In this document: piece by piece, positions 1 through 64,000 of the stretch
How the letters are laid out: each line of letters starts with the position of its first letter
How positions within the stretch are numbered: the stretch's first letter is position 1
Origin: Streptomyces sp. OfavH-34-F
GTDB taxonomy: Bacteria; Actinomycetota; Actinomycetes; Streptomycetales; Streptomycetaceae
Assembly: GCF_022347745.1 (NCBI RefSeq)
Contig: NZ_JAKRGC010000001.1
Span: 1 to 64,000, forward strand
Length of the DNA stretch: 64,000 nt
Direction of reading: 5' to 3'
The notes under the pieces: model-generated
Told to the model about the DNA's origin: nothing
Databases searched by the model: none
What the model saw: the letters and a program-made list of their open reading frames with translations, nothing else
Position numbers and translations under genes: made by a program

Positions 1-416
1 GAGCACTCCCGATGCTGGCCTGGCAAGTACCCCGGTGGCGTCGAAACTCGTGAACATCACCCGTCCGTGGTTCGGGGTGACTCCCAAACTCGTGAACAAC
101 TGACGTCAGGACTCGTGATTAAAGCCAGCCGTGAGCTCGATCGTGATCTGACTATCGCCCATACCCACCCCTACGGCTCGGTCCCCACCCTCGACCTCCC
201 GAACCTACTGGCCTCCGACCTTGACCAATTACATAGGGGCACCCCCCCGCAGGGGGACACCGACATCACCATCTGCGGGAACCGCGGCGAACCGCGGATG
301 CCCGAAGTCCCCTCGCAGGGCCTGGTGTGGAGGACGGTCGAGCAAGCGGTTCACCAGCGCCTGCTCCTCGATCGTCTTCGGCGAGGCATCGAAGTGAGCC
401 GAAGCGCGCCAGTCAG
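1..416. other. Left edge, no confident gene
   Basis: No reading frame here looks convincingly coding. A 121-residue plus-strand frame (67-432) has no recognisable domain and runs into the promoter at 417. On the minus strand a stretch around 295-420 has coding-like composition but no clear start or stop. The first 120 bases carry three copies of a short direct repeat, listed separately, which may be the end of an element lying to the left. Confidence 0.5.
44..118. repeat. Three direct copies of ACTCGTGA
   Basis: AAACTCGTGAACA occurs at 44-56 and 86-98, and a shorter ACTCGTGA at 111-118. All three are in the same orientation. Repeated short boxes of this kind are found at the ends of some insertion sequences (IS21-type ends have several) and in protein-binding arrays. 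The window edge prevents a decision. Confidence 0.4.
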
Positions 417-445
417 TTGCTTAACACTATGAGTTCCGTTATGGT
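417..445 (+). promoter_or_regulatory. Recurrent plasmid promoter, copy 1
   Basis: TTGCTT at 417-422 and TATGGT at 440-445 are separated by 17 bp, and the spacer holds CTATGAGTT. The same arrangement recurs at 2791, 16286, 19299 and 21995 on the plus strand and at 50501 on the minus strand. It lies about 80 bp before the gene at 525, so it probably starts the first transcription unit. Confidence 0.7.
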
Positions 446-524
446 TGACTTACTCGGGGCCGCCAGACCTCAAGCGCACACCGTCGCCGGCCCGCCTCCG
501 TACCCCTTCGAGAGGGCAAACCCC

Positions 525-803
525 ATGACTTCCCCGACCATCCGGCCGCCCGTCATCGGCCGTGGAGCCATACGCATCGAGCTGGACCGGGGAATTCACC
601 CGGCCACCCTCAAGCCCCTGTTGGAACCCGGCACCACTACACCCGTCCCCCGGTGCGGATCATGCATCTTCCTGGTGGAACGGCTGGTCGGAGACGGGAC
701 GGCAAGGACGAAATGTGCCGTCAAGGCCCAGCGACGGAGGGGCCCGGACATCAAGCCCGACTTCCCCGCATGCGTCGAATTCCGCACCACCCCTGCCGCG
801 TAG
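525..803 (+). CDS. Hypothetical protein with paired cysteines
   Basis: A 92-residue protein of no family I recognise. The ATG at 525 is preceded by AGAGGG about ten bases upstream and follows the recurrent promoter at 417. Residues near the middle read CGSC, followed by single cysteines in TKCAV and ACVEF, so a metal-binding site formed by four cysteines is possible. It is the first gene of a tight group of small plasmid genes and overlaps nothing. Function is unknown. Confidence 0.6.
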   Translation: MTSPTIRPPVIGRGAIRIELDRGIHPATLKPLLEPGTTTPVPRCGSCIFLVERLVGDGTARTKCAVKAQRRRGPDIKPDFPACVEFRTTPAA

Positions 804-894
804 CGGCAGTTCCTCCTCAGCCCGGCGGTCGGCGCGGCCACGAGGCCGCGCCCCCCGGACCCTGTCCCCGTCTAGAGCGTCAAGAGGTGCTGTT

Positions 895-1476
895 TTGGCG
901 ACCGTTGACCAGACACTGACCGATCTCATCCGCAGCTTCCCCTGTGCGTATCCCGATCGCACCCAGGCGCTCCACCAGGTCCTGGTTGTACTCGGCGCCG
1001 GGTACGCGTGGCAGGGCGGCGAGGTCGTCCAGCGATTTGACTCGGACGGGAGCAGCTGCCGCAGGGTGCACGGCATGGGCAAGGTCTCCGCAGACGCAGC
1101 AGACCGCCTATGTGGCCCCGGAGAGACGATTTCTCGGGAGGACCGTGACGGGACCTGCCCCTCCGAGCACCTCCGCAGCCGCGCCGTGGAGCTGGCCCGC
1201 ACTCCAGGGCCGCTGCGCCAGGACCCGTATCCGTCGAGCACTCTCGCACCGCTGTTCAACATCCCGGAGGATGCCGCCGCGGACCGGGTTGAGTCCGCCC
1301 GGGAGATCGCCGAGGTCATCGTCCCGCTCTGGGCCAACCCGTCCCCGTACGAGCTGGCCCTCACCTTCTCCTACACCGCTGAACAGCGAACGTACGCTCG
1401 CCGCCAGCACGAGAGGGCGCTCGCCCTTCTTGAACACCGCTTTGGTTCCGGCTGGCTCTCCGGCGGTCCGCGCTGA
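895..1476 (+). CDS. Hypothetical plasmid protein
   Basis: A 193-residue protein without a recognisable domain. I chose the TTG at 895 because AAGAGG lies six bases before it. The frame remains open further upstream, but that extension is serine- and arginine-rich and looks non-coding. The C-terminal part is predicted helical and rich in Ala, Glu and Arg. Its stop codon overlaps the start of the next gene (TGATG at 1474-1478), which indicates translational coupling. Confidence 0.6.
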   Translation: MATVDQTLTDLIRSFPCAYPDRTQALHQVLVVLGAGYAWQGGEVVQRFDSDGSSCRRVHGMGKVSADAADRLCGPGETISREDRDGTCPSEHLRSRAVELARTPGPLRQDPYPSSTLAPLFNIPEDAAADRVESAREIAEVIVPLWANPSPYELALTFSYTAEQRTYARRQHERALALLEHRFGSGWLSGGPR

Positions 1477-1880
1477 TGCCGTCCGAGCTCATGTACTCCC
1501 GAGGTGAACCGTGTATCGACTGCGGAGTGCAGGTCGGCGAGGAGCACGCGGCCGGCTGCCTGGAGACGCACTGCCCGCGCACCGGCCTCCCGCAGACTTC
1601 CTGCCCCGGTCGGCATGGCCACAGCGGAGGGGGCGTGTGGACCGGCTTTTTGCCGGGAGAGGAAGCCGCAGTGGCCTTCGGCTGGTTCGCCGCTCTTCGT
1701 CCCGGTCAAGGCTGGGTGCCGGTCGCTCCCCGGACCGACGCCGTCGACTACGGGACCGACTACATGCCCGACTTCAACAGGGTCTTCTCGCAGGCCAGAT
1801 GGGATCAGACGACCCAGAGATGGGTGAAACCACCGGCCCTCGGGGATTCACGGCCGCACTGGGCGCCGCCACGCGAATGA
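1476..1880 (+). CDS. Hypothetical protein with CxxC motif
   Basis: A 134-residue protein that starts inside the stop of the preceding gene. Near the N-terminus it has CIDC, then further Cys and His residues (HAAGC, HCPRTG, CPGRHGH), which suggests a small zinc-binding fold. The middle is rich in aromatic residues. No family is recognised. The next frame starts at the overlapping ATGA (1877), so the group looks like one operon from the promoter at 417. Confidence 0.55.
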   Translation: MPSELMYSRGEPCIDCGVQVGEEHAAGCLETHCPRTGLPQTSCPGRHGHSGGGVWTGFLPGEEAAVAFGWFAALRPGQGWVPVAPRTDAVDYGTDYMPDFNRVFSQARWDQTTQRWVKPPALGDSRPHWAPPRE

Positions 1881-2345
1881 AGGGATTGACTCCAGCGCAA
1901 GCAAGATCACCTGGCTCCGCGGAAGAGGCCAGCGCGTCGACCGGCCCTTCCGGTCAGGGTGCGACTCCCACGCATCCCCTGTTCCAGCCCGACGGAGTGC
2001 CGTTCACCCGGCTGCCCCATACCGCCCTGGTCCTGTGGCGCGTGTCAACGGCGGCACGGGCGGCCGTGCTCACCGCAGTGGCCGCAGGTATCGCGGTGGC
2101 CCTGCCGCACCTGTGGTCGGCCTGCCCGACCTGGCTGGTCTGGAGTGCCTGGGCGGCCGCCGGCGCGGCGACCGTGCGCGGCGCTGTCCACTGGCAGCGG
2201 TTGAGCAGCGCCTGGGTCTCGCCTCCGTGACCGTCGCGACCAGGCCTACCACCGCTTCCCTCTGCCCGGCCTGGACGCGACCGACGCCGAACGGATCAGG
2301 AACGTCCCGTCCTGGGCCGCCTGGGAGAGGGCGGAGGCCCTGTGA
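1877..2345 (+). pseudogene. Decayed YdbS-like membrane PH-domain gene
   Basis: The first frame (ATG 1877, overlapping the previous stop) gives a proline-rich start and two hydrophobic segments followed by VHWQRL, the usual entry to a bacterial PH (bPH2) domain. It then stops at 2230. The tail of such a protein continues in other frames: VEQRLGLASVTVAT, then DQAYHRFPLPGLDATDAERI ending at TGA 2345. The gene has therefore lost internal sequence and its frame. It overlaps the following PH-domain remnant by GTGA, the normal ydbS-ydbT arrangement. Confidence 0.5.
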
Positions 2346-2790
2346 GGGAGACAACGCTGCTGGAGGGTCGGCTGCACCCCATCACGTCCTGGCGCCGAAC
2401 GTGGGTGGCAGCCACCGGCATCGCCGCCTTCCTCTTCCGCGACCTGCACGAGTGGGTTACCAGCGCCGCCCTCGTGGCCACGGTGGGCTACTGGCGCTGA
2501 TCGCCGCCGTGGTGCCCCTCCTGGCCGCCGGCTACGGATACTTCTCCTGGCGGCGTACCTCCTACCGTCTCACCACGGACACGTTGCACGTGCGGACGGG
2601 CATCCTGTTCCGACGCCGGCGGTTCGAGTCGGCGCACCCCCAGGAGGCGGACATTCACCACCCGTTCCTCGCGCGATGGCTCGGCGTGTGCTCGCTCCGC
2701 TTGTCGGTATCCAGTCAGAGTGCTCACCTCAGCTCCCTGTCCGACACGCAGGCCGATCTGCTGCCCCGGTTCGCAAGTAGAGCCCTTCAC
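2342..2790 (+). pseudogene. Decayed YdbT-like membrane PH-domain gene
   Basis: GTG 2342 starts a frame reading RETTLLEGRLHPITSWRR that stops at 2500. The protein then continues in another frame with a hydrophobic segment (LLALIAAVVPLLAAGYGYF) and a bPH2 signature (SYRLTTDTLHVRTGILFRRR ... FLARWLGVCSLRLSV). The frame ends abruptly at the promoter at 2791. A frameshift near 2490 and loss of the second half make this a non-functional partner of the preceding remnant. Confidence 0.5.
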
Positions 2791-2819
2791 TTGCTTAACG
2801 CTATGAGATTGGTTATAGT
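2791..2819 (+). promoter_or_regulatory. Recurrent plasmid promoter, copy 2
   Basis: TTGCTT at 2791-2796, a 17-bp spacer with CTATGAG, and TATAGT at 2814-2819. The position fits a promoter for the gene at 2890. It sits exactly where the PH-domain remnant ends, so the promoter region appears to have arrived with the downstream genes. Confidence 0.7.
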
Positions 2820-2889
2820 TGAGGTGTTGGTGGCCGAGCCTCCGGGCCGACCACCAACACCTCGCCCCTCCGAACTCACGGGAGCCACA

Positions 2890-3285
2890 ATGTCCTCCAT
2901 CGCCGACAAGCGCGCCGCCCAGATCCACGATCGCCTCTCCGGCCGGGCGCAGCGGGCGGTCGAGGACCAGAAGAAGAAGCTCGCCGAGCACTGGGACCGG
3001 TTCCAGAACATGGACCCGGCGGTCATCAACGCCTCGGCCGTCTTCAAGGGCCTGGAACTGCGCCAGAGGCTCATCGAGCTGTGGTCCGCCGTCGTCGGCG
3101 AATGCACTCTCCGGAACGCCTCGCTGGTCTTTCAGGACGCGATTGCCCGGGCGGAGACGACCGTCGCGATCGGCGTGACGGCGGGCATGGGAACCCAGGT
3201 GTCCAACGCCCGGCAGGAGATGTACGTCGAGGCGTGCCAGTACTTTCGCGAGGAGGCGGAGAGCATCTACAAGGCGCTGTCCTGA
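2890..3285 (+). CDS. Hypothetical helical plasmid protein
   Basis: A 131-residue, highly charged and probably all-helical protein. The ATG at 2890 has GGGAG a few bases upstream and follows promoter copy 2 by 70 bases. The N-terminal third is rich in Lys, Arg and Gln and could form a coiled coil. No catalytic motif or family is recognised. It heads a plus-strand group running towards the DUF4007 gene. Confidence 0.65.
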   Translation: MSSIADKRAAQIHDRLSGRAQRAVEDQKKKLAEHWDRFQNMDPAVINASAVFKGLELRQRLIELWSAVVGECTLRNASLVFQDAIARAETTVAIGVTAGMGTQVSNARQEMYVEACQYFREEAESIYKALS

Positions 3286-3339
3286 GCCTGGGCCCCCTGT
3301 CCCGCCGACCCCAATCCGAACACGAGCAAGGAGCACGCC

Positions 3340-3513
3340 TTGGGCGCCATCAAGAATCACGCAGCCATGATGTACGGGTACCGCCTGGGAGGTCCGGCCG
3401 ACGACTGGGCCGGGCTGGCCGAACTGCTACGCGTGACCCTCGCTCCGGAGACTCCGGGGCGTCAACGGGGAGTTCGTACCCGGCCGCAGCTCGCGGCCCA
3501 CCTCAGCCCATAG
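3340..3513 (+). CDS. Small hypothetical protein, 57 aa
   Basis: TTG at 3340 is preceded by AAGGAG at 3328-3333, a strong ribosome binding site. The product begins MGAIKNHAAMMYGYRLGGPA and contains DDWAGLAELL. Its basic C-terminal half ends at TAG 3513. No family is known to me. Good initiation signals and position between two other small genes support it. Confidence 0.5.
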   Translation: MGAIKNHAAMMYGYRLGGPADDWAGLAELLRVTLAPETPGRQRGVRTRPQLAAHLSP

Positions 3514-3689
3514 CGCGCGCCGAAGAAACTCATGGACGGCTGGAAGTCCGGGAGACCGCCGGGACCTCGCGCCCCTTGGGCGCCCGGTGAGGCGCGGCGG
3601 CGATTAGCCTCACGTCCGGCCGGGCCGGCGGAGCGGAACTCGCCCCGCCCGAGACCGCAGGCCAGGCAGCCGCAGGGAGGTTGCACCTG

Positions 3690-3920
3690 ATGGGCAAGTC
3701 CGCACTGCGGCGCACCAAAGTGTCCGCAACCCGTAAGCGTGCCTGCCTCGACAAGCGGCGATACCCGTCGCTGGAGGCGGCGCAGAGCGCTGCTGAGAGG
3801 CTGGCGCGCGACGAGCCGTGGCGGCATCCGCGGGTGCCCTACGAGTGCCAGTACAGCGGGCGGAAGCCGCATTGGCACATCGGCCGCCCCTTCGGAATTC
3901 CTCGGAGTAGGCGGCGATGA
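3690..3920 (+). CDS. Small basic plasmid protein
   Basis: A 76-residue very basic protein. I chose ATG 3690, nine bases after GGGAGG, over the upstream TTG at 3681. The sequence has KRRYPSLEAAQSAAERLARD followed by VPYECQYSGRKPHWHIGRP. This short-protein layout, in which a YEC...WHIG stretch resembles a half zinc-finger, is common on actinobacterial plasmids and phages. It could bind nucleic acid, but nothing proves it. Confidence 0.6.
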   Translation: MGKSALRRTKVSATRKRACLDKRRYPSLEAAQSAAERLARDEPWRHPRVPYECQYSGRKPHWHIGRPFGIPRSRRR

Positions 3921-3930
3921 GCGAGCCGAT

Positions 3931-4224
3931 CTGACCGGCTACCGAATCAAGGTTGCGGGATCCGTCACGGAGTTGGTCGTCGACCTGTACGACCTCACCC
4001 GCAACGAGCTGGTGGCCACGGCCACGCAGGCGCGTGCTGCCGTGCGCGAGGCCATCGGAGAACTCCACGACATCGCACGCTACTTCGCTCCGGAGCCGAC
4101 CCGGGTCCTGGCGCTTCCCGCGCAGCCGGACAAGGACCTGTCAGAGCTGCTGCACCGGCAGCAGGTGAGCGCGGTGTGGCCGATCGGCCCTCGTGGCTTC
4201 GGCCGCACCGATCCTTCGTCCTAA
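3931..4224 (+). CDS. Hypothetical protein, start uncertain
   Basis: The coding frame is clear from DLTGYRIKVAGSVTEL to the stop at 4224, but it has no ordinary start. An ATG at 3917, overlapping the previous stop as ATGA, reads only five codons before TGA in its own frame. Either a CTG at 3931 or TTG at 3973 is used, or one base has been lost after the ATG. The product is about 97 residues, mostly helical, of unknown function. Confidence 0.45.
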   Translation: MTGYRIKVAGSVTELVVDLYDLTRNELVATATQARAAVREAIGELHDIARYFAPEPTRVLALPAQPDKDLSELLHRQQVSAVWPIGPRGFGRTDPSS

Positions 4225-4241
4225 CTCCGCCATCCGTCCCT

Positions 4242-4270
4242 GGTGTCCTGCCGCCCGGCGGCAGGACACC
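4242..4270 (+). terminator. Hairpin terminator
   Basis: A perfect 13-bp inverted repeat (GGTGTCCTGCCGC) with a 3-base loop lies between the gene ending at 4224 and the DUF4007 gene. It probably ends the upstream unit. It also argues against a GTG start at 4243 for the next gene. Confidence 0.7.
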
Positions 4271-4293
4271 CTCACCCGGAGGTGAACGTCCTC

Positions 4294-5274
4294 ATGCAAA
4301 ATCACAAGGCTCCGCTGGCGGGCTGCGTCCCGGCGTTCGGCCGGCACCGGACCTACCCCCCGCGCCGCGGATGGCTGCTGAAGGTGCACACCGCTCTCCA
4401 GGAAGATCCGCACGTCTTCCAGCGGCCCGACGCTCCCGTCGTCCTCGGCGTCGGCTCCAGCATGGTGGCCTCCATGCGGTTCTGGGCCGGTGCCTTCGGG
4501 CTCGTGGAGGATGACACCGCAGGAGCGCCCGGGGCGGTGGCCCCCACCACTCGGGGGCGCTGGCTCCTCGACGAAGAGAACGGCGCCGACCCGTACCTGG
4601 AAGACCGGGCCAGCCTGTGGCTGCTCCACTGGTGGCTGCTCACCGGCACGCCGTGTTCCGTGCCGAGCTGGTACCACGTGTTCGCCGTCTACGGGCTGTC
4701 CCGGTTCACCCGCGCCGAGCTGCTCTCGAGCATTCAGCGTGCCGTTGTGCGGAGCGGATGGCGGTCTCCGGCCGACGACACCGTCCGGCGTGACATCGCC
4801 TGCCTGGCGACGATGTATGCGCCGCAGGTCGGCTCCGTCGACCAGCCTCGCGCCGGCCTGGAGGACGTCCTAACCAACCCGTTCGGCGATCTCGGGCTGC
4901 TGAGCACCGCGGCGCCGAGGTCCCGCCCGCGCGGAGACCGGAGCCATGAGATCACCGTCGTCACGGGAGCGGGCCGGTCTGCCCCGGCCGCCGTCCTGCT
5001 CTACGCGTGCCTCGACTTCGCGGCCCGCGACACAGCCACCCCCGGCAGCATCGCGGTAGCCCGACTGGCTAGCGGACCCGGGCGGATCATGCTCCTGGAC
5101 GGCGGCGCGCTGCGCCGGGCGCTGGAGCGCGCGGCCTCCCGCCACCCGGCCGTCTCCGTCGTGGAGTCGGGGGCGGGCGAGATGCTTCTGGCCTACGACG
5201 CGCCCCCTGCGGTCCTGGCCGACCAAGTCCTGGCGGGCTTCTTCCACCGGCCAAGCGGACCTCGCGGCATCTGA
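4294..5274 (+). CDS. DUF4007 family protein
   Basis: A 326-residue protein starting at ATG 4294, eight bases after CGGAGGTGA. It has the hallmarks of the DUF4007 family: RRGWLLKVHTAL, LGVGSSMVASMRFWAGAFGL, GRWLLDEENGADPYLEDRAS, then LWLLHWWLL and a winged-helix-like stretch around FTRAELLSSI. As I recall, members are often found beside DNA-phosphorothioation or other DNA-modification and defence genes, and their biochemical role is not established. No such partner is adjacent here, but a Mom-like modification gene and a DUF6884 gene follow in the same orientation. Confidence 0.75.
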   Translation: MQNHKAPLAGCVPAFGRHRTYPPRRGWLLKVHTALQEDPHVFQRPDAPVVLGVGSSMVASMRFWAGAFGLVEDDTAGAPGAVAPTTRGRWLLDEENGADPYLEDRASLWLLHWWLLTGTPCSVPSWYHVFAVYGLSRFTRAELLSSIQRAVVRSGWRSPADDTVRRDIACLATMYAPQVGSVDQPRAGLEDVLTNPFGDLGLLSTAAPRSRPRGDRSHEITVVTGAGRSAPAAVLLYACLDFAARDTATPGSIAVARLASGPGRIMLLDGGALRRALERAASRHPAVSVVESGAGEMLLAYDAPPAVLADQVLAGFFHRPSGPRGI

Positions 5275-5371
5275 CCGCCAGCGCCAGCGCCTTTGCCCAC
5301 GACACCGGCTCGCCGCCGGTCAGCCTCCGCCGCGTCACGGCGGCCGCAGCCCGGCAGGACCACCCGCCCCT

Positions 5372-5836
5372 TTGGAGTACCTGCACGTGTTCACCGACCG
5401 CCCCCACCTCGCCTACCTCGGCCCCTGCGATCCCGCCCGGCCTCAACCCGGCCGGGCCCCCGACGAGGAAGCCGACCGCCTGGAGAACACGGTCCTGAGC
5501 GCCTATCTCGCCCACCTGGAGGCCGAGGGACACCGCGTGGTGCGCCATCGCGTCGTCACCGCTCCGGAACTGGCGTCCACCGACCTCGTCGACGCCACCA
5601 CCGACGAGCTGGTGATGGCCTGGCACCGCACCCACTACCTCGCGCTCATCGCCGCGTTGGGGGTGATCAGCGACTGCGCGCGGCTCTTCCCCCGGCACCG
5701 CCGCGCACTGCTGCTCACCACCGCACCCGGCACGTTCGTGCAGGACTTCCTGAGCTATCACAAGATCATCGCCATCTGGCCGGAGAACGGAGTCTTCGTA
5801 CGCGCGGAGCCGGAACCCGAAGGAAGCGCGCCGTGA
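5372..5836 (+). CDS. Hypothetical protein
   Basis: A 154-residue protein from TTG 5372 (GTG 5387 is an alternative). It has a central DEEADRLENTVLSAYLAHLE helix, VMAWHRTHYLALIAALGVI, and a C-terminal region with RALLLTTAPGTF. The pattern resembles small proteins near DUF6884 genes on Streptomyces plasmids, but I recognise no domain. Its stop overlaps the next start as GTGA (5833-5836), so the two are probably co-translated. Confidence 0.6.
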   Translation: MEYLHVFTDRPHLAYLGPCDPARPQPGRAPDEEADRLENTVLSAYLAHLEAEGHRVVRHRVVTAPELASTDLVDATTDELVMAWHRTHYLALIAALGVISDCARLFPRHRRALLLTTAPGTFVQDFLSYHKIIAIWPENGVFVRAEPEPEGSAP

Positions 5837-6948
5837 GGCACCAGCCCTTCGGGCCGCCCCCGGACATCGCCACGAGCCGCGCCTGGCGCGTGGCTGGGCT
5901 CCTCGTCGACGCCGCCGGACGGACCCTGCCAGCCGCGCGCCGGCCCTGCGCGTTCTGCGACGGCGACGACCTCGGCGACACATGCCCCGCCGCGCTGACC
6001 TGCCCCACATGCCACGCCGGGCCCCGGACACGGTGCCAGCGGCCCAGCGGACACACAGCCGATCAGTGGCACCGGGCGCGTGTCCGCGCCGCCGACACGG
6101 AGGACCAGCGTCGCGAAGACGGCGGCGAGACCAACCTGCCCGCCCGGTGGGCCGACCTCCAGCCGGGCACCAAGCGATCACGAGGAAAGACGATGACTAC
6201 CGAGCACCATCACGCCAACACCGTTACCGAAACCGCCTCGACCGCCCCGGACCGACCCCGCTCCTCCCTCCCGCGCATCACCACCGCGCAGAGCCACGCC
6301 CTCCTCGCCGGCGCCAGGGATCCGCTCGGGCTGTTGCCCCAGGCCGTCAACCTGCGGACCCTGGTCTCCCTCGCGAAGGCCGGCTACGTCGGCCTCGACC
6401 AGAGGCGGGACATCCTGCGTGGCCGAGAAGTGACGCGGGACGCACTCGACATCTGGGGCGGCGCCCTGACCGAGGCAGGCTGGGTGCGGGCACGGGCGGA
6501 AGGCGCGGGCCCGTACCGGATCGTCGTGGTGGGCTGCGGAAAATCCAAGCAAGATCGACGCGTTCCGGCAGGGGCGATGTACGTGGGGCCCTTCCATGGC
6601 TCCTGCCGGGAGGCCGCCAAAGCCCTGCTCCTGGACGGCGGCCGCCAATACATCCTTTCCGCCGCGCACGGGCTCCTGGACCTGTCCACGGAGATCGACC
6701 CGTACGACATCACGGTGGGCGACCCCGGAAGCGTCAGCGCGGAACTCGTGCAGGCGCAGGTCCGGGAACGGGGCATCGAGTCGGCGGAGGTGACGGTGCT
6801 GGCCGGCGGCAAGTACGTCCAGCTTGCGCGACCGTCGTGGCCCGGGTTGCAGGCCCCGCTCGCTGGCGCTGCCGGGATCGGGGAGATGAAGCAGCGCCTC
6901 TCTCAGATCCGCCTCGCCGCGCGTGCCGACGCCGAGCGGCAGCGGTGA
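5833..6948 (+). CDS. Zinc-ribbon and DUF6884 fusion protein
   Basis: One 371-residue open frame holds two modules. Residues about 35-80 form a Cys-rich actinobacterial zinc-ribbon (CAFC, CPTCHAGPRTRC with a following GH). From about residue 230 comes a DUF6884 domain: IVVVGCGKSK, GAMYVGPFHGSC, YILSAAHGLLDL, PYDITVGD. An internal ATG at 6193 with AGGAAAG before it would start the DUF6884 part alone (251 residues), and no stop codon separates the parts. It may thus be two genes whose separating stop was lost, or a true fusion. DUF6884 occurs widely on plasmids and phages, and its activity is unknown to me. Confidence 0.65.
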   Translation: MRHQPFGPPPDIATSRAWRVAGLLVDAAGRTLPAARRPCAFCDGDDLGDTCPAALTCPTCHAGPRTRCQRPSGHTADQWHRARVRAADTEDQRREDGGETNLPARWADLQPGTKRSRGKTMTTEHHHANTVTETASTAPDRPRSSLPRITTAQSHALLAGARDPLGLLPQAVNLRTLVSLAKAGYVGLDQRRDILRGREVTRDALDIWGGALTEAGWVRARAEGAGPYRIVVVGCGKSKQDRRVPAGAMYVGPFHGSCREAAKALLLDGGRQYILSAAHGLLDLSTEIDPYDITVGDPGSVSAELVQAQVRERGIESAEVTVLAGGKYVQLARPSWPGLQAPLAGAAGIGEMKQRLSQIRLAARADAERQR

Positions 6949-6984
6949 GCGCCGCCCGGACCCGGCCCCGAGCGGTGGGAAGAC

Positions 6985-7307
6985 ATGGCCGCCGGTCGCG
7001 CCGATGGCTGGACGCAGCGGTGGAGCGGCCGCGTGCCGACCTGGCGCCATGTGTCGCAGGGAGGGTTCGACCGACGTCGTTACGAGGTGGTCGAGCTGGC
7101 CGAGGCGCCTGCCCGTGCGTATATTCAGGCGAATCACTACCTGTCGGGATGGCCGTCGACGGTGCACCGGTACGGGCTGGTGGATCTCGAGCCCGCAGGG
7201 ACGGAGGTCGGCCATGAGGTCGGCGGCGGCCTGCTGGTGGGCGTCGTCGTCCTCGGCGTGCCGATGAGCCGCCGGGCCTTGACCAATGTCTTCCCCTCGC
7301 TGGAGCC
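6985..7307 (+). pseudogene. mom-like gene, 5' part (interrupted)
   Basis: The N-terminal 108 residues of a Mom-like adenine methylcarbamoylation protein, a GNAT-fold DNA-modifying enzyme that protects phage or plasmid DNA from restriction. Telling stretches are GGFDRRRYEVVELAEAPAR, IQANHYLSGWPSTVHRYGL and LVGVVVLGVPMSRRALTNVF. The frame runs into foreign sequence after LEP at 7307, where the Tn554-like element begins. The missing C-terminal part lies at 15742-16293, in phase if the two GGAGCC copies are joined. Confidence 0.8.
7302..7307 (+). repeat. Left attachment core GGAGCC
   Basis: The 6-bp core shared with 15736-15741. It lies inside the mom codons CTG GAG CCT. Tn554-type recombinases exchange strands within a core of this size. 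Confidence 0.7.
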
Positions 7308-7511
7308 TTCTGCGCGCCGTGATACTGCGTCGACTCACTCGTACTCATCGACGTCAGGGGTCGAGTAAGACAACCTCGGATCCGTGTGTTGACCGACAGG
7401 GAGAGAACCGAGGCGGCGCCATAGTTCAGTCCCTTAGCTGATGAATGCCCTGGATGTCATGAGATTGGCGCTACTGGTCAGGCGGGGTGGTCGCTCGGCT
7501 ACGGTCACGCT
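7308..7511. other. Left end of element, non-coding
   Basis: About 200 bases between the core and the first recombinase gene. They contain GCGTCGACTCAC (7327-7338), repeated near the right end, and a TACTC...GAGTA partial inverted repeat around 7341-7366. They are probably recombinase binding sites and the promoter of the recombinase operon. Confidence 0.45.
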
Positions 7512-8669
7512 GTGGTCACCACGACACCGATACATGCGGAGATCGTGCGCGTCGCAGTGAGCGACGAGCTCGCCTACTGGACAGTGCTGGCCGGCCCCAC
7601 CTTGACCGTGGTCGGCGACGTCGACGACCATCTCCGTCACCTGCGATTCGGGCGGTCCTGCGAGGAATCGACCACCAAGACCTACGCGGGCCACTTGAAG
7701 CGGCTCCACGTCTGGTCCGAAGAGCGTGGCCTCTCCCGGAATGACGCCGCTCTTCGGATGGCGATGTACGTGATGCACCTGCGGACGACTCCGCGAGCAA
7801 GCAGCGGCCGGGCGAAGGGCCAGCTTCCCGAAGAGGCCACCCTCGCTCCGGCTCTGGCCGCCATCCACGGTTTCTACCTCCACCTGGCCGACCTCGGGCT
7901 CCTTGAGGCCGAGGCTTTCAGCGCACTGTTCACGACCGTCTCGGCCGAGACGGGCCGCGGACTGGTCGCGGTCAGGCCACGAATCCGCGTGGACGCCCGG
8001 CCGAGCCACTCATCGGCGCGTGCGCCCGCCGCCACCCACGAGGAGTTCACCAGCCTCCTGCTGGCGACGGACACCGCCCGGGACAGGTGCATGGTGGCGA
8101 TCACGGCCTGCTGCGCACTTCGGGTCGGCCAACTCGTGTCCTTGATGCGCGAGGACATCCACTTCGTCCCGGTCGGCCGGACCGCGCCCGGCTGCTCCTA
8201 CGTCCTGGGCCCGCACATCCATCTGAGGAAACGCGGCGGGCATCCGAAGGGCGCGGCCAACAAGAACCGCGGCATGGTCATCGTGCCCGTGCCGGGCGCG
8301 GTGGAGATGCTCTACGCCGACTGGATGCGCGAGCGCCTCTCCATCCGGCGAGCCGGCACGAGCCCCTGGGCCTTCGTCACCTTCCCCGGCCCGACGGGTG
8401 ACCCCGGCGGTGACGCGCTGAGCCCGCGGCGGATCCAGGACCTGCTCTCCGATCTCTCCGCGCGGGCCGGGCTGCGGCACCTGCATCCGCACATGCTCCG
8501 GCACACCTTCGGCGAGACCGCTGCGGACCTCGACATCGCGCGGGACGTCCTCCAGCGCCTGCTCGGCCACAGCGACGTCACCAGCCAGGACGTCTACCGG
8601 TCCGTCCCGGAAACGAAAGTGGCGGCCGCGGCCCGGGCGGTCTCCGACCAGCTCTTCGGGCACTCATGA
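7512..8669 (+). CDS. Tyrosine recombinase A (TnpA-like)
   Basis: A 385-residue site-specific recombinase starting at GTG 7512. A SAM-like core-binding domain (around residues 35-150, with TTKTYAGHLKRLHVWSEERG) precedes the catalytic domain. Active-site motifs are visible: ALRVGQLVSL (first Arg), HPHMLRHTFGE (HxxR and H), LLGHSDVTSQDVYRSV (His and nucleophilic Tyr). The length matches Tn554 TnpA. The stop overlaps the next start (ATGA at 8666-8669), so the two recombinases are coupled and probably act together in excision and insertion. Confidence 0.85.
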   Translation: MVTTTPIHAEIVRVAVSDELAYWTVLAGPTLTVVGDVDDHLRHLRFGRSCEESTTKTYAGHLKRLHVWSEERGLSRNDAALRMAMYVMHLRTTPRASSGRAKGQLPEEATLAPALAAIHGFYLHLADLGLLEAEAFSALFTTVSAETGRGLVAVRPRIRVDARPSHSSARAPAATHEEFTSLLLATDTARDRCMVAITACCALRVGQLVSLMREDIHFVPVGRTAPGCSYVLGPHIHLRKRGGHPKGAANKNRGMVIVPVPGAVEMLYADWMRERLSIRRAGTSPWAFVTFPGPTGDPGGDALSPRRIQDLLSDLSARAGLRHLHPHMLRHTFGETAADLDIARDVLQRLLGHSDVTSQDVYRSVPETKVAAAARAVSDQLFGHS

Positions 8670-11257
8670 CCAGCCCGGCACCGGCCGCGCCGCCGGCCGC
8701 CCCGACGGCCGCGCCCGACTGGCTGTACCTCGCCGAGCACGGCCTAGACCGGGCGGCGCTTGAGCTGCACTTCCCGCTCGGCGCGGACTGGCACACCCTG
8801 CAGTCCTGCGTCCACCCGAACTGCGACCGGCCCGTCGAGTGCTCGCCCTGGCTGTGCCACCGGTGTTCGGCGGCCTGGCGGGCGGCCGGCTCTCCCGGGG
8901 ACATCGCCTCCTGGTGCGCCAGCACCCCGGCGCCGCCGGCCCGCCGCGTGTACGGCGAGACGCGGTGCTCGGTCGGCTGCCCGCGGCCGGCCGAGGCGAG
9001 CGGGCTGTGCAAGAGCTGCGCCGGTGCCCGGGCGGCTTCGGGCCTGACGGTCACGGAGTACCTGGCAACCGGCCCGCAGCCGCGCCCCGGGCTGGGCGAG
9101 TGCGCAGTGCGGGTCTGCTCACGCTGGGCCAACACGAGGGGTACCAGGCTGTGCACGCCGCACCAGCGGCAGTGGTCCGTGGCCGGCAGACCTGATCTGA
9201 CGCGGTGGGCGCGCACCGCGCCGGCGGTCTACACCACGATGGGCATCGTCCCCCTGGCGGAACTCAACGAGGTGGTGCGCGCCCAGGTCCTGCTCGGCTA
9301 CGAGGGCCAGCTGCGGCAGGGCGGCCGCATCAGCCCCTCCCAGGTCAAGTCCGGCATCCGCTGGCTCGCGGACCACTCGGTGACCGACCTCCTGGCGGCC
9401 GACCTGCCCGCGAAGGGGCAGAGCACGACCTGCCTGCGCTTGTGGCGCAGGTCCGTCCAACTTCGGCACGCCGACCGTGAGTCGGAACACCGGCGCGCGG
9501 TGATCCGGCTCGACGTGCTGAACCCCCGGTTCTCCGGCGGGACCGTCGATCTCAGCGACGTGCACGCGCCGTGGCTGCTCCACGTCGCCCAGCAGCACGT
9601 GCTGCAGCTCGCCGCGTCCGGTGTCTCCGCGCAGCGGCTGCGGCTGGTCGGCTACGCGGCCCGGTGGTTCGCGATGTTCCTGCGCACCCTGCCGGGCGAG
9701 GGCCGCCAGCCGGCCGCGGTGGGCCGGGCCGGCATCACGAGCTACCTGCGGTGGCTGGCTCAGCGGGCCCGCGACTCGGCCGACTACCAGAGGACCGACG
9801 CCGGCGACCCGCGGCGGACCGTCATCGGCGAACGGCTGCTGCCATCGACCGCAGGTGGGGGACCGCTGCTGGTCACCCCCCAACGGCACTGGGGCCTGGT
9901 GCACACGCTGCGCGCGGTCCTGGACCAGGAGCGTGCGTGGCTGGCCGCGAACGACGCCGCCGGGGTGCACCTGCTGGCGAGCGACGTGCCGCCGTACCCG
10001 GACCGCGACGACACCGACAGCGAGATGGAGGGCCGCTCCCAGGACGCCCTGCCCGAGGCGGTGTACCTGCAGCTGATGGGCGAGGAGAACCTCGCCCTGC
10101 TGCCGGACGGCACCGCGCGGGACTTCACCGAGCTCTCCCTGCGGATCGGCCGGCGCCCTTGGGAGGTCCGGCACCTGGAGTTCGACTGCGTGGTGTACGA
10201 CATGGACATCGAGGCGGCCGACGGCAGCGTCCAGCGGCGCCGCTACCCGTTCCTCGTCTACTGGATGCAGAAGGTCCGCCGCCGCCATAAGCTGCCGCTG
10301 CACCCCACCGACGTCGAGGTCATCACCCGGCGCCAGGACTACCTGCGCCGGACCTACCCCCAGTGGTTCGGCCCAGACGGCAAGCCGCACTCGGACCGGA
10401 TGCTGCTGTTCCCCACCCCGCGCCTGTCGCGCTCCAACCGGCTGGGCGAGCGCCCGTACGACAGCAGCTCACCCGGCTACTGGCTGGAGGTGTGGATGGA
10501 AGCCGTCGACCGCCTGGTCTACGAGCACGACCACGACTTCGACCGCACCCGCGTCTTCCCCTACGCGTTTCGGCACACGTACGCCCAGCTGCGCGCCGAC
10601 GCCGGCGTGCCGATGGAGATCCTGCAAGTCCTGATGGCCCATCAAGATCCGTCCACCACGCAGGTCTACTACCGGGTCTCCCACCCGCGCCGGGTGGACG
10701 CGGTGCGCGCCATCGCGGCGAAGTACCAGTTCGACATCACCGGCGGCCGGCTGCGCGTCCGCAGCGGCGGCGACGACCTCGCCGACCGTATCCGGGCCGG
10801 AGTCGGCTCGGTGCCCGTCCCGGGCGGGGCCTGCCACGAGATGAACAACGTCCGCGCCGACGGCCGGGGCTGCCCGGTGTACTACCGCTGCTTCTCCTGC
10901 AAGTTCTTCGCCACCGACTTCACCCAGCTGCCCGAGCTGCGCCAGGTACGCGACGCGAAGGCCGAGCAGCTCCTACGGCTGGAGGCCGCCTATGGCAGCG
11001 TGCTCGTCCCGGGCCCCTTGAGCAGGGCCAACGTGGAGCTCCTGCGCCAGGAGCTCGTCCAGCTCGACGAACTCATCGCCAAGTGCGAGACCGACCTCGG
11101 CTCCCTGACCGATGACGACAAGGCCACCGTGGAGTCCTGGCTGCAAAGCAGGGACCGCTTCCAGACCGTGATTCCGGTCGCCGCAGTCCTGGCGGGCCGC
11201 CAGCACCTGGACCAGCCGACCGTCGACCCGATCCTGCTGACCGAGGAGGCGCGGTGA
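8666..11257 (+). CDS. Tyrosine recombinase B (TnpB-like), long
   Basis: An 863-residue tyrosine recombinase, longer than Tn554 TnpB. The N-terminal 170 residues hold several Cys/His clusters (CVHPNC, LCHRCSAAW, CSVGCPRP, LCKSC, CTPHQ), which look like zinc fingers. The catalytic domain follows: LRIGRRPWEVRHLEFD, PYAFRHTYAQL and LMAHQDPSTTQVYYRVS supply Arg, Arg-His and Tyr, with Tyr in place of the first His of the HxxR box. A C-terminal Cys-containing part (CHEMNN, CPVYYRCFSCKFF) precedes a helical tail. It overlaps both neighbours by four bases. Confidence 0.85.
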   Translation: MTSPAPAAPPAAPTAAPDWLYLAEHGLDRAALELHFPLGADWHTLQSCVHPNCDRPVECSPWLCHRCSAAWRAAGSPGDIASWCASTPAPPARRVYGETRCSVGCPRPAEASGLCKSCAGARAASGLTVTEYLATGPQPRPGLGECAVRVCSRWANTRGTRLCTPHQRQWSVAGRPDLTRWARTAPAVYTTMGIVPLAELNEVVRAQVLLGYEGQLRQGGRISPSQVKSGIRWLADHSVTDLLAADLPAKGQSTTCLRLWRRSVQLRHADRESEHRRAVIRLDVLNPRFSGGTVDLSDVHAPWLLHVAQQHVLQLAASGVSAQRLRLVGYAARWFAMFLRTLPGEGRQPAAVGRAGITSYLRWLAQRARDSADYQRTDAGDPRRTVIGERLLPSTAGGGPLLVTPQRHWGLVHTLRAVLDQERAWLAANDAAGVHLLASDVPPYPDRDDTDSEMEGRSQDALPEAVYLQLMGEENLALLPDGTARDFTELSLRIGRRPWEVRHLEFDCVVYDMDIEAADGSVQRRRYPFLVYWMQKVRRRHKLPLHPTDVEVITRRQDYLRRTYPQWFGPDGKPHSDRMLLFPTPRLSRSNRLGERPYDSSSPGYWLEVWMEAVDRLVYEHDHDFDRTRVFPYAFRHTYAQLRADAGVPMEILQVLMAHQDPSTTQVYYRVSHPRRVDAVRAIAAKYQFDITGGRLRVRSGGDDLADRIRAGVGSVPVPGGACHEMNNVRADGRGCPVYYRCFSCKFFATDFTQLPELRQVRDAKAEQLLRLEAAYGSVLVPGPLSRANVELLRQELVQLDELIAKCETDLGSLTDDDKATVESWLQSRDRFQTVIPVAAVLAGRQHLDQPTVDPILLTEEAR

Positions 11258-11903
11258 GCTCCGGGCCATCGTCCAGCGACACGACGCCCGAGGGGCCGGG
11301 CTCGGGGCGCTCGGCCGTCCTGGACGCGGGGCGGAAGGCTGCCGCGGTCCGGCGCCGCTCCGACAGCGAGCGGTGCCGCCGCCGGGTGCTGGACGTCATC
11401 ACCGGCATGCGCAGGGCCCGCACGCCGCTCTCCGACGCTGAGATCACCAGGCGAGCCGAGGTCAACCCGCAGTACCTCCAGCGCCACCGCGACCTGAAGG
11501 CCGAGGCGGAGGCCGTCCGTGCCCACCTCGCCGACGACCGGCCCCGCGCCGTGTCCGCCGCCGCGGCTCGGCAGGAAGCCGCGCTGACGGTAGAGAACCG
11601 CATGCTCCTCGAACAGAACGCCACACTGCGCCGGGACTCGACATCGCTCGCGCCGAGCTCCGGGCCCTGCGCGTGCGGGATCTTGCGGCCGGTGCGCGGG
11701 GCGAGCACGTCGCAACCCTGGACGCGAACCCCGAGGTCGAGGAACTGCGCCGGGAGCGGGACCAGGCTCTGGCAGCCGTCCGGCGCGGGGAGGCGGACCT
11801 GCTGTCACTTCGCAACGTCGTTCAACGCCTGATGGTGGAGAACACCCGGCTACTCGGGGGAGAAGTGTCGCAACCCGCCCAACCAATAGGCGTCACAAGG
11901 TAA
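11254..11903 (+). pseudogene. TnpC-like DUF6262 gene, frameshifted
   Basis: Third gene of the recombinase trio, starting at GTG 11254 within the previous stop. It begins with an HTH-like region (TPLSDAEITRRAEVNPQYLQ) and a long helix. The expected coiled coil runs LLEQNATLRRD and then continues in a different frame as DIARAELRALRVRDLAAG through LSLRNVVQRLMVEN to TAA 11903. The shift lies at about 11636-11642 (two extra or one missing base). Tn554 TnpC assists the recombinases, so loss could affect mobility. A sequencing error is equally possible. Confidence 0.65.
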
Positions 11904-11920
11904 ACCATTGCGATATGGTT
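11903..11920 (+). promoter_or_regulatory. Inverted repeat over kinase -10 box
   Basis: AACCAT (11903-11908) and ATGGTT (11915-11920) form a perfect inverted repeat with a 6-base spacer. TATGGT at 11914-11919 is a good -10 box lying seven bases before ATG 11927, the spacing typical of leaderless actinobacterial transcripts. The repeat is thus well placed as an operator, perhaps for the kinase's own HTH domain. Confidence 0.5.
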
Positions 11921-11926
11921 GACCTT

Positions 11927-13492
11927 ATGACAACGAATGATGAGTCACCTCGCCTCGGCGGTGTCGCGGAGGTGGCTGCCGAGCTGGGTGTCAGCCGACA
12001 GCAGGTCGCCAAGCTGCGGCAGAGCGCCGACTTCCCGGCGCCGGTGGCAAAGCTGAGCGTCGGCGACGTCTGGGACCTGGACGTCATCAAGCGGTGGACG
12101 AATAGCGGGTTGCGCAGGAGCGCGGGGCGTCCCGCCGCAACTGGCGAACCTCGTTCGCTGGGGCGCCGATTTGAGCTCGGGGCGAAAATCGATGACGGTG
12201 GATTCGCGACCGTATTTGGTGCCCGCGACCTCACTAAGACGGGCGACGAGTCCATGGTGGCGATTAAGATCCTTAGGCGGGATCGCGCCGTGGACCCTGA
12301 TTTTGTAGCTCGTTTTAAGCGCGAGCTTCGTCTGCTGGGCGACCTTCGCCATCCGAATGTGATTCCCCTGCTGGCCGGCGGCGAGGAGGAAGGGATGGGG
12401 CTTTGGTATGCAATGCCGCTAGCCCGAGGAATCCTGGATGATGAAATCAGCGGAGGCATGTCCTCTGAGGATGTCGCCGCCGTTATGCGCGATGTCTGTG
12501 CAGGGCTTTCCTATATCCATAGCCAGGGAGTCCTGCATCGCGACATCAAGCCGTCAAATATTTTGAGAACCCCGGACGGCGCCTGGGCTCTTGCCGACTT
12601 TGGCTTTGCGCGAGTAGAAGAAGAAACCCCCTCCATCACGTCAACCGACGACGGCTTTGGGAGTCTTTTTTATTATTCGCCCGAGCAGTGGCGGGATGCG
12701 AAAAGCGTTGACGAGCGAGCGGACATTTATTCGGCCGGGAAGGTCATGCAGGCTCTCTTGATCGGCGGATTCCCCGTGGATGATGTCGTGCCGGCCGGGA
12801 AGCTGCGGGCAGTGGTTCAGCGGGCGATCTCTCAAGACCGCGACCAGCGGCATGCCAGCGCGGCCCAGCTCCTCGCGGCCATCGAAGCAGCCGTCGCCCC
12901 GACTCCGAGCGGCAAGTGGGAGACCGCAGAGGAGAAGGCGACCCGCCTGCGTCCCCGGCTCAAGGCTGGACGCGTCGCGGACGTAGCCGCCCTCGATGAG
13001 TTCATCCGCTGGGCCGACGAACTGGACTTCAGCGACCCCGACGACATGCTGGAGTTCTCCTGGGCCATCGCCGCCCTGCCATCGGATTCGATCAAGTGGT
13101 GGTGGAAGCAAAACCGCGCCGGTTTCACCGGGGTTTTTCAAGCCTTCACTAAGCGCTTGGAGAGGTCGTTCAATTTCGAGATGTGCGACGGCCTTGCGAA
13201 CTTCGCGCGTCGGGCCGCCGTGGACACCGGAGATCCGACCATCCTGCGAGAATCGGTTCGAGGGGTCACGATTCTGGGAGCCAACCATAATCGTTGGCAT
13301 GTCAGGGATGTTGCCGTCGCGATCCTGCAGAGCATCCGCACGGACGAAGATGCCGTAGCCGCGCTCGAAGGAATCCGAATGGCCGATTCTCGGAGTGTTG
13401 AGTGGACCTTCGGTGAGACGGTGGTCAAGACTCTCCACCCTGTTCTTCGGAGCGGACTTGGCGCGATCCTGGACGAGATCAATAGGGACTGA
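11927..13492 (+). CDS. HTH-domain Ser/Thr protein kinase
   Basis: A 521-residue protein. Residues about 8-58 are a MerR/AlpA-like helix-turn-helix (GVAEVAAELGVSRQQVAKLR). Residues about 80-320 form a eukaryotic-type kinase: a degenerate glycine loop (IDDGGFATVF), VAIK with Lys114, HRDIKPSN from 204, DFG at 224-226 and SPE at 251-253. All catalytic residues are present. The last 190 residues are of unknown type, helical with HEAT-like character. No membrane segment is seen, so it is cytosolic. I prefer ATG 11927 (leaderless) to ATG 11915. AT-richer codons than its neighbours suggest separate acquisition. Fusion of an HTH with a kinase inside a mobile element suggests a sensor-effector role, possibly phage defence. 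This is inference. Confidence 0.8.
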   Translation: MTTNDESPRLGGVAEVAAELGVSRQQVAKLRQSADFPAPVAKLSVGDVWDLDVIKRWTNSGLRRSAGRPAATGEPRSLGRRFELGAKIDDGGFATVFGARDLTKTGDESMVAIKILRRDRAVDPDFVARFKRELRLLGDLRHPNVIPLLAGGEEEGMGLWYAMPLARGILDDEISGGMSSEDVAAVMRDVCAGLSYIHSQGVLHRDIKPSNILRTPDGAWALADFGFARVEEETPSITSTDDGFGSLFYYSPEQWRDAKSVDERADIYSAGKVMQALLIGGFPVDDVVPAGKLRAVVQRAISQDRDQRHASAAQLLAAIEAAVAPTPSGKWETAEEKATRLRPRLKAGRVADVAALDEFIRWADELDFSDPDDMLEFSWAIAALPSDSIKWWWKQNRAGFTGVFQAFTKRLERSFNFEMCDGLANFARRAAVDTGDPTILRESVRGVTILGANHNRWHVRDVAVAILQSIRTDEDAVAALEGIRMADSRSVEWTFGETVVKTLHPVLRSGLGAILDEINRD

Positions 13493-13683
13493 CGGGGAGC
13501 CTTTCTCAACCGGCTTCGATACATGTTCTGCCCTTACACCGCCTTGCGAGGTCGCCGCTGAATCGTCCTTCACCTGCTCCTAATTTGCAGCATGAAAATC
13601 ATGATGCCGCCGGCCAGGACTGGGCACAACCGTGTTGGGTAGCACGTGCAGTGCCAATTCGCTCTGTCCCCGCTGATCGCACG
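13493..13683. other. Convergent intergenic gap
   Basis: About 190 bases between the stop of the kinase and the stop of the nuclease-like gene on the other strand. I see no gene and no strong hairpin. The stretch is AT-richer than its surroundings. Confidence 0.4.
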
Positions 13684-15135
13684 TCAGGTGTCGGTCGGGT
13701 CGGCGGAGCGGCGCAGGCGGGACCAGGGGCTGCGCCGCCGCGCGGCATTTTCAGGCTTCGTCAGCGCGAGGCCGTTCGGCTCGGTGCTGTGGTTCTGCTG
13801 CCCGAGCACGGCAGCACGCACGGCTTCCCAGTCTTCGGTCCGCCACCAGCCGAAGAGGGCGGTGGCGGAAATGACGGGGTGCTGGAGTGTGGCTACGAAC
13901 TCGCGCCGCCCGTACACCGCCGGCGTACGTTGCGCCGGGTCGAGCTTGCGCTGGTGGTTGACGACCAGGGTTCCGCGGGTGACCGGCTGGTGCGGGCGCA
14001 GCTGCGGCCAGGTGCTCAGATGGCGCTCTAGATCGGCCACCAGCGCTTCCTTGGCCTGGCCGCCTTCGGACTTCACTTCGACGAGGCGTGCATCCTCACC
14101 CCAGATGGCAAGCAGGTCCGCGGACTTCGTGCCCAGTTCCTTGTCCAGGTCGGTGACGTCGAAGCCAGCCGCGCGCAGAACGGCCGCGACGGCGTCGACC
14201 AGTTCACTGCCGGTGCCGAACAGCAGTCCTGACCGTATCGGCTCGGCCGCCTCCTTCGCGCGCTTCTGCTCGACGTGAAGCCGGGCCTTCTCGGAGGCGT
14301 AGTGGTGTTCAAGTTCTTCCAGCGCCAGCCGGGCCGAGGATTCGGCGGTGGTCTCCAGGTCGGGGTCGAGGCTATGCGGGGAGCGGACCCGGCGAAGAGC
14401 GCCTGGGACATGCGCGGGCAGAGCTCGCTCGACGAGCCAGCCGACCACCGTGTTCCAGTTGATCCCGTCCGGAAGGATGTACCAGATCTGCTTGCCGTCG
14501 CTGGGCATCCAACGAGCCACCACCGGATCACCGAGGGTGTCCACCATGATGGGGACGAGCTCACCCTCCGGCTCGTAGACGATGGTTCCTGACAGCCCCT
14601 CCGCCGCCAGGGACCGCGGGGCCATCGCCCACCAGGGGCCTTCACCGGAGCTGTTGCGGATCCGGAGCGCGAGGTCCTTGTCGACCGCATCGAGGCCCGG
14701 GACCAGAGCAATCTCCGAACCGGACCCGAGGCGCTTGCCGGCGATCGAACCGTCAAAGCCGCAGAAGTACACGTGGGCGACGTCGGCACCGAAGACCGAG
14801 TTGCGCGGCTCGCTGTCCGCGTCGCCGATCGTGGCGATGATCAGGGCCGTCTCCCCGCGCGAGGCGGCGCCGTCGAGGAATCTCCTGAACTCGTCCGCAC
14901 CCCGCCCGCCGAAGATGCTCGGGTTGATGGCCGCGGCGCAGGTGCTGGTGTCCGTCCCGAGCCACCGAGGATCGGCGCCAGCCCTCTCCCAGGTGATGCC
15001 GTCGTACTTGTGAGCGGCCACCCACTGGTCGCGGAGGGTTTCATGCGCGTCCGGATGCGGCTCGGGGAACTCAGCGGGGTTCCGGACGGCGACGTGGACA
15101 GCGACGAGCCCGCTCGGGGCAGCGGAGGGTGCCAT
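13684..15135 (-). CDS. PD-(D/E)xK nuclease-like protein
   Basis: A 483-residue protein on the opposite strand to the other cargo. The last third carries a PD-(D/E)xK-type core: helix ELVDAVAAVLRAAGFDVTDL, then SADLLAIWGEDARLVEVKSE, giving Asp340, Glu353 and Lys355 in D-x12-ExK spacing, and a following amphipathic helix. The first 240 residues form an unrecognised domain, and a charged helix (about 260-300) links the two. Nucleases of this fold often serve restriction or other defence. Together with the kinase it makes up the cargo of the element. Substrate is unknown. Confidence 0.65.
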   Translation of the reverse strand: MAPSAAPSGLVAVHVAVRNPAEFPEPHPDAHETLRDQWVAAHKYDGITWERAGADPRWLGTDTSTCAAAINPSIFGGRGADEFRRFLDGAASRGETALIIATIGDADSEPRNSVFGADVAHVYFCGFDGSIAGKRLGSGSEIALVPGLDAVDKDLALRIRNSSGEGPWWAMAPRSLAAEGLSGTIVYEPEGELVPIMVDTLGDPVVARWMPSDGKQIWYILPDGINWNTVVGWLVERALPAHVPGALRRVRSPHSLDPDLETTAESSARLALEELEHHYASEKARLHVEQKRAKEAAEPIRSGLLFGTGSELVDAVAAVLRAAGFDVTDLDKELGTKSADLLAIWGEDARLVEVKSEGGQAKEALVADLERHLSTWPQLRPHQPVTRGTLVVNHQRKLDPAQRTPAVYGRREFVATLQHPVISATALFGWWRTEDWEAVRAAVLGQQNHSTEPNGLALTKPENAARRRSPWSRLRRSADPTDT

Positions 15136-15735
15136 GCGATCACCGTAGTGGCAGGCGCAGTCACCACGAACACCCTGGTGTCGGACGACGCCGGCGAAAC
15201 CACCGCCTCCCGCTGCCGGCGCCTCCGTTCTGGACAGCGACGCCAGTCCGGCGCTGGGAGGCCGATCCTCAAGCCCGGCGGCAGCCAGTACGGTCGCCGC
15301 CGACGCGTTCGAGGTCTACGGGAGAGTACCTGCGTGCTCCGGGAGGCGGGCGTCCCAGGGGCCGGGGCCGGTCACGCCAGAGGGGCGGGCGCACCCATGC
15401 GTCTCAGTCTGCGGGGAGGCTGGAGACCAGGCGCGGAAGGTCTGCGGGCTCCAGGACGTCCCACGGGAGGGGCTGCGGCTCGTAGTCCCCGTCCAGCACC
15501 TCTTGACGCCGACGGGGACGCTGCCGTTCAGGGTTCCCCGCCGGGTTCGCTCTCGACCTCGAACCGGACGCGCAGCGCCCTTGGCGGAGAGCACCTTGCC
15601 CGGGCCGGGGCAACGGCGGGTGACGAACACCGGCCCGCGCAAGCCGGAGGGCCCGACGCCCCAGTCGCTCAACGCATCGACTCACAGATCACACATGACG
15701 CGACCTGGGAGGATGCCACCTTCCGATGCATAGAA
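15136..15735. other. Right end of element, no confident gene
   Basis: Six hundred bases between the nuclease start and the right core. A minus-strand frame (15404-15685) ends with a coding-like stretch (DGDYEPQPLPWDVLEPADL) but has an unconvincing N-terminus. It may be a frameshifted small gene. GCATCGACTCAC at 15674-15685 repeats a motif of the left end and is probably a recombinase site. Confidence 0.4.
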
Positions 15736-15741
15736 GGAGCC
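15736..15741 (+). repeat. Right attachment core GGAGCC
   Basis: Second copy of the 6-bp core at 7302-7307. Immediately to the right the mom reading frame resumes (GAG CCG TAC TCG). Confidence 0.7.
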
Positions 15742-16293
15742 GTACTCGGAGGCCCTGGAGATGTCCAGGGTGTGCTTGTCCCCCTCGGTGGCGAGCAACG
15801 GGGAGAGCTTCGCGGTTGCGGCGGCACTCCGTCTGGCCGCCGGCCACGGAGTGCGCGGAGTCGTCACCTACGCGGACCCTGTCGCACGGCTTCGCACCCT
15901 GCCGGACGGGCGCACAGCAGGGGCCCCGGGTGGGCACCTAGGGGTCATCTACCAGGCGCTTTCCGCGACTTACACGGGCCGCAGCACGGCGCGGACGGTC
16001 ACCGTCTTGCCGGACGGCCAGGTGCTTCCGGCGCGGTCGATCGCGAAGTTCGTTGCCGGCGACCGTGGCGCCGACGGGTTCGAGCGGCGCATCCGCGCGC
16101 TGGGCTCCCGCAGCGCCCTGCGGGAGCCGACCGGCGCACCTGGCTGCGCACCGCGCTGGAGCAGATCGGGGCCAGGAGCTCGCGGCACCCGGGGACTCAC
16201 CGCTACGCCCTACCTGTGGGCCGTACGAGAGCCGAACGGACGCGCACTGTCATCGGCCTCGGCGCGTTGCCCTACCCTAAGAATGTTGCTTAA
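15742..16293 (+). pseudogene. mom-like gene, 3' part (interrupted)
   Basis: The C-terminal part of the Mom-like protein begun at 6985. It reads YSEALEMSRVCL, NGESFAVAAALRLAAGHGVR, GVVTYADPVARL, HLGVIYQALSATYTGR and TVTVLPDGQVL, matching the GNAT-type family in order. Near 16120-16128 the frame shifts by one base, and the true end (DRRTWLRTALEQIGARSSRH ... GLGALPYPKNVA) reads in another frame to TAA 16293. So besides the insertion there is a one-base frameshift, real or from sequencing. The end overlaps promoter copy 3. Confidence 0.75.
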
Positions 16294-16314
16294 TTCTATG
16301 AGTTCATTTATGGT
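16286..16314 (+). promoter_or_regulatory. Recurrent plasmid promoter, copy 3
   Basis: TTGCTT 16286-16291, 17-bp spacer with CTATGAGTT, TATGGT 16309-16314. It overlaps the last codons of the mom-like gene and precedes the gene at 16397 by about 80 bases. Confidence 0.75.
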
Positions 16315-16396
16315 TGAGGGTATCGCCCGGCGAGGTCGCCCGACCTCCAGTGGGACACCCCCCCACCCGCCCGCATCCTTCGCTTTCAGGAGCGTC

Positions 16397-16816
16397 ATGT
16401 CGTACATAGCCGCCCCCGCGTCCGCTCTCGCTCCGGGATACCCCGTCAGCTTCCAGGTGTACGGCGATCACCCCGTCCAGGACCACATCGCCGAGGGAAC
16501 GGTCACAGCGACTCAGAGGACCGCGTTCATGACGATCGAAGTGGCACTGGACAACGGCCGCACCTACCGGCTGCCCGTCACCCGCAAGGTGCGCGTGTAC
16601 GCCGCCTTCCTCAAGGGCGGGTACGCCAGCGAGGTCGCGAATGCCGGCCCTGCCGCCGACTGGCTCGCCGATGCAGCGCAGATCTGGACGGAGAGCCTGA
16701 CCGAGCAGCTGACGGCGCAGCTGAAGTCCAATAGTGAGACATTCTTCGCCTCCTACTGGTCCGGCCGTGACGCGTTCATCGCAGCAGTGCGAGCCGCCCG
16801 GCACCGCGCTGCGTGA
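16397..16816 (+). CDS. Hypothetical plasmid protein
   Basis: A 139-residue protein from ATG 16397 (AGGAG at 16388-16392). It starts with a small beta-rich part (GYPVSFQVYGDHPVQDHIAE, FMTIEVALDNGRTYRLPV) and ends in a long helix. No family is recognised. It is the first gene after promoter copy 3. A GTGA overlap at its end could start a further frame at 16813, but that stretch looks non-coding up to 16969. Confidence 0.65.
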   Translation: MSYIAAPASALAPGYPVSFQVYGDHPVQDHIAEGTVTATQRTAFMTIEVALDNGRTYRLPVTRKVRVYAAFLKGGYASEVANAGPAADWLADAAQIWTESLTEQLTAQLKSNSETFFASYWSGRDAFIAAVRAARHRAA

Positions 16817-16968
16817 ACGACACCCCGTACGACCCAGAACAGCACTTCGCAGACCTCGCTCTCTGCCGGAGCCCCGGGCGCGCCCGGGCCGCCGCGCGGG
16901 CCCGCTGCGCCCTCGCTCGCCACACGCCTTCCAAGATCGGCCCCCGACTCCCGACCAGGAGCGCAACC

Positions 16969-17442
16969 ATGCACAAGACCTTGCCCGACGCCGACCGTGC
17001 CGCTCAGGACGCCGTGCTCCGCGCCGCCGGGGAGGACCTGAAGCGCGCGTTCGGCGCCGTGGCGTCCGCAACCCTTCCCCCGGAGCTTGCCGCCGAGCTG
17101 CGCGCGGTCTTCCCCGCCGCCCGGCGAGGCCCCGCCCATAACGTGTTCCCCCACGTTCCGGCCGAGCTGCGTACCGTTCTCCAAGACGCCCTGGTCGAGT
17201 TCTTCGAGGACAGCGCGGTGCACGCGATGCCCAGCGCGGTCACGATCATCGTGACCAACGGCTACAACGACGGTCCGGCGTGGAACACCTACGGGGCGAC
17301 GCTCCACTACGGTCCCGACGTCACCGTCGAGGCCCCCGGCTTCGAGCGGACGTTCGTGGCGGACGCCCTGGTCGAGATCAGCGACGACGAACAGCCCTAC
17401 GGCACTCCCTGTCCCGTCCTGTTCGTCCCGCTGCCCGCCTGA
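16969..17442 (+). CDS. Hypothetical plasmid protein
   Basis: A 157-residue acidic protein. ATG 16969 has AGGAG seven bases upstream and is preferred to GTG 16813, whose extra 52 residues are low-complexity Arg/Ala. It has an N-terminal helical half and a beta-rich C-terminal half (SAVTIIVTNGYNDGPAWNTY, LHYGPDVTVEAPGFE). Function is unknown. It belongs to the small-gene group behind promoter copy 3. Confidence 0.65.
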   Translation: MHKTLPDADRAAQDAVLRAAGEDLKRAFGAVASATLPPELAAELRAVFPAARRGPAHNVFPHVPAELRTVLQDALVEFFEDSAVHAMPSAVTIIVTNGYNDGPAWNTYGATLHYGPDVTVEAPGFERTFVADALVEISDDEQPYGTPCPVLFVPLPA

Positions 17443-17492
17443 CGCGACCGCCCCGCCCGGCCCAACCCTTATGCAAAGCGAAGGACCATTCA

Positions 17493-17915
17493 GTGCAACG
17501 TGACAAGTACGAGCAGCTGTTGAGCACTCGAAACGAGCGGCGCACGCTCAGCGTGCACGAGATTCACGGGCCCGAGCGCACGCTGGCCTACGGCTTCACC
17601 TCAGACAAGGGCACCTGGCACTGCTATCTCGACGGGGCGAACATCCACGTCCTCGTCTACAGGAGGTCCACGAACAGCGTAGTGAGTCACCTGGCGAGCC
17701 CTACATGGAACGTGGCCGAACTCGCACCCGACAAGCGCGTCTACCCTGAGAGCGTTGACGCCGAATTCGCCCGCCTGCTCCTGGAACGCGGGCAGGACCT
17801 CCCCTACACGCGATTCGATGACAAGCGCCACGCCCCTGTCGCCGAACTGACCTTCCACGGTGCGGTCTACGACCCCGACACCGCGGCACTCGTTCAGGCC
17901 GACCCGTACGCCTGA
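17493..17915 (+). CDS. Hypothetical plasmid protein
   Basis: A 140-residue protein starting at GTG 17493 with AAGGA before it. It is a mixed alpha/beta protein with YGFTSDKGTWHCYLDGANIH and a C-terminal FDDKRHAPVAELTFHGAVYD. I know no family for it. It is followed by a perfect hairpin (17945-17969), which should end this unit. Confidence 0.65.
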   Translation: MQRDKYEQLLSTRNERRTLSVHEIHGPERTLAYGFTSDKGTWHCYLDGANIHVLVYRRSTNSVVSHLASPTWNVAELAPDKRVYPESVDAEFARLLLERGQDLPYTRFDDKRHAPVAELTFHGAVYDPDTAALVQADPYA

Positions 17916-17944
17916 CGCGAGCGCGACCAGCCACCCGCCCGTCA

Positions 17945-17969
17945 AGCGGCCCGGCCCCGCCGGGCCGCT
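17945..17969 (+). terminator. Hairpin terminator
   Basis: AGCGGCCCGGC and its reverse complement with a 3-base loop, between the genes ending at 17915 and starting at 17987. Confidence 0.6.
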
Positions 17970-17986
17970 CTCCCCGCAGGAACGAG

Positions 17987-18181
17987 ATGTCCACCCTTCT
18001 GATCGGCCGCTGGCTCGGCGATACGTTCACCAATTCCCTCCACGTCACGGCCGGCGACCAGGACTCCATCGAGGCCGCCGTACGAAACGCCCCCGGTGCT
18101 GGGACAGGTTGGGCGTGCGAGTTCGACGTAGACACCCACCAGCGCGCAGTTCAGCGCCTACGAGGAGTTCGTCCGCGCTGA
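17987..18181 (+). pseudogene. Small hypothetical gene, probably frameshifted
   Basis: ATG 17987 follows AGGAACG and gives a convincing start (STLLIGRWLGDTFTNSLHVT) up to CEFDVDT near 18135. After that the frame ends in an Arg-rich tail at 18181, while a natural continuation (AQFSAYEEFVRAEDGCLVDA) reads in another frame to about 18230. One base has probably been lost or gained between 18129 and 18150. Function is unknown. Confidence 0.45.
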
Positions 18182-18305
18182 GGACGGCTGCCTCGTGGAC
18201 GCCGCAGAAGGCTACGAGCCCACCACTGCCCCACCCGCCACCGGGCGTCCGACCTGCTCGGCGCCGGCGGATCAGCCACGGGCGGACAGCCCGAGAGGAG
18301 TGCAC

Positions 18306-18581
18306 ATGCAGGGAGACGTGATCGTCTTCATCGTCTCCAGGAACGGGGGGCCGGCATATCGACGGGTGCTGTGGCGCATGAGCGAGGCTGATGCCCGCAA
18401 GATCTGCTCCGATCCCCGCACCTCGGGCCGCAACCACATGCTCTGCTGGACCGCTCAGCACATTGACGACCCCGAGGTGACCCGCTACGTGCGCGATACG
18501 GGCGCGTACGCCCAGGTCCTGGCCGACCATCACGTCACCGTCCTGCGCTGCCTCGCCGACACCGAGCGGTCCGCACGGTAG
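18306..18581 (+). CDS. Small hypothetical protein
   Basis: A 91-residue protein from ATG 18306, after GAGAGGAG. It begins with a beta strand (GDVIVFIVSRNGGPAYRRVL) and contains SEADARKICSDPRTSGRNHM and CWTAQHIDD. It is a conserved-looking small plasmid protein of unknown role. It follows the frameshifted gene at 17987 closely. Confidence 0.6.
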   Translation: MQGDVIVFIVSRNGGPAYRRVLWRMSEADARKICSDPRTSGRNHMLCWTAQHIDDPEVTRYVRDTGAYAQVLADHHVTVLRCLADTERSAR

Positions 18582-18775
18582 CTCCCGCGCGCCAACACGA
18601 CCGGGGCGCGCAGCACCCGGCTGCCGGGGGCATCGGTTCTCGTACGGGCATCGGCCGGACCACTCGGTGACCCACCGCCCGGCGCTGGGGGTGCCCCGGG
18701 AGACAGCCCGCCGGCGCGCCTTGCGCCGCGGGTGGTCACCACTGTAGGAATCCGTGCGAGATCACCGAAGCGGGC

Positions 18776-19174
18776 GTGGACGCGGCGAATGCCGACGCCC
18801 TTGCGGCAGCATGGACCCGCAGTGCAGCCTCACTGCGGGACCTCGCCGCCAAGTACCACCCCCGTTTCCGCTCGGTCGTCCGCATGCACCGGCGGGCCGT
18901 AACGCTCAACCACTGCGCTCGCGACCTCCTTGAGGTCTCGGCCACAGCCGACGGCCCGCACCAACTGGCCATGAACGAACTCGCGACAACCTGGCAGTCT
19001 CGCGCCGCATGGTTGCGAAACCTCGCGGACAGCTACCGCCCTGACCTGGAGGAACCCGCTCTCATGCGCCGCGAGGGTGCTCGACACATGCGCCCAGATC
19101 CTCCTCCACTTGCTTCGCGTCTGGGAGTGAGCGGCCTTCTGGCACCAGCGGCCAGGGTCCGGCCAAGCCGCTGA
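18776..19174 (+). CDS. Hypothetical helical protein
   Basis: A 132-residue, mostly helical protein from GTG 18776. Two similar halves (AWTRSAASLRDLAAKYHP and WQSRAAWLRNLADSYRPD) suggest an internal repeat. After about residue 100 the sequence turns Pro/Arg-rich, while another frame gives a better helix (RVLDTCAQILLHLLRVWE) ending near 19130. The true C-terminus may therefore be in that frame. No family is recognised. Confidence 0.45.
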   Translation: MDAANADALAAAWTRSAASLRDLAAKYHPRFRSVVRMHRRAVTLNHCARDLLEVSATADGPHQLAMNELATTWQSRAAWLRNLADSYRPDLEEPALMRREGARHMRPDPPPLASRLGVSGLLAPAARVRPSR

Positions 19175-19182
19175 CCTGCGCA

Positions 19183-19224
19183 CTATCAAGTAGGTGGCCG
19201 CCGCTATCAAGTGCACTATCAAGT
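19183..19224 (+). repeat. Three direct CTATCAAGT repeats
   Basis: CTATCAAGT occurs at 19183-19191, 19204-19212 and 19216-19224, twice preceded by CA or GCA and followed by GG. The array lies upstream of promoter copy 4 and the ligase gene. It looks like a set of protein-binding sites or small iterons. Confidence 0.55.
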
Positions 19225-19298
19225 GGGCCGACACGCTCTCATTTCCGGCCGCTCCCTACAACCACACACCGGAGCGAAGATGACAGTCAGCCCACACA

Positions 19299-19327
19299 TT
19301 GCTTAATACTATGGCTCTGTGTATTAT
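19299..19327 (+). promoter_or_regulatory. Recurrent plasmid promoter, copy 4 (ligA)
   Basis: TTGCTT 19299-19304, 17-bp spacer beginning AATACTATG, TATTAT 19322-19327. The -10 is closer to consensus than in the other copies and the right half of the spacer differs. It lies 137 bases before the ligase start. Confidence 0.7.
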
Positions 19328-19463
19328 CCAGACGTCGGTCGGTTCCGAAGTGCCAACTTCTCGGCCCTTGACACCGACGTCATCCCATCCGGACATCGCG
19401 CTGCGGTGCCGTGCACCGAACGAGCGGCGGCGGCGCCGCCATCAGCCAGAAGGATCAAGAATC

Positions 19464-21536
19464 ATGCCGAGCCCTTCCCCCGTACTCCTGCCTGACCGCA
19501 GCGCCTACCTCCTCGCCGTCGAAGAGGCGCGGAACGCTGCCGCCGCCTACTACGGAGGCGGTGACTCGCCGCTGGACGACGCGACGTTCGACCGCCTCGT
19601 GAGCGACATCGCGGCGTACGAGCAGCAGCATCCCGACCACCTCTCCGCGGACTCGCCCACCGGCAAGGTGGCCGCCGGGGCGCTGACGGAGGGCATGGTC
19701 GTGCACGCGACGCCGATGCTTTCCCTCGGCAACGTCTACGACGCCGAGGAGCTGGCCGGGTGGGCGAAGTCCCTGGGCAAGCGCCTGGGGGCGTCACCGC
19801 GAGGTCTGCACGCCAGCCCGAAGATGGACGGCCTTGCCATCGCGGCGCACTACCGCGACGGCAAGCTCGTCCGGCTCGTCACCCGGGGCACCGGCACGAC
19901 CGGAGACGACGTCTCCCACGCCATCGGCACGATCGACGGCCTGCCGGCCGAACTGAGCACGCCGGTCTCGGTCGAGGTCCGGGGTGAGGTCGTCCTTCTC
20001 CAGTCCCGCTTCGAGGAGGCCAACCGCATCCGCACTACCCACGGTGGCGCACCGTTCTCCAGCCCCCGCAACGCCGCCTCCGGCTCACTGCGTGCGACCG
20101 GGCGGGACTACGTCATCCCGCTCTCCTTCTACGGCTACGGTCTGCTGTCCACCACGGACGACCGGCCCGACCGGCCGATCCGGGAGGCGATGACGCACAC
20201 CGATCTGATGAAGGAGCTGGGCAGCCTCGGGATCCAGACGGCGGGCGACACCCCCGTCGGCACGCTGACCTCCCCGCTGCTGAAGGACGTCCAGGCGTAC
20301 GTCGAGAAGGTTGCCGATCAGCGGTCAGCCCTGGACGTCGGGATCGACGGCGTCGTCATCAAGGCCGACCACCCCGGCGACCAGGCTGCCGCAGGCTCCA
20401 ACTCCCGCGCGCCGCTGTGGGCGATCGCGTACAAGCTGCCCTCCCTGGAGGTCACTTCGACGCTGACCGCCGCCACCTGGACGACGGGGCGCACCGGCAA
20501 TCTCGCTCCCCGGGGGGAGGTGCTGCCGGTCGATATCGAAGGCGTGAGCGTGCAGTTCGCGACGCTCCACAACCCCAGCATGATCACCAAGCTGGGACTG
20601 CGCATCGGCGACCGCGTCGTAGTCCGCAGGGCCGGCGACGTCATCCCGCAGATCCTCGGCCCCGTGGTGTCCGCCCGCACGGGTGAGGAGAAGCCGATCG
20701 AGCTGCCCACCCTCTGCCCGAACTGCGCGGGTGAGATCGACACGAGCCAGGAGCGCTGGCGGTGCCTGAAGGGTCGCGGGTGCAACCTCCCCGCGTCCAT
20801 CACGTACGCGGTACAGCGCGACGTCCTCCACATCGAAGGCATCGGACCGAAGATCGTCGCACGGCTGGTGGAACAGGAAGCGGTCCAGGACGTCGCTGAC
20901 CTGTTCACTCTCACCCGGGGCCAGCTCATCGAGGCGACCGGCAGCGAGAAGACGGCCGCCAAGCTCCTGGAGCGCATCGAGACAGCGAAGCAGCAGCCCC
21001 TCTCCCGCGTCTTCTGCGCGCTGGGGGTCCGGGGAACGGGGCGCAGCATGTCGCGGCGGCTCGCCGCCCACTTCGGCAGTATGGCGGCCATCCAGGCGGC
21101 GTCGGCCGCCGAGCTGTGCCAGGTCGAGGGAATTGGTGCGGAGAAGTCGGCCCTAGTGATCGGCGAGCTGGCCGAGCTGGAGCCGGTGATCGCCAAGCTC
21201 GGCGCAGCGGGCGTCAACCTGACCGAGCCGGACAGGAACATCCCGGCAGCCGCGGCCGTCGCCCCCGGCTCGGCCGGGGACACGACACCGCCACTGGCGG
21301 GACTGACTGTCGTCGCCACAGGCGCGATGACCGGGCGCCTGGAGACCCTGTCGCGCTCCGGGATGAACGAACTGATCGAGCGGGCGGGCGGGCGTGCAGG
21401 GTCCAGCGTCTCCAAGAGCACGAGCCTGGTGGTCGCCGGGGAGAAGGCCGGCTCGAAGAAGGCAAAAGCGGAAGCACTGGGGGTGAGCGTCATCGGCCCC
21501 GACAAGTTCGCCGAGATGATCAGCGCCTACCTGTGA
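19464..21536 (+). CDS. ligA: NAD-dependent DNA ligase
   Basis: A 690-residue ligase that seals nicks in duplex DNA using NAD+. The start is ATG 19464, after AGAAGGA. Order of domains: Ia domain (YYGGGDSPLDDATFDRLV), adenylation domain with SPKMDG (Lys120 nucleophile), OB fold (APRGEVLPVDIEGVSVQFAT, then RIGDRVVVRRAGDVIPQI), four-cysteine zinc finger (CPNCAGEI ... RCLKGRGC), helix-hairpin-helix repeats (IEGIGPKI, VEGIGAEKS) and a C-terminal BRCT (LTVVATGAMTGRLETLSR). It has the full length of bacterial LigA. A plasmid copy is additional to the essential chromosomal ligase. It may support replication or end processing of the linear plasmid. It follows its own copy of the recurrent promoter. Confidence 0.95.
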   Translation: MPSPSPVLLPDRSAYLLAVEEARNAAAAYYGGGDSPLDDATFDRLVSDIAAYEQQHPDHLSADSPTGKVAAGALTEGMVVHATPMLSLGNVYDAEELAGWAKSLGKRLGASPRGLHASPKMDGLAIAAHYRDGKLVRLVTRGTGTTGDDVSHAIGTIDGLPAELSTPVSVEVRGEVVLLQSRFEEANRIRTTHGGAPFSSPRNAASGSLRATGRDYVIPLSFYGYGLLSTTDDRPDRPIREAMTHTDLMKELGSLGIQTAGDTPVGTLTSPLLKDVQAYVEKVADQRSALDVGIDGVVIKADHPGDQAAAGSNSRAPLWAIAYKLPSLEVTSTLTAATWTTGRTGNLAPRGEVLPVDIEGVSVQFATLHNPSMITKLGLRIGDRVVVRRAGDVIPQILGPVVSARTGEEKPIELPTLCPNCAGEIDTSQERWRCLKGRGCNLPASITYAVQRDVLHIEGIGPKIVARLVEQEAVQDVADLFTLTRGQLIEATGSEKTAAKLLERIETAKQQPLSRVFCALGVRGTGRSMSRRLAAHFGSMAAIQAASAAELCQVEGIGAEKSALVIGELAELEPVIAKLGAAGVNLTEPDRNIPAAAAVAPGSAGDTTPPLAGLTVVATGAMTGRLETLSRSGMNELIERAGGRAGSSVSKSTSLVVAGEKAGSKKAKAEALGVSVIGPDKFAEMISAYL

Positions 21537-21614
21537 CCGACTGCGGGCGGGGCCGGGGCAGACGCACCCGGCCCGCCCGCCGGCTTCCGCCCGCCGCTCA
21601 CCACGGAGATCCCA

Positions 21615-21992
21615 GTGAAGAAGACCTCGATCGGCACGGCCCGCCACCTGCACCCGCCGGGGACGTCCGGAGAGCTGTGCCGTCAGCACAACCGCGCGGC
21701 GCTCGCGACGGCGGTGGCTGCCATCGCCCGCCGGCGAGGGCTGGACGCCGAGGCAGGCGACGACCAGCTCGCACAGTGCGCGGAGACGGCCAAGGGCGCG
21801 CCGTTGAAGTCGCCCCTGTCCGCCGACACCCTGGCCGCCATCCGCTGCGCCCTGGCCCCGCCGCTGGACAGCAGCACCAGCGCGGCAGTGATCGCGGCGG
21901 CGGTCTTCTCGGCCCTTCCCGACCGGCCGCTGCGCGTCGTCGCGGACGACGGGCAGGAGTTCTTCCTCGTGCCGATCCCCGCCACCCCCTAA
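21615..21992 (+). CDS. Hypothetical protein downstream of ligA
   Basis: A 125-residue protein starting at GTG 21615 with GGAG upstream. Apart from a basic first 20 residues it is Ala-rich and helical, ending with a short beta hairpin (RPLRVVADDGQEFFLVPIP). No domain is recognised. It probably shares the ligA transcript. Promoter copy 5 begins three bases after its stop. Confidence 0.6.
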   Translation: MKKTSIGTARHLHPPGTSGELCRQHNRAALATAVAAIARRRGLDAEAGDDQLAQCAETAKGAPLKSPLSADTLAAIRCALAPPLDSSTSAAVIAAAVFSALPDRPLRVVADDGQEFFLVPIPATP

Positions 21993-21994
21993 CA

Positions 21995-22023
21995 TTGCTT
22001 AATTCTATGAGTTCGCCTATGGT
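21995..22023 (+). promoter_or_regulatory. Recurrent plasmid promoter, copy 5
   Basis: TTGCTT 21995-22000, 17-bp spacer with CTATGAGTT, TATGGT 22018-22023. Spacer and flanks nearly match copy 3. The gene at 22118 follows. Confidence 0.75.
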
Positions 22024-22117
22024 TGAGGCATAGCCGGTGCGGCGCATCCGCCCGGCGGCCCCAGGCCGCCGCCCACCGGCTGGACCTCCGGTGAACCGTC
22101 CGAGGAACAGGGAAGCC

Positions 22118-23263
22118 ATGATGAACAGCCGTCATTCACGTGCTCTGAAGAGCCGCGACATCAGTGAGACCTTCGTCGAGGAACTGACCAGCCGCGAAAG
22201 CGATCTGCGCCGCAACCACCTGTGGCTGGCCCCGAAGCTCGACCAGCTTTCCACCGGACGGCCCGTCACCCTGAGGCACACCCCGCCCCCCGGCCTGACC
22301 GTCGCGGAACAAGCCGACCTGATCGACATCGCAAGCCACGTCGGGATCTACCGCATGTGGGCCCGGCGCGGCCGAGTGACCTACGACCTCAACGAACACC
22401 TGGCCGCCGAGCTGTACCGCTCGACCTCGGACACCCTGCCCGGAAGCATCTTCAGCCACCTCCCCCACATCAACCCGCTGATCGTGCTCCCGGACCCCTG
22501 GCCGGTGCGCTACAAGGGGTCGGACGGCCTGGTGCGCGGCTTCTACCTCTACGGTTACAACCAGGTGCCCGAGCAGCAGACCTACACCGACGAGGACATC
22601 GAAGGTCTCGGCCTGCTCTTCGTGATCGATCTCCTCGACGAGGAGACGTGGGAGGTACGCGGGCAGACCCACATACGCATGAACATCCCCACCGGTCTGG
22701 AGAAGTTCACCGTGGCCCAGGCCGTGGACTTCGCGGCCGCCAGGGCGGAGGCTCACTGGAGCCGGGCGCGGGACAAGCGCGCCGCGTACGCACTGTTCGA
22801 GGAACTTCTCCGTCCGGCCCTGAGCGTCCTGATCTATCTCTGCTGCGACAACCGGGACTTGGCGGAGCCGCCCGTCGTCAAGCCGTCAAAGGCGAAGAAG
22901 AGGCGCAGGCCCGTCGCCAAGAACCGCGACCCGTTCTTCGTCGAGGTCGGATGGCGGGTCGGTCCCGCGCTGCACGCGGCGCGCAGGGTGGCAGGCCGCA
23001 TCCAGGAGGGCGACGGCATCCCCTCCGGTGTCCAGCAGGCACCCCACCAGCGGTGCGGCCACTTCCGCCGGTTCCGCATCGGCCGGGCACGCCAGGGTGT
23101 GACCACCCGCTGGGTGATGCCCTACTGGGTCCGCCTGGAGTTGCTCGCCGACGACACGGACCCGATCACCACCGTGGTCCCCGTGGACGAGCAGCGCCAC
23201 GACCCGCTGCGCAGACGCGGGCTGAAGAACCGCCGCCGCCCGGAAGCCGGACTCGCGGCCTGA
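22118..23263 (+). CDS. Possible AcrVA2-like plasmid protein
   Basis: A 381-residue cytosolic protein from ATG 22118 (AGGAACAGG upstream). The N-terminal two thirds are alpha/beta (LTVAEQADLIDIASHVGIYR, FVIDLLDEETWEVRGQTHIR, LSVLIYLCCDN). The C-terminal part has a basic linker (KPSKAKKRRRPVAKNRD), then VGWRVGPALHAARR, HQRCGHFRRFRIGRA and TTRWVMPYWVR. That last His/Arg-Gly-His pattern with a Trp-rich end resembles the C-terminus of AcrVA2-type proteins, widespread on plasmids and phages, one of which blocks Cas12a production. The link rests on motif memory only. It stands alone between its own promoter and a terminator. Confidence 0.5.
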   Translation: MMNSRHSRALKSRDISETFVEELTSRESDLRRNHLWLAPKLDQLSTGRPVTLRHTPPPGLTVAEQADLIDIASHVGIYRMWARRGRVTYDLNEHLAAELYRSTSDTLPGSIFSHLPHINPLIVLPDPWPVRYKGSDGLVRGFYLYGYNQVPEQQTYTDEDIEGLGLLFVIDLLDEETWEVRGQTHIRMNIPTGLEKFTVAQAVDFAAARAEAHWSRARDKRAAYALFEELLRPALSVLIYLCCDNRDLAEPPVVKPSKAKKRRRPVAKNRDPFFVEVGWRVGPALHAARRVAGRIQEGDGIPSGVQQAPHQRCGHFRRFRIGRARQGVTTRWVMPYWVRLELLADDTDPITTVVPVDEQRHDPLRRRGLKNRRRPEAGLAA

Positions 23264-23275
23264 TCGTCTGACCCG

Positions 23276-23306
23276 GGGGTCGGGCCGACAGCCTCGGCCC
23301 GACCCC
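23276..23306 (+). terminator. Hairpin terminator
   Basis: A 13-bp perfect inverted repeat (GGGGTCGGGCCGA) with a 5-base loop, directly after the gene ending at 23263. Confidence 0.75.
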
Positions 23307-23346
23307 GTCCCACCGCACAGCCACTCAACGTCATCGGGAGGACACC

Positions 23347-23814
23347 ATGTCCGAAAGCTCACCACTGCAGATGTTCGTCTACTCCGTCCACGAGAGTGAG
23401 GCCAAGGCCGTCCTGGAGGTAATGAAGGAGGAGGACTTGGACCTTGGATCAAGCACCCACGGGCTGGTCCTCGGCCGGCGCTACGGCATCGACGAGACGC
23501 CGCTCAGCGGTGCATACGACCTTTCGACGGCTCTCCTCCAGCGGGCGCCCAGCGCCGTCTTCAAGCTGTGGCAGCACCCGGTAGGCGAGGATGACGGGCG
23601 CTTCGTCGCGCACGTCCCCGGAGTCGGCACCTTCGGGGCCGGCTGTGACTCCGAGGGCACACCCCGTATCTCCGTGCCGGAACTCATCAGCCAGCTCGCG
23701 GACGCGCCCGAAGAAATGACTGTCCGCGAGTGGCTGGCCGGTCCCGGCACGAAGGCCCTCGGCACAGCGGTCCTGAGTGCGCTGGCGTCGTACGAGGAGG
23801 CGCACCCGTCGTGA
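23347..23814 (+). CDS. Hypothetical protein
   Basis: A 155-residue acidic protein from ATG 23347 (GGGAGG upstream). It has SVHESEAKAVLEVMKEEDLD at the N-terminus and RFVAHVPGVGTFGAGCDSEG in the middle. I do not know the family. It heads a three-gene set with GTGA overlaps (23811 and 24029), which implies coordinated translation. Confidence 0.65.
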   Translation: MSESSPLQMFVYSVHESEAKAVLEVMKEEDLDLGSSTHGLVLGRRYGIDETPLSGAYDLSTALLQRAPSAVFKLWQHPVGEDDGRFVAHVPGVGTFGAGCDSEGTPRISVPELISQLADAPEEMTVREWLAGPGTKALGTAVLSALASYEEAHPS

Positions 23815-24032
23815 CCGTCAACGACACCATCCAAACCGCGCGGCGAGAACCCGTCTGGGACGACTATCCGCTGCTCGGTCCCGACGACGCCGCCAAGCAG
23901 GACCTCGAACTCGTCCACACACAGTGCGGCGAGCGGCTCTGCGATGCCGAACACGGCGATCTGCTCCCCACGCTCGCCAGCATGGTCACCGACCACGACG
24001 CAACGTGCGCGAAGAGCCGGAGCGCACAGTGA
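23811..24032 (+). CDS. Small hypothetical protein
   Basis: A 73-residue acidic protein starting at GTG 23811 inside the preceding stop. It contains CGERLCDAEHGD and a late single Cys, a possible metal site. Function is unknown. It also overlaps the next gene by four bases. Confidence 0.55.
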   Translation: MTVNDTIQTARREPVWDDYPLLGPDDAAKQDLELVHTQCGERLCDAEHGDLLPTLASMVTDHDATCAKSRSAQ

Positions 24033-24544
24033 CCAGCGCTGCCCAGCGAAAACTCCGGCCGAAGCCCTGGGAGGCGGCAGGATTCCAGAACCTCCTCCGC
24101 GCCTGCCTCAGCCATGACGGCGCCGACGAGGGGCCGGTGGCGACCTTCGAAGAGTCCGGCTGCACGCACAGCCGGTACGGGCTGCGGCTGACACTGCCCA
24201 CCGGGGTTCAGGTCTACCTCCAGATCGTGGCCGGCCAGCCACCGGACGAACGCCGTCCCGCGCAGGGTGCTCCGCCGCTCCGGCAGCGCTCGGCACCGCT
24301 GCCGACCACGGGCAGTACGGCGCTGGCCGCCGTCGAACTGCACCTCATCGACGCCCTGACCGCGCGCCAGGACCCCCTCGTCCAGGCGGTAACGCCGCTC
24401 AGCTCGTCGAACGGCTCGATCCCGTACGGGTTGCGTGTCGCCTTCCACAGCGGCGCGTACGTCTTCTGCTACGTCGCACTCCTCGTCCCCGCCGGCTGGA
24501 CCCGGCCGCTCGGCGGCCTGTTCCCCGAGCTGAGCCATGTCTGA
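24029..24544 (+). CDS. Hypothetical protein
   Basis: A 171-residue protein from GTG 24029, the last of the coupled three-gene set. It seems to contain two related beta-rich segments (SRYGLRLTLPTGVQVYLQIV and IPYGLRVAFHSGAYVFCYVA) separated by a Pro/Gln-rich linker, suggesting an internal duplication. No known domain. Confidence 0.6.
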   Translation: MTSAAQRKLRPKPWEAAGFQNLLRACLSHDGADEGPVATFEESGCTHSRYGLRLTLPTGVQVYLQIVAGQPPDERRPAQGAPPLRQRSAPLPTTGSTALAAVELHLIDALTARQDPLVQAVTPLSSSNGSIPYGLRVAFHSGAYVFCYVALLVPAGWTRPLGGLFPELSHV

Positions 24545-24641
24545 ACCCGCCCCCGATCCACGTCACCGAGCGGCCAGAAGCTGTTTTGGCATGATCCCCG
24601 TGCAGAGGCGCGAACCCGCGCCGTGACCAAGGGGAAGAGCC

Positions 24642-25637
24642 ATGCGCAGCACACGGGGACTGGCCGCCGTCATCATGGTGGCGATCGCGACGCTGTCGGC
24701 GGGCTGCGTCGGCCACGCCTCGGACGGCGCTGGCAGAACGCCCGGCAGGGCGTCGGCGGTCGGCACCGCCGCGCCGGACGCGCTGCCCGCCGGCGTCACC
24801 CCGCTGGGGAGCTCCGTCCCCGTCGCGGCGCAGGGATGGAACCTGGAGCTGGCGCCCTTCACGGAGACCAGCACGGGCGCCTCCGCCGAGCCTGTGCCGG
24901 CCGGCTGGGTCGTGGTGCGCACCCAGGCGCGGTTCACCAACACCAGCGGCCGGATCGCGCAGCTGCCCGATACCGCGCTCACCGTGCGCTACGGACCTCT
25001 CGGTCGCCAGGCCACCCCGGTCAAGGACGCGGTCCTGACCGGACTGCCGGCCCGCGACGCGGTGGTCCGGGAGGCTCCGGGCGCCGCGTTCACCGCCGAG
25101 GTCGGTGTCGCCATTCCCCCGCAGAGCCGCGGCCAGCGGGTCACCGTGACCGCCGAAGCCACACAGCAGGGGATGGCGGAGGCCGACAACCTTTTCTTCG
25201 AAGGCACCCTCCCCGGGAAGGTGAGGGCCGCCGAAGACGCTGGCCCGCCGGAGTCCGACGACACCGAAGCAGCCTCCGCCAGCGCGGTCCTCCCCTTCGG
25301 CGCATGGTCGCCCGACCGCGTACGGGTCTCGGCGATCACCCTCGGACCGGCCAAGAACGGCACACGACCGGCGACGGCCGACCTCACCGTCGTCAGCAGC
25401 GACTCCCGGCCGCGGACCGGCGCGGGAATCACCCTGCGGGTGATGACCGGCGCCGGCCTGAAGGACGCAGCATCCCTCACCCCGGCTCTGGACTACCCCG
25501 ACGCGCCGATCGCCCCCGCGCGCCCGGCCACCGTCACCGTGCACTTCTCCCTCCCCGCGACCGCTGTCCCCGGTCCGGTCACCGTCGAGGCTGTCGACCA
25601 GGGCGAGCGCATCACCTTCAGCGGCACCGTCAGCTGA
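24642..25637 (+). CDS. Secreted lipoprotein
   Basis: A 331-residue protein with a lipoprotein signal: basic start, hydrophobic stretch (LAAVIMVAIATLSAGC) and lipobox LSAGC with Cys at about 20. The mature part is beta-rich, in two repeats of an Ig-like or DUF4352-like fold (WNLELAPFTETS, WVVVRTQARFTNTSGR, and again PDRVRVSAITLGPAKN). Such lipoproteins are usually surface-exposed. The ATG 24642 has AAGAG upstream. It precedes the secreted nuclease gene in the same orientation. Confidence 0.7.
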   Translation: MRSTRGLAAVIMVAIATLSAGCVGHASDGAGRTPGRASAVGTAAPDALPAGVTPLGSSVPVAAQGWNLELAPFTETSTGASAEPVPAGWVVVRTQARFTNTSGRIAQLPDTALTVRYGPLGRQATPVKDAVLTGLPARDAVVREAPGAAFTAEVGVAIPPQSRGQRVTVTAEATQQGMAEADNLFFEGTLPGKVRAAEDAGPPESDDTEAASASAVLPFGAWSPDRVRVSAITLGPAKNGTRPATADLTVVSSDSRPRTGAGITLRVMTGAGLKDAASLTPALDYPDAPIAPARPATVTVHFSLPATAVPGPVTVEAVDQGERITFSGTVS

Positions 25638-25777
25638 CGGTGCGATCGTCCGGCGCACCAAGGGTTGTGGTGGGCCGGACAAACTCGAACCGGTGGGGCC
25701 GGAGCAGTCACACGAACACGCCGTGCGGCACCTCTAGGGATGTCGCACACCTCCGACCGACAAGGAGCACCACTTCT

Positions 25778-26521
25778 GTGTCCCACCGTCTTTGCCTCAC
25801 AGCAGCCGGCGCCGCCTTCACGGCAACCGCCACTCTCGCCGCCTGCACGCCCATGGACATCGTCGAGGCCACCCCCAAGGCCGTGCCCACGACCTATCCG
25901 GCAGCCGCCGGCCCCCTGATGTCGGCCACACCCGCGCTCAAGGCGCTCGACGAGCTGCCCGTCAAGGACAGAGCACCCAAGACGGGTTACAGCCGCGACC
26001 AGTTCGGTCCGGCCTGGAGCGACGACAGCACCGCACCGGACAGCCATAACGGCTGCTCGACGAGGGACGACGTCCTCGCCCGCGACCTGTCCGACGTAGT
26101 CCGCGACGGGCCGTGCACCGTTGTCTCGGGGGTGCTCCACGACCCGTACACCGCCACCGCCATCGCCTTCACCCGAGGTGTCGAGACCTCGCTCGCGGTG
26201 CAGATCGACCACATCGTCCCGCTGAGCCTCAGCTGGCAGACCGGGGCCCAGCAGCTGTCCGCGGCCGAGCGGCTGAACCTGGCGAACGACCCGCTCAATC
26301 TCGCCGCGGTCGACGGTCCGACGAACGGGGCGAAGAGGGACGGGGACGCCGCGACCTGGTTGCCGCCGAATAAGGAGATCCGCTGCGGCTACGCGATGCG
26401 CCAGGTCGAGGTCAAGACGAAGTACCGGCTCTGGGTGACGCCGCCGGAGAAGGACGCGCTGCGCCGTGTTCTGGGTGGTTGCCCCGGACCCGCGCTGCCA
26501 GGCGAGGGGGCGTCCACGTGA
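25778..26521 (+). CDS. Exported HNH nuclease (DUF1524/GmrSD-C-like)
   Basis: A 247-residue lipoprotein-type protein. GTG 25778 follows AAGGAG by ten bases. The signal region ends at LAAC. The mature part carries a DUF1524-like HNH nuclease core: QIDHIVPLSLSWQTGAQ, RLNLANDPLNLAAVDGPTN, AKRDGDAATWLPP, then a Cys-Tyr helix (RCGYAMRQVEVKTKYRLWV). The DH of DHIVP, the Asn and the His/Lys region match the beta-beta-alpha-metal fold. Exported actinobacterial nucleases of this type degrade extracellular nucleic acid. Here it overlaps the next membrane-protein gene by GTGA, so a surface role near the pilus or in interbacterial contact is possible. Confidence 0.75.
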   Translation: MSHRLCLTAAGAAFTATATLAACTPMDIVEATPKAVPTTYPAAAGPLMSATPALKALDELPVKDRAPKTGYSRDQFGPAWSDDSTAPDSHNGCSTRDDVLARDLSDVVRDGPCTVVSGVLHDPYTATAIAFTRGVETSLAVQIDHIVPLSLSWQTGAQQLSAAERLNLANDPLNLAAVDGPTNGAKRDGDAATWLPPNKEIRCGYAMRQVEVKTKYRLWVTPPEKDALRRVLGGCPGPALPGEGAST

Positions 26522-27540
26522 ACGAGGAGATCCCAGATGGTCTCCGGCCGCGCCCGTTCGGCGGCGACATGGAGCGCTGGCGCAGCGAGACCGAGCGGGC
26601 CGCCCGCTACCAGACGGCCGGCGCGGAACCGCTCGGTGCCGCTTTCCAGCCACCAGAAGCGGTGCGGACCGTGGAGCGGACACCGTGGGGGTGGATCCGC
26701 TGGGGGTACCCGATCCAGACGGAGCTTCGGTTCGACGACGCCTTCCCCGCTGAGATCGGGGTGTTCGCGCCGGAGGGGAGGAAGAGCTGGCGAGCTGTCG
26801 CGGCCCGGACGGTCCCTGGGCGCCGCCCGGCGCCGACGGTCAGACAGCTGGGCGCCGCCGACCTGCCCGTCGCCGTGAGCGTGTCCTGCCTGGCCCTGCT
26901 CGTGGCCGCCGTACTGCTCCTCACCCCCGTCCTGGACGAGTACATGGCAGCCGGAACGTTCCTGCTCGTCGCGGGCGCCGCCGGCATCGCGCTGGCCTGG
27001 GGAGTTCCAGCCGTGTTGGCGCTCGCCACGCGTCGGCACGTCCGGATCCTGGACGCGGCGGTCCCGCACGCTGGCCGGGTCCACCGCCTGCTCGCACTCC
27101 AGCAGGCGGTCTCCTCGGCGGCGGCCGCGGCGGACATCGCCGAGTTGCGGCGCGCGGCCCGCGTTGGACACCGGTTCCTGTGGGACGGGCTCGGACTGGT
27201 CCTGGCCGCTGACGGGCACGGGGCCGAACTCGAGGTCGTCGAGGTGTACGAGGCCGCATACCTGCGCCTGCACAGGGCCTCGGTCCACGCCCTGGCGGAG
27301 CAGGAGCGGCTGGAGGGCACGTTGACCGAGCTGGATGCAGCGGACGAGGACTTCGCCGGTCCGCCGGGCGCCTACCGCGGCAACCGGCGCTCCCGGCTGG
27401 TCGAGGAGGCGATGTCTTCCGGCGACGAGATCACCGAGGAGCTGGACGTGTTGGCGGCCGGCCTGCGACATGCTCAGCACACCGTCGGGCGCGTCGCCGG
27501 CCCCCTGACGGTGCAGGAGGTGCGGCATGAAGGCCGCTGA
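26518..27540 (+). CDS. Membrane protein
   Basis: A 340-residue protein from GTG 26518, overlapping the nuclease stop. A soluble N-terminal part (about 1-115) is followed by two adjacent transmembrane segments (around 118-165) and a long helical C-terminal domain rich in Glu and Ala with coiled-coil tendency (LHRASVHALAEQERLEGTLT). No family is recognised. Coupling with the nuclease suggests the two act together. Confidence 0.65.
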   Translation: MNEEIPDGLRPRPFGGDMERWRSETERAARYQTAGAEPLGAAFQPPEAVRTVERTPWGWIRWGYPIQTELRFDDAFPAEIGVFAPEGRKSWRAVAARTVPGRRPAPTVRQLGAADLPVAVSVSCLALLVAAVLLLTPVLDEYMAAGTFLLVAGAAGIALAWGVPAVLALATRRHVRILDAAVPHAGRVHRLLALQQAVSSAAAAADIAELRRAARVGHRFLWDGLGLVLAADGHGAELEVVEVYEAAYLRLHRASVHALAEQERLEGTLTELDAADEDFAGPPGAYRGNRRSRLVEEAMSSGDEITEELDVLAAGLRHAQHTVGRVAGPLTVQEVRHEGR

Positions 27541-27868
27541 GAGCTGGGCCGCCCCGGAGGGAGGCGGGCGCCGTGACCCTGTCGTCGCACAGCGGGCCCG
27601 CCTGGCGGCGTCGTCGGTGGCCCGAGGGGTGATGTGGGCGATCTTGACCATCAGTCTTCTGGGGACCGCGGTGACCGCCCCGTATCTGCCGAGCCCCTGG
27701 GGCCGACCGATCGTGGTGCTCAGCGTGGTGGGAGGACTCGGATGCGGAATCGTCGCGTTCTGGCGCCTGTTCATCGCGTTCATGGCGGGACTCGGCCTCC
27801 TTCACGGTGCCGTTCCCGGCCGTCCGAGGACGCGACCCGAAGCGACAGCCCGGGGTGATGGCCCGTGA
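27527..27868 (+). CDS. Small membrane protein
   Basis: A 113-residue protein starting at ATG 27527 inside the end of the previous gene. Two transmembrane segments are evident (GVMWAILTISLLGTAVTA and VLSVVGGLGCGIVAFWRLFI), with a basic N-terminal and an Arg/Pro-rich C-terminal end. It is probably a partner of the preceding membrane protein. Confidence 0.6.
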   Translation: MKAAESWAAPEGGGRRDPVVAQRARLAASSVARGVMWAILTISLLGTAVTAPYLPSPWGRPIVVLSVVGGLGCGIVAFWRLFIAFMAGLGLLHGAVPGRPRTRPEATARGDGP

Positions 27869-28416
27869 TTCGCGCCACAGCGTGCCGGAGTCGGGTCGTA
27901 GCTCCGGGTGCCGCTCCGAGAGGCCGGCGGAGGCCCTTCGGCATGACTGAAAACACTGCTCCCATGGGCACTCTGAGGAGGCGACCGTCGATCGCGGGAA
28001 GGCCTCAGCGGGCCACACGGAGGGAAGAATCCCAGGTCAGCGCCACATCGACGTATAACGGGCAAAGATCCACAAAAACCAAGATCATCGCCGGAATGGA
28101 TCTTGACGGCCTGAAAAGCACGTGCAAGATTCAGATAAGTTACCGGTCGGATTCAGTCACGGAACGGGCACTACCCCGCATGCGAATGCGGGCACGGGGA
28201 GGGGGCGTGTGCATATCAAGAACACGCTGAACCCCGGATATTCTCCCGCCGAGATTCCTTGCGGAGAATCGCGGGGCGACGCGGGGGTTGCGCACAAGAC
28301 GGTCTCCCCCTCACCCGCCGCCGCACCCCTCCCTGCCGGCTCGATCCGCAGCACCGCCCTGGCCGGCGGGGGGCACCCAGACGGCACTCCCGACGACCAC
28401 AGCACAACGGAGTACG
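27869..28416. other. Intergenic region with hairpin, no gene
   Basis: About 550 bases without a convincing gene. Frames across it are short and Arg/Pro-rich. It is locally AT-richer (28050-28150) and contains a perfect hairpin, CCCGCAT/ATGCGGG at 28175-28192 with a 4-base loop. It probably holds the terminator of the membrane-protein genes and the promoter of the regulator that follows. Confidence 0.45.
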
Positions 28417-28881
28417 GTGACAAGTCGCGGAGTAGCAGCCTTCAGCGGCGCAGCCCTGCGCCGTCTGCGCACCGCGGCACGCCTGTCACAGGACGAACTG
28501 GCCGCGAAGACGCGGCCGTACGGGGCGAAGGTCGCCGGGCCGCACGTCAGCCAGTACGAACAGGGCAGGCGAAAGCCCCAGTTGACCACGCTCCGGGCTC
28601 TAGCCGCCGCCCTGGGTGTCTCTCTGGAGACGCTGCTGGTTCGGGGTGCCTCGTCGGCCGACGTGGCACGGCTGCGGCTGCTCGCCGGCTGGAGTCAGCA
28701 AGCCCTCGCAAGTCGGCTGGGCATCGCCCAGGCCCGGTGGTCGAGGATCGAGCGGGGCTTGTCCTCACTGGAGGAGTCCAAGCTCCGCCCTGCCGCAGAA
28801 CTGTTGAAGGTCACGGTCGAGCAGTTGCTGCGGGCGCTGGACGCCGCGACGCGCGCCCGTGGTCTTCGCGGCCGCCGGTAA
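28417..28881 (+). CDS. Double-HTH XRE family regulator
   Basis: A 154-residue DNA-binding protein from GTG 28417. It consists of two consecutive Xre-type helix-turn-helix domains: residues about 9-75 (LRRLRTAARLSQDELAAKTR, HVSQYEQGRRKPQLTTLRAL) and about 80-140 (VARLRLLAGWSQQALASRLG, QARWSRIERGLSSLEESKLR). No other domain is present. Such tandem-HTH regulators occur in actinobacteria. Its position directly before the pilus cluster makes it a candidate regulator of that cluster or of the recurrent promoter. Confidence 0.8.
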   Translation: MTSRGVAAFSGAALRRLRTAARLSQDELAAKTRPYGAKVAGPHVSQYEQGRRKPQLTTLRALAAALGVSLETLLVRGASSADVARLRLLAGWSQQALASRLGIAQARWSRIERGLSSLEESKLRPAAELLKVTVEQLLRALDAATRARGLRGRR

Positions 28882-29022
28882 ATGGATGTGACGGCCATGT
28901 GGCCAGCGGCTTAGGCTCCCTATCCGCTTGACGGCATGTGCACGCACAAGGGCGAATATCTAACTGCCCATCAGTTTCGTACGCCTCTTTTCGCATTCTG
29001 ATCGCCACTTACACGAGGGGAT

Positions 29023-29610
29023 ATGCCAGTGGCACCTTCAAACAGTGCTCGGATACGCCGGGCCGCGGTCTGTGTTTCGGCAGCCGCGGTCGCCGTGGCA
29101 GTGCTGGCCGGCTGCGGGTCGGGCGGCGGCAGTGCCACGGCGACCGCGTCCCCCTCGCCCTCGAAGACCTCGGCTTCCCCCTCGCTCGATCCGCAGGCCG
29201 CCGCCAAGGAGCAGGTCCTCACCGCCTACCGCGGCATGTGGGCGGAACAGACGAAGATCTACAACTCCGGCAGCTCCAAGGGGTCGAAGCTGGAGAAGTA
29301 CGCCGCTGACAAGGCCCTGACGAAGGTCAAGCTGGCCGCGCAGTACTACCAGCGCAACGACCTGGTAGTGAAGGGCGCACCGATCCTGTCCCCCAAGGTC
29401 ACCGACCTGTCGCTGGACACCTCCCCCAAGTCCGCGACCATCGTGGACTGCGTCGACAGCTCGAAGTTCGTCCCGGAGAACGCCAAGACCGGCAAGAAGT
29501 CCGACCTCGACGGCAGCAACCGCCGGCACGTGCAGACCTCGAAGGCCTACTACGGCAGCGGTAGGTGGATGATCGTCGACGCGACGATCGACAAGGACAG
29601 CACGTGCTGA
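29023..29610 (+). CDS. Lipoprotein of the Tad cluster
   Basis: A 195-residue lipoprotein from ATG 29023 (GAGGGGAT upstream). The lipobox is VLAGC, and a Ser/Thr/Pro linker follows the cleavage site. The globular part (AAKEQVLTAYRGMWAEQTKI ... YYGSGRWMIVDATIDKDSTC) resembles the small NTF2-like secreted proteins that often open Streptomyces pilus clusters. Its end overlaps the next gene (GTGCTGA at 29604-29610). Confidence 0.7.
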   Translation: MPVAPSNSARIRRAAVCVSAAAVAVAVLAGCGSGGGSATATASPSPSKTSASPSLDPQAAAKEQVLTAYRGMWAEQTKIYNSGSSKGSKLEKYAADKALTKVKLAAQYYQRNDLVVKGAPILSPKVTDLSLDTSPKSATIVDCVDSSKFVPENAKTGKKSDLDGSNRRHVQTSKAYYGSGRWMIVDATIDKDSTC

Positions 29611-30599
29611 CCCGACGCGCCTGGCCGCTGATCGGTGCGCTCCTCGCCCCGCTGATCGCGCTCACCGTGCCCGTCGGCACCGCCAGCGCCGACGGCGATG
29701 GCGGCGGAGTCACCTGCCCCGACCTCGTCCCCGACTGCGACATTCACGTCGGCGGAGGAGGCGGGGGCGGGAACGGCGAAACCGGCGGCGGAGGAGGTGG
29801 GGGAGGCGGTGGCGGCGGGTCCGCCAAGTGCTACATCCGCGCGAAGGACCCCAACGGCAAGGAGATCGGCGAAGTTCCCTGCCACGACCCGGGCATGGGC
29901 TGGTTCAACTTCCAGGACCAGTGCTACTGGAAGATCCTCGACCCGCAGCCCAAGGAGGATGCCGAGGACTGGGAGTGGGGCACCGCCGCACCCTCTGACC
30001 CGGCCGCGCGGGCCAAGGGCAAGGTCTACAACGTCACCTGCCCTGGCCTGGGACGTGAGCTGATGGGTGGCTCGACCTGGAGCCAGAACCCCCCGCCGGG
30101 CTTCGGCGGAGGCCCCTCCCCCGAGGAGCTGGCGCAGGAGGCCATCAAGAAGATGCGGCTGCTCGGCGCGCAGATCGGCACGGCCCCCGGTGCTGGGAAG
30201 ACCGGCATCGTCGGCATGCCTGTATGGATCTGGAACGTGAAGACCGCACGGACCTGGGGCCCCGTCTCGGCGAGCGCCTCGGCGGGCGGCCTCACGGTCA
30301 CCGCCATCGCCAACGTGAAGAAGATCGTCTACACGATGGGTGACGGTGGCAGTGAGACGTGCACCAACGCCGGCACTCCCTACGAGGCGTCGTACGGGGG
30401 CAGTTCCTCACCCACCTGCGGCTACCGGTACACCAAGACCTCCAGTGGCCGGCCCGGCAACACCTTCTCCGTGAGCGCGGTCACCACCTGGACCGTGCAC
30501 TGGCAAGGCGGCGGACAACAAGGCGACATCACCACCACCCGCGCCTCCGGAGGCGTGCAACTGGCCATCGGCGAGGCCCAGGTCGTCGCCAAGCCGTGA
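29604..30599 (+). CDS. Secreted Gly-rich protein of the Tad cluster
   Basis: A 331-residue exported protein starting at GTG 29604. The signal peptide ends near TASADG. Next comes a polyglycine segment (residues about 48-72), then a domain with spaced cysteines (CYIRAKD, CHDPGMGWFNFQDQCYW, VTCPG) and a beta-rich C-terminal half (WIWNVKTARTWGPVSASASA, VKKIVYTMGDGGSETC). Proteins of this type accompany actinobacterial Tad loci. It could be a surface or pilus-associated protein. Confidence 0.65.
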   Translation: MLTRRAWPLIGALLAPLIALTVPVGTASADGDGGGVTCPDLVPDCDIHVGGGGGGGNGETGGGGGGGGGGGGSAKCYIRAKDPNGKEIGEVPCHDPGMGWFNFQDQCYWKILDPQPKEDAEDWEWGTAAPSDPAARAKGKVYNVTCPGLGRELMGGSTWSQNPPPGFGGGPSPEELAQEAIKKMRLLGAQIGTAPGAGKTGIVGMPVWIWNVKTARTWGPVSASASAGGLTVTAIANVKKIVYTMGDGGSETCTNAGTPYEASYGGSSSPTCGYRYTKTSSGRPGNTFSVSAVTTWTVHWQGGGQQGDITTTRASGGVQLAIGEAQVVAKP

Positions 30600-30627
30600 C
30601 CCGCCCGCACACGTAAGGAAAGCCCAG

Positions 30628-31314
30628 ATGAGCACCACCACGGGGCCCGCCCCTGAAAGCACCGACCAGCAGAGGCCTGCCCCCAAGTCGATCGTCCGCC
30701 AACCGGTCGTGCGCCGGCGTCGGCCCGGCTTCATTGCCATGGCCGTCGCGCTGATCGCCGTGGGAGTCGGCGCGAACGCCTGGCTGTACATGGCGACCGG
30801 CGACCGGGAGCCCGTCGTCGCCATCGCACACGACGTGCCGATGGGCGCGCAGCTCACCGCCGACGACCTCGTCGAGGCCCGGATCGCCACCGACCCCGTC
30901 CTCCACCCCGTGCCGGCCAGCCAGATCAAGAAGGTGATCGGCAAGCGCACCACGGTCGGCCTGACCAAGGGCAGCCTGCTCACCAGCCAGGCCATCAGCG
31001 ACCAGCCACTGATCAAGCAGGGCCAGGAGCTGGTGGGCGTCTCACTCTCCACCGCGCAGATTCCCGCCAGCACCGTGAGCCCCGGCCAGAAGGTCAACGT
31101 CGTCCACACGCCCAAGAACAACGGCGCCGACAGCGACCCGGCCGGCGGCAGCAAGGACACCACAGTGCACGCCGTCGTCATCGAGGTCGGCAAGGCCGAC
31201 AACAGCGGCGACCGGGTGGTGGACCTCGCGGTCAGCGCCCTGGACGGCGCCACCCTCGCCCAGTGGTCCGCGAACGGCGAAGCCTCCCTCGTCGTCGTCC
31301 CGACGGGGAACTGA
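30628..31314 (+). CDS. SAF-domain CpaB-like pilus protein
   Basis: A 228-residue membrane-anchored protein: a basic cytoplasmic start, one transmembrane helix (PGFIAMAVALIAVGVGANAW) and an external SAF domain (VVAIAHDVPMGAQLTADDLV, GKRTTVGLTKGSLLTSQAIS). The family is CpaB/RcpC, which in Tad systems works outside the membrane in pilus assembly. A clean ribosome site (AAGGAAAG) precedes ATG 30628. The following TadZ-like gene starts two bases after its stop. Confidence 0.75.
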   Translation: MSTTTGPAPESTDQQRPAPKSIVRQPVVRRRRPGFIAMAVALIAVGVGANAWLYMATGDREPVVAIAHDVPMGAQLTADDLVEARIATDPVLHPVPASQIKKVIGKRTTVGLTKGSLLTSQAISDQPLIKQGQELVGVSLSTAQIPASTVSPGQKVNVVHTPKNNGADSDPAGGSKDTTVHAVVIEVGKADNSGDRVVDLAVSALDGATLAQWSANGEASLVVVPTGN

Positions 31315-31315
31315 C

Positions 31316-32170
31316 ATGGCCGTCATCGCCTTCTCCGGCGCCAGCGGCGGCCCCGGAGTGACAGCGACCGCGCTCGCCGCCCTGCTGACCTGGCCCCTGA
31401 CCGACGGCCGCCGCGCCATCCTGGCCGAGTGCGACCCCGACGGCGGCTCGATCGCCGCCGGCTACCTCGAGTCGCGGCTCCTGGGCGAATACGGCCTGCA
31501 CAACCTGGAAGTGGCCCACCGCCGTCGCCAGCTTGACCAGGACTTCTGGTACCAGCTGATCGACGTGTCCGACAAGGACAACCAGGACCGACTGCTGCTG
31601 CCGGGCCTGTCCAACCCTGCTCAGGCCGCCGGTCTGAGCCAGGTCTGGCAGCGCCTCGGCCTGCTCTTCGACCAACTGCAGAGCCAGGACCCCGGATACG
31701 ACGTCCTGGTGGACCTCGGCCGCTCGGGGGCCACTGGATCAGCCAGCGCCCTGGCCCGCTCCGCGGACATCGTCGCCGTCGTCGTGCGCCGCACCCTGCG
31801 GTCGGCCAGCGCCGCCAAGCCCCGGGTCGAGGCGCTGCGCGCCGCGCTCGAGGACCGCGGCCGCGACAGCGGCCGCCTCGGCCTGGTCGTGATCGAGGAG
31901 GGCAACTTCCGTCCGCGGGACATCGCCGAGCAACTGGAACTGCCCATCTTCGCCACGCTCCCCCACGACCCCAGAGCCGCTCAGATCCTCTCCCACGGCG
32001 GCGACGGGGGGCGGTACTTCGGCCGGTCCGCGCTCCTGCGCGAAGCGCGAGCCATGTCGGAGCAGCTACGGGGTCTGGCCATGCAGGAGCGGCAGCGGCT
32101 CCTCGCCCCCGCGCTGCGCCCGCAGACCGTCCTCGACCGAATGAAGGGAGCCGTCAATGCAGCGCGGTAA
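31316..32170 (+). CDS. TadZ/CpaE-like ATPase-fold protein
   Basis: A 284-residue protein of the ParA/MinD fold, which in Tad systems localises the machinery. The P-loop region reads GASGGPGVTATALA. The usual invariant Lys of the deviant Walker A box is replaced, and a GPGVT stretch stands in its place, as in many actinobacterial TadZ proteins. Later it has DPDGGSIAAGYLE and VLVDLGRSGATGS. It may therefore not hydrolyse ATP. It overlaps the TadA gene by 14 bases. Confidence 0.75.
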   Translation: MAVIAFSGASGGPGVTATALAALLTWPLTDGRRAILAECDPDGGSIAAGYLESRLLGEYGLHNLEVAHRRRQLDQDFWYQLIDVSDKDNQDRLLLPGLSNPAQAAGLSQVWQRLGLLFDQLQSQDPGYDVLVDLGRSGATGSASALARSADIVAVVVRRTLRSASAAKPRVEALRAALEDRGRDSGRLGLVVIEEGNFRPRDIAEQLELPIFATLPHDPRAAQILSHGGDGGRYFGRSALLREARAMSEQLRGLAMQERQRLLAPALRPQTVLDRMKGAVNAAR

Positions 32171-33695
32171 GCCCCTGTACGCACCGGGCCAGGTCTCGCA
32201 CCTGCCCCACCAGGCCCCCGTCGAGGGATGCACCAACTCGCCCGGGCTCGTGGCGCCGGCCGCGCCGTCGGCGCCGTCCGGGGACGGCCCCGTTGTCGCA
32301 CGCAGGTCGCTGTGGGACTGGGAGACCGTCACCAGCCTGCGCGAGGAACTCAGCCGGCAGATGGCACCGGAGTTCCAGGCGTACAAGGAATCCAACAAGC
32401 GGGACATGCCCGCCGACGAGTCCGAGCAACGCGGCTGGGAGATCATCAACGAACTCGTCGCCCGGTGGGCGGCGGACTTCGCTGCCGCCCGGCAGATCTC
32501 GCCGGCCGAGTCCGACGAGACGAGCTTGGCCCAGGCGGTCTTCGACGCCCAGTTCGCCCACGGGCGCCTCCAGCCCTACCTGGACGACGAGAGGGTCGAG
32601 AACGTCCTGATCAACGGCTGCGACGACGTGTGGATCGACTACACCGACCGTCCCCGCCAGAAGGTCGAGCCGATCGCGGAGAGCGACGAGGAACTCGTCG
32701 AGTTCCTCCAGATGCTCGCCCGCCGCCACGGCGCCGGTGAGCGCAGCCTCTCCAAGGCGTCGCCGACCCTGGCCCTGCGCCTGTCGGACACCTCGCGTCT
32801 GCAGGCAATGACCGAGGTCACCCCGCGGCCGTACGTGACTATCCGAAAGCAGCGGATCCGCTCCGTCACGCTGGAGGACCTGGTCACCTACGGCACCATC
32901 GACCCCGGGATGATGCACTTCCTCAAGGCCGCCATGGCCGCGGAGAAGAACATCATGATCTCCGGCACTCAGGGCGTCGGCAAGACCACGATGATCATCG
33001 CGCTGGCGCGCGAGGTCGACCCGCAGGAGCGGGTGGGCACGCTGGAGACCGAGTACGAGCTCTTCCTGCACGAGGTCGGGCACCTCAAGCAGGTCGTACC
33101 GATGGAGTCCCGGGAGGGCAACGGCGAACGCGTCGACGGCCGCGAGGTCGGCGAGATCGAGATCGCGGACCTGATCGCTCCCTCGCTGCGTATGATGCTG
33201 CGCCGCATGATCGTCGGAGAGGTCCGCTCACGCGAGATCGTTCCCATGCTCCAGGCGATGTCCGCCGGTGAGGGCGGCTCGCTCTGCACGATCCACAGTC
33301 GCAAGGCCGAGGGCGTGTTCGCGCGCATCGCCCAGCTGTGCATCCAGCACGGCGACGGGATGACGCAGGAGTTGGCCTACCTGATCGCCGGCGCAGCGCT
33401 GGACTTCGTCGTCCACGTCAAGATGATCGACGAGACCCGCATCGGCGGGAAGAAGGTGCGCTTCGTCGAGCAGATCCTGGAGGTCACCGGCGAGGCCAGC
33501 GAGAGCGGCCTGCCCTCCACCAACAAGATCTTCGCTCCCCGGTCCGGGTCCGGAGACCCCCGCGCCGTGCCGACCGGGGTGAACCCGTCCTGCCTGGACG
33601 ACCTGGTGCGCGCCGGGTTCAACCCGGCGTGGCTGTGCGAGGAGAACGGCAGCTGGGGCGGGCCGCTGGACATGAAGCGGACGGCGGTGGCCTGA
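32157..33695 (+). CDS. tadA: TadA/CpaF secretion ATPase
   Basis: A 512-residue type II/IV secretion ATPase powering pilus assembly. Walker A is GTQGVGKTT (270-278, Lys276). The Asp box region has ETEYELFLHE and the Walker B region is RMIVGEVRSREIVPML, followed by GGSLCTIHSRKAEG with the conserved His. The N-terminal domain is typical of CpaF. Start ATG 32157 lies within the end of the TadZ-like gene. The stop TGA overlaps the next ATG at 33695. Confidence 0.9.
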   Translation: MQRGKPLYAPGQVSHLPHQAPVEGCTNSPGLVAPAAPSAPSGDGPVVARRSLWDWETVTSLREELSRQMAPEFQAYKESNKRDMPADESEQRGWEIINELVARWAADFAAARQISPAESDETSLAQAVFDAQFAHGRLQPYLDDERVENVLINGCDDVWIDYTDRPRQKVEPIAESDEELVEFLQMLARRHGAGERSLSKASPTLALRLSDTSRLQAMTEVTPRPYVTIRKQRIRSVTLEDLVTYGTIDPGMMHFLKAAMAAEKNIMISGTQGVGKTTMIIALAREVDPQERVGTLETEYELFLHEVGHLKQVVPMESREGNGERVDGREVGEIEIADLIAPSLRMMLRRMIVGEVRSREIVPMLQAMSAGEGGSLCTIHSRKAEGVFARIAQLCIQHGDGMTQELAYLIAGAALDFVVHVKMIDETRIGGKKVRFVEQILEVTGEASESGLPSTNKIFAPRSGSGDPRAVPTGVNPSCLDDLVRAGFNPAWLCEENGSWGGPLDMKRTAVA

Positions 33696-34588
33696 TGGGC
33701 GTGTTGATCGCCGGCTTCGCCGCACTGTTCCTTTTCGGCGGGATCGCCTTGTTCGTGGCGGGCGTGCGCGGCACCGAGGTGTCCGCCCGTCCGGTCAAGG
33801 TCAAGCACGAGCTGCCGCCGAAGTCCAGGAGGATGCGGCAGATGCAGATGGGTGGCGCCGCCATCGCCGGCATGCTGACCTGGCTGGTCTCCGGCTGGCT
33901 GCCCTCCGCCCTGCTGGTCGCCGGCGCCGTGTTCTTCCTGCCATGGCTCGTCAACCCCAACAAGGCCGCCAACGAGCAGATCGAACGGCTGGACGCGCTC
34001 GCGCAGTGGACCAAGCGACTGTCCGACCTGGTGCGCACCGGTACCGGCATCGAGGAGTCGATCGCGGTGTCGGTCCGCACCGCACCCCGGCCGATCGAGC
34101 GCGAAGTGGCGGACCTGAACGTGCGCCTTCAGTCGCGGATCCCGACGGGTGACGCGCTGACGGCGTTCGCCCGCGCGATCGGCGACCCGCGGGCCGACCT
34201 CGTCTCCGCAGCGCTGCTGCTGCGCATGAAGGACCGCGGCCCCGGCCTGGCGGACGTCCTGTCCGACCTGGCGGCACGGACCTCCAATGTGGTGCGCCGC
34301 CGGCGCGACGTCGAAGCGGACCGGGCCAAGCACCGCACCACCACCCGCTGGATCTGCGCGATCACCCTGGTGGTGATCGTCGGGTTCTCCTTCAACAAGT
34401 CCTACATCGAGCCGTACGGCACCCCGCTGGGGATGCTCGTGCTGGTCATCTTGATGGCCGCCGTCGTCGCGCTGTTCTGGTGGATGAGCCGCCTGGGGAT
34501 GGACAAGCCCCTGCCCGGCTTCATGGAGTACGACGAGAAGTCCGCCGGTTCGCACACCGACCCGGTCTTCACGGAGGTCGCGCGATGA
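33695..34588 (+). CDS. tadB: TadB-like inner-membrane protein
   Basis: A 297-residue integral membrane protein of the GspF/TadB family. Two transmembrane segments lie near the N-terminus (around 1-25 and 55-90), then a cytoplasmic T2SF domain (LAQWTKRLSDLVRTGTGIEE, FARAIGDPRADLVSAALLLR) and two C-terminal transmembrane helices (WICAITLVVIVGFSF, MLVLVILMAAVVALFWW). It forms the pilus platform with TadC. It overlaps both neighbours. Confidence 0.8.
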   Translation: MGVLIAGFAALFLFGGIALFVAGVRGTEVSARPVKVKHELPPKSRRMRQMQMGGAAIAGMLTWLVSGWLPSALLVAGAVFFLPWLVNPNKAANEQIERLDALAQWTKRLSDLVRTGTGIEESIAVSVRTAPRPIEREVADLNVRLQSRIPTGDALTAFARAIGDPRADLVSAALLLRMKDRGPGLADVLSDLAARTSNVVRRRRDVEADRAKHRTTTRWICAITLVVIVGFSFNKSYIEPYGTPLGMLVLVILMAAVVALFWWMSRLGMDKPLPGFMEYDEKSAGSHTDPVFTEVAR

Positions 34589-35481
34589 ACCAGCTCACCA
34601 TCGCCCTGCTGGCCGGCGCCGGCATCGGCCTGGGCCTGTTCTTCCTGATCCGCGAACTGCTGCCCTCCGGCCCGGCGCTCGGCCCGGCCCTGGAGCGGCT
34701 GCACGGAAGGCCCCAGGCTGCCGTACGTCGCCGCGACGACAAGCGCCCGCTGCTCGAGCGCGTCGGCGACCGGGTCGCGGAGCGGGTACGGGACTGGCCC
34801 GGCGTCAGCGTCCCGACCAAGAACCTCAACCTCGTAGGCGACACGATCGGAGAGTTCTTCGGCAGCAAGGCCCTGCACTTCGTCGTCGGGCTGATCCTGC
34901 CGTCGTTCTTCTCTCTGGTCCTCACCCTGGCCGGCATCGACCTGCCCTTCGTCCTCACCGGACTGGCCGGCATCGCCGCAGGTGTCGGCCTGTGGTTCCT
35001 GCCCGACGCCCAGCTGGCCAAGCGCGCCACCCAGGCCCGCGCGGAAGCATCCCAGGCGGTCATGGCCTACATGGAACTCGCCGCCATGGAGCGGATCTCC
35101 AGCTCCGGCGCCCAGGACACCCTGGAGCGGCCGGCCGAGGTCGGCAACGGCTGGGTCTTCCGCCGGATCCAGGCCGCCCTGGTCCGTGCCCGCCTGGACC
35201 GGGCGCCCGCCTGGGACGGGCTGCGCCACATCGCCGACGAACTCGACGTACCTGCAGCCGGCGACATCGCCGACATCGTGGCCAGCGCCGGCACAGACGG
35301 CGCGGCGATCTACAGCACCTTGCGCAGCCGCGCGGAGTCCCTGGCCGACGAGCAGGCCGCCGCCGAGCAGGCCCGGGCGAACGCAGCCTCCGAGAGCCTG
35401 ATCGTCCCGGTGACCTTGCTCTCCATGATCTTGCTCGTCTTCTTCGGCTTCCCCTCCGTAGTCCGCATCTTCCTCGTCTGA
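34585..35481 (+). CDS. tadC: TadC-like inner-membrane protein
   Basis: A 298-residue partner of TadB, starting at ATG 34585 within the tadB stop. It has an N-terminal transmembrane helix (LTIALLAGAGIGLGLFFL), central membrane segments (LHFVVGLILPSFFSLVLTLA, LTGLAGIAAGVGLWFL), a GspF-like cytoplasmic domain and a C-terminal helix (LIVPVTLLSMILLVFFGF). Length and layout match actinobacterial TadC. Confidence 0.8.
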   Translation: MNQLTIALLAGAGIGLGLFFLIRELLPSGPALGPALERLHGRPQAAVRRRDDKRPLLERVGDRVAERVRDWPGVSVPTKNLNLVGDTIGEFFGSKALHFVVGLILPSFFSLVLTLAGIDLPFVLTGLAGIAAGVGLWFLPDAQLAKRATQARAEASQAVMAYMELAAMERISSSGAQDTLERPAEVGNGWVFRRIQAALVRARLDRAPAWDGLRHIADELDVPAAGDIADIVASAGTDGAAIYSTLRSRAESLADEQAAAEQARANAASESLIVPVTLLSMILLVFFGFPSVVRIFLV

Positions 35482-35507
35482 ACCGCACTCACAAGGAGCA
35501 CCTCACC

Positions 35508-35738
35508 ATGAAGACCTCTCCCGCTCTGCGCATGGCGGTCACCGCGTACACCGCGCTCGCACACGTCCTGTCAGCGGCCGAGCAGAAGTTCGCCGACGCC
35601 CGCGAGGAGGGCGACCGCGGCGACAACAACATCTCCACGATCATGTGGATCGTCGGCATCGTGGCCTTCGCGGCGATAGCCATCGCGGCTTTCAAGGTTC
35701 TCGGCCAGTCCAAGCTCGACGACATGAAGGGCCTGTAA
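35508..35738 (+). CDS. Flp-like pilin
   Basis: A 76-residue pilin-like protein from ATG 35508, after CAAGGAGCACC. A hydrophilic leader of about 40 residues ends in EEGDRGDNN and is followed by one hydrophobic helix (STIMWIVGIVAFAAIAIAAF). Size, helix position and place between tadC and tadE fit the DUF4244/Flp class of major pilins in actinobacteria. No TadV-type prepilin peptidase lies in the cluster, so processing would need a chromosomal enzyme. Confidence 0.75.
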   Translation: MKTSPALRMAVTAYTALAHVLSAAEQKFADAREEGDRGDNNISTIMWIVGIVAFAAIAIAAFKVLGQSKLDDMKGL

Positions 35739-36146
35739 ATGGCTCTTCGGGCTCTCGCCCGTCGTATCCAGCAGCGGTGGCGGGAGGACGACGGTGACGC
35801 GAGTCTGCAGATGCTGATCTGCTTCCCCGCCGCGCTGCTGCTGATCCTCATGGTCGTCGACACCTGCAACGTGTACTTCGCCAAGCAGGCCGCCACCACC
35901 GCGGCGCGGGAGGCCGTTTCCGGTGCCCGCGCCTATGGAAGCGGCACCGAGGACGGAATCGCGCGGGCCGACGCGGTCTTCCGGCGCGTCGGCGGGACGC
36001 TGCGCGGTCCCCGGGTGAGCACGGCGGGTTCCAACGCGGAGCGAGTCGTGTTCACCGTCACCGCCAAGGCGCCGTCCCTGATCGGGCTCAACATCAGCAT
36101 CATCGAACGCGCCACCGGCCCGGTAGAGAGGTGGACCAGCCCGTGA
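35739..36146 (+). CDS. TadE-like minor pilin
   Basis: A 135-residue pseudopilin starting directly after the Flp stop. The N-terminal basic part and DGDASLQMLICFPAALLLIL form the TadE-like segment, in which a Gln stands where Glu is usual. The external part is beta-rich (ERVVFTVTAKAPSLIGLNIS). It overlaps the next gene by GTGA. It probably acts as a minor pilin or initiator. Confidence 0.7.
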   Translation: MALRALARRIQQRWREDDGDASLQMLICFPAALLLILMVVDTCNVYFAKQAATTAAREAVSGARAYGSGTEDGIARADAVFRRVGGTLRGPRVSTAGSNAERVVFTVTAKAPSLIGLNISIIERATGPVERWTSP

Positions 36147-36589
36147 CCAGCAGCCGACGGCAGCCGCGCCGGCCCCTGGGGGGCGACGACCGGGGCAGCA
36201 TCGCCATCGAGTTTGTGATGTGGGTTCCCGCCGCGATCCTGTTCCTCGCGATCGCGTTCGTGGCGGGGCGCATCGTCACGGCCAGCAACGCCGTCGACTC
36301 CTCGGCGGCGGCGGCCGCGCGCGAAGCCTCCATCGCCCGCACCGCCGGTGAGGCGCAGGCCAACGCCCGATCGGCCGCCCAGGTCGCCCTGTCGGACCAG
36401 AAGCTCAAGTGCGCCCGGACCAGCGTCACCGTGGACACTTCCGGCTTCAGCGCTCCGCTGGGCGCCTACGGTGCCGTCACCGTGCGCGTCAGCTGCACCG
36501 TCCAGCTCAACGACCTCGGCTTTTCGATCGGCTCCAAGACCGTCAAGTCCAGCTTCACTTCCGTGATCGACAGGTACAGGCAGCGATGA
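36143..36589 (+). CDS. TadE/TadF-like minor pilin
   Basis: A 148-residue pseudopilin. GTG 36143, overlapping the preceding stop, is preferred to GTG 36131. It has the classical TadE start DDRGSIAIEFVMWVPAAILF with the conserved Glu, a short helix and a beta-rich tail with two Cys (KCARTS, SCTVQLNDLGFSIGS) that could form a disulfide. The stop is overlapped by the next ATG at 36586. Confidence 0.7.
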   Translation: MTSSRRQPRRPLGGDDRGSIAIEFVMWVPAAILFLAIAFVAGRIVTASNAVDSSAAAAAREASIARTAGEAQANARSAAQVALSDQKLKCARTSVTVDTSGFSAPLGAYGAVTVRVSCTVQLNDLGFSIGSKTVKSSFTSVIDRYRQR

Positions 36590-37041
36590 GCAGCACCGAC
36601 TCCACCGCATCCCGCCTCGACTGGTTCCGCGACGACCGCGGCTCGCTGTCGATGTGGTGGCTCCTGATGGTCATCCCGATGTTCATCATGCTCGGCCTGT
36701 CCTTCGACCTCGGCGGGAAGCTCCGCGACATCGAGCGGGCGGACGCGATCGCGGCCGAGGCCGCCCGGGCCGGCGGCCAGGCGATCGACCCCGCCAAGGC
36801 CATCGCCGGCACCGCGGTCGTGCTCGACCCTGCGGCCGCGCAGCGGGCCGCCTACCAATACCTCAACGCCGCCGGCGTCCGCGGCACGGTCACCACCAGC
36901 GGCGACGGCAAGACCATCAACGTCCACGTCACCATCCAGCACAAGACGATCTTCTTGCAGGTCATCGGCCAGTCCTCGCTCCCCGTCGAGGGCCACGCCA
37001 GCGCTGAGCTCCTGCACGGCATCGGCGCCCCGGAGGGATGA
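36586..37041 (+). CDS. TadG-like pilus protein
   Basis: A 151-residue protein: DDRGSLSMWWLLMVIPMFIM is a Tad-type N-terminal anchor, followed by an external mixed domain (IERADAIAAEAARAGGQAID, INVHVTIQHKTIFLQVIG). The first part matches the TadG/putative Flp pilus-assembly family and replaces TadE's Glu with Ser-Met. It overlaps the giant gene that ends the cluster. Confidence 0.7.
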   Translation: MSSTDSTASRLDWFRDDRGSLSMWWLLMVIPMFIMLGLSFDLGGKLRDIERADAIAAEAARAGGQAIDPAKAIAGTAVVLDPAAAQRAAYQYLNAAGVRGTVTTSGDGKTINVHVTIQHKTIFLQVIGQSSLPVEGHASAELLHGIGAPEG

Positions 37042-40000
37042 TCCGCGCCATGACACCGACTCGCCCCCACACCGCCCGGCACCGCCCCCGGGCGGTCGAT
37101 GTCGTCCGCGGCCTGGTCAGCCTGGTGGTCCTCCTGGCCCTCCTGGCAGGGCTGCCTGTACTGCTGTGGGCCCTCACCGGTGTGCTCCTGCCGGACGGCG
37201 TCTCGCCCGGCGAAGTCACCTCCCTGCTGACCAGCCACGAGCTCGGCGCCCCGTTCTTCGCCGTCATCATGGCGATCGGCTGGATCAGCTGGGCCACCTT
37301 CGCCCTCTGCACACTGCTGGAGATTCCGGCCCAGCTACGCGGGCGCCCCACCCTGCGCCTGCCTGCCCTCGGTTTCCAGCAGCGCATGGCCGGCGCCCTG
37401 GTCAGCGGCGTGCTCATCCTCCTGCCCATCGGGACCGCGATGGCGGCGCCGGTCTCCGCCGCACCGGCCGTCACCCACGCTCCGACCGCCGCCACTGCAC
37501 CGGCCACCGTGAAGGCGGCCACCGCCTCTGACACCTCGGCGGCCACCGCCCGCACCGCCGACCAGTACGCGGGCACCTACACCGTCCAGGCCCGCGACAG
37601 CCTGTCGAAGATCGCCCTCAAACAGCTCGGGGACGCCTCCCGATGGCGGGAGATCGCCACGGCCAACGACGGCAAGACCATGGTCGACGGAACGAAGTTC
37701 TCCACCCGCAGCGCCCTCCGGCCGGGCTGGAAGCTGACGATGCCCAGGGACTGGAACCCTGCCAACCGGGAGCACCAGGTCAAGCCGGGCGAGACGCTCT
37801 CCTCCATCGCCGAGACGGAACTCGGCGACGCCAGCAAGTACCCGCAGATCGCCGAGCTCAACGAGGGCCAGCGACAGCCGGACGGCCGGACCCTGAGCGA
37901 CCCGGACAAGATCTACCCGGGCTGGGAACTCCAGCTGCCGCACACCGCCGCCCCGCAACAGGACACCGGGGGAACCGCCGCCCCGGACTCCCCCGCCGCT
38001 GACCAGCAGGACAGTCACTCCGCCGACCAGGAGAAGGACGACGGCCATGCTGGCCAGGAGGCGCAGCACGGGCAGTCCGACCAGGACGCTGGAGCATCCA
38101 CCGGCGCACCCAGCACAGACTCCGGCTCGGAGCGGAGCAGCACGCCGAAGGCCAACCCCACCACGGGCCCGAGGGACACCGCGACACCGGACGCCACGGC
38201 GACCCCCAACCGACTGGAGGCCGCCCGTCCGCAGACCCCGCAGCCCCACACCCCGGCCGAGGACACCAGCAGCGACTCCTCCGTCGCCTCCACCGCCATA
38301 GCCGTCACCAGCCTCTTCGCCGCCGCCGTCCTGGCCGTGCTCGGCGGACGGCGAGCCCTCCAGCAGCGCCGTCGCCGACCGAGGCGCCGCATCCCGCTGC
38401 CGCAGCAGGCCACGGTGCCGGCCGACGTGGAAAAGCAGCTCCGCGTCGCCTCCGACACCAACGGTCTCGGCCTCGTCGACCTCGCGCTGCGCACCCTAGC
38501 GGCCAACTGCGCCAAGACCGGCCAGCCGCTTCCCCAGCTGGACGCCATCCGGGTCACGCCGCGCGGCCTGGAACTGCACCTATCGGCACCAACCCCGGAG
38601 ATCGCCCCGTTCTCCGAGATGGAAGAGAACCCCGACCGGTGGTGGTGCCCCGCCCGCGGCGCGCACCTCCTGGACGCGGAGCAGGCCCGCGACATCACGC
38701 CCCCCTACCCCGCGCTGGTCAGCCTCGGCGAGACCGAGGAGCAGGAACCGGTTCTCGTCAACCTTGAGTCCGTCGGCGCGCTGCGCCTGAGCGGCGCCGA
38801 CGCGGACATCCGCGCCGTCATGCTCGGCATGGCGGTCGAACTGGCCTCCTCCGGCCTGTCCGACGACGCCACGGTCATCCTGGCCGGCCTGGGCGAAGAG
38901 CTCGTCGGTGTCTTCCCCATCCGGGTCGAGCACCAGCGGGACCTGGCTCACGCCCTGCCGGAACTGCGCGCCCACGACGCCCTCCAGCGCGGCGCGCTTG
39001 CCGCCGGCGGCCTGGACAGCCTGGACCAGGCCCGTCTGGTCGAGGACGGCGGCGACACCTGGGTTCCCAAGGTGCTGATCACACCCGCGGGGCCCGCCGG
39101 AGAAGAGGCAGACGCCCTCACCGATCTGCTCTGCTCCCGGCCCCGGACCGCGACCGCCGTCGTCACCGAGGCCGAAGGCGAACTCGAGGTCCCCGGCGCC
39201 TGGACACTCCCGGCCGCACCGGGCACTGCAGTGCAGTTGCCTGGCCTGGACCTCACGGTCACCCTGCAACGCCTCGAGGACGAGGCGTACGACCCGCTGA
39301 TCCAGCTGCTCGCCACGGCAGCCCGCACCGACGATGTCGCCGCGCCGGCTTGGACACACTCCCCTTACGGCACCGCTGTCCAGAACGGCCCGGCGCCGGT
39401 CACCCCGCAGGGCGACTCCGCTCTGGCCCAGGCCACCCCCGAGGTGGCACCCGTCGAAGACGGCCTTCCCGAGGAGGACGGCACACAGCAGACCGGCGAG
39501 CCCCAGGCTGCGCCGGCCGTCCAGGTGGCCGTGAGCCCGGTGAGCTCCTCCTTCATCACGGCGGTTCCCAGCTTCAGTGCGCTGGCCCCGTCGGTCACCG
39601 GCGCCGAGGACGGCTTCTTCGACGGCAACGGCCCGGAACAGCAGCACGGCGGCAGTGACGACGATGAGATCGGCACCGCGCGGGAGCCACGTTCCGAGGA
39701 CCTCTTCGACGAGACGCTTCAGGAAGTCCTCGACGAACGCGACGCCCCGGAGGAGGACGCCGGCGAGTACGAGCAGGGGGAGGACCCCGTGGACGAGGCA
39801 GCCGGATTCGACGAACTCACCGCCGAGCAGCCGGAAGAGGAGGGCTCCGCACTGTCGCCGGCGACACTGGGCAGCTCACCCAACCCGCAGCTTGCTCCCC
39901 CTCCCGCTCCCGTGGAACGTCCGGCCGCCCGGGTCACGGCGGTCACCTCCGGAGTGCTGGCGGCTCTGAACACGCCGCCGGACCCGCCGTCCGCTCCGCA

Positions 40001-40754
40001 GATTCGCGTCCTGGGCCCCGTCGACGTGATCAGCACGCTCGGCAAGGTCGAGAGCAACCGGCGCAATGGGCTGACCGAGATCGCCGCGTGGCTCGCCCTG
40101 CACCCGGGCAAGTCCCGCCACGAGCTCGATGAAGCGATCTGGCCCGGCCAGCGGGTGCGCGCCGACACCCGCAACACCAACATCTCCAAGCTGCGGGCCT
40201 GGCTCGGCCGCGATCCCCTGCTACCGGCCGAGGATCCGTGCGGCGCCTACCTGCCGCCGATCAGCGAGGGCGTGTACGCCTTCAACCACCAAGTCACCAG
40301 TGACTGGCAGCAGTTCCAGGCGTACTACCAGGAGGGGATGCACTCCTCCAACGCCGACGCCGACACGGCCCTGGCCAACGCCCTCTCGCTCGTACGCGGA
40401 AGGCCGTTCAGCGACATCGACCAGAGCAAGTACGCGTGGGCGGAGTACGACATCCAGGAGATGATCTCCGCGACCACGGACGTGGCCCACGAGCTCGCCA
40501 CCCGGCGCCTGGCGGTGCGCGACTACCGCGCGGCGCTCGCCGCAGCCTCCCGCGGCCTGGTCTGCGACCAGATGAGCGAACTGCTGTACCGGGATCTGTT
40601 CACCATCTACAGCGAGACCGGTGACCGTCAGGGGCTGGAACGGACGGCTCACCAGTTGACGCGCATCGCGGTCGAAAGTGGCTGCGACTCCGCCCCCGAG
40701 ACGGTGGCCTTGATCAACGCCTTGATGGACGCGAACCGCATCGCGTCCGCCTGA
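37038..40754 (+). CDS. Giant LysM-BTAD membrane protein
   Basis: A 1238-residue multidomain protein. Three transmembrane segments lie in the first 140 residues (about 24-50, 70-93, 115-135). Next come two LysM domains (about 180-236 and 246-301: YTVQARDSLSKIALKQLGDA, HQVKPGETLSSIAETELGDA), a Ser/Thr/Asp-rich linker and a further transmembrane helix near 425. A large cytoplasmic part ends in a DNA-binding winged helix plus BTAD (about 989-1238: IRVLGPVDVISTLGKV ... SDIDQSKYAWAEYDIQEMIS). LysM binds peptidoglycan and BTAD regulators are transcription activators, so the protein could report wall or pilus state to gene expression. It ends the Tad cluster and overlaps tadG-like by four bases. Confidence 0.8.
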   Translation: MIRAMTPTRPHTARHRPRAVDVVRGLVSLVVLLALLAGLPVLLWALTGVLLPDGVSPGEVTSLLTSHELGAPFFAVIMAIGWISWATFALCTLLEIPAQLRGRPTLRLPALGFQQRMAGALVSGVLILLPIGTAMAAPVSAAPAVTHAPTAATAPATVKAATASDTSAATARTADQYAGTYTVQARDSLSKIALKQLGDASRWREIATANDGKTMVDGTKFSTRSALRPGWKLTMPRDWNPANREHQVKPGETLSSIAETELGDASKYPQIAELNEGQRQPDGRTLSDPDKIYPGWELQLPHTAAPQQDTGGTAAPDSPAADQQDSHSADQEKDDGHAGQEAQHGQSDQDAGASTGAPSTDSGSERSSTPKANPTTGPRDTATPDATATPNRLEAARPQTPQPHTPAEDTSSDSSVASTAIAVTSLFAAAVLAVLGGRRALQQRRRRPRRRIPLPQQATVPADVEKQLRVASDTNGLGLVDLALRTLAANCAKTGQPLPQLDAIRVTPRGLELHLSAPTPEIAPFSEMEENPDRWWCPARGAHLLDAEQARDITPPYPALVSLGETEEQEPVLVNLESVGALRLSGADADIRAVMLGMAVELASSGLSDDATVILAGLGEELVGVFPIRVEHQRDLAHALPELRAHDALQRGALAAGGLDSLDQARLVEDGGDTWVPKVLITPAGPAGEEADALTDLLCSRPRTATAVVTEAEGELEVPGAWTLPAAPGTAVQLPGLDLTVTLQRLEDEAYDPLIQLLATAARTDDVAAPAWTHSPYGTAVQNGPAPVTPQGDSALAQATPEVAPVEDGLPEEDGTQQTGEPQAAPAVQVAVSPVSSSFITAVPSFSALAPSVTGAEDGFFDGNGPEQQHGGSDDDEIGTAREPRSEDLFDETLQEVLDERDAPEEDAGEYEQGEDPVDEAAGFDELTAEQPEEEGSALSPATLGSSPNPQLAPPPAPVERPAARVTAVTSGVLAALNTPPDPPSAPQIRVLGPVDVISTLGKVESNRRNGLTEIAAWLALHPGKSRHELDEAIWPGQRVRADTRNTNISKLRAWLGRDPLLPAEDPCGAYLPPISEGVYAFNHQVTSDWQQFQAYYQEGMHSSNADADTALANALSLVRGRPFSDIDQSKYAWAEYDIQEMISATTDVAHELATRRLAVRDYRAALAAASRGLVCDQMSELLYRDLFTIYSETGDRQGLERTAHQLTRIAVESGCDSAPETVALINALMDANRIASA

Positions 40755-41009
40755 CCAGCACCAGGCCATGTCCGGCCGGCGGCTCGTAGGGGTTCGGTAC
40801 ATCCGTCTCCGCAACGAGCCGCCGTGCCCGGCCGATCGGTGCACTGGAGCGGCGCCTCCCTGTACGTACCGCGGCGGAGCCCACCTTCCACCGCATGGTG
40901 AACCGTGCTGCCGCGCGGGAGGCGAGGCAGGTTCGGCGACCGACGATCCCTAGCCCCTTGGCGTACGACGTGGTGGGACGTCAGCATCCCAGGGAGCCGG
41001 GAGACTGAC

Positions 41010-41546
41010 GTGACACCGCCGCGCCGCGCCAAGGCCAACAGCAGAAACCGCCAGCAGCTTGCCAAAGCCCTGCGGGACGCCGCCGGCTGCACCTATCAGC
41101 AGGCTCTGCAGCGCGTCGAAGAAGCCGCCGTCCGCGGGCTCCTGCCCGCTGTGCTGCACAAAGCCGGCCGCCAGGAAGCGGTGCGCCTGCTGAGCACGCC
41201 GCTCGGCTCCTCTGGTCCGGCACCAGCGCCCGACCGCGACGAGACGGCGCCACGCCGAAGCTCCGTAGTGCCCGGCGCACCGGGGGGGGGATCCGACAAG
41301 ACCATGATCGGGACCGGGTTTGATCACGCGCGGACCCCTGCGGACCCTGACGCCCCGTTCGAGAGCTTGCGCATCCGGGTCCTGGACTTGGATGCGCGAT
41401 CCTCACTGGAAGGACCATGGCGGGACAGCTCCGATTACGTGCCAGTCATCCTCGACGTCCCTCCACCGGGGACGTACGACCCCGGCGTGGGCCTGAGCCC
41501 GGCCGAGCGGGACGAGATCCTGCGCCGGCTGAGCTCGGAGATGTGA
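41010..41546 (+). CDS. Hypothetical plasmid protein
   Basis: A 178-residue protein from GTG 41010. The N-terminal 45 residues are basic and helical (NRQQLAKALRDAAGCTYQQA), a start seen in several Streptomyces plasmid proteins. The middle is Pro/Ser-rich and encoded partly by a run of nine G (41282-41290), a spot prone to slippage or sequencing error. The acidic tail ends SPAERDEILRRLSSEM. It converges on the helicase gene. Function is unknown. Confidence 0.6.
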   Translation: MTPPRRAKANSRNRQQLAKALRDAAGCTYQQALQRVEEAAVRGLLPAVLHKAGRQEAVRLLSTPLGSSGPAPAPDRDETAPRRSSVVPGAPGGGSDKTMIGTGFDHARTPADPDAPFESLRIRVLDLDARSSLEGPWRDSSDYVPVILDVPPPGTYDPGVGLSPAERDEILRRLSSEM

Positions 41547-41576
41547 CTTCCGGGCGCCTCGCACGGCCCGTCGGCG

Positions 41577-43958
41577 TCATGCGGCGGCCGGAACCAGCCC
41601 GGCTGCGGTGACCTGTTCCAGCTGCTCGGGGGTGAGCCGGTCCAGACGTTTGCGGAGGTTGTTGATGAACTGGCCCACCCTCACGACCTCGCCGTCTATG
41701 ACGACCGTGTCGCGCTGCCGGATCGGCACGTCGTGTCCGTGCTGCGCACGGAAGGCCGCGACGGCGGCCAGACCGTCGTCGAGCTGGCGCTGCTGGCGTA
41801 GTTGCCGGCCGGTCGGCGCCAGCGCCGCCTGGACCGGCTCGACGGCGGCGATGCCGATCTGGAGGAGGAGCTGAACCTGGTCGGGATGCAGTTGGTCGAA
41901 GGCGATGGCCTGCTGGTAAATCCACTCACCCAGCGGCTCGGTGTCGTCGGTGACGAAGTCCCGCGGCAGGTCCTCCAGGGCCACGCCGGCCTGCTGGTAG
42001 CGCAGGGCGGTGACGTACTCGCGCTGCCAGGTGATCGGCCACACGGGATTCCACCAGGGGTAGAGGTCGCTCAGCGCCACCTCGACCGGGTCGGGTTCCA
42101 AGCCCCGGGCGGCGCGGTCGCGGGCGCTGCGCCGGCGGTTGACGAGCCAGCGGCCGAAGGCGTAGTCGCCGATCATCTCGTCGGCGGGCACTGCGAGGTG
42201 CCCGTGATGCTCGACGTAGAGGCGAGCGTGGGCCAGGCCGCGTTCGGTGGCCTGCTTGCGCAGGTCCCAGATCATGCCGATCGCTTCGAGCGCCTTGATC
42301 CGCAGCGGGCTCAGGCGCTTGCCCGCGTACATCTGCCGGGCGTAGTTGATCCACCGGCCCAGGGCGAAGCCGGTCTCGTCGTCGTACAGCTGGGGCACGT
42401 CCAGGTGGCCGTGCTCGGCGAAGTACCGCTCGGCTGCGGCCATGCCGCGCTGCCAGGCGGCCTCGCGGGGGTGGAGCACGCGCAGGCGCAGTGCGAGGGC
42501 GAGGGTGTCGTCGGGGAACTCCCGGTCCATGACCAGCCGCGGCTCTTCGGTGGTCTCGGCTTCCGGTTCGTCCTGGTCCGGGGCGCGTTCGGTGTGGGTT
42601 TGCGGGACCGCCAGGCGGTCGGCGAGCCGGTCGTCGTGTGCTCGGAGAGCCTGGAGGACCTTCCACAACGGCTTGTAGACCGGCGAGTTGAGCAGGTCGT
42701 CCGGGTCCTGCTGCGGAGCGACGAAAAGTGGGACCAGGATGGTGGCCTTCTTGCCGGCGCCGGGCTTCTGTCGCAGGGCGCGGCCGACGGCCTGGACGGT
42801 GTCGACGATGCTGTCTTTGACGTCGGCGAACACTACGCAGTCGATCGCGGGGATGTTGACGCCTTCGCCGAGCAGGCGCGCGTTGGCGATGAGGGTGCGC
42901 GGGTAGGGGGCGGTGCCGTCCTCGGGGCGTCCGTCGAACTTGCCGAGCAGCGCGTGGCGGACGTCGACGCTCATCAGCCCGTCGATGCCGGCCGCCCACA
43001 GGCTGTCGGGGTCGGGGAAGGTGGTGCCGGAGTCGTCGAGCGCGGCCAGGTGCCGGGCGGTTGCCTGGAAGGTGTCGGCAAAATCGTGGGCGTCGGCGAC
43101 ACGGTGGTGGAAGCTGACGACCCGCTTGAGGTCGAGCTGCGCCATCGCGCGCAGGACCGCGACCTGCACGGCGGCGCGGCGCAGTTCGGCCGCGTCGGCG
43201 TTCTCGGCCAGGCCGAGGCGGGCGCGCAGGTCCTTCTCGTGGACTTCCAGTACGACGACGCGGTAGTCGGCCAGCAGCTCTATGTCGATCGCCTCCGCCA
43301 ACGGGAGACGAAAGCTGGTCTCGCCGTAGAGGGCGGGGTCCTCCATGGAGGCGACGAGCTCGGGGTCGTCGGCGTCTCCGGCCGACCAGATCCTCGGGGT
43401 CGCGGTGTAGTAGGCGCGGCGGCCTGCGGGCACAAGCCGGTCGTGGTGGACTGCGGCCCAGCTCTTGTTGATGTAGCCGCTGGTCCGGTGGGCCTCGTCC
43501 GCACTGATCAGCGCCCACGGCCCCAGGCGGAACTTGCGGTGCGCCTTCTGGATCTTGTCGAGGGACTGGTAGAGGCCGAACACGGTGCCGTCGGGGTTGT
43601 CCTGGACCCAGGCGGCCAGGAAGCCGGGGTGGGTGCTGGCGGGGATGTGCTCGCCGGGCACCTTGGGCCGGCGGTGGCACATGGCCATGACCGGGCCTTC
43701 GTGGCCGGCCTCACGCCACTCGGCGATGGTCTGGCCGAGCAGTTCGACGGTCGGCACAAGCACTAGCTGGTGTCCGTGCCGGACAATCTCGCGGGCGACA
43801 CGGGCGGCGATGACCGTCTTGCCGGTGCCGCACGCGGAGATCACGGTGGTGCGGGGGCCGTGGCGCAGGGCGGTGGCCGCGCTGTGCACGGCACGGGCCT
43901 GGTGCGGGCGCAGGCGAAGACGCGGCCGTGCCGGGGGTGTGAGGGTGGCGGTGGCCAC
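41577..43958 (-). CDS. DEAD/DEAH helicase with HA repeats
   Basis: A 793-residue superfamily 2 helicase. I start it at GTG 43958, preceded by GGAAGGAG on the minus strand. Walker A is ACGTGKT (42-48), motif II is DEAH (154-157), TATPRIW follows, and motif VI is QAVGRALRQKPG. After about residue 500 come several helicase-associated repeats (FALGRWINYARQMYAGKRLS, YAFGRWLVNRRRSARDRAAR, RVGQFINNLRKRLDRL), which bind nucleic acid. Helicases of this build are frequent on actinobacterial linear plasmids. Downstream of tap-tpg, it may help replication or end patching. Confidence 0.85.
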   Translation of the reverse strand: MATATLTPPARPRLRLRPHQARAVHSAATALRHGPRTTVISACGTGKTVIAARVAREIVRHGHQLVLVPTVELLGQTIAEWREAGHEGPVMAMCHRRPKVPGEHIPASTHPGFLAAWVQDNPDGTVFGLYQSLDKIQKAHRKFRLGPWALISADEAHRTSGYINKSWAAVHHDRLVPAGRRAYYTATPRIWSAGDADDPELVASMEDPALYGETSFRLPLAEAIDIELLADYRVVVLEVHEKDLRARLGLAENADAAELRRAAVQVAVLRAMAQLDLKRVVSFHHRVADAHDFADTFQATARHLAALDDSGTTFPDPDSLWAAGIDGLMSVDVRHALLGKFDGRPEDGTAPYPRTLIANARLLGEGVNIPAIDCVVFADVKDSIVDTVQAVGRALRQKPGAGKKATILVPLFVAPQQDPDDLLNSPVYKPLWKVLQALRAHDDRLADRLAVPQTHTERAPDQDEPEAETTEEPRLVMDREFPDDTLALALRLRVLHPREAAWQRGMAAAERYFAEHGHLDVPQLYDDETGFALGRWINYARQMYAGKRLSPLRIKALEAIGMIWDLRKQATERGLAHARLYVEHHGHLAVPADEMIGDYAFGRWLVNRRRSARDRAARGLEPDPVEVALSDLYPWWNPVWPITWQREYVTALRYQQAGVALEDLPRDFVTDDTEPLGEWIYQQAIAFDQLHPDQVQLLLQIGIAAVEPVQAALAPTGRQLRQQRQLDDGLAAVAAFRAQHGHDVPIRQRDTVVIDGEVVRVGQFINNLRKRLDRLTPEQLEQVTAAGLVPAAA

Positions 43959-44020
43959 GGGGTGGGTTCTCCTTCCAGGCGTGCGGGGCTGAGGTGGCGT
44001 CGCCACCGGGTGGGCGGCGT

Positions 44021-44200
44021 TTACGGGCGTCGAGGCTGTTCCACCAACCGGCGCAGTTCGGCGTGGCGTTGGTCGGCTTCCTCCTGCGCCCGGCGCTGGA
44101 CGACGTCCATCTCGTCCTCCACGACCACGATGGGCCGCAGCCCGGCGTCTTGGGCGACCTCGATCTCTTGGGACGTCGTCGTACGGTGCTCGGCGTTCAC
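44021..44200 (-). CDS. Small coiled-coil protein, 59 aa
   Basis: GTG 44200 follows GGGGAAG on the minus strand. The product has TTTSQEIEVAQDAGLRPIVV and then a charged helix (DVVQRRAQEEADQRHAELRR) likely to coil. It lies between tpg and the helicase gene, in the same orientation, and probably belongs to their operon. Function is unknown. Confidence 0.55.
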   Translation of the reverse strand: MNAEHRTTTSQEIEVAQDAGLRPIVVVEDEMDVVQRRAQEEADQRHAELRRLVEQPRRP

Positions 44201-44237
44201 GGGATGCTTCCCCCTCTTTCTCCTGGGTGTGGTCCGG

Positions 44238-44819
44238 TCAGTACCGGATGGTGAGGTAGTCCAGGTCGTCCAGGGTGACGGACAGGCCGGCGGCGCGGGT
44301 GCCGCCGTCGGTGAAGTACACCTCGGCGAGACCGTCGGCGACGATCTGGGCGAGGTCGTCCTCGTTGGCTCCGGCCTGGCGGGCGTCGAACAGGGCGGCG
44401 GCGTACTCGGCGGGGAGCGTCTTGGTGATGCGCCGCTGCCGGGGGTCGTTCGTGGTGCCGGGGGCCGCGGTGAAGCCGAAACGGCCGCGCAGCGACACGC
44501 GGATTCCGCCGGTGGTGGCGGCCTTCTTCGCCCGGTCGGCACGGACCTTGGGCTGCCACAGCTGCCGGGTCAGCTTCTCGATCCGGTCGGCGATCTCGGG
44601 GTTGGGGTTTTTGGTCTTGTCGTCGCGGTACCGCTCGATGGTGCGTGGGTGGCAGTCGAGCTTCTCGGCGAGCTTGCGGGCGGCCTCGGTCTTGCTGTCG
44701 GCCTTCTCCTTGGAGAGCAGGAACCGTACGCGAGCGCCGACGGACTTGGGCATGGGCTTGGAGACAGCGCTGGCGAAGGCGGCGTCGAGCGAGTCGGCGA
44801 TCGTGCCCACGCGGATCAC
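44238..44819 (-). CDS. tpg: Telomere terminal protein Tpg
   Basis: A 193-residue protein matching the terminal-protein family that is covalently linked to the 5' ends of linear Streptomyces replicons and primes end patching. Family landmarks: HTH-like KTEAARKLAEKLDCHPRTIE, TRQLWQPKVRADRAKKAATT, GRFGFTAAPGTTNDPRQRRI, and the tail AEVYFTDGGTRAAGLSVTLD. Length (family about 185) and all blocks are intact. GTG 44819 overlaps the tap stop (GTGA), so the two proteins are co-produced, as in known tap-tpg pairs. Present here, it implies a linear replicon. Confidence 0.9.
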   Translation of the reverse strand: MIRVGTIADSLDAAFASAVSKPMPKSVGARVRFLLSKEKADSKTEAARKLAEKLDCHPRTIERYRDDKTKNPNPEIADRIEKLTRQLWQPKVRADRAKKAATTGGIRVSLRGRFGFTAAPGTTNDPRQRRITKTLPAEYAAALFDARQAGANEDDLAQIVADGLAEVYFTDGGTRAAGLSVTLDDLDYLTIRY

Positions 44820-47233
44820 TCCCCGTCCAGGACGGAGTTGCCGCCCCCGATGTAGTTGGCGATGTTGGTGCCTTCCTTGAGCTGTTCCAGCGCCCAGGCC
44901 ATCGTCTCGGTGCCCTGGTGCTTGACGAAGCCGGGGTTCGGGCCGAGCTGGAAGGTGCTCTTGGCGGGCTTGCCGTCTGCGGTGTGCGGCAGGATGTCGA
45001 GCGGCGAGGGGCCAGGGGAGGCGTAGACGACGCAGTCGGTCAGCACGGCCAACGGGTACAGGCTGGTGTACTGGGCCATCTTGACCATTTTGCGGTGCAT
45101 GTTGATCCGCGCGCGGGAGAGCACGGCCGCGCGGATGTCGGGGCGCCACAGAGCGCGCTTGAGGGCCGCCCAGGACTCGCCCTCGACGTACGAGGAGCCC
45201 TGGGGCCGCTCGCGGAGCTTGCCGATGCCGGACTTGGCCGTCGCCTTGATCGCAGCGAGCAGCACGACCAGCAGCGGGTCACCGTCCTTGTGGCGGGCCA
45301 TCGCCTCCAGGTACGCGCGCTCGTCCAGGACCTGGCCCTTGGGCGCGCCGCGCACACCGAGGTCGGACATGGTGGCCATGTACGCGTCGCGCAGGTGCTC
45401 GTACCAGGGGGTCAGGTACAGGCCGTTGTCGGGGCGGATGTACGCCTTGAGCGGCTGGACGGGGAAACCCAGTTCGTAGGCGTACGCCACGGTGGGCGTC
45501 GCGTACCAGCCGGGCCCGGTGGGGCGCTGCCCGCTGGGGGTGAACGGGTTGGGGAGATGCTCGTCCAGGAGGTTGGGAAACCGCTCATTGATCGTGATGT
45601 GGGACAGGTCGACATACCAGGAGCCGGGCATTTCCTTGTCGAAGCGAGGGTTCTCCACGTAGACGGCCGGGCCCAGGCCCACCCGGATGTTGTTGGCGGC
45701 GGCCAGGAACGCGGTGATCAGGTCGAGGCCGACCACCAGGGGCATGGCGCGTTCCTCGGCCGTGATCAGGTGGAAGGGCCGTACCCACTGGCACGCCTCT
45801 TCGTCCAGCGTCTCAGACTCCGGCCGGCCGTTGGGATAGAGCTGGTGGACAAGGGGGTGCTCCTCGGGGGGCTCCGGAGGCGCGGGGTCGACCGGCCCCT
45901 GCAGCGCACCGGGGTTGGGGCCGGACTCCCACTCGCCGGTGTCTTCGTTCTTCACCGCTCGGGTGGGGTTCCTCAGCGCGGTCATGAGCTCGAGGCTGTT
46001 GACGCCGACGGTCCCGCGGGGGGTGATGACCCGCTGGGCGTAGAGGCCGAGGACCCGGGCGATCTCGGCGGCGGGCAGCTTTGCCGTGTTCTCCCAGACC
46101 CGGCGCTCCAGCGCGTTCCACGGCAGAACGGCAAATTGCACCGAGCGGCGGCCGCCCTCGACGCGTTGGAAGACCCTCGGCCACGGGCCGAAGCCCCAGT
46201 AGGGGACTTCCCATCCGGCCTTCGTGATCTGCTTGACGACCTTGTGCGACTTGTCCAGGCGCAGTTCCTCCTGATCGTCCAGCTCGGCGGGCAGCCCGAA
46301 GTGCTCGGCGGCTCCGGCGGTCAGAACGATCAGCGGATCGGTGTCGAATCCGTGGCGGTGCAGCTTCGGCGTGCCGATACGGGTCTTGTCCAGTGTCCAC
46401 GCGGCCAGCGCGGTGATGGTCTTCGCGCGGCACTCCAGAGTGCGGCCGTCGATCAGGTGCGCGACCAGCTGGCCGTCTGCGGCTTCCAGGACGGCGAGGG
46501 GGCCGTCGGTGAAGGTGTCGTCGCAGACCCGCGCGTGGACGCGGCGGACCGGGGCGGGCGCAGCCGGCCCGGCGGCGGGCGATGCCGGGGTGAGGGACGG
46601 CTCCGCGGATGCGGGCGCAGCGTCAGCGGCCGGGGGCGGGGCCGCGGCGAGGGCCGGCGTGGGGGCGACGGACTGCCAGCAGGGGGGAGCGACTGCCGCA
46701 GAGGCTGCGGTGTACAGGTGGCGGGGCTCGCCGTTGAACAGGAAGGTGGTGGGCCGGCCGCAGCGCACGCAGCGCCTCGTGCCGCCCTCGGGCAGCATGA
46801 CATAGCCGTCCGGGTCGTCGAAGGGCACCGGTCCGGTGGGCGGGGCGGCCGTGAAGGTGGGGTGCGGGTCGTCGAGCTCGGGCGGTTCCTCCAGGGTGAA
46901 CCCCTCCGGCGGGGCGTCCGGGGACAGTACGGGGAGCAGGTCCTCCACGATTGGGTCCGGAGCCGCGTACCGGCGGGCGGCCTCCAGCAGCCGGGCGTAC
47001 TTCTGGCCCTTCGCGCCGCGAGGCGTCGGGGCGTCGGGCTTCTCCCACGCCCAGATCGTCTCCCGCTTGACCGTGAGGTACGCGGCGAGTTGCTGCTTGC
47101 CCCATCCCAGGGCCTCGCGCAGCCGGATGCGCTCGGCCGGCACGGGCAGCGGCGGGATGGGCTCGGCGCTCAGTTCCAGCATCAGCGCGTCGATGACGGC
47201 GCTGTCCGCGACGGCGCTGTCGGTGTCGGTCAT
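44816..47233 (-). CDS. tap: Telomere-associated protein Tap
   Basis: An 805-residue protein immediately upstream of tpg. An N-terminal HTH region (RLREALGWGKQQLAAYLTVK, IWAWEKPDAPTPRGAKGQKY) precedes a Cys pair (RCVRCGRP), a long Pro/Ala linker and a large C-terminal domain with PYWGFGPWPRVFQRVEGGRR, GPGWYATPTVAYAYELGFPV and YLTPWYEHLRDAYMATMSDL. Tap binds the telomere 3' overhang and recruits Tpg. The identification rests on the tpg coupling, the size (family about 740) and the HTH plus telomere domain layout. It overlaps both neighbours by four bases. Confidence 0.85.
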   Translation of the reverse strand: MTDTDSAVADSAVIDALMLELSAEPIPPLPVPAERIRLREALGWGKQQLAAYLTVKRETIWAWEKPDAPTPRGAKGQKYARLLEAARRYAAPDPIVEDLLPVLSPDAPPEGFTLEEPPELDDPHPTFTAAPPTGPVPFDDPDGYVMLPEGGTRRCVRCGRPTTFLFNGEPRHLYTAASAAVAPPCWQSVAPTPALAAAPPPAADAAPASAEPSLTPASPAAGPAAPAPVRRVHARVCDDTFTDGPLAVLEAADGQLVAHLIDGRTLECRAKTITALAAWTLDKTRIGTPKLHRHGFDTDPLIVLTAGAAEHFGLPAELDDQEELRLDKSHKVVKQITKAGWEVPYWGFGPWPRVFQRVEGGRRSVQFAVLPWNALERRVWENTAKLPAAEIARVLGLYAQRVITPRGTVGVNSLELMTALRNPTRAVKNEDTGEWESGPNPGALQGPVDPAPPEPPEEHPLVHQLYPNGRPESETLDEEACQWVRPFHLITAEERAMPLVVGLDLITAFLAAANNIRVGLGPAVYVENPRFDKEMPGSWYVDLSHITINERFPNLLDEHLPNPFTPSGQRPTGPGWYATPTVAYAYELGFPVQPLKAYIRPDNGLYLTPWYEHLRDAYMATMSDLGVRGAPKGQVLDERAYLEAMARHKDGDPLLVVLLAAIKATAKSGIGKLRERPQGSSYVEGESWAALKRALWRPDIRAAVLSRARINMHRKMVKMAQYTSLYPLAVLTDCVVYASPGPSPLDILPHTADGKPAKSTFQLGPNPGFVKHQGTETMAWALEQLKEGTNIANYIGGGNSVLDGE

Positions 47234-48224
47234 GCCACCTCTCCCTGCGAAACTAACGTGACTCTAGTGCAACGGACTGACAGTCGGTCTCTGCGGCGAC
47301 GGTCTGCGCGATCGGTTCGGCCCGGCGCGCGTACCGGTTGGCGCGTGCCGTCTGGGCGGCGCTCCCCTACGGTGGGGGCCTCCTCCCGCAGGGCCTGTGC
47401 CACGTCCCGGACGGGCAGGCCGCGGTCGACCGCGCGGGCCACCAGGTCCCCGGTCAGTTCGGCGAGCCGTTCCTGGCATCTCCGGCCAGGACCGGCCGGA
47501 GGTCTGCTGGACCACGGCGGTCAGCAGCAAGGGCGGGTAGTAGCCGGCCAGCCCGCCCAGCCGGTTGCCAAGGCGCTGCGTGCACAGCACCACCGTGCCC
47601 AGCACGGCCGTGTCCGGGCCGTGCACGCGGACGAGGAACTGCGGGTCCGTTGCACGAGCCCAGATGGTTCGGGCCGCCGGTGGCACAGTCGGTGTCCCGG
47701 CTCTCCAGTACGAGCGCACGACCTCCAGCCGGTCGGTGGGCACGTCGTCGAAGCCCTGACGGGTGAGGCACCATGCCGCGCACTCCAAACGGCCGGAGGC
47801 GCCCGACCGCCGGTTTCGGGCTCTCCGGCAGCGACCCGTCGGTTCTCGTCTCCCAGCCCCACGGGTAGTCGGCCGCGAGCTCCAGGGCCTGCTCCAAAGT
47901 CGGGTCCATGCCGATCCAGCAGTAGCCCCCATTGGACGCCGAGAACGCGAACGGCATCCGCGCGATACGCCAGCCGCACGACCGCGTCAGCCGGTACCCG
48001 TGACCGTGAACGCTGGTGACCTCGAAGTCATCCCGCTCCCGGGCCACCTCACCCTCGAACGCGACCGCGGACTCCCCCGGCAGTAGCTCGCCGGGGAACT
48101 GCGCCCCGCTCGTCCACAGCAGCAGATGCTCGCCCGCGGGGCCGTCCGCCAGCGCGGGCGACCTGCGGGCGGACGGCCCCGGCACCAAGGACGCTGAGGA
48201 CTCGTGCAGCGTGGTCGTGTTCAT
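47230..48224 (-). pseudogene. Hypothetical gene with two frameshifts
   Basis: One protein appears spread over three frames. ATG 48224 (ATGA overlap with the upstream gene) starts TTTLHESSASLVPGP and runs well through GYCWIGMDPTLEQALELAAD to about 47830. Its continuation (CAAWCLTRQGFDDVPTDRLE, TVVLCTQRLGNRLGGLAGYY) lies in a second frame to about 47450. The end (RLAELTGDLVARAVDRGLPV) lies in a third frame that overlaps the tap start. Two single-base shifts would restore a protein of about 330 residues. Function is unknown. Confidence 0.6.
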
Positions 48225-48556
48225 CGGCCGAGCCAGTCGTCGCGCAGCTCGTCCCAGACGTGGCCGAGCCACCACAGGCGGGTCGGGTTCTTCCGCCAGT
48301 ACTTCACGGCGAGGTACCGGTACCGGCCGGGGCGCAGTCGGCCCAGCGGCGCGGGGAGGCGGACTGTGGTCATCTGCGCCAGCGGGCGTTCACGGTAGTC
48401 GATGGAGGCGTTCCAGGCGTCCAGGGCCGCGTCTCCGCTGGGGCGGCGGGGGGCCGGGGAGATGTGGTGAAGGTCGCAGAAGGCGGTCCAGGCCGAGATC
48501 AGCGCGGTGTCGTAGGAGTCGGGGCTGCCGTGGTGGTGGAAGCGGAAGCGGGGCAC
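48221..48556 (-). CDS. Hypothetical protein, 111 aa
   Basis: A 111-residue protein from GTG 48556 (AGGAGC on the minus strand). It is rich in Trp and Tyr: VPRFRFHHHGSPDSYDTALI, WTAFCDLHHISPAPRRPSGD, RPGRYRYLAVKYWRKNPTRL, WWLGHVWDELRDDWLGR. The family is unknown to me. The strongly basic-aromatic make-up could suit nucleic-acid binding. It is coupled to the next gene by ATGA. Confidence 0.6.
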   Translation of the reverse strand: MPRFRFHHHGSPDSYDTALISAWTAFCDLHHISPAPRRPSGDAALDAWNASIDYRERPLAQMTTVRLPAPLGRLRPGRYRYLAVKYWRKNPTRLWWLGHVWDELRDDWLGR

Positions 48557-48653
48557 GGTGCTCCTGTTCGTGGGACGGAGGCGGGCGTGGGAAGACCTGG
48601 GAGGCCGGGGCCGGGGAGGCCCGACCCTGGAAGCCAGGTCTCGGGCCGTCGGT

Positions 48654-48827
48654 TCAGCACCCCTGGCCGTGGTTCTGTCGGTCCTGGGTACGGCGCGCGT
48701 TCTGGCAGAACGAGGGGTCGCACGGCACTTGGCGGACCCGGTAGCTGCTCCAGAGGACTTTGTGGTCGCACAGGGTGCGCTCGGTGTCGCTGTGGATGCA
48801 GCGCTCGGCGATGTGCAGGTGGGGCAC
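48654..48827 (-). CDS. Small Cys-rich protein, 57 aa
   Basis: GTG 48827 follows GAGGAAC on the minus strand. The product reads MPHLHIAERCIHSDTERTLC and continues with CDPSFC and a terminal Cys, giving five Cys and several His, so metal binding is likely. It lies between the GNAT gene's terminator-like hairpin and the aromatic protein gene, in the same orientation as both. Confidence 0.5.
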   Translation of the reverse strand: MPHLHIAERCIHSDTERTLCDHKVLWSSYRVRQVPCDPSFCQNARRTQDRQNHGQGC

Positions 48828-48846
48828 GTGAGGTTCCTCGGATCGA

Positions 48847-48882
48847 CCACCGGCCCGGCCGGCGCGCGGCCGGGCCCGGTGG
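48847..48882 (-). terminator. Hairpin after the GNAT gene
   Basis: A long GC stem (CCACCGGCCCGGCC and a nearly perfect complement with one bulged base) lies directly after the stop of the acetyltransferase gene on the minus strand. It may end or attenuate transcription into the genes downstream. Confidence 0.5.
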
Positions 48883-48883
48883 G

Positions 48884-49582
48884 TCAGTACTGGAGGCGGT
48901 TGCCTTCGAATCGGGCGTGGGCGGGCAGCGAGGCGCCGGGCAGGAGGCCGGTGATGATCCGGTGCGGGGCTCCGGGGACGTCGGCAAGGCGGACGGCAGG
49001 GTGCAGCGGCTTGGCGGACATGCGGGTGTCGTCCACGGTCATGCCGATGAGGCGCTGCTGGGGAAGGTGGACCAGGAGAGCGTCGTCGACGGTGTAGCCC
49101 CGGCGCCGGTAGAAGGCGTCAAGGACGGGTTGGTGATCGAGCGTCACCAGGCCGTACCGGTTCTGGGTGAAGCGCTGTTCGGCGACGCGAAGAAGAGCTG
49201 CGCCGATGCCCTGGTGTCGGTGTGCGGGGTGCACGGCGAACCCGTAGATCATGCCCAGGCGAGTGGTCAGGGTTTCCCGCAGTGAGACCCGGTCGATGCC
49301 GGGGTGGGTGAACAGCCACCGGGGCGGGCCGCCGAGCAGCGCGCCGACGACCGCGCCGGTGGTGATGTCCTCCGCCACCAGGGCAAGGTTCCGGAGGTGG
49401 GACAGGGGCGGCATGGGCCGTGAGGCCAAGATGGCGCGCGCCAGGCCGAAGGGGTCGGGGTTGGCCGGGTCGGCGTGGGCGATCACCGCCATGAAGGCGC
49501 CGGTGTCGGCAAGCCCGGCTTCACGGATCAAGAAGGCGGCACCGCCGGAGGGCGAGAGGCGGAGGGGGACAAACGGGGGCAT
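48884..49582 (-). CDS. GNAT family N-acetyltransferase
   Basis: A 232-residue acetyltransferase. The acetyl-CoA motif is GFAVHPAHRHQGIGAALLRV (Q-x-x-G-I-G-A type), followed by QPVLDAFYRRRGYTV, the typical motif B. An N-terminal AFLIREAGLADTGAFMAVIA strand-helix starts the fold, and the last 50 residues are an extension with no known domain. Substrate is unknown. It belongs to the minus-strand group headed by the gene at 50358. Confidence 0.75.
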   Translation of the reverse strand: MPPFVPLRLSPSGGAAFLIREAGLADTGAFMAVIAHADPANPDPFGLARAILASRPMPPLSHLRNLALVAEDITTGAVVGALLGGPPRWLFTHPGIDRVSLRETLTTRLGMIYGFAVHPAHRHQGIGAALLRVAEQRFTQNRYGLVTLDHQPVLDAFYRRRGYTVDDALLVHLPQQRLIGMTVDDTRMSAKPLHPAVRLADVPGAPHRIITGLLPGASLPAHARFEGNRLQY

Positions 49583-49623
49583 GGCAGAGGACTCCTGGCG
49601 GGCGGGGCGACGATATCGGCGGA

Positions 49624-50358
49624 TCAGCGGCGGGCGGCGGGCCGTTCCCGGCAGCGGAGTACGGAAGAGAGCGTGTAGTCGGACACGGTGTTCATCGGGT
49701 CGCGGGTGTTGCGGCGCTGCGGGTCGTAGGCGTACGCCCGTGCCCTCGCCCCGAAGGTCCGCATCAGCGTGACTGCGACGTCCAGTAGTTGCACCTCGCT
49801 GGGGAGGGCCGCGACTCCCGGCTCGGTGTGCAGCACCACGAACCGGCGACGGTCGGCGAACGGGAACTCACCCCGGTGCATCCGCCCAGGGAAAAACCCC
49901 CACCGCTCCTCGAAGGTCTCCCAGTACGCGTGCACATCGGCTGACGGGTGGGTGCTGTAGAGCTCGCGGTGCACGACCGCGCGGGGCTCCCGGAGAAGCC
50001 AGGTGATCCGGTGGGGCTTGTCCCACATGGCGCCGCTGTCCATGAAGATGCTGTCGTTGGGCGCGGTCGCCGTCCAGACCTCCGGGTCGGCCCACTCGCC
50101 GCCGTCCAGACCAGGCAGTTCCTTGGGGCCCACTCCGGCGACCACGGCCGTGCTGGTGCCGTCGCCGTTGTCGCGCAGCCACGCATACTCGCCGGCGGTG
50201 GGGGTGAAGTCGGGGCCGGGGCTCCAGCGGGGTGCGCCGGCGAAGGCGTCCTCGGGGAAGGAGAGCACGACGGCGACCTGTCCACGGCGCTCCGAGCGGC
50301 GCGGGTTCCACGTCTGGTTGATGGCGGCCTCTATGTGGCGGCGCATGCTTCGCTTCAC
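49624..50358 (-). CDS. Hypothetical protein, first of minus-strand group
   Basis: A 244-residue protein from ATG 50358. It has a basic N-terminus (KRSMRRHIEAAINQTWNPRR), then alpha/beta sequence (GQVAVVLSFPEDAFAGAPRW, WLREPRAVVHRELYSTHPSA, FVVLHTEPGVAALPSEVQLL). The family is not known to me. The recurrent promoter at 50501 points at it from about 115 bases upstream, so it is the first gene of the unit running towards tap, tpg and the helicase. Confidence 0.6.
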   Translation of the reverse strand: MKRSMRRHIEAAINQTWNPRRSERRGQVAVVLSFPEDAFAGAPRWSPGPDFTPTAGEYAWLRDNGDGTSTAVVAGVGPKELPGLDGGEWADPEVWTATAPNDSIFMDSGAMWDKPHRITWLLREPRAVVHRELYSTHPSADVHAYWETFEERWGFFPGRMHRGEFPFADRRRFVVLHTEPGVAALPSEVQLLDVAVTLMRTFGARARAYAYDPQRRNTRDPMNTVSDYTLSSVLRCRERPAARR

Positions 50359-50472
50359 GGGGCGTCAGCTCCTCGGGAGGAATCAGGAATACGGGGCGCG
50401 GCAGTCCGGGACAGGCAGCGCGGGGAAGTCCGTCGGTGGCGACCGGGGGCCGCCGCGTTCGGCGACATACAC

Positions 50473-50501
50473 ACACTATGCGAACTCATAGTTTTAAGCA
50501 A
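50473..50501 (-). promoter_or_regulatory. Recurrent plasmid promoter, copy 6
   Basis: On the minus strand TTGCTT (50501-50496), a 17-bp spacer with CTATGAGTTCGC and TAGTGT as -10 (50478-50473). The spacer is identical in its core to copies 1, 3 and 5. It drives the minus-strand group starting at 50358. Confidence 0.7.
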
Positions 50502-50520
50502 TGCCGCACAGGCTTGACCA

Positions 50521-50549
50521 ACTAGGCACACATTCATATCGTTAAGCAA
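50521..50549 (-). promoter_or_regulatory. Degenerate copy of the recurrent promoter
   Basis: On the minus strand TTGCTTAACGATATGAATG begins at 50549. The -35 half and part of the spacer are kept, but the -10 (CCTAGT or TAGTTG) is poor. It lies 48 bp upstream of copy 6 in the same orientation, so it may be a second promoter or only a second regulator site. Confidence 0.5.
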
Positions 50550-50650
50550 CACGCTGGCTCGGTGGACACTCATTCTCTCCGGCTCTGCCGCCGCGCACCC
50601 CGGTCCTCTTCGTGGCTCCGGTGACGGGCTCACCCCTTGAGAAACCCCTG

Positions 50651-50854
50651 ATGCACGACAACAACAGCGACTCCCCGTCCCCGGACGGCACGAGCCCTCG
50701 ACCGGCACCACGAGAGGGGGAGGCGGGCGGCCCACTGCCCGAGCTCGCGGCGCTCCGGGCAGCCGCCGACTTCTGCACCGACCAGGGGGTCACCGACCCC
50801 GACGGCACGAGAGCGGCGTCCTCGGCTGTCCTCGTCGGCCACACCCGCCCATGA
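50651..50854 (+). CDS. Small hypothetical protein
   Basis: A possible 67-residue protein from ATG 50651, Asp/Ser/Pro-rich at first, then LPELAALRAAADFCTDQGVT, and a C-terminal stretch of small residues. The ribosome site is weak. It precedes a better-supported gene in the same orientation. Support is modest. Confidence 0.4.
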   Translation: MHDNNSDSPSPDGTSPRPAPREGEAGGPLPELAALRAAADFCTDQGVTDPDGTRAASSAVLVGHTRP

Positions 50855-50882
50855 TCCGCCCCGTCACCCCCGGAGGACTGCT

Positions 50883-51362
50883 GTGACGACCCACTGGCGG
50901 CGGATGGACCGCACCGCCATGACCGGCTCCCTGATCGCCTGGCCCACCCACCTGGACAGCTACGGCGGCTGTGGCACCAGCGTCTACGCCGTGTGGCCGG
51001 AAGCTGGCGACGACCCGATGGTGGTGTGCTCCCGCGGGCTTCTCCTGCACGCCGTGCAGAAGGAGGAGCCCGTCGGCGAGCTCGCGCCGTGGCGCACCGC
51101 GTTCCCCGACTTCGACGACCACGACACCGAGCTCGCGCCGCGGTCCGACGACCTCCTGGGCGTGCTGCTGCTGGGAACCACTGGGGCGAGCTGGGCGCTG
51201 CGCGCTCCCGGCGCCGCGCCGGAAACGCCGATCGCCGACTGCTTCGCCGGGTTCTGGAACGCCACACCACAGGACCTCACCGCCGAGGGCCGCACCGTCG
51301 CGGACGCCCTCACCCGGTGCTACGGCCGCCCCCCGCTGCTCCTGACCGTCCAGGACACCTGA
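50883..51362 (+). CDS. Hypothetical protein
   Basis: A 159-residue protein from GTG 50883, with GGAGGA upstream. Alpha/beta sequence with MTGSLIAWPTHLDSYGGCGT, DPMVVCSRGLLLHAVQKEEP and CFAGFWNATPQDLTAEGRTV. No known family. It is followed at a short distance by the gene at 51395, probably on one transcript. Confidence 0.6.
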   Translation: MTTHWRRMDRTAMTGSLIAWPTHLDSYGGCGTSVYAVWPEAGDDPMVVCSRGLLLHAVQKEEPVGELAPWRTAFPDFDDHDTELAPRSDDLLGVLLLGTTGASWALRAPGAAPETPIADCFAGFWNATPQDLTAEGRTVADALTRCYGRPPLLLTVQDT

Positions 51363-51394
51363 CCCCTCCCGCCAACCCTCTGGAGAATCCGCCC

Positions 51395-52051
51395 ATGACC
51401 ACCACCCCCGGCCAGCCGCACTCTGGCCCGGCCACCGTCGAGCTGGTCGAACTGATCGGAATCAGCGCCTCGTTCACCCCCCTCGAACTGGAGGGCCTCG
51501 TACGTACGGCGGCCGAAGCCGTCTACGGAGATGACGACGACCTCAGCACCCGGCAGCGCGAACTCGCCTCCCGCGCACACGCCCTGATGGCACAGGAAGC
51601 CGAAGACACCGTGGAGAGCCCCGGCGCCGGCTACGCGGCCGGCGGCTACGCGCGGATGCAAGCGATCAAGAACTGGCTCAACACACAGGCCCTCGCCGTG
51701 GAGCAGGAGTTCACCGCGCTGCTGCGCACGCTGTTCCCGCGGGCCGCATACATGGTGATGCACATCGAGGAGGACGACAGCTTCACCCTCCGCCGCGCGG
51801 TCACCGCACAGGGAACGCCGGTCCACCTGTTCGACGACCCCGGCTACCGCACGCCCGACGTGCCGGATGAACTGGCCCGCCTCTGGCGCTGCTTCCCGCA
51901 GGGCGAGCTCGACCTGGACCAGATCGTCGACGAACTGAGGGAAGCGGGGGTCACCTTCGGATCATTGCCCGAAGAAGCCCGCGACCTGGAAATCGACGAC
52001 CGCTACGCATACGTTCCGTGCATCGACCTGCAGGTCGATGTCACCGGCTAG
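51395..52051 (+). CDS. Hypothetical protein
   Basis: A 218-residue acidic protein from ATG 51395 (TGGAG upstream). The N-terminal half is helical (FTPLELEGLVRTAAEAVYGD, KNWLNTQALAVEQEFTALLR), the C-terminal half mixed (AAYMVMHIEEDDSFTLRRAV, DLDQIVDELREAGVTFGSLP). No family is recognised. It belongs to a run of plus-strand plasmid genes. Confidence 0.6.
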   Translation: MTTTPGQPHSGPATVELVELIGISASFTPLELEGLVRTAAEAVYGDDDDLSTRQRELASRAHALMAQEAEDTVESPGAGYAAGGYARMQAIKNWLNTQALAVEQEFTALLRTLFPRAAYMVMHIEEDDSFTLRRAVTAQGTPVHLFDDPGYRTPDVPDELARLWRCFPQGELDLDQIVDELREAGVTFGSLPEEARDLEIDDRYAYVPCIDLQVDVTG

Positions 52052-52183
52052 ACCAGGACCATGGTGAAGGATCGCCAACGAGTGCTGCTTCAGTTGACCA
52101 AGACGGTCTCGATTAGCGCGATTACGATGTGACTGCTCCCATCAGCGGTTGCTCCGGGTGACGACCGAATCCGGAAGAGATCC

Positions 52184-52606
52184 ATGACCAGCGAACTCGA
52201 TCAAGCCGCTGAGATCGCGGAGATTGCTCTCCAGTACCGTCAGCTCCTCCAGGAAGGGGCCGCCTGGGCGGGCGGCCCGGCCAGCCCCGAGACGATCAAG
52301 CTCGTAGCCGACGCCATGACCCAGTCGCTGGATGCCGAAGCCACGCTGCGAGGAGTGGCAGACAGCTCGACGCCTGAAGACACTCTCCGTGGTCTGCTGG
52401 CGATCATCTGGGCTCAAGGCTTCAACGTGGGCACCATGTACGCCGAGAGGCAAGGCAAGGAGCAGGTCAGCCCCCGCGCCAACGTCGAGACGGGGCCGTC
52501 CCCTCTCGCAGCACGGAACGCCGCCACACCCGCGGCCGGGCCCGTGGCGAAATCCTGGGATCGCCTGGTGGCGGCCTCGTCGGACCGGCGACAATACCGA
52601 GCATGA
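52184..52606 (+). CDS. Hypothetical protein
   Basis: A 140-residue mainly helical protein from ATG 52184 (AAGAGA upstream). It has DQAAEIAEIALQYRQLLQEG and TPEDTLRGLLAIIWAQGFNV with a Pro/Ala-rich tail. Family unknown. Its stop overlaps the next start (ATGA, 52603-52606). Confidence 0.6.
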   Translation: MTSELDQAAEIAEIALQYRQLLQEGAAWAGGPASPETIKLVADAMTQSLDAEATLRGVADSSTPEDTLRGLLAIIWAQGFNVGTMYAERQGKEQVSPRANVETGPSPLAARNAATPAAGPVAKSWDRLVAASSDRRQYRA

Positions 52607-53187
52607 GTCCGGACCTCACCGAGCTGCTGAGCGCGGCCGCCGCCCTGCTGGACGACGCTGGCCCGCTGGAACCCGTACGCGTCGCGCTCTCCGGCCGGGA
52701 CGTCCAGCTCGCCTTCGCGGAGTTCACCACGATGGCCGACCAGCGCGCCAGCGTGGACCGGCTGGCCGCCGCCACCGGCACCGCCCCGGTGCTCTGCGAA
52801 CTCGGGACCGACGCCTACACCTACACCCTCACCGCTGACCTGCCTGACGGAATGATGCTGGTCGCTGGTACGCATCCCACCCTGGGGCGGCACCAGCCGG
52901 CGCGGACCACGTCGACGGCGGCCACCGCCGCGCTCCTTCGTTCCCTGCTGCCCTGGGCGCAGACCCTGGCCGACCTTCCCGTCGACGTTATCGGGCTGGA
53001 GATCACCGACGACGCCCGGCGGTTAGCGGTACAGCTGCTCGTGGACAGTGCCGGCGACCCCGTCGCGGCGATGTCCACGGCCGCGACCGGCGTCACCGCC
53101 CTGCGCACCGGGCCCGGCGACCCATTCGGGATCGACGGCCGCGGCCGCCTGCCGTCCGGGCAGCCGGTCCTCATCAGCGTCCTCTAG
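52603..53187 (+). CDS. Hypothetical protein
   Basis: A 194-residue protein starting within the previous stop. Beta-rich segments (PVRVALSGRDVQLAFAEFTT, ELGTDAYTYTLTADLPDGMM) alternate with Ala-rich helices. No known domain. A run of 9-bp tandem repeats begins 15 bases after its stop. Confidence 0.6.
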   Translation: MSPDLTELLSAAAALLDDAGPLEPVRVALSGRDVQLAFAEFTTMADQRASVDRLAAATGTAPVLCELGTDAYTYTLTADLPDGMMLVAGTHPTLGRHQPARTTSTAATAALLRSLLPWAQTLADLPVDVIGLEITDDARRLAVQLLVDSAGDPVAAMSTAATGVTALRTGPGDPFGIDGRGRLPSGQPVLISVL

Positions 53188-53201
53188 CGCACCCGCCTGT
53201 C

Positions 53202-53237
53202 CGGTCGGGTCGGTCGGGTCGGTCGGGTCGGTCGGGT
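53202..53237. repeat. Four tandem 9-bp repeats
   Basis: CGGTCGGGT is repeated four times without change (53202-53210, 53211-53219, 53220-53228, 53229-53237). It lies in an intergenic gap. It could be a slippage-generated microsatellite or a weak binding array. Confidence 0.7.
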
Positions 53238-53325
53238 CAGCTCACCACGCCGGAAGTGAGCGCCTGAGTGAACACTATCCCTCGCCGTGTGTAACTGCAT
53301 ATTCACCTTCCGTGCGTATGGGGAG

Positions 53326-53767
53326 GTGGCCTTGCCCGTTCCGTTCGCCCAGGTACTGCCCGCCGGGGACATCCCTGGCCTGGAGGACGCCCCGCTGTGG
53401 CGCGACACGCGCCGCCGGCCCTTCCAGGCACTGTGAGGCGGCGTCACCTACGAGGTGCGCAACCACGGGGACGGGTACATCGCGGTGAGCCGCACCGCCG
53501 AGCCCGCGGCGGTCAGCTACGGGTACCCGCTGGCGCTGGAGGCCGAGTACGCCTTCCACCGGGCCCTGGCCGAGACCGTGTTCGCCGACGCGGCAGTCGG
53601 CAGGGGCTGGGACGCCGACAACCGGGCGGGAGCCGGGCGGCGAGCGGTGGGCCGCGGCGTGGTGCGGCAACGGCGTGCCGGGCTTCTCCGAGCACGACAC
53701 CTGGAACGGCGCCCACTGGGCGGCCGACCAGCGGCTGGACGAGATGGCCGAAACGGCTTGGTCCTGA
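53326..53767 (+). pseudogene. Hypothetical gene with stop and frameshift
   Basis: GTG 53326 (GGGAGG upstream) begins ALPVPFAQVLPAGDIPGLED. A TGA at 53434-53436 interrupts the frame where TGG would give Trp. The same frame continues with YEVRNHGDGYIAVSRTAEPA, and after about 53640 the natural sequence (RWAAAWCGNGVPGFSEHDTW) moves to another frame ending at TGA 53767. With both faults repaired it would be one protein of about 146 residues. Confidence 0.55.
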
Positions 53768-54178
53768 CCGGCGACACCCTCACCGCACAGATCGCCAGCG
53801 CCCATCTGCGGCGCTGCGCGAACCAGGTCCGGGACGTGCTGCTGACCGCCGAGCTCGGCGAAGCGGTTCGCCTGGGCAAGGCGTGGATGCAGGAGGAGCG
53901 GATGGTCACGCAGATCGGGAGTGAGCCAGTTCGGAGACCGGGCCGGGGCCGCCCCAACTCCCCGAGGTCGAGGCGTGGCTCGTCGACGGGGACGTGGTCC
54001 TCAAGGTCACCGTGGCGCCCGGGAGCGGCCGGGCGCCAAGGAGATCCCGTCCCGAGTGCACGACGCCCTGCGCCGCAGCGGCTTCACCCTCGTGCCCGAC
54101 GCCGGCGCGCCAGCCGTCACGTCGCCGGTGGACGCGCTCGCCTCGGGCAGGGCCGTGCGCGTGGTCAGCCTGCACTGA
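53758..54178 (+). pseudogene. Decayed small genes
   Basis: Two short coding-like pieces with broken frames. The first (from TTG 53758, LTGDTLTAQIASAHLRRCAN to ERMVTQIG) loses its natural stop by one base. The second starts at GTG 53921, and its parts PEVEAWLVDGDVVLKVTVAP and EIPSRVHDALRRSGFTLVPD lie in different frames, ending at 54178. Together with the preceding gene this is a patch of repeated single-base damage. Confidence 0.5.
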
Positions 54179-54322
54179 CCCGTCCACGCTCGCACTCCGG
54201 CCTGCGGGCCGGACCTTCCGGACTGCGTGAAAGCGAGCAGGCCGTGACGGGCAGTGTGCCGGGGGTCCGGCCAAGGTGCCTGCAAAACCCACATTGAGAT
54301 GATCTTGTAGGCCGATCCGTCG

Positions 54323-55300
54323 TCAGCCGGTTCGGCGAGCCGCGAAGTCGGCTTCGGCCTGGGCGACGGCTTCGGGGTACGCCTGGCGCTTCTCGTGCTC
54401 GGCCAGCGCCCGGTAGATGCTGGCCAGGCCGGGGTTCTGCCCCTTGCGCTTGCCGGTGGGGATGATCAGGTCGGGCCGGATCTGCTCGACGGACTCGCCC
54501 GCCGCCCGGCGCCGCAGCACGGTGTGCAGCATGTCGTCGGTGATGACGGGCGGCCGGCCGCCGTGCTTGCCCTTGCGGGCCGCGGCGTCGAGCCCTTCGA
54601 GGGTGGCCTCGCGGATGCTCTCGCGCTCGGTCTCGGCCATCGCGGCGAAGAACCCGAAGAGCATCCGGCCCGGCCCGGACGGGTCGTAGATGCCGGGCAG
54701 CGGGCCGGCGAGCATCTCCAGGACCAGGCCGTGGGCGGTCAGGTGGTCGGCCAGCGCGGTGAGCTCGGCGGCGTCGCGGCCGAGCCGCTTCATCTCGTAG
54801 ACGGTGAACAGCACCCGGCAGTGCGGGGCGTGGGCCTTGATCTCGCGCGCGAGGGTGAGGGCGGCCTCGAACTGGGGGCGGACTCGGATCCGGGTGCTGA
54901 TCTTCTCGGAGAAGATCTTGTCCCGGGGGATGCCATGTGCGCTGAGCGCGTCGAGCTGCGACTGCAGTTCCTGGGTGAGGTGGCTGCAGCGGGCGTACCC
55001 GATGCGGATGTCCGCGCCCGGGGTGTCCGTCTCGGGCGCGGCCGGCGGCGGGGTGCCGGGCCGCCAGGGCTGGCCGGGGCCGCGGTCGGCGGGGGTCGGC
55101 ACCCGCAGCAGCTTGGCGAGTCGGGCGACCTTCTTGAATCGGCCGGTGTGGTAGATCCCCGCGACCGCGCCCGAGCGCGAGCGGCAGGGCGAGCCGGGCT
55201 GGACGCCGCAGCGCGGGCAGTCGTGGCGCTCGACGTCGTCGGCGTCGCTCTCGATGGTGTCCTGAGGGTCCGTCACGCCCGAAATTCTCTCACAAACCAT
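54323..55300 (-). CDS. Serine recombinase with zinc-ribbon N-terminus
   Basis: A 325-residue resolvase/invertase-type recombinase (GTG 55276 is an alternative start). Residues 28-62 form an actinobacterial zinc-ribbon (CPRCGVQPGSPC with a later His). The catalytic domain starts at IRIGYARCSHLTQELQSQLD with nucleophile Ser106 and contains VYEMKRLGRDAAELTALADH and AAMAETERESIREATLEGLD. The C-terminal HTH includes VITDDMLHTVLRRRAAGESV. Such enzymes resolve cointegrates of Tn3-type transposons. A Tn3 transposase remnant lies 5 kb to the right. An inverted repeat just upstream may be its site. Confidence 0.85.
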   Translation of the reverse strand: MVCERISGVTDPQDTIESDADDVERHDCPRCGVQPGSPCRSRSGAVAGIYHTGRFKKVARLAKLLRVPTPADRGPGQPWRPGTPPPAAPETDTPGADIRIGYARCSHLTQELQSQLDALSAHGIPRDKIFSEKISTRIRVRPQFEAALTLAREIKAHAPHCRVLFTVYEMKRLGRDAAELTALADHLTAHGLVLEMLAGPLPGIYDPSGPGRMLFGFFAAMAETERESIREATLEGLDAAARKGKHGGRPPVITDDMLHTVLRRRAAGESVEQIRPDLIIPTGKRKGQNPGLASIYRALAEHEKRQAYPEAVAQAEADFAARRTG

Positions 55301-55303
55301 TCC

Positions 55304-55345
55304 CAGAACAGGCGTCCGCCGCCACTTGAGTGAGAACGTGTTCTG
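55304..55345. repeat. Inverted repeat upstream of serine recombinase
   Basis: CAGAACA (55304-55310) and TGTTCTG (55339-55345) are exact reverse complements 28 bp apart. The right arm is nested in a second inverted repeat, AGAAC-GT-GTTCT (55333-55344). The position directly before the recombinase start suits a res-type recombination or operator site. Confidence 0.5.
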
Positions 55346-55414
55346 AGAACCGATCGGGCATCCGGACCGGCTCTGGCTGCCGTTTCCGATCTTGCTCCCG
55401 GAAAAGGTCGTTTG

Positions 55415-55445
55415 CGAGAGGCCCCGCCGTGGGCGGGGCCTCTCG
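55415..55445. terminator. Strong hairpin terminator
   Basis: CGAGAGGCCCCGCC and its perfect complement with a 3-base loop, flanked by GTCGTTT on the left. It lies between the promoter region of the recombinase and the end of the MFS gene, and can stop transcription from the MFS side. Confidence 0.7.
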
Positions 55446-55570
55446 TCGCAGTGGAGTGCGGATGCGGGTTGTTCGGCGGGGGTGAGGTTCAGCCGGCCTC
55501 TTGCAGGTGTGCCGTAGCGCGCCTGTATCGGGCTGTCCAGGCGTTGCCAGGGCCGGCCGGTGCACCGTCG

Positions 55571-57006
55571 TCAGGCGTCAACTGTGTCGGGTACCTGGGA
55601 CGCCTGGTTCATGGCGGTGCCTCGGCGCAGTCCGGTCAGGCAGGCCACAGTGGCCAGGACCGCGGCGGCGAGGGCGACGGCGAGCCCGGCGCGGTAGTCC
55701 GCCACGTCGGCATGGACGGCGTGTCCGAAGACGGTGGCCACGATGCCGAGGATGACTCCGCTGCCCACCTGGGCGGAGGCGATGAACAGGCCGGAGGCGA
55801 GGCCGTGTTCCTGGGGCGGGCTCCGGCGATCGCGCTGATGTTCGCGCCGACGTAGCTCATGGGGAAGCCCAGCCCCATGAGGACGGTGGCGACGCCGAAG
55901 ACCAGGATGCTGTCGAGCGATCCGAGGGTCTCCGTCCACAGGATGCCGACGAGCATGAGGACCATGCCCGCGGTCGCGATCGGCCAGGCGCCGTGCCGCA
56001 TGACCTGGCCGGCCCAGCGCTGCGCGGTCAGCAGGGTCAGGAATCCGCCCGGCGCGAAGATGAGCCCCACTTCGAGGGGCGACCAGCCGTGGGCGTTCTG
56101 GAGGTAGAGCGTGGCGACGAACTGCCAGGCGATGTAGCTGCCCTGGAGCAGGAGGATGGTGATGTTGCCGCGGGCGAGGCCGGGCCTGCGGAAGATCGCC
56201 AGCGGGACGAGCGGAGAGCGGCGCACCCGCTGCATCTGGACGAAGGCAGTCCCCAAAACGGCGGCCGCCGCGAGGGAGCCGATCGTGAGGCCGCTGCCCC
56301 AGCCGTGGCTGGAGCTCATGGACACACCGTAGACCAGGGCCATCAGGGCTGCGGTGACCGTCAGCGCCCCGAGTACGTCGACGCGCTGGCGCTCGGCCTG
56401 CGCCTCGGGGCGGGGGATGACCATGGGGGCCAGGATGAGCAGGACCAGTGCGAGAACGGCGGGCACGAGCAGGACCAGCCGCCAGGTGCCGGCCGCCATC
56501 AGGCCGCCGAGGACCAGGCCGCCGGTGAAACCGATCGCCGAGATCGACAGGAACGCCCCGAGGGCCTTGTGCCGCTTGGCTTCGTCGTCGTAGGTGTGCA
56601 GCAGGATCGACAGGGCCGCAGGGGCGGTGAAGGCGGCGGTGACGCCCTTGACGAGGCGGGCCGCGATCAGCACGGTGGCGTCGGTGGCGAAGCCGCCCAC
56701 GATGCTGGCCAGGACGAATACGGCCAGCGCGACCAGCAGCAGCCGCTTTCGGTCGAACAGGTCGGCGAGCCGGCCGCCCAGGAGCAGGAATCCGCCGTAT
56801 CCAAGGACGTATGCGGTCACCACCCACTGGAGCGTCTGCGGCGTCATGCCGAGCGCCTGCTGGATCTTGGGCAGCGCGGGGCCCATCGCCGCCACGTCGA
56901 AGGCGTCGATGAACTGCACGCCGCACAGCACGGGGAGCAGCAGGGCCATTTTCCAGGCGTTTCTTGTGGCCGGCGGGTGCGGCTGTGTGGCCGTTGGCGT
57001 TGTCAT
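55571..57006 (-). CDS. MFS drug transporter (DHA2 type), frameshifted
   Basis: A major facilitator pump. ATG 57006 follows GAGGAAG. The protein has the first helix MALLLPVLCGVQFIDAFDVA, motif A (GGRLADLFDRKRLLLV) and motif C-like GFTGGLVLGGLMAAGTWRLV, and many further transmembrane segments. Near 55813-55816, in a run of G (C on the coding strand), one base is missing. The true C-terminal end (HGLASGLFIASAQVGSGVIL to the TGA at 55571) reads in another frame. As given, the gene encodes a protein with a false tail. One added base would repair it. Neighbouring hydrolase, SDR and TetR genes suggest a detoxification or resistance set. Confidence 0.8.
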
Positions 57007-57127
57007 GGGGGCTTCCTCAGGGGAATGCGCAGAAGCGCTGATGCAGGGGTGGGCCGCGGGCGCGGTTCGCATGTGTGCGAGAACGGGCGGCGGATTGGTG
57101 CTGCCGGTGGGCCGCGCGAGGCCGGGT

Positions 57128-57271
57128 TCAGGAGGTGGGGGTCTCGAACCGGCCCTGGTCGAGGTCTCCGATCAGGTCGGACCTGGCGGGGTTGCCGTTC
57201 GTGAGGGCCGGGTCCGGGTGCTCGACGTCGAGGCGCGGGAGCCAGACCACGGGGCCGAGGAAGCCGAAGTG
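57128..57271 (-). pseudogene. C-terminal remnant of an SDR protein
   Basis: Forty-seven codons ending at TGA 57128 read HFGFLGPVVWLPRLDVEHPD and SDLIGDLDQGRFE. They match the last part of the SDR gene at 58474-59397 (HFGFLSAHAQADNPSSS, GLIDDLGQGHYF) in order and spacing. Nothing upstream of HFGFL matches, so it is the truncated 3' end of a paralogue. Confidence 0.6.
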
Positions 57272-57361
57272 GGGAGACTTCGTCGGCCGGTCACCGGCCC
57301 TCAGCGGGCCCGTGTGGCGGCCTGCCGGCCATCACCGCGCGGCCGGGGCCGTGACGGATGC

Positions 57362-58345
57362 TCAGGGCTGACGGGCACCGAACTGGCGGCGCAGGTATCC
57401 GTACCAGGCGTGGACGTAGGCGGCGCTGACCGCGGCTTCGGGGGCGAAGAGGTCGAAGGCGTGGAAGGCGCCGGGGTACAGGTGCAGTTCGACGGGCACG
57501 CCGTCGGCCTGGAGCCGCGTCGCGTAGGTCAGGTCCTCGTCGCGGAAGACGTCGAGTTCGCCGACCGCGATGAAGGTGGGCGGCAGGCCGGTGAGGTCCG
57601 TCGCGCGCGCGGGTGCGCCGTACGGCGGCACCTCGTCGGCGCCGGCACGGCCTTCGAGGATCAGGTTCCAGGCCAGGATGTTGGTCGCGCGGTCCCAGAT
57701 GCCGATGTCGGTGATCTCGTGGCTGGACGCGGTGGTGTTGCGGTCATCCAGCATCGGGTAGCTCAGCGCCTGGAACAGCGGCGCCGGCTCGCCCTGGTCG
57801 CGGATCATCAGCGCGGTGGCCGCGGCGATACCGCCGCCGCCGCTCTGTCCGGCCAGGGCGATGCGGCCCTCGTCGATGCCGAGCGCGGCGGCCTGACCGC
57901 GCAGCCAGCGGTAGGCGAGCAGGCCGTCCTCGGCGGCGGCCGGGGCGGGTGCCTCCGGGGCGAGCCGGTAGTCGACGGAGGCGACGATGCAGCCGACCTC
58001 CAGAACCAGGTGCTTGAGGGTGGGATCGTCCTGGGCCGCGTACCCGAGGACCTGCCCGCCGCCGTGGAACCAGACCAGCACCGGCAGCGGCCCGGCCGCC
58101 TCGGTGGGCCGCAGCAGCCGGATGGCGAGGGTGGATCCGTCCGGGCGGGACGCCTGGACCTCTTCGACCGACACGGACGGCTCGTCCGGAATCTGGGCCG
58201 CGATGGCCTCGGCGAAGGCGCGGACGCCGACGCGCGTGCCTTCCAGGTCGCTGAGGTCGAACACCCCGGCCTCCGTCATCGGCACCGCCTTCAGGACCTC
58301 GGCGAGTTCCGCGTCGAGCCGTTCGTGTGCGTTCTTGGTGTTCAT
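57362..58345 (-). CDS. HSL-family alpha/beta hydrolase
   Basis: A 327-residue esterase/lipase of the hormone-sensitive lipase family. The oxyanion box is WFHGGGQ, the nucleophile elbow AGQSGGG, the acid lies in GELDVFRDED and the catalytic His in PGAFHAFD. The N-terminal 60 residues form the cap. No signal peptide, so it is cytosolic. It probably cleaves a small ester or amide. It lies between the MFS and SDR genes in the same orientation and may be controlled by the divergent TetR. Confidence 0.85.
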   Translation of the reverse strand: MNTKNAHERLDAELAEVLKAVPMTEAGVFDLSDLEGTRVGVRAFAEAIAAQIPDEPSVSVEEVQASRPDGSTLAIRLLRPTEAAGPLPVLVWFHGGGQVLGYAAQDDPTLKHLVLEVGCIVASVDYRLAPEAPAPAAAEDGLLAYRWLRGQAAALGIDEGRIALAGQSGGGGIAAATALMIRDQGEPAPLFQALSYPMLDDRNTTASSHEITDIGIWDRATNILAWNLILEGRAGADEVPPYGAPARATDLTGLPPTFIAVGELDVFRDEDLTYATRLQADGVPVELHLYPGAFHAFDLFAPEAAVSAAYVHAWYGYLRRQFGARQP

Positions 58346-58473
58346 GTCGTTCGTCTCCTTCCGGCTGCGCGGCAGCCGGGTCGTGCAGGGGGATGGTGGG
58401 TCGTTCGGACCGGTTCCGCCCGGGCCGTCTGGACGGGCGCGGGGACCGGACCGGGGTGGAGAAACGGGTGGGC

Positions 58474-59397
58474 TCAGCCTGCGGTGGTGGCGGGGGCAGC
58501 GAAGTAGTGGCCCTGGCCGAGGTCGTCGATGAGGCCGGGCTTGACGGGCTTCCAGCCGAGGAGGTCCTGGGTGATGGTGCTGGAGGACGGGTTGTCGGCC
58601 TGGGCGTGGGCGCTCAGGAAGCCGAAGTGGGCCTCGGCCTCGGTCGCCGGGATGCTGACCACGGGCAGGTTCAGCCCGCGACCGATGCCCTCGGCGATCT
58701 GGCGGAAGGTGATCCCTTCGTCGTCGACGGCGTGCAGCCGGGAGCCGGCCGGGGCGGATTCCAGCGCCAGCCGGTACAGGCGTGCCGCATCCAGCGTGTG
58801 CACGGCGGGCCAGCGGTTGGCCCCGTCGCCGACGTAGGCCGAAACGCCCTTGGACCGGGCGATGGAGATGAAGGTCGGGATGAAGCCGTTGTGGTCGAGC
58901 GTGCTGTGCACGGTCGGAGCAAGCCGGACGACGGACGAGCGGATACCGCGCTCGGCGAGTGCGACCACCGCGTTCTCGGCGTCGATCCGCGGCCCTGCGT
59001 CGAGCACGTCGGCCTCGGTGAGGGCGCCCCGCAGTCCCGCGAAGGCGAACAGCGCGGTTCCCGATGTGGCCACCAAGGGCTTGCCGGTGCCGGCGAGCGC
59101 GTTGCCGAGCGTGTTGATGGCGCGCAGATCCGCTGCGACCGCGCCGGCGAAGTCGCCGGCGAACATGGCGTCGTGCTTGAAGGCCAGGTGGATGACCCCG
59201 TCGGCCGCGGCGGCGGCCGCGGCGAGGCCGTCGGGATCGTCGAGGTCGCCTCGGTGCACCTCGGCACCAGCAGCCGTCAGTGCGGCGGCGGACCTGTCCG
59301 AGCGGGCCAGGCCGACGACCTGGTGTCCCGCTTCGAGAAGTTCGGGAACGACGGCGGAGCCGACGTGTCCGGAGGCTCCGGTGACGAATACGCGCAT
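58474..59397 (-). CDS. NAD(P)-dependent SDR (extended type)
   Basis: A 307-residue Rossmann-fold protein. The nucleotide site is VTGASGHVGSAV at the N-terminus, followed by GDLDDPDG and GVIHLAFKHDAM. It resembles the NAD-dependent epimerase/dehydratase and NmrA-like proteins that sit beside TetR regulators. The usual YxxxK is not evident (SGTALFAFAG occupies the region), so the activity is uncertain. It is transcribed divergently from the TetR gene across three palindromic sites. Confidence 0.8.
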   Translation of the reverse strand: MRVFVTGASGHVGSAVVPELLEAGHQVVGLARSDRSAAALTAAGAEVHRGDLDDPDGLAAAAAAADGVIHLAFKHDAMFAGDFAGAVAADLRAINTLGNALAGTGKPLVATSGTALFAFAGLRGALTEADVLDAGPRIDAENAVVALAERGIRSSVVRLAPTVHSTLDHNGFIPTFISIARSKGVSAYVGDGANRWPAVHTLDAARLYRLALESAPAGSRLHAVDDEGITFRQIAEGIGRGLNLPVVSIPATEAEAHFGFLSAHAQADNPSSSTITQDLLGWKPVKPGLIDDLGQGHYFAAPATTAG

Positions 59398-59443
59398 GGT
59401 GTTGCCCTTTGCTGCGGGCTCCTCACCAGGGGCGAAGAGCCAT

Positions 59444-59516
59444 GATGTCAGTTCGTGACATCACCGTAGCACCCATGTCAGGATCTGTCATCACTTTGAT
59501 GTCAGATCCTGTCATC
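59444..59516. promoter_or_regulatory. Triple TetR operator
   Basis: Three related dyads lie between the divergent SDR and TetR genes: GATGTCA-N5-TGACATC (59444-59462, perfect), ATGTCAGGATCTGTCATCA (59475-59493) and GATGTCAGATCCTGTCATC (59498-59516). The shared half-site is ATGTCA. They are well placed for autoregulation and for control of the minus-strand genes. Confidence 0.75.
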
Positions 59517-59534
59517 GCGGGGTAGGATCGGGGC

Positions 59535-60140
59535 ATGAGCCGATGGAAACCCGACGCACGAGGCCGCCTTGAGAAGGCGGCGATGGAGCTCTTCAACCAC
59601 CAGGGCTTCGACGCCACCACCGTCGCGGAAATCGCCGCCCGCGCCGAGGTCACCGAACGGACCTTCTACCGGCACTTCGCCGACAAACGGGAAGTCCTCT
59701 TCCAGTCCAACGCCCTGGCCGATGTCCTCGCGCACGCCACGGCCACCGCCGCCAGCCCTCTGGCGCCGCTGGAGGTGATCACCCACGCCCTGACCGAAGC
59801 CGCTTCCGTCTTCGAAGAACGCGAAGACCTGGTACGCCAGCGCCAAGCCGTCATCGCCGCCAATCCCGAACTGCAGGAACGCGAACTGGCCAAACAGGCC
59901 TCACTCGTCTCCACCCTCGACCGCGCGCTCCGGGAACGCGGTCTGGATGCCACCACTGCGGCACTCGCGGCCGAAATCGGGATCGCCGCCTTCAAGGTCG
60001 CCTTCGAACGCTGGATCAACGACCCCGACCAGCGCCCCCTCGCCCAGCACATTCGGGAAACCCTGGACGCCACCCGGCACCTCACCGCACCGCCCGAACA
60101 CGCCGCCGCGACCGACGACGCGAGCGAGAACGCGGCATGA
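59535..60140 (+). CDS. TetR family regulator
   Basis: A 201-residue repressor. The HTH lies at residues about 10-55 (LEKAAMELFNHQGFDATTVA, EIAARAEVTERTFYRHFADK), matching TetR closely. The C-terminal ligand domain is helical and ends in an Ala/Asp-rich tail. It lies divergent to the SDR gene, with three palindromes in between. It probably represses itself and the SDR-hydrolase-MFS genes until a ligand binds. Confidence 0.9.
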   Translation: MSRWKPDARGRLEKAAMELFNHQGFDATTVAEIAARAEVTERTFYRHFADKREVLFQSNALADVLAHATATAASPLAPLEVITHALTEAASVFEEREDLVRQRQAVIAANPELQERELAKQASLVSTLDRALRERGLDATTAALAAEIGIAAFKVAFERWINDPDQRPLAQHIRETLDATRHLTAPPEHAAATDDASENAA

Positions 60141-60250
60141 ATGCAGTGGGCACCCCGAGCAAGGGGCCCGCAGCCATCCGTCCTCGTCGTGTCGGTCTCG
60201 TCGCCGCTGCACGGGTCGCGTAGGTGCCGCAGGTCCGGCGCCAGCGGCCG

Positions 60251-60288
60251 GGGGTGGTCGAAGCCGCCTGCGCGGATTCGACCACCCC
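60251..60288. terminator. Hairpin downstream of tnpA remnant
   Basis: GGGGTGGTCGAA and its perfect complement (12 bp) with a 14-base loop, between the TetR stop and the transposase stop. It can act as a shared terminator for the convergent genes. Confidence 0.65.
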
Positions 60289-60299
60289 AAGCACGTGCG

Positions 60300-61200
60300 C
60301 TACCGCCCGGGGACGGCCTGGTCCTGCGGGTCGAGCTTGGCGAAGTCGACGTCCAGGTGCGGCTCGTACGCCTCCGGCGCCAGGTCGAGTTCGTGGGTGG
60401 AGTACTCGCCGAACCGCATGATCTTCTCGGTCAGGTAGGGCGAGACCTCCGCCAGGTCCTCGGGCTCGACCTTCCAGCCCTCGGCCTGCAGCTCCCGCAC
60501 CGCCTGGGCGATGTCCAGGGTGTTGTGGAAGATCAGGCAGTTGGCGAGCAGGGCGTTGAACTTGACCGCCTTCTCCTGCTCGACCGGGTCGTTGTCGGTG
60601 ATGACACCCCGGTTGCCGAAGCGCACCCACTCGGAGAAGCCGTTGTACGCCTCCACCTTGTTGGTCGCGGCCGTCACCCGCCGGCGCATCTGCGGGTCCG
60701 TCAGGTAGCGCAGCAGCTGGACGGTGCGGATCACCCGGCCCACCTCGCGGAACGCCGCGTAGTGGGCGTTCTTGCGCGACCCGGAGCGCAGGCGCCGCAG
60801 CAGCAGCACGGAGGACACCTTGCCCTCGCGCACCGACAGCGCGACCCGCATCAAGTCCTTGAAGTGCTGCTCGATGAGGTCCCAGTCGATGACGTTGCGC
60901 CCCACCTCGCCGAACAGCGCGTCGATGTGCACGTAGGTGGTCTGCCGGGTGGGACGGAAGAACACCAGGTCCTTCCAGTTGCGGATCCGGGGCATCAGCT
61001 CGAAGCCCAGCAGGTGGGCCAGGCTGAACACCGGGTAGCTCTGGCCCTGCGTGTCCGCGTGGATCGTGGTCGGCTGGATCTCGGACTCGTTCTTCAGCAG
61101 CCCCTCGATGATGTAGACGGCCTCCCACACCCCGCAGGGGATGAAGTGGGTGAACAGCGCGATGTAGGTGTCGGCGACGTGGTGGTAGGCGATGCCGCCG
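60300..61200 (-). pseudogene. tnpA: Tn3-family transposase, 3' remnant
   Basis: The last 300 or so residues of a Tn3-type DDE transposase (normally about 1000): GGIAYHHVADTYIALFTHFI, IHADTQGQSYPVFSLAHLLG, NWKDLVFFRPTRQTTYVHID, NKVEAYNGFSEW and NCLIFHNTLDIA. The conserved Asp of IHADTQGQ and the Glu of KVEAYNGF are kept. Upstream of 61200 the match ends at once and unrelated sequence follows, so all of the N-terminal domain and first catalytic Asp region are lost. It is no longer active by itself. Confidence 0.85.
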
Positions 61201-61210
61201 GGCCGGGAAG

Positions 61211-61258
61211 CGCGCGGGTTCCGAGATTCTCGGGCTGCCCATGACCTGAACCCGCGCG
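61211..61258. repeat. 11-bp inverted repeat at tnpA truncation point
   Basis: CGCGCGGGTTC (61211-61221) and GAACCCGCGCG (61248-61258) are perfect complements around a 26-base loop that itself has GAG-ATT-CTC. It begins ten bases beyond the last tnpA match. It may be the end or attachment site of whatever truncated the transposon. Confidence 0.55.
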
Positions 61259-61382
61259 TCATTCACGATAGATATAGCACCAGCAGACGGGTTGAGATGC
61301 GCAGCGGCCCCCAAATTGCCCTTGTCGGCGTCGTGGCCAGAGGGCTGGGGGCCGCGCGTGTGGTGAGGGGATCAAGGACACG

Positions 61383-62126
61383 ATGGCGTCGACCAAGGCC
61401 ACCAGCAAGATCACTAAGTTGGAACTGACTCCGCTCGGCAGCCGGCCGAGGGCTTGCCCGGATGAGGTGTCAGGCTCCTGGAAGTATCTCAAGGGGGCCC
61501 ACGAGAGTGTCTCTGGGCTGTTCGACACCCTCCATGTGATCCGGCTGAAGTCCGCTGGGGACACCGACCCGCGGGGGCGGCTGTCACACGATCAAACGGA
61601 CCAGCTCAGGGCCGCAATCGTATTCACCTCAGCCGGCCTGGACGCTTGCCTCCGGCGACTGCTCAAGGACGCGCTACCGACCCTGGTCAACGGGAACAGT
61701 GCAGCCGAGGGCAAGTTCAAACAGTTCATCAGCGAGCAACTCAACGAGAAGGCCAGCAAGGCTTTCAGGGCCGCAGTCATTGACCCCGACCCCAGGACGA
61801 AGCTGATCGACATCTATGTAGAGGCTCTGACGGGCTCCAGTCTGCAAGGGCACAAGGACCTACAGAGGGTGCGGAACGCCCTCGGCATCCCAGAGTCAGA
61901 CATAAGCGACAGTTCTCTGGCGGGGCTGAGCCCGTTTTTCGCCGCGCGCAACGAGATCGCCCATGAACTCGACCTCGTCGATCCGACCGGCCGAGGCAGT
62001 TCCAGCCGCCGAGACCGGACGATGACAGCAGTCCGTGACCAGTGCGACGAGGTTCTTCAGCAGGTCAAAGCCTTCGTGGTCAATGCGGTCAAGCAGGTGA
62101 AGGCTGCGGGCAAGGTCACGCCCTGA
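61383..62126 (+). CDS. HEPN-like protein
   Basis: A 247-residue helical protein from ATG 61383, after AAGGAC. The middle has AAIVFTSAGLDACLRRLLKD, a typical first helix of a HEPN fold, and later FFAARNEIAHELDLVDP, in which RNEIAH fits the R-x4-H active-site motif of HEPN RNases. HEPN proteins commonly serve as toxins or abortive-infection effectors. No partner antitoxin is visible beside it. It lies between a transposase remnant and a recombinase gene, that is, in an accessory zone. Confidence 0.6.
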   Translation: MASTKATSKITKLELTPLGSRPRACPDEVSGSWKYLKGAHESVSGLFDTLHVIRLKSAGDTDPRGRLSHDQTDQLRAAIVFTSAGLDACLRRLLKDALPTLVNGNSAAEGKFKQFISEQLNEKASKAFRAAVIDPDPRTKLIDIYVEALTGSSLQGHKDLQRVRNALGIPESDISDSSLAGLSPFFAARNEIAHELDLVDPTGRGSSSRRDRTMTAVRDQCDEVLQQVKAFVVNAVKQVKAAGKVTP

Positions 62127-62152
62127 CGGCGCTCGGCAAATCTCGGTGATGG

Positions 62153-64000
62153 CTATCTGGGTAGCTTCGACGTGCGTTCGGGGTGAGCGGCGTAGATGTA
62201 CTTCATCGCGGTCTCGGCGGCGATACCGAAGACGCGCATGAGGTGGACGGGGTCGGCGGTCTGGCGGGCTTCGTCGAGGATGCGGTCCTGGCGGAGCTTG
62301 GACAGAGTCAGGCCGAGGGGCCGGAAGATGTCGTTCATGACCATGGTGGAGACGGGCGGGAGCCGGTCGTCGGCCACGGTCTGCTGGCTGACCAGGAGGT
62401 AGGGGTTGGCCGTCAGGGGCCACCGCTGGTGGCGGTCGCGGAGCCAGTCGCTCGCGAGGATGTGGGTGAGTTCGTCGAGGTAGACGGTGTGCCCTAGTTG
62501 CCGCCGGACCGTCAGACGGCCGCGAGCGAGGTCGAGATCGGCCAGGAGGAGGCAGCGGGTCTCACGTCGGCCGAGCCCGTGGATGGCGACGAGCGCGACG
62601 ACGAGCTTGGCCATCGGTGTGCCGGCTCGGTCGATCAGGCCGCGGAGTCGGTCGGTGGGAATGGGGACGGGTAGACGTTCGGAGGTGGACAGCGAGGTCC
62701 CGCGGGTGGGGTCGCGGAAGATCAGCCGTTCCTGCTTGAGGGCCTGAAAGAGGCTGCGCAGTGCGCTGAGGAGATCCCGGCCCGTCGGACCGCGCCGTTG
62801 GGCGAGGGCGTCCCGGATGTCGTCCTTGGTGATCTCGCGCAGGCTGGTGACGCGGGCGGCCCAGTCCTTCAGGGCCGGGTGGAGGTAGCCGAGGTACTTG
62901 CGGATCGTCTCGAACGGCATCGCGGCGTGTTCGCGGCGGCCTTCGCCCCGAAGGACCAGGACCCAGCGGCGGAGTTCATCCGCGATGTCCTCGGGGAAGG
63001 TCTGGATGCGCTGGTCGATGGCCCGCTGGTGGATGTCGACTTGCCGGGCGGGGTCGGGGACGACCAGGCCGCGGCGGGTCAGGAACTGCAGGATTCGCCG
63101 TGCGCTGGTGCCCGGCCGGTCGGCGGGCAGCGACCGGATGTCGGCCTCGTGGATGGGGGCATCGGCGCCGAGGCGGGCAAGCAGGATGCGGAGGCTGCGA
63201 GCGGCGAGACGCCGCACCTGTTCGTCCCAGCCCTGCTGCTCCGCATGGTGCCGGAACTCGTCGAGCAGGACCTCGGCCGCAAGGGTGAGGGAAGGCAGGC
63301 GGTCCAGCTCGCCGACGGTGATGCAGGTCCAGTCGCGCCGGGCGTCGAACAGCGCGGTCTGGGCCGGGTTCACCAGGTGCGGCGATGTCGGTGGTGCGGG
63401 CGGGCGCGCGGCGGCGGCTCGTTTCCGGGCCTTGTGGTGCGGTGCGTCGTAGCCGAGAGCCCCGGGGCGGATCGCGAGCCTGGGTGCGAGGTCACCGCCG
63501 AACCACAGTTGAGTCCATATCCCTCTTCGTGCGTCGGGGCCGTGCTGGTCGATGTGGAGACAGCAGGCCCGGCAGATGCCGTTCAGCAGCGGGACACTTC
63601 GGCGTCCGCAGCGACCGCAGTCGCCGACCGGGTGTCTGCCCGGCCACGTGCTCCAGCTGCTGCAGCCCGAGCAGACAGAGCGGAAGCCCCAGCAGTCGCA
63701 GTGCCGACAGCTGCGGTGCGGCTTGGGCGGGATGATGGGCCGACGACGAAGGCGGGGGCGGAGAAGACCGGCCTCGCGCAGGATGTCGGCGACCGCGCTC
63801 TGGCTGCGGGGCAGATCGTCAAGGACTTCCTCGGCGACCAGAGCCTCGCCGTCGGCGCCCCGGACGGCCAGGGCCAGCCGGATCATCCAGCAGGCCGCCC
63901 GCCACCACGCCTTGCTGAAGCCCTGCTCGGCGGCCTGGGCGATGGCGATGGCCTGGAGGCGGTCGTAGTCCGCGAGGTCCCGGTCGCGGATGCGCCGGAC
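62153..64000 (-). CDS. Tyrosine recombinase with zinc fingers, partial
   Basis: The frame stays open to the window end, so the start lies beyond 64000, and 615 codons are visible. An N-terminal helical part is followed by CxxC clusters (CRHCDCWGFRSVCSGC, CGRCGRRS, CRACCLH), a core-binding region (TRRGLVVPDPARQVDIHQRA) and a catalytic-like domain (VALVAIHGLGRRETRCLLLA with the first Arg). The C-terminal boxes are atypical: LSKLRQDRILDEA in place of HxLRHT, and a late KYIYAAHPER as possible Tyr site. It belongs to the large actinobacterial recombinases and may be part of an element extending to the right. Confidence 0.75.
   Translation of the reverse strand, partial: VRRIRDRDLADYDRLQAIAIAQAAEQGFSKAWWRAACWMIRLALAVRGADGEALVAEEVLDDLPRSQSAVADILREAGLLRPRLRRRPIIPPKPHRSCRHCDCWGFRSVCSGCSSWSTWPGRHPVGDCGRCGRRSVPLLNGICRACCLHIDQHGPDARRGIWTQLWFGGDLAPRLAIRPGALGYDAPHHKARKRAAAARPPAPPTSPHLVNPAQTALFDARRDWTCITVGELDRLPSLTLAAEVLLDEFRHHAEQQGWDEQVRRLAARSLRILLARLGADAPIHEADIRSLPADRPGTSARRILQFLTRRGLVVPDPARQVDIHQRAIDQRIQTFPEDIADELRRWVLVLRGEGRREHAAMPFETIRKYLGYLHPALKDWAARVTSLREITKDDIRDALAQRRGPTGRDLLSALRSLFQALKQERLIFRDPTRGTSLSTSERLPVPIPTDRLRGLIDRAGTPMAKLVVALVAIHGLGRRETRCLLLADLDLARGRLTVRRQLGHTVYLDELTHILASDWLRDRHQRWPLTANPYLLVSQQTVADDRLPPVSTMVMNDIFRPLGLTLSKLRQDRILDEARQTADPVHLMRVFGIAAETAMKYIYAAHPERTSKLPR

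Follow-up and report, generated by a model that had tools for sequence, protein, structure and literature searches.

A LysM- and BTAD-domain protein at the end of a plasmid-borne Tad pilus cluster of Streptomyces: a possible wall-anchored regulator with two halves of separate descent

From our analysis of a Streptomyces window (the whole stretch of 64,000 nucleotides that was analysed), the gene that ends a Tad/Flp pilus cluster encodes a protein of 1238 residues (P0001, here the giant; 37038..40754), which is predicted to join LysM domains outside the membrane to a winged helix and a BTAD domain inside it. Identities and tree comparisons indicate that, in two lineages (L010 and L210), replacement took the pilus genes together with the giant's outer half and spared its inner half, the switch lying inside the giant gene; this exchange is new here. 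We read the giant as a wall-anchored membrane regulator of one actinobacterial Tad pilus subtype, with a rough probability of 0.45.

The cluster runs from 29023 to 40754, the extent given in a first-pass annotation, whose Tad/Flp assignment was confirmed in its ORFs and their order, all on the + strand. The pilus module opens with a predicted lipoprotein (29023..29610; lipobox LAGC in the translation, same place in relatives) and a secreted glycine-rich protein (29604..30599, from the translation; 43-75% to the same-place gene in ten plasmids). A CpaB/RcpC-like SAF-domain protein (30628..31314; PF08666 4.8e-8) and a TadZ/CpaE-like ATPase without a Pfam match (31316..32170) follow, their NCBIfam matches (TIGR03177 1.4e-5 and TIGR03815 1.1e-12, respectively) both falling under the cut-offs. 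The TadA/CpaF motor ATPase (32157..33695; PF00437 1.4e-21; GTQGVGKT, MIVGEVR) has an intact Walker A, and it precedes the platform pair TadB (33692..34588; PF00482 8.4e-7) and TadC (34585..35481; PF00482 3e-5, at 24.4 bits just under the gathering score of 25.2). The Flp-like prepilin (35508..35738) had no Pfam match at 0.01 and no meaningful NCBIfam match, and it is assigned by place, size and alignment to the same-place gene in ten relatives; at its processing site the G is kept and E5 is changed to S in the window copy, L011 and L019. Two TadE-like pseudopilins (35739..36146, PF07811 1e-8; 36131..36589, PF07811 2.4e-6, motif G/SIAIEF) and a TadG-like protein (36586..37041; PF13400 1.1e-5) lead to the giant. 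The starts of the glycine-rich protein, TadB, the second TadE-like and the TadG-like protein are inferred. In the survey that follows, the window's own matches prove nothing, because its Tad profiles were built with the window among their members. We rest the cluster on 100 picked places of giant homologues (L121-L220; 60 and 40 from two search lists, spread down the lists and non-random): at least six of the nine Tad genes lay upstream on the same strand at 73 of them, in the same order in 71 of the 73, so that the cluster is, as far as gene content and order can tell, real and not a chance arrangement.

The plasmid location claimed earlier was borne out: for the most part, the window contig runs colinear with a linear plasmid of 338 kb from Streptomyces. 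The bacterium that carries the cluster is described as a soil bacterium. The earlier statement that no prepilin peptidase is present holds for the window contig in a search of the own genome and probably fails for the plasmid. Contig C66 carries a Peptidase_A24 gene, which is probably plasmid-borne because the last 17.5 kb of C66 are colinear with the same plasmid as the window contig. A further A24 gene lies on contig C202 of the same genome, and seven of nine related plasmid records have a prepilin peptidase. A DUF2637 gene adjoins the giant in L261 and L264-L267 and the peptidase in C66 and L262; a link of DUF2637 to plasmid spread was considered and is not claimed; the one paper checked for it does not name DUF2637. 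Just 5' of the pilus module is an XRE-type HTH gene (28288..28881; PF13560 9.9e-21, PF01381 1.2e-19), whose identity is 73% in L010 and 46-57% in L011, L262, L263 and L268. The same-place gene upstream of the cassette had no HTH match in L261, L264 and L266, and the low identities there therefore belong to unlike genes. This HTH gene was absent from the first-pass annotation, as were the pseudo-FtsK domain and the winged helix ahead of BTAD in the giant.

By Pfam, the giant carries LysM twice (6.1e-10) and BTAD (2e-5). That it spans the membrane from LysM to BTAD had been proposed earlier and agrees with the predicted anatomy: hydropathy gives four membrane helices (residues 25-43, 69-87, 121-139 and 416-434, the second barely over threshold), with the LysM domains placed between the third and the fourth. 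The outer half (residues 1-404; 37038..38249), delimited by hydropathy, LysM matches and the identity switch, comprises TM1-3, both LysM domains and a linker, and TM4 (38283..38339) is followed by a stretch that is basic by charge counts and predicted to be cytosolic. The model of the central domain (38388..39344; pLDDT 87.9) matches FtsK (6t8o: Z 14.9, 217 residues, rmsd 3.4), EccCb1 (9jv8: Z 14.5) and the conjugation coupling protein TcpA (6o1x: Z 12.8), and a Walker A was absent from all 121 such domains (118 distinct). The part between the membrane and BTAD is thus, as modelled, a catalytically dead FtsK/EccC-type domain, which is new here. The C-terminal model (residues 982-1238; 39981..40751, with BTAD at 40302-40724; pLDDT 92.0) matches AfsR over both domains (8hvr: Z 17.0, 234 residues, rmsd 4.0) and then EmbR (2fez: Z 16.1); TPR-only structures rank lower, from 13.1 down, and the CadC DNA-binding domain (5ju7) gave a weak match to the family profile (E 0.008). 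The predicted fold of this end is that of the AfsR winged helix plus BTAD, also a new observation.

We then compared the two halves among relatives. Against L010 (NZ_CP108678.1), the window copy is 81-87% identical in the inner half of the giant and 35-48% in the pilus genes; L010 against L261 gives 61-63% in the inner half and 80-93% in the pilus genes. The window/L010 identity switch falls between about residues 380 and 405 of the giant. In this case the inner-half and pilus-gene blocks reject each other's tree (AU p 1.4e-66 and 7.2e-46). L210 was tested with L010 left out and only the place of L210 constrained, because including L010 mixed two events (AU p 1.65e-94 and 3.7e-95). Its pilus genes then reject a place beside L205/208/209/211 (AU p 8.5e-55), and its inner half rejects one beside L200/127/017/046/189 (AU p 1.9e-7). 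The Nocardioides pair L048/L054, with 70-73% in the inner half and 39-58% in the pilus genes, is a possible third exchange. The inner half has persisted although the TadA and TadZ beside it share no more than 40-48% identity with their counterparts in its nearest relative, which is easier to understand with DNA as its partner than with the pilus motor. Counting against the regulator reading, the breakpoints may simply lie where similarity permits recombination.

Whether the winged helix looks fit for DNA was judged against AfsR, whose contact residues include R87, T88, S91, R92, R94 and K95 (PMC10936776, in the text available). By alignment, the T88, S91, R92 and R94 places are occupied in the window copy by T, S, K (K1051) and R (R1053), so four of six helix contacts are kept or conservative, and R87 and K95 are not kept. 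For the family we aligned 100 winged-helix sequences, a set separate from the picked places (non-redundant, 117 before thinning, 77 from the picked places); copies without a winged helix do not enter this count, since only those with a profile match in the same frame were taken. The R92 place is basic in 61 and the R94 place is R in 80 of the 100, so the BTAD part does not lack DNA-binding residues in all homologues. The recognition helix has a net charge of +2 or more in 63 of the 100, compared with 14 of the 16 SARPs of the own genome. Several features count against the regulator reading: the helix has a net charge of zero or below in 31 of the 100, and P79 of AfsR is missing in 93. The AfsR residues E76 and E77 touch RNA polymerase, E77A by itself having no obvious effect according to the available text of PMC10936776; their places hold G and Q in the window copy and mostly G, R or others in relatives, and are acidic in at most 10 and 9 of the 16 own-genome SARPs. 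An operator search came back empty: in the stretch from the HTH gene to the cassette, no phased 11-base repeat of SARP type beat shuffles in any of six sequences (window and five relatives), the best 11-base tandem of the window being 7/11 (P 0.24 against shuffles of two-base blocks, which make a crude null model). The alignment also shows a conserved TA-GCT-like stretch as a related candidate element.

The main alternative is a FimV-like hub, in which LysM would fix the site of assembly to the wall, pilus or other proteins would be recruited by the acidic part in the cytosol and by the TPR-type end, and the winged helix would be a relic or a protein-binding surface. The general plan is that of FimV/HubP (LysM, membrane helix, acidic cytosolic region, C-terminal TPR; PMC12918733, from the available text), residues 776-980 of the giant hold 41 D/E against 5 K/R, the giant is strongly linked to pilus genes, and the 31 relatives without a net-positive recognition helix fit as well. 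However, the inner half and the cytosolic pilus proteins differ in descent in L010 and L210, and the frequent R at the R94 place fits poorly with a winged helix that has lost its function. Nor was a FimV model among the Pfam/NCBIfam matches of the scanned proteins, where a distant one could escape. We consider the hub a serious rival which is, all told, unlikely.

A tether is improbable. Here the cytosolic half would keep the plasmid's DNA fixed at the base of the pilus and serve transfer or partition in the manner of a pseudo-coupling protein, with no part in gene regulation. The central fold shared with FtsK and TcpA and the inner half that stayed with the replicon in L010 speak for it, as do conjugation-like genes near some relatives (Xylanimonas, by annotation; the C. 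acnes plasmid, in the available part of PMC5696575). Against this stand the missing Walker A, the existence of mid-chromosomal copies (e.g., L139 and L190), and the 176 of 223 matching plasmids that are predicted by MOB-suite to be non-mobilizable.

The earlier description of the arrangement as unusual did not survive the survey. Using tblastn, matches were found in 223 of 72,556 plasmid records, with 27 covering 80% of the giant at one place and the weakest being LysM alone, and a LysM plus BTAD pair was in print in 2013 (PMC3666418, Table 2). A profile search with four Streptomyces proteins kept 80 loci, many of them LysM-only; of the first 19 (L041-L059), which were scanned, 15 have the central domain (L041-L052 and L054-L056, L043 being a fragment). 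At 96 of the 100 picked places, a winged helix plus BTAD lies no more than 3 kb away in the same orientation. The search-list figures, 124/394 and 125/295, may be low because few first-look candidates were scored per genome. L181, L182 and L184 are taken as the plasmids of L010, L017 and L261; the first two were kept out of the pair comparison and within the 100. Judged by these searches, many actinobacteria have relatives of the giant in their pilus clusters, and the protein is not rare. That the giant is a bystander, a wall protein hitchhiking at the operon end, is very improbable: 25 of the 100 picked places had no Tad gene in the examined stretch (24 with at least 8.8 kb of upstream sequence; 22 with the winged-helix part), a count that also weighs against the regulator reading, but the giant is the last gene of the cluster in Streptomyces, Rhodococcus, Xylanimonas and Cutibacterium plasmids, while in Micrococcus, Clavibacter and Microbacterium two to five further genes stand between the two, and among the Tad-less places L190 and L194 have an adjoining prepilin peptidase, with Tad genes that may lie farther off as in L141, and L202 ends at a contig end.

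Returning to the regulator reading, the outer half (TM1-3 and LysM) would lie next to the pilus within the peptidoglycan and follow the pilus type, TM4 and the dead FtsK/EccC-type domain would relay the condition of the wall or of the pilus base to the winged helix and BTAD, and the latter two would bind replicon DNA and adjust pilus-gene expression. The place in membrane and wall in the cell, the DNA binding, the signal, the targets and the direction of regulation are what we infer. The wall-to-gene signalling idea of the first-pass annotation gains from the predicted anatomy, the SARP-type fold with its winged helix and the separate histories of the halves; it loses by the recognition helices without a net positive charge, the mostly unkept E76/E77 and P79, and the missing upstream repeat. 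More tentatively, we propose a modular wall-to-gene receptor, with a sensor half in an exchangeable pilus cassette and an output half owned by the replicon and made up of a dead FtsK-type adaptor, the winged helix and BTAD, in which natural recombination within one gene would have coupled different pili to one output on at least two occasions. If true, such a protein would stand for a class of receptors whose signal adaptor derives from a secretion/conjugation ATPase fold, adding a dead FtsK/EccC-type domain between the wall and a DNA-binding fold, and would offer a route to what Gram-positive Tad pili sense. The natural hybrids L010 and L210 make this so far vague idea directly testable, namely whether pilus assembly goes with the outer half and gene expression with the inner one.

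Among systems already described, PAGK_2369, encoded by the linear plasmid pIMPLE-HL096PA1 of P. acnes, is likewise a Pfam LysM plus BTAD protein in a plasmid Tad locus, as its last but one gene; it is named 'TadB' in PMC3666418, the available text of which does not describe function, fold, topology or exchange. The plasmid type also appears in PMC5696575, and a Cutibacterium relative (L015) aligns with the giant over its whole length. LysM and BTAD Pfams are named separately, for another system, in the available part of PMC8213781, and no function of the giant is described in the literature searched, most subscription papers lying outside its reach. FimV/HubP share with the giant LysM, a membrane helix, a long acidic region in the cytosol and an end of TPR type (PMC12918733, available text); the giant differs in its extra pseudo-FtsK domain and winged helix, and the Pfam/NCBIfam scans gave no FimV/HubP sequence match to it. 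By Pfam and fold, its C-terminus is BTAD. AfsR/SARP (8hvr) and EmbR (2fez) have the same fold of winged helix and BTAD, matched over 234-239 residues. In the description of PMC10936776, AfsR is no membrane protein, whereas the unit of the giant is joined to membrane and LysM parts, and its HTH loop in the window copy is two residues shorter, with the acidic pair missing. The FtsK/EccC/TcpA ATPases have the fold of the central domain, which in the giant is without Walker A. CadC/ToxR-type proteins are membrane-bound one-component regulators. Like them, the giant is predicted to be a membrane protein with a winged helix on the cytosolic side and an outer domain; unlike them, it has its winged helix close to the C-terminal end and behind a pseudo-FtsK domain, and its outer part is LysM. 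By hydropathy and predicted folds, a single chain of the giant joins a cytosolic DNA-binding fold, a membrane segment and an outer domain.

The Tad/Flp pilus cluster has the gene order claimed for it in the first-pass annotation, with all parts present except the prepilin peptidase, and its TadA carries a Walker A motif. The processing glycine of the Flp-like prepilin (window 35508-35738) is not followed by the usual E5; this also holds for its counterparts in two of the loci compared, L011 and L019 (the latter on contig C299 of the same genome). The cluster closes with the gene of a giant protein of 1238 residues (P0001; window 37038-40754, forward strand), which overlaps the TadG gene by four bases. 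From the N- to the C-terminus, the giant comprises three membrane segments (TM1, residues 25-43; TM2, 69-87; TM3, 121-139), two LysM domains, a linker, a fourth membrane segment (TM4, 416-434), a basic stretch, a central domain, an acidic linker (residues 776-980; 41 D/E vs. 5 K/R), and a winged helix plus BTAD. Hydropathy, from which the membrane segments were delimited, predicts LysM outside and BTAD inside, if the N-terminus is inside. A helicase with helicase-associated (HA) repeats adjoins the cluster (window 41577-44006; PF03457, 2.2e-39).

The presence of such a gene proved ordinary. In a tblastn search with the giant, 223 of 72,556 plasmid records matched (the weakest through LysM alone), and in 27 a single place spans 80% or more of the protein. 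With the own genome included in each count, the central-domain profile at 1e-5 had matches in 124 of 394 genomes at class level and in 125 of 295 at genus level, and a single-protein search at 0.001 matched 10 of 149 genomes of the phylum. Of nine Tad genes looked for upstream on the giant's strand, 73 of 100 places hand-picked from the class and genus match lists carry six or more (in 71 of these places in the same order), two carry fewer, and 25 carry none within the stretch examined; the winged-helix-BTAD part lies at most 3 kb away in 96. This frequency, and the Tad genes upstream in the picked places, show that the giant regularly accompanies one subtype of actinobacterial Tad cluster. 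The own genome carries a second cluster of this subtype on C299 (giant 40% identical, TadA 53%), and two further TadA loci (contigs C28 and C601) whose examined surroundings are without the central domain. Pfam detects LysM in all 11 aligned members and BTAD in five; a 2013 table already lists the pair for a plasmid Tad locus, apparently without comment (PMC3666418). Relatives with winged helix and BTAD and no Tad gene in the stretch examined are possibly stand-alone (L129, L131, L133, L135, L157, L159-L161, L163, L164, L167, L170, L171, L177, L180, and others), and some Tad-less relatives have frames of 1300-1800 residues. The S. alboflavus giant (L268, 11890-15653) is annotated as two genes with a four-base overlap, which may be a frameshift, a sequencing error or a real split.

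The contig bearing the cluster (C111) is 138,532 bases long, in a genome of 7.4 Mb and 638 contigs. Its first 54 kb are colinear, with gaps, to the stretch 61-104 kb of NZ_CP108678.1, a linear plasmid of 338,085 bases, and its 66-72 kb match 161-168 kb of that plasmid. The last 17.5 kb of another contig, C66, are colinear to 252-275 kb and contain a Peptidase_A24 gene with 71.5% identity over 267 residues to the plasmid's own A24. Since both contigs thus match one plasmid, the cluster and the prepilin peptidase probably share a plasmid, far apart from each other. An A24 match was found in seven of nine related plasmid records (over the cut-off in six), and the A24 gene lies immediately 3' of the giant in Micrococcus, Clavibacter, and Microbacterium. 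A prepilin peptidase match at most 4 kb downstream of the giant occurs in nine of the 100 picked places, several mid-chromosomal (L126, L139, L141, L188, L190, L192, L194, L196, L204). A DUF2637 protein is directly 3' of the giant in five plasmids (L261, 17905-19413; L264-L267) and adjoins the prepilin peptidase at L020 10886-12301 and L262 24876-26135. The window also carries a plasmid-borne NAD-dependent DNA ligase (19299-21536; 75.5% to the related plasmid), and ATP-dependent ligases are annotated close to the giant in L266 and L267. A Tn3-type transposase and three integrase-like genes (60300-61262, 7512-8669, 8666-11257, 62153-63886) are present as well, one of which scores just below the Pfam cut-off.

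Compared with the locus on NZ_CP108678.1 (L010), the window shows 35-48% identity in the pilus-module genes and 49-51% in the outer parts of the giant (TM1-3, LysM and linker), vs. 81-87% from TM4 to BTAD and 73% in the upstream HTH gene. L010 and L261 (the latter on a linear plasmid of Streptomyces sp. AM 4-1-1) show the opposite pattern, with 80-93% in the module genes, 86% in the outer parts, 67% in the TM4 stretch, and 61-63% in the inner domains; the L261 gene upstream of the module gave no HTH match and differs from that in L010. Identity switches between about residues 380 and 405 of the giant, just N-terminal of TM4. Trees of the two blocks, pilus and inner, were built for 11 loci: the window and those of ten plasmid records. 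By our reading, the position of L010 is the sole difference between the two trees, and the tree of either block is rejected by the other block (AU p 1.4e-66 and 7.2e-46). The identity pattern, the switch point and the mutual rejection together indicate that the pilus module of L010 has been replaced, one breakpoint falling within the giant's gene. A draft-assembly error in the window is ruled out as the cause, because the sequences of L010 and L261 are both finished.

In a comparison of 98 loci, 4,753 pairs in all, L210 stood out, with pilus genes 67-80% identical to those of L200 but an inner half (TM4 through BTAD) that shares only 34%; to L205, L208 and L211 the inner half is 75-80% and the pilus genes 35-50%. 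In the L210 open frame the switch comes earlier than in L010, at about residues 250-300. In AU tests that left out L010 and fixed no position but that of L210, a placement of L210 with L205/208/209/211 is rejected by the pilus genes (p 8.5e-55), and a placement with L200/127/017/046/189 by the inner half (p 1.9e-7). A Nocardioides pair is a third, weaker candidate for such an exchange.

Judged from these sequence relationships, the outer half of the giant goes with the pilus. In L010 and L210 the inner half has persisted next to a TadA and a TadZ that differ strongly from those of its closest relatives by inner half, which speaks for a partner that is no part of the pilus apparatus, for instance DNA. 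The exchange pattern is no proof of such a partner, since breakpoints may fall simply where similarity permits, and even the window and L261, between which there was no exchange, are more alike in the inner half than in the outer. We give a probability of about 0.45 to the giant being a membrane-bound, wall-anchored regulator. That it serves as a FimV-like hub is doubtful, and a DNA tether appears improbable. A mere bystander is very hard to credit. The interest of the giant lies in its architecture and in the natural hybrids, not in its presence, and the hybrids make the question of its role testable.

The AlphaFold model of the central domain (pLDDT 87.9) resembles FtsK motor domains (6t8o, Z 14.9 over 217 residues, rmsd 3.4; 6t8g, Foldseek 5.1e-7), EccCb1 (9jv8, Z 14.5), and TcpA (6o1x, Z 12.8). 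Walker A was found in none of 121 central domains (118 distinct), and we read the domain as a pseudo-ATPase. The C-terminal model (pLDDT 92.0) is closest to AfsR (8hvr, Z 17.0 over 234 residues, rmsd 4.0), with winged helix and BTAD both covered, and to EmbR (2fez, Z 16.1); TPR-only proteins rank below (Z 13.1 and less). A search for a SARP-type repeat upstream of the cluster returned none better than shuffles. When the AfsR contact residues described in PMC10936776 are mapped onto the window giant, T88, S91 and R94 are kept, R92 is replaced by K, and R87 and K95 are not kept. Among 100 non-redundant relatives, the R94 place is R in 80 and the R92 place is basic in 61; the net charge of the recognition helix is +2 or more in 63 and zero or less in 31, vs. 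+2 or more in 14 of the 16 SARPs of the own genome. AfsR P79 is absent in 93 of the 100, and the E76/E77 places are mostly not acidic. On these counts, activation through the exact contacts of AfsR is unlikely; DNA binding is likely for the window giant and for many, not all, of its relatives.
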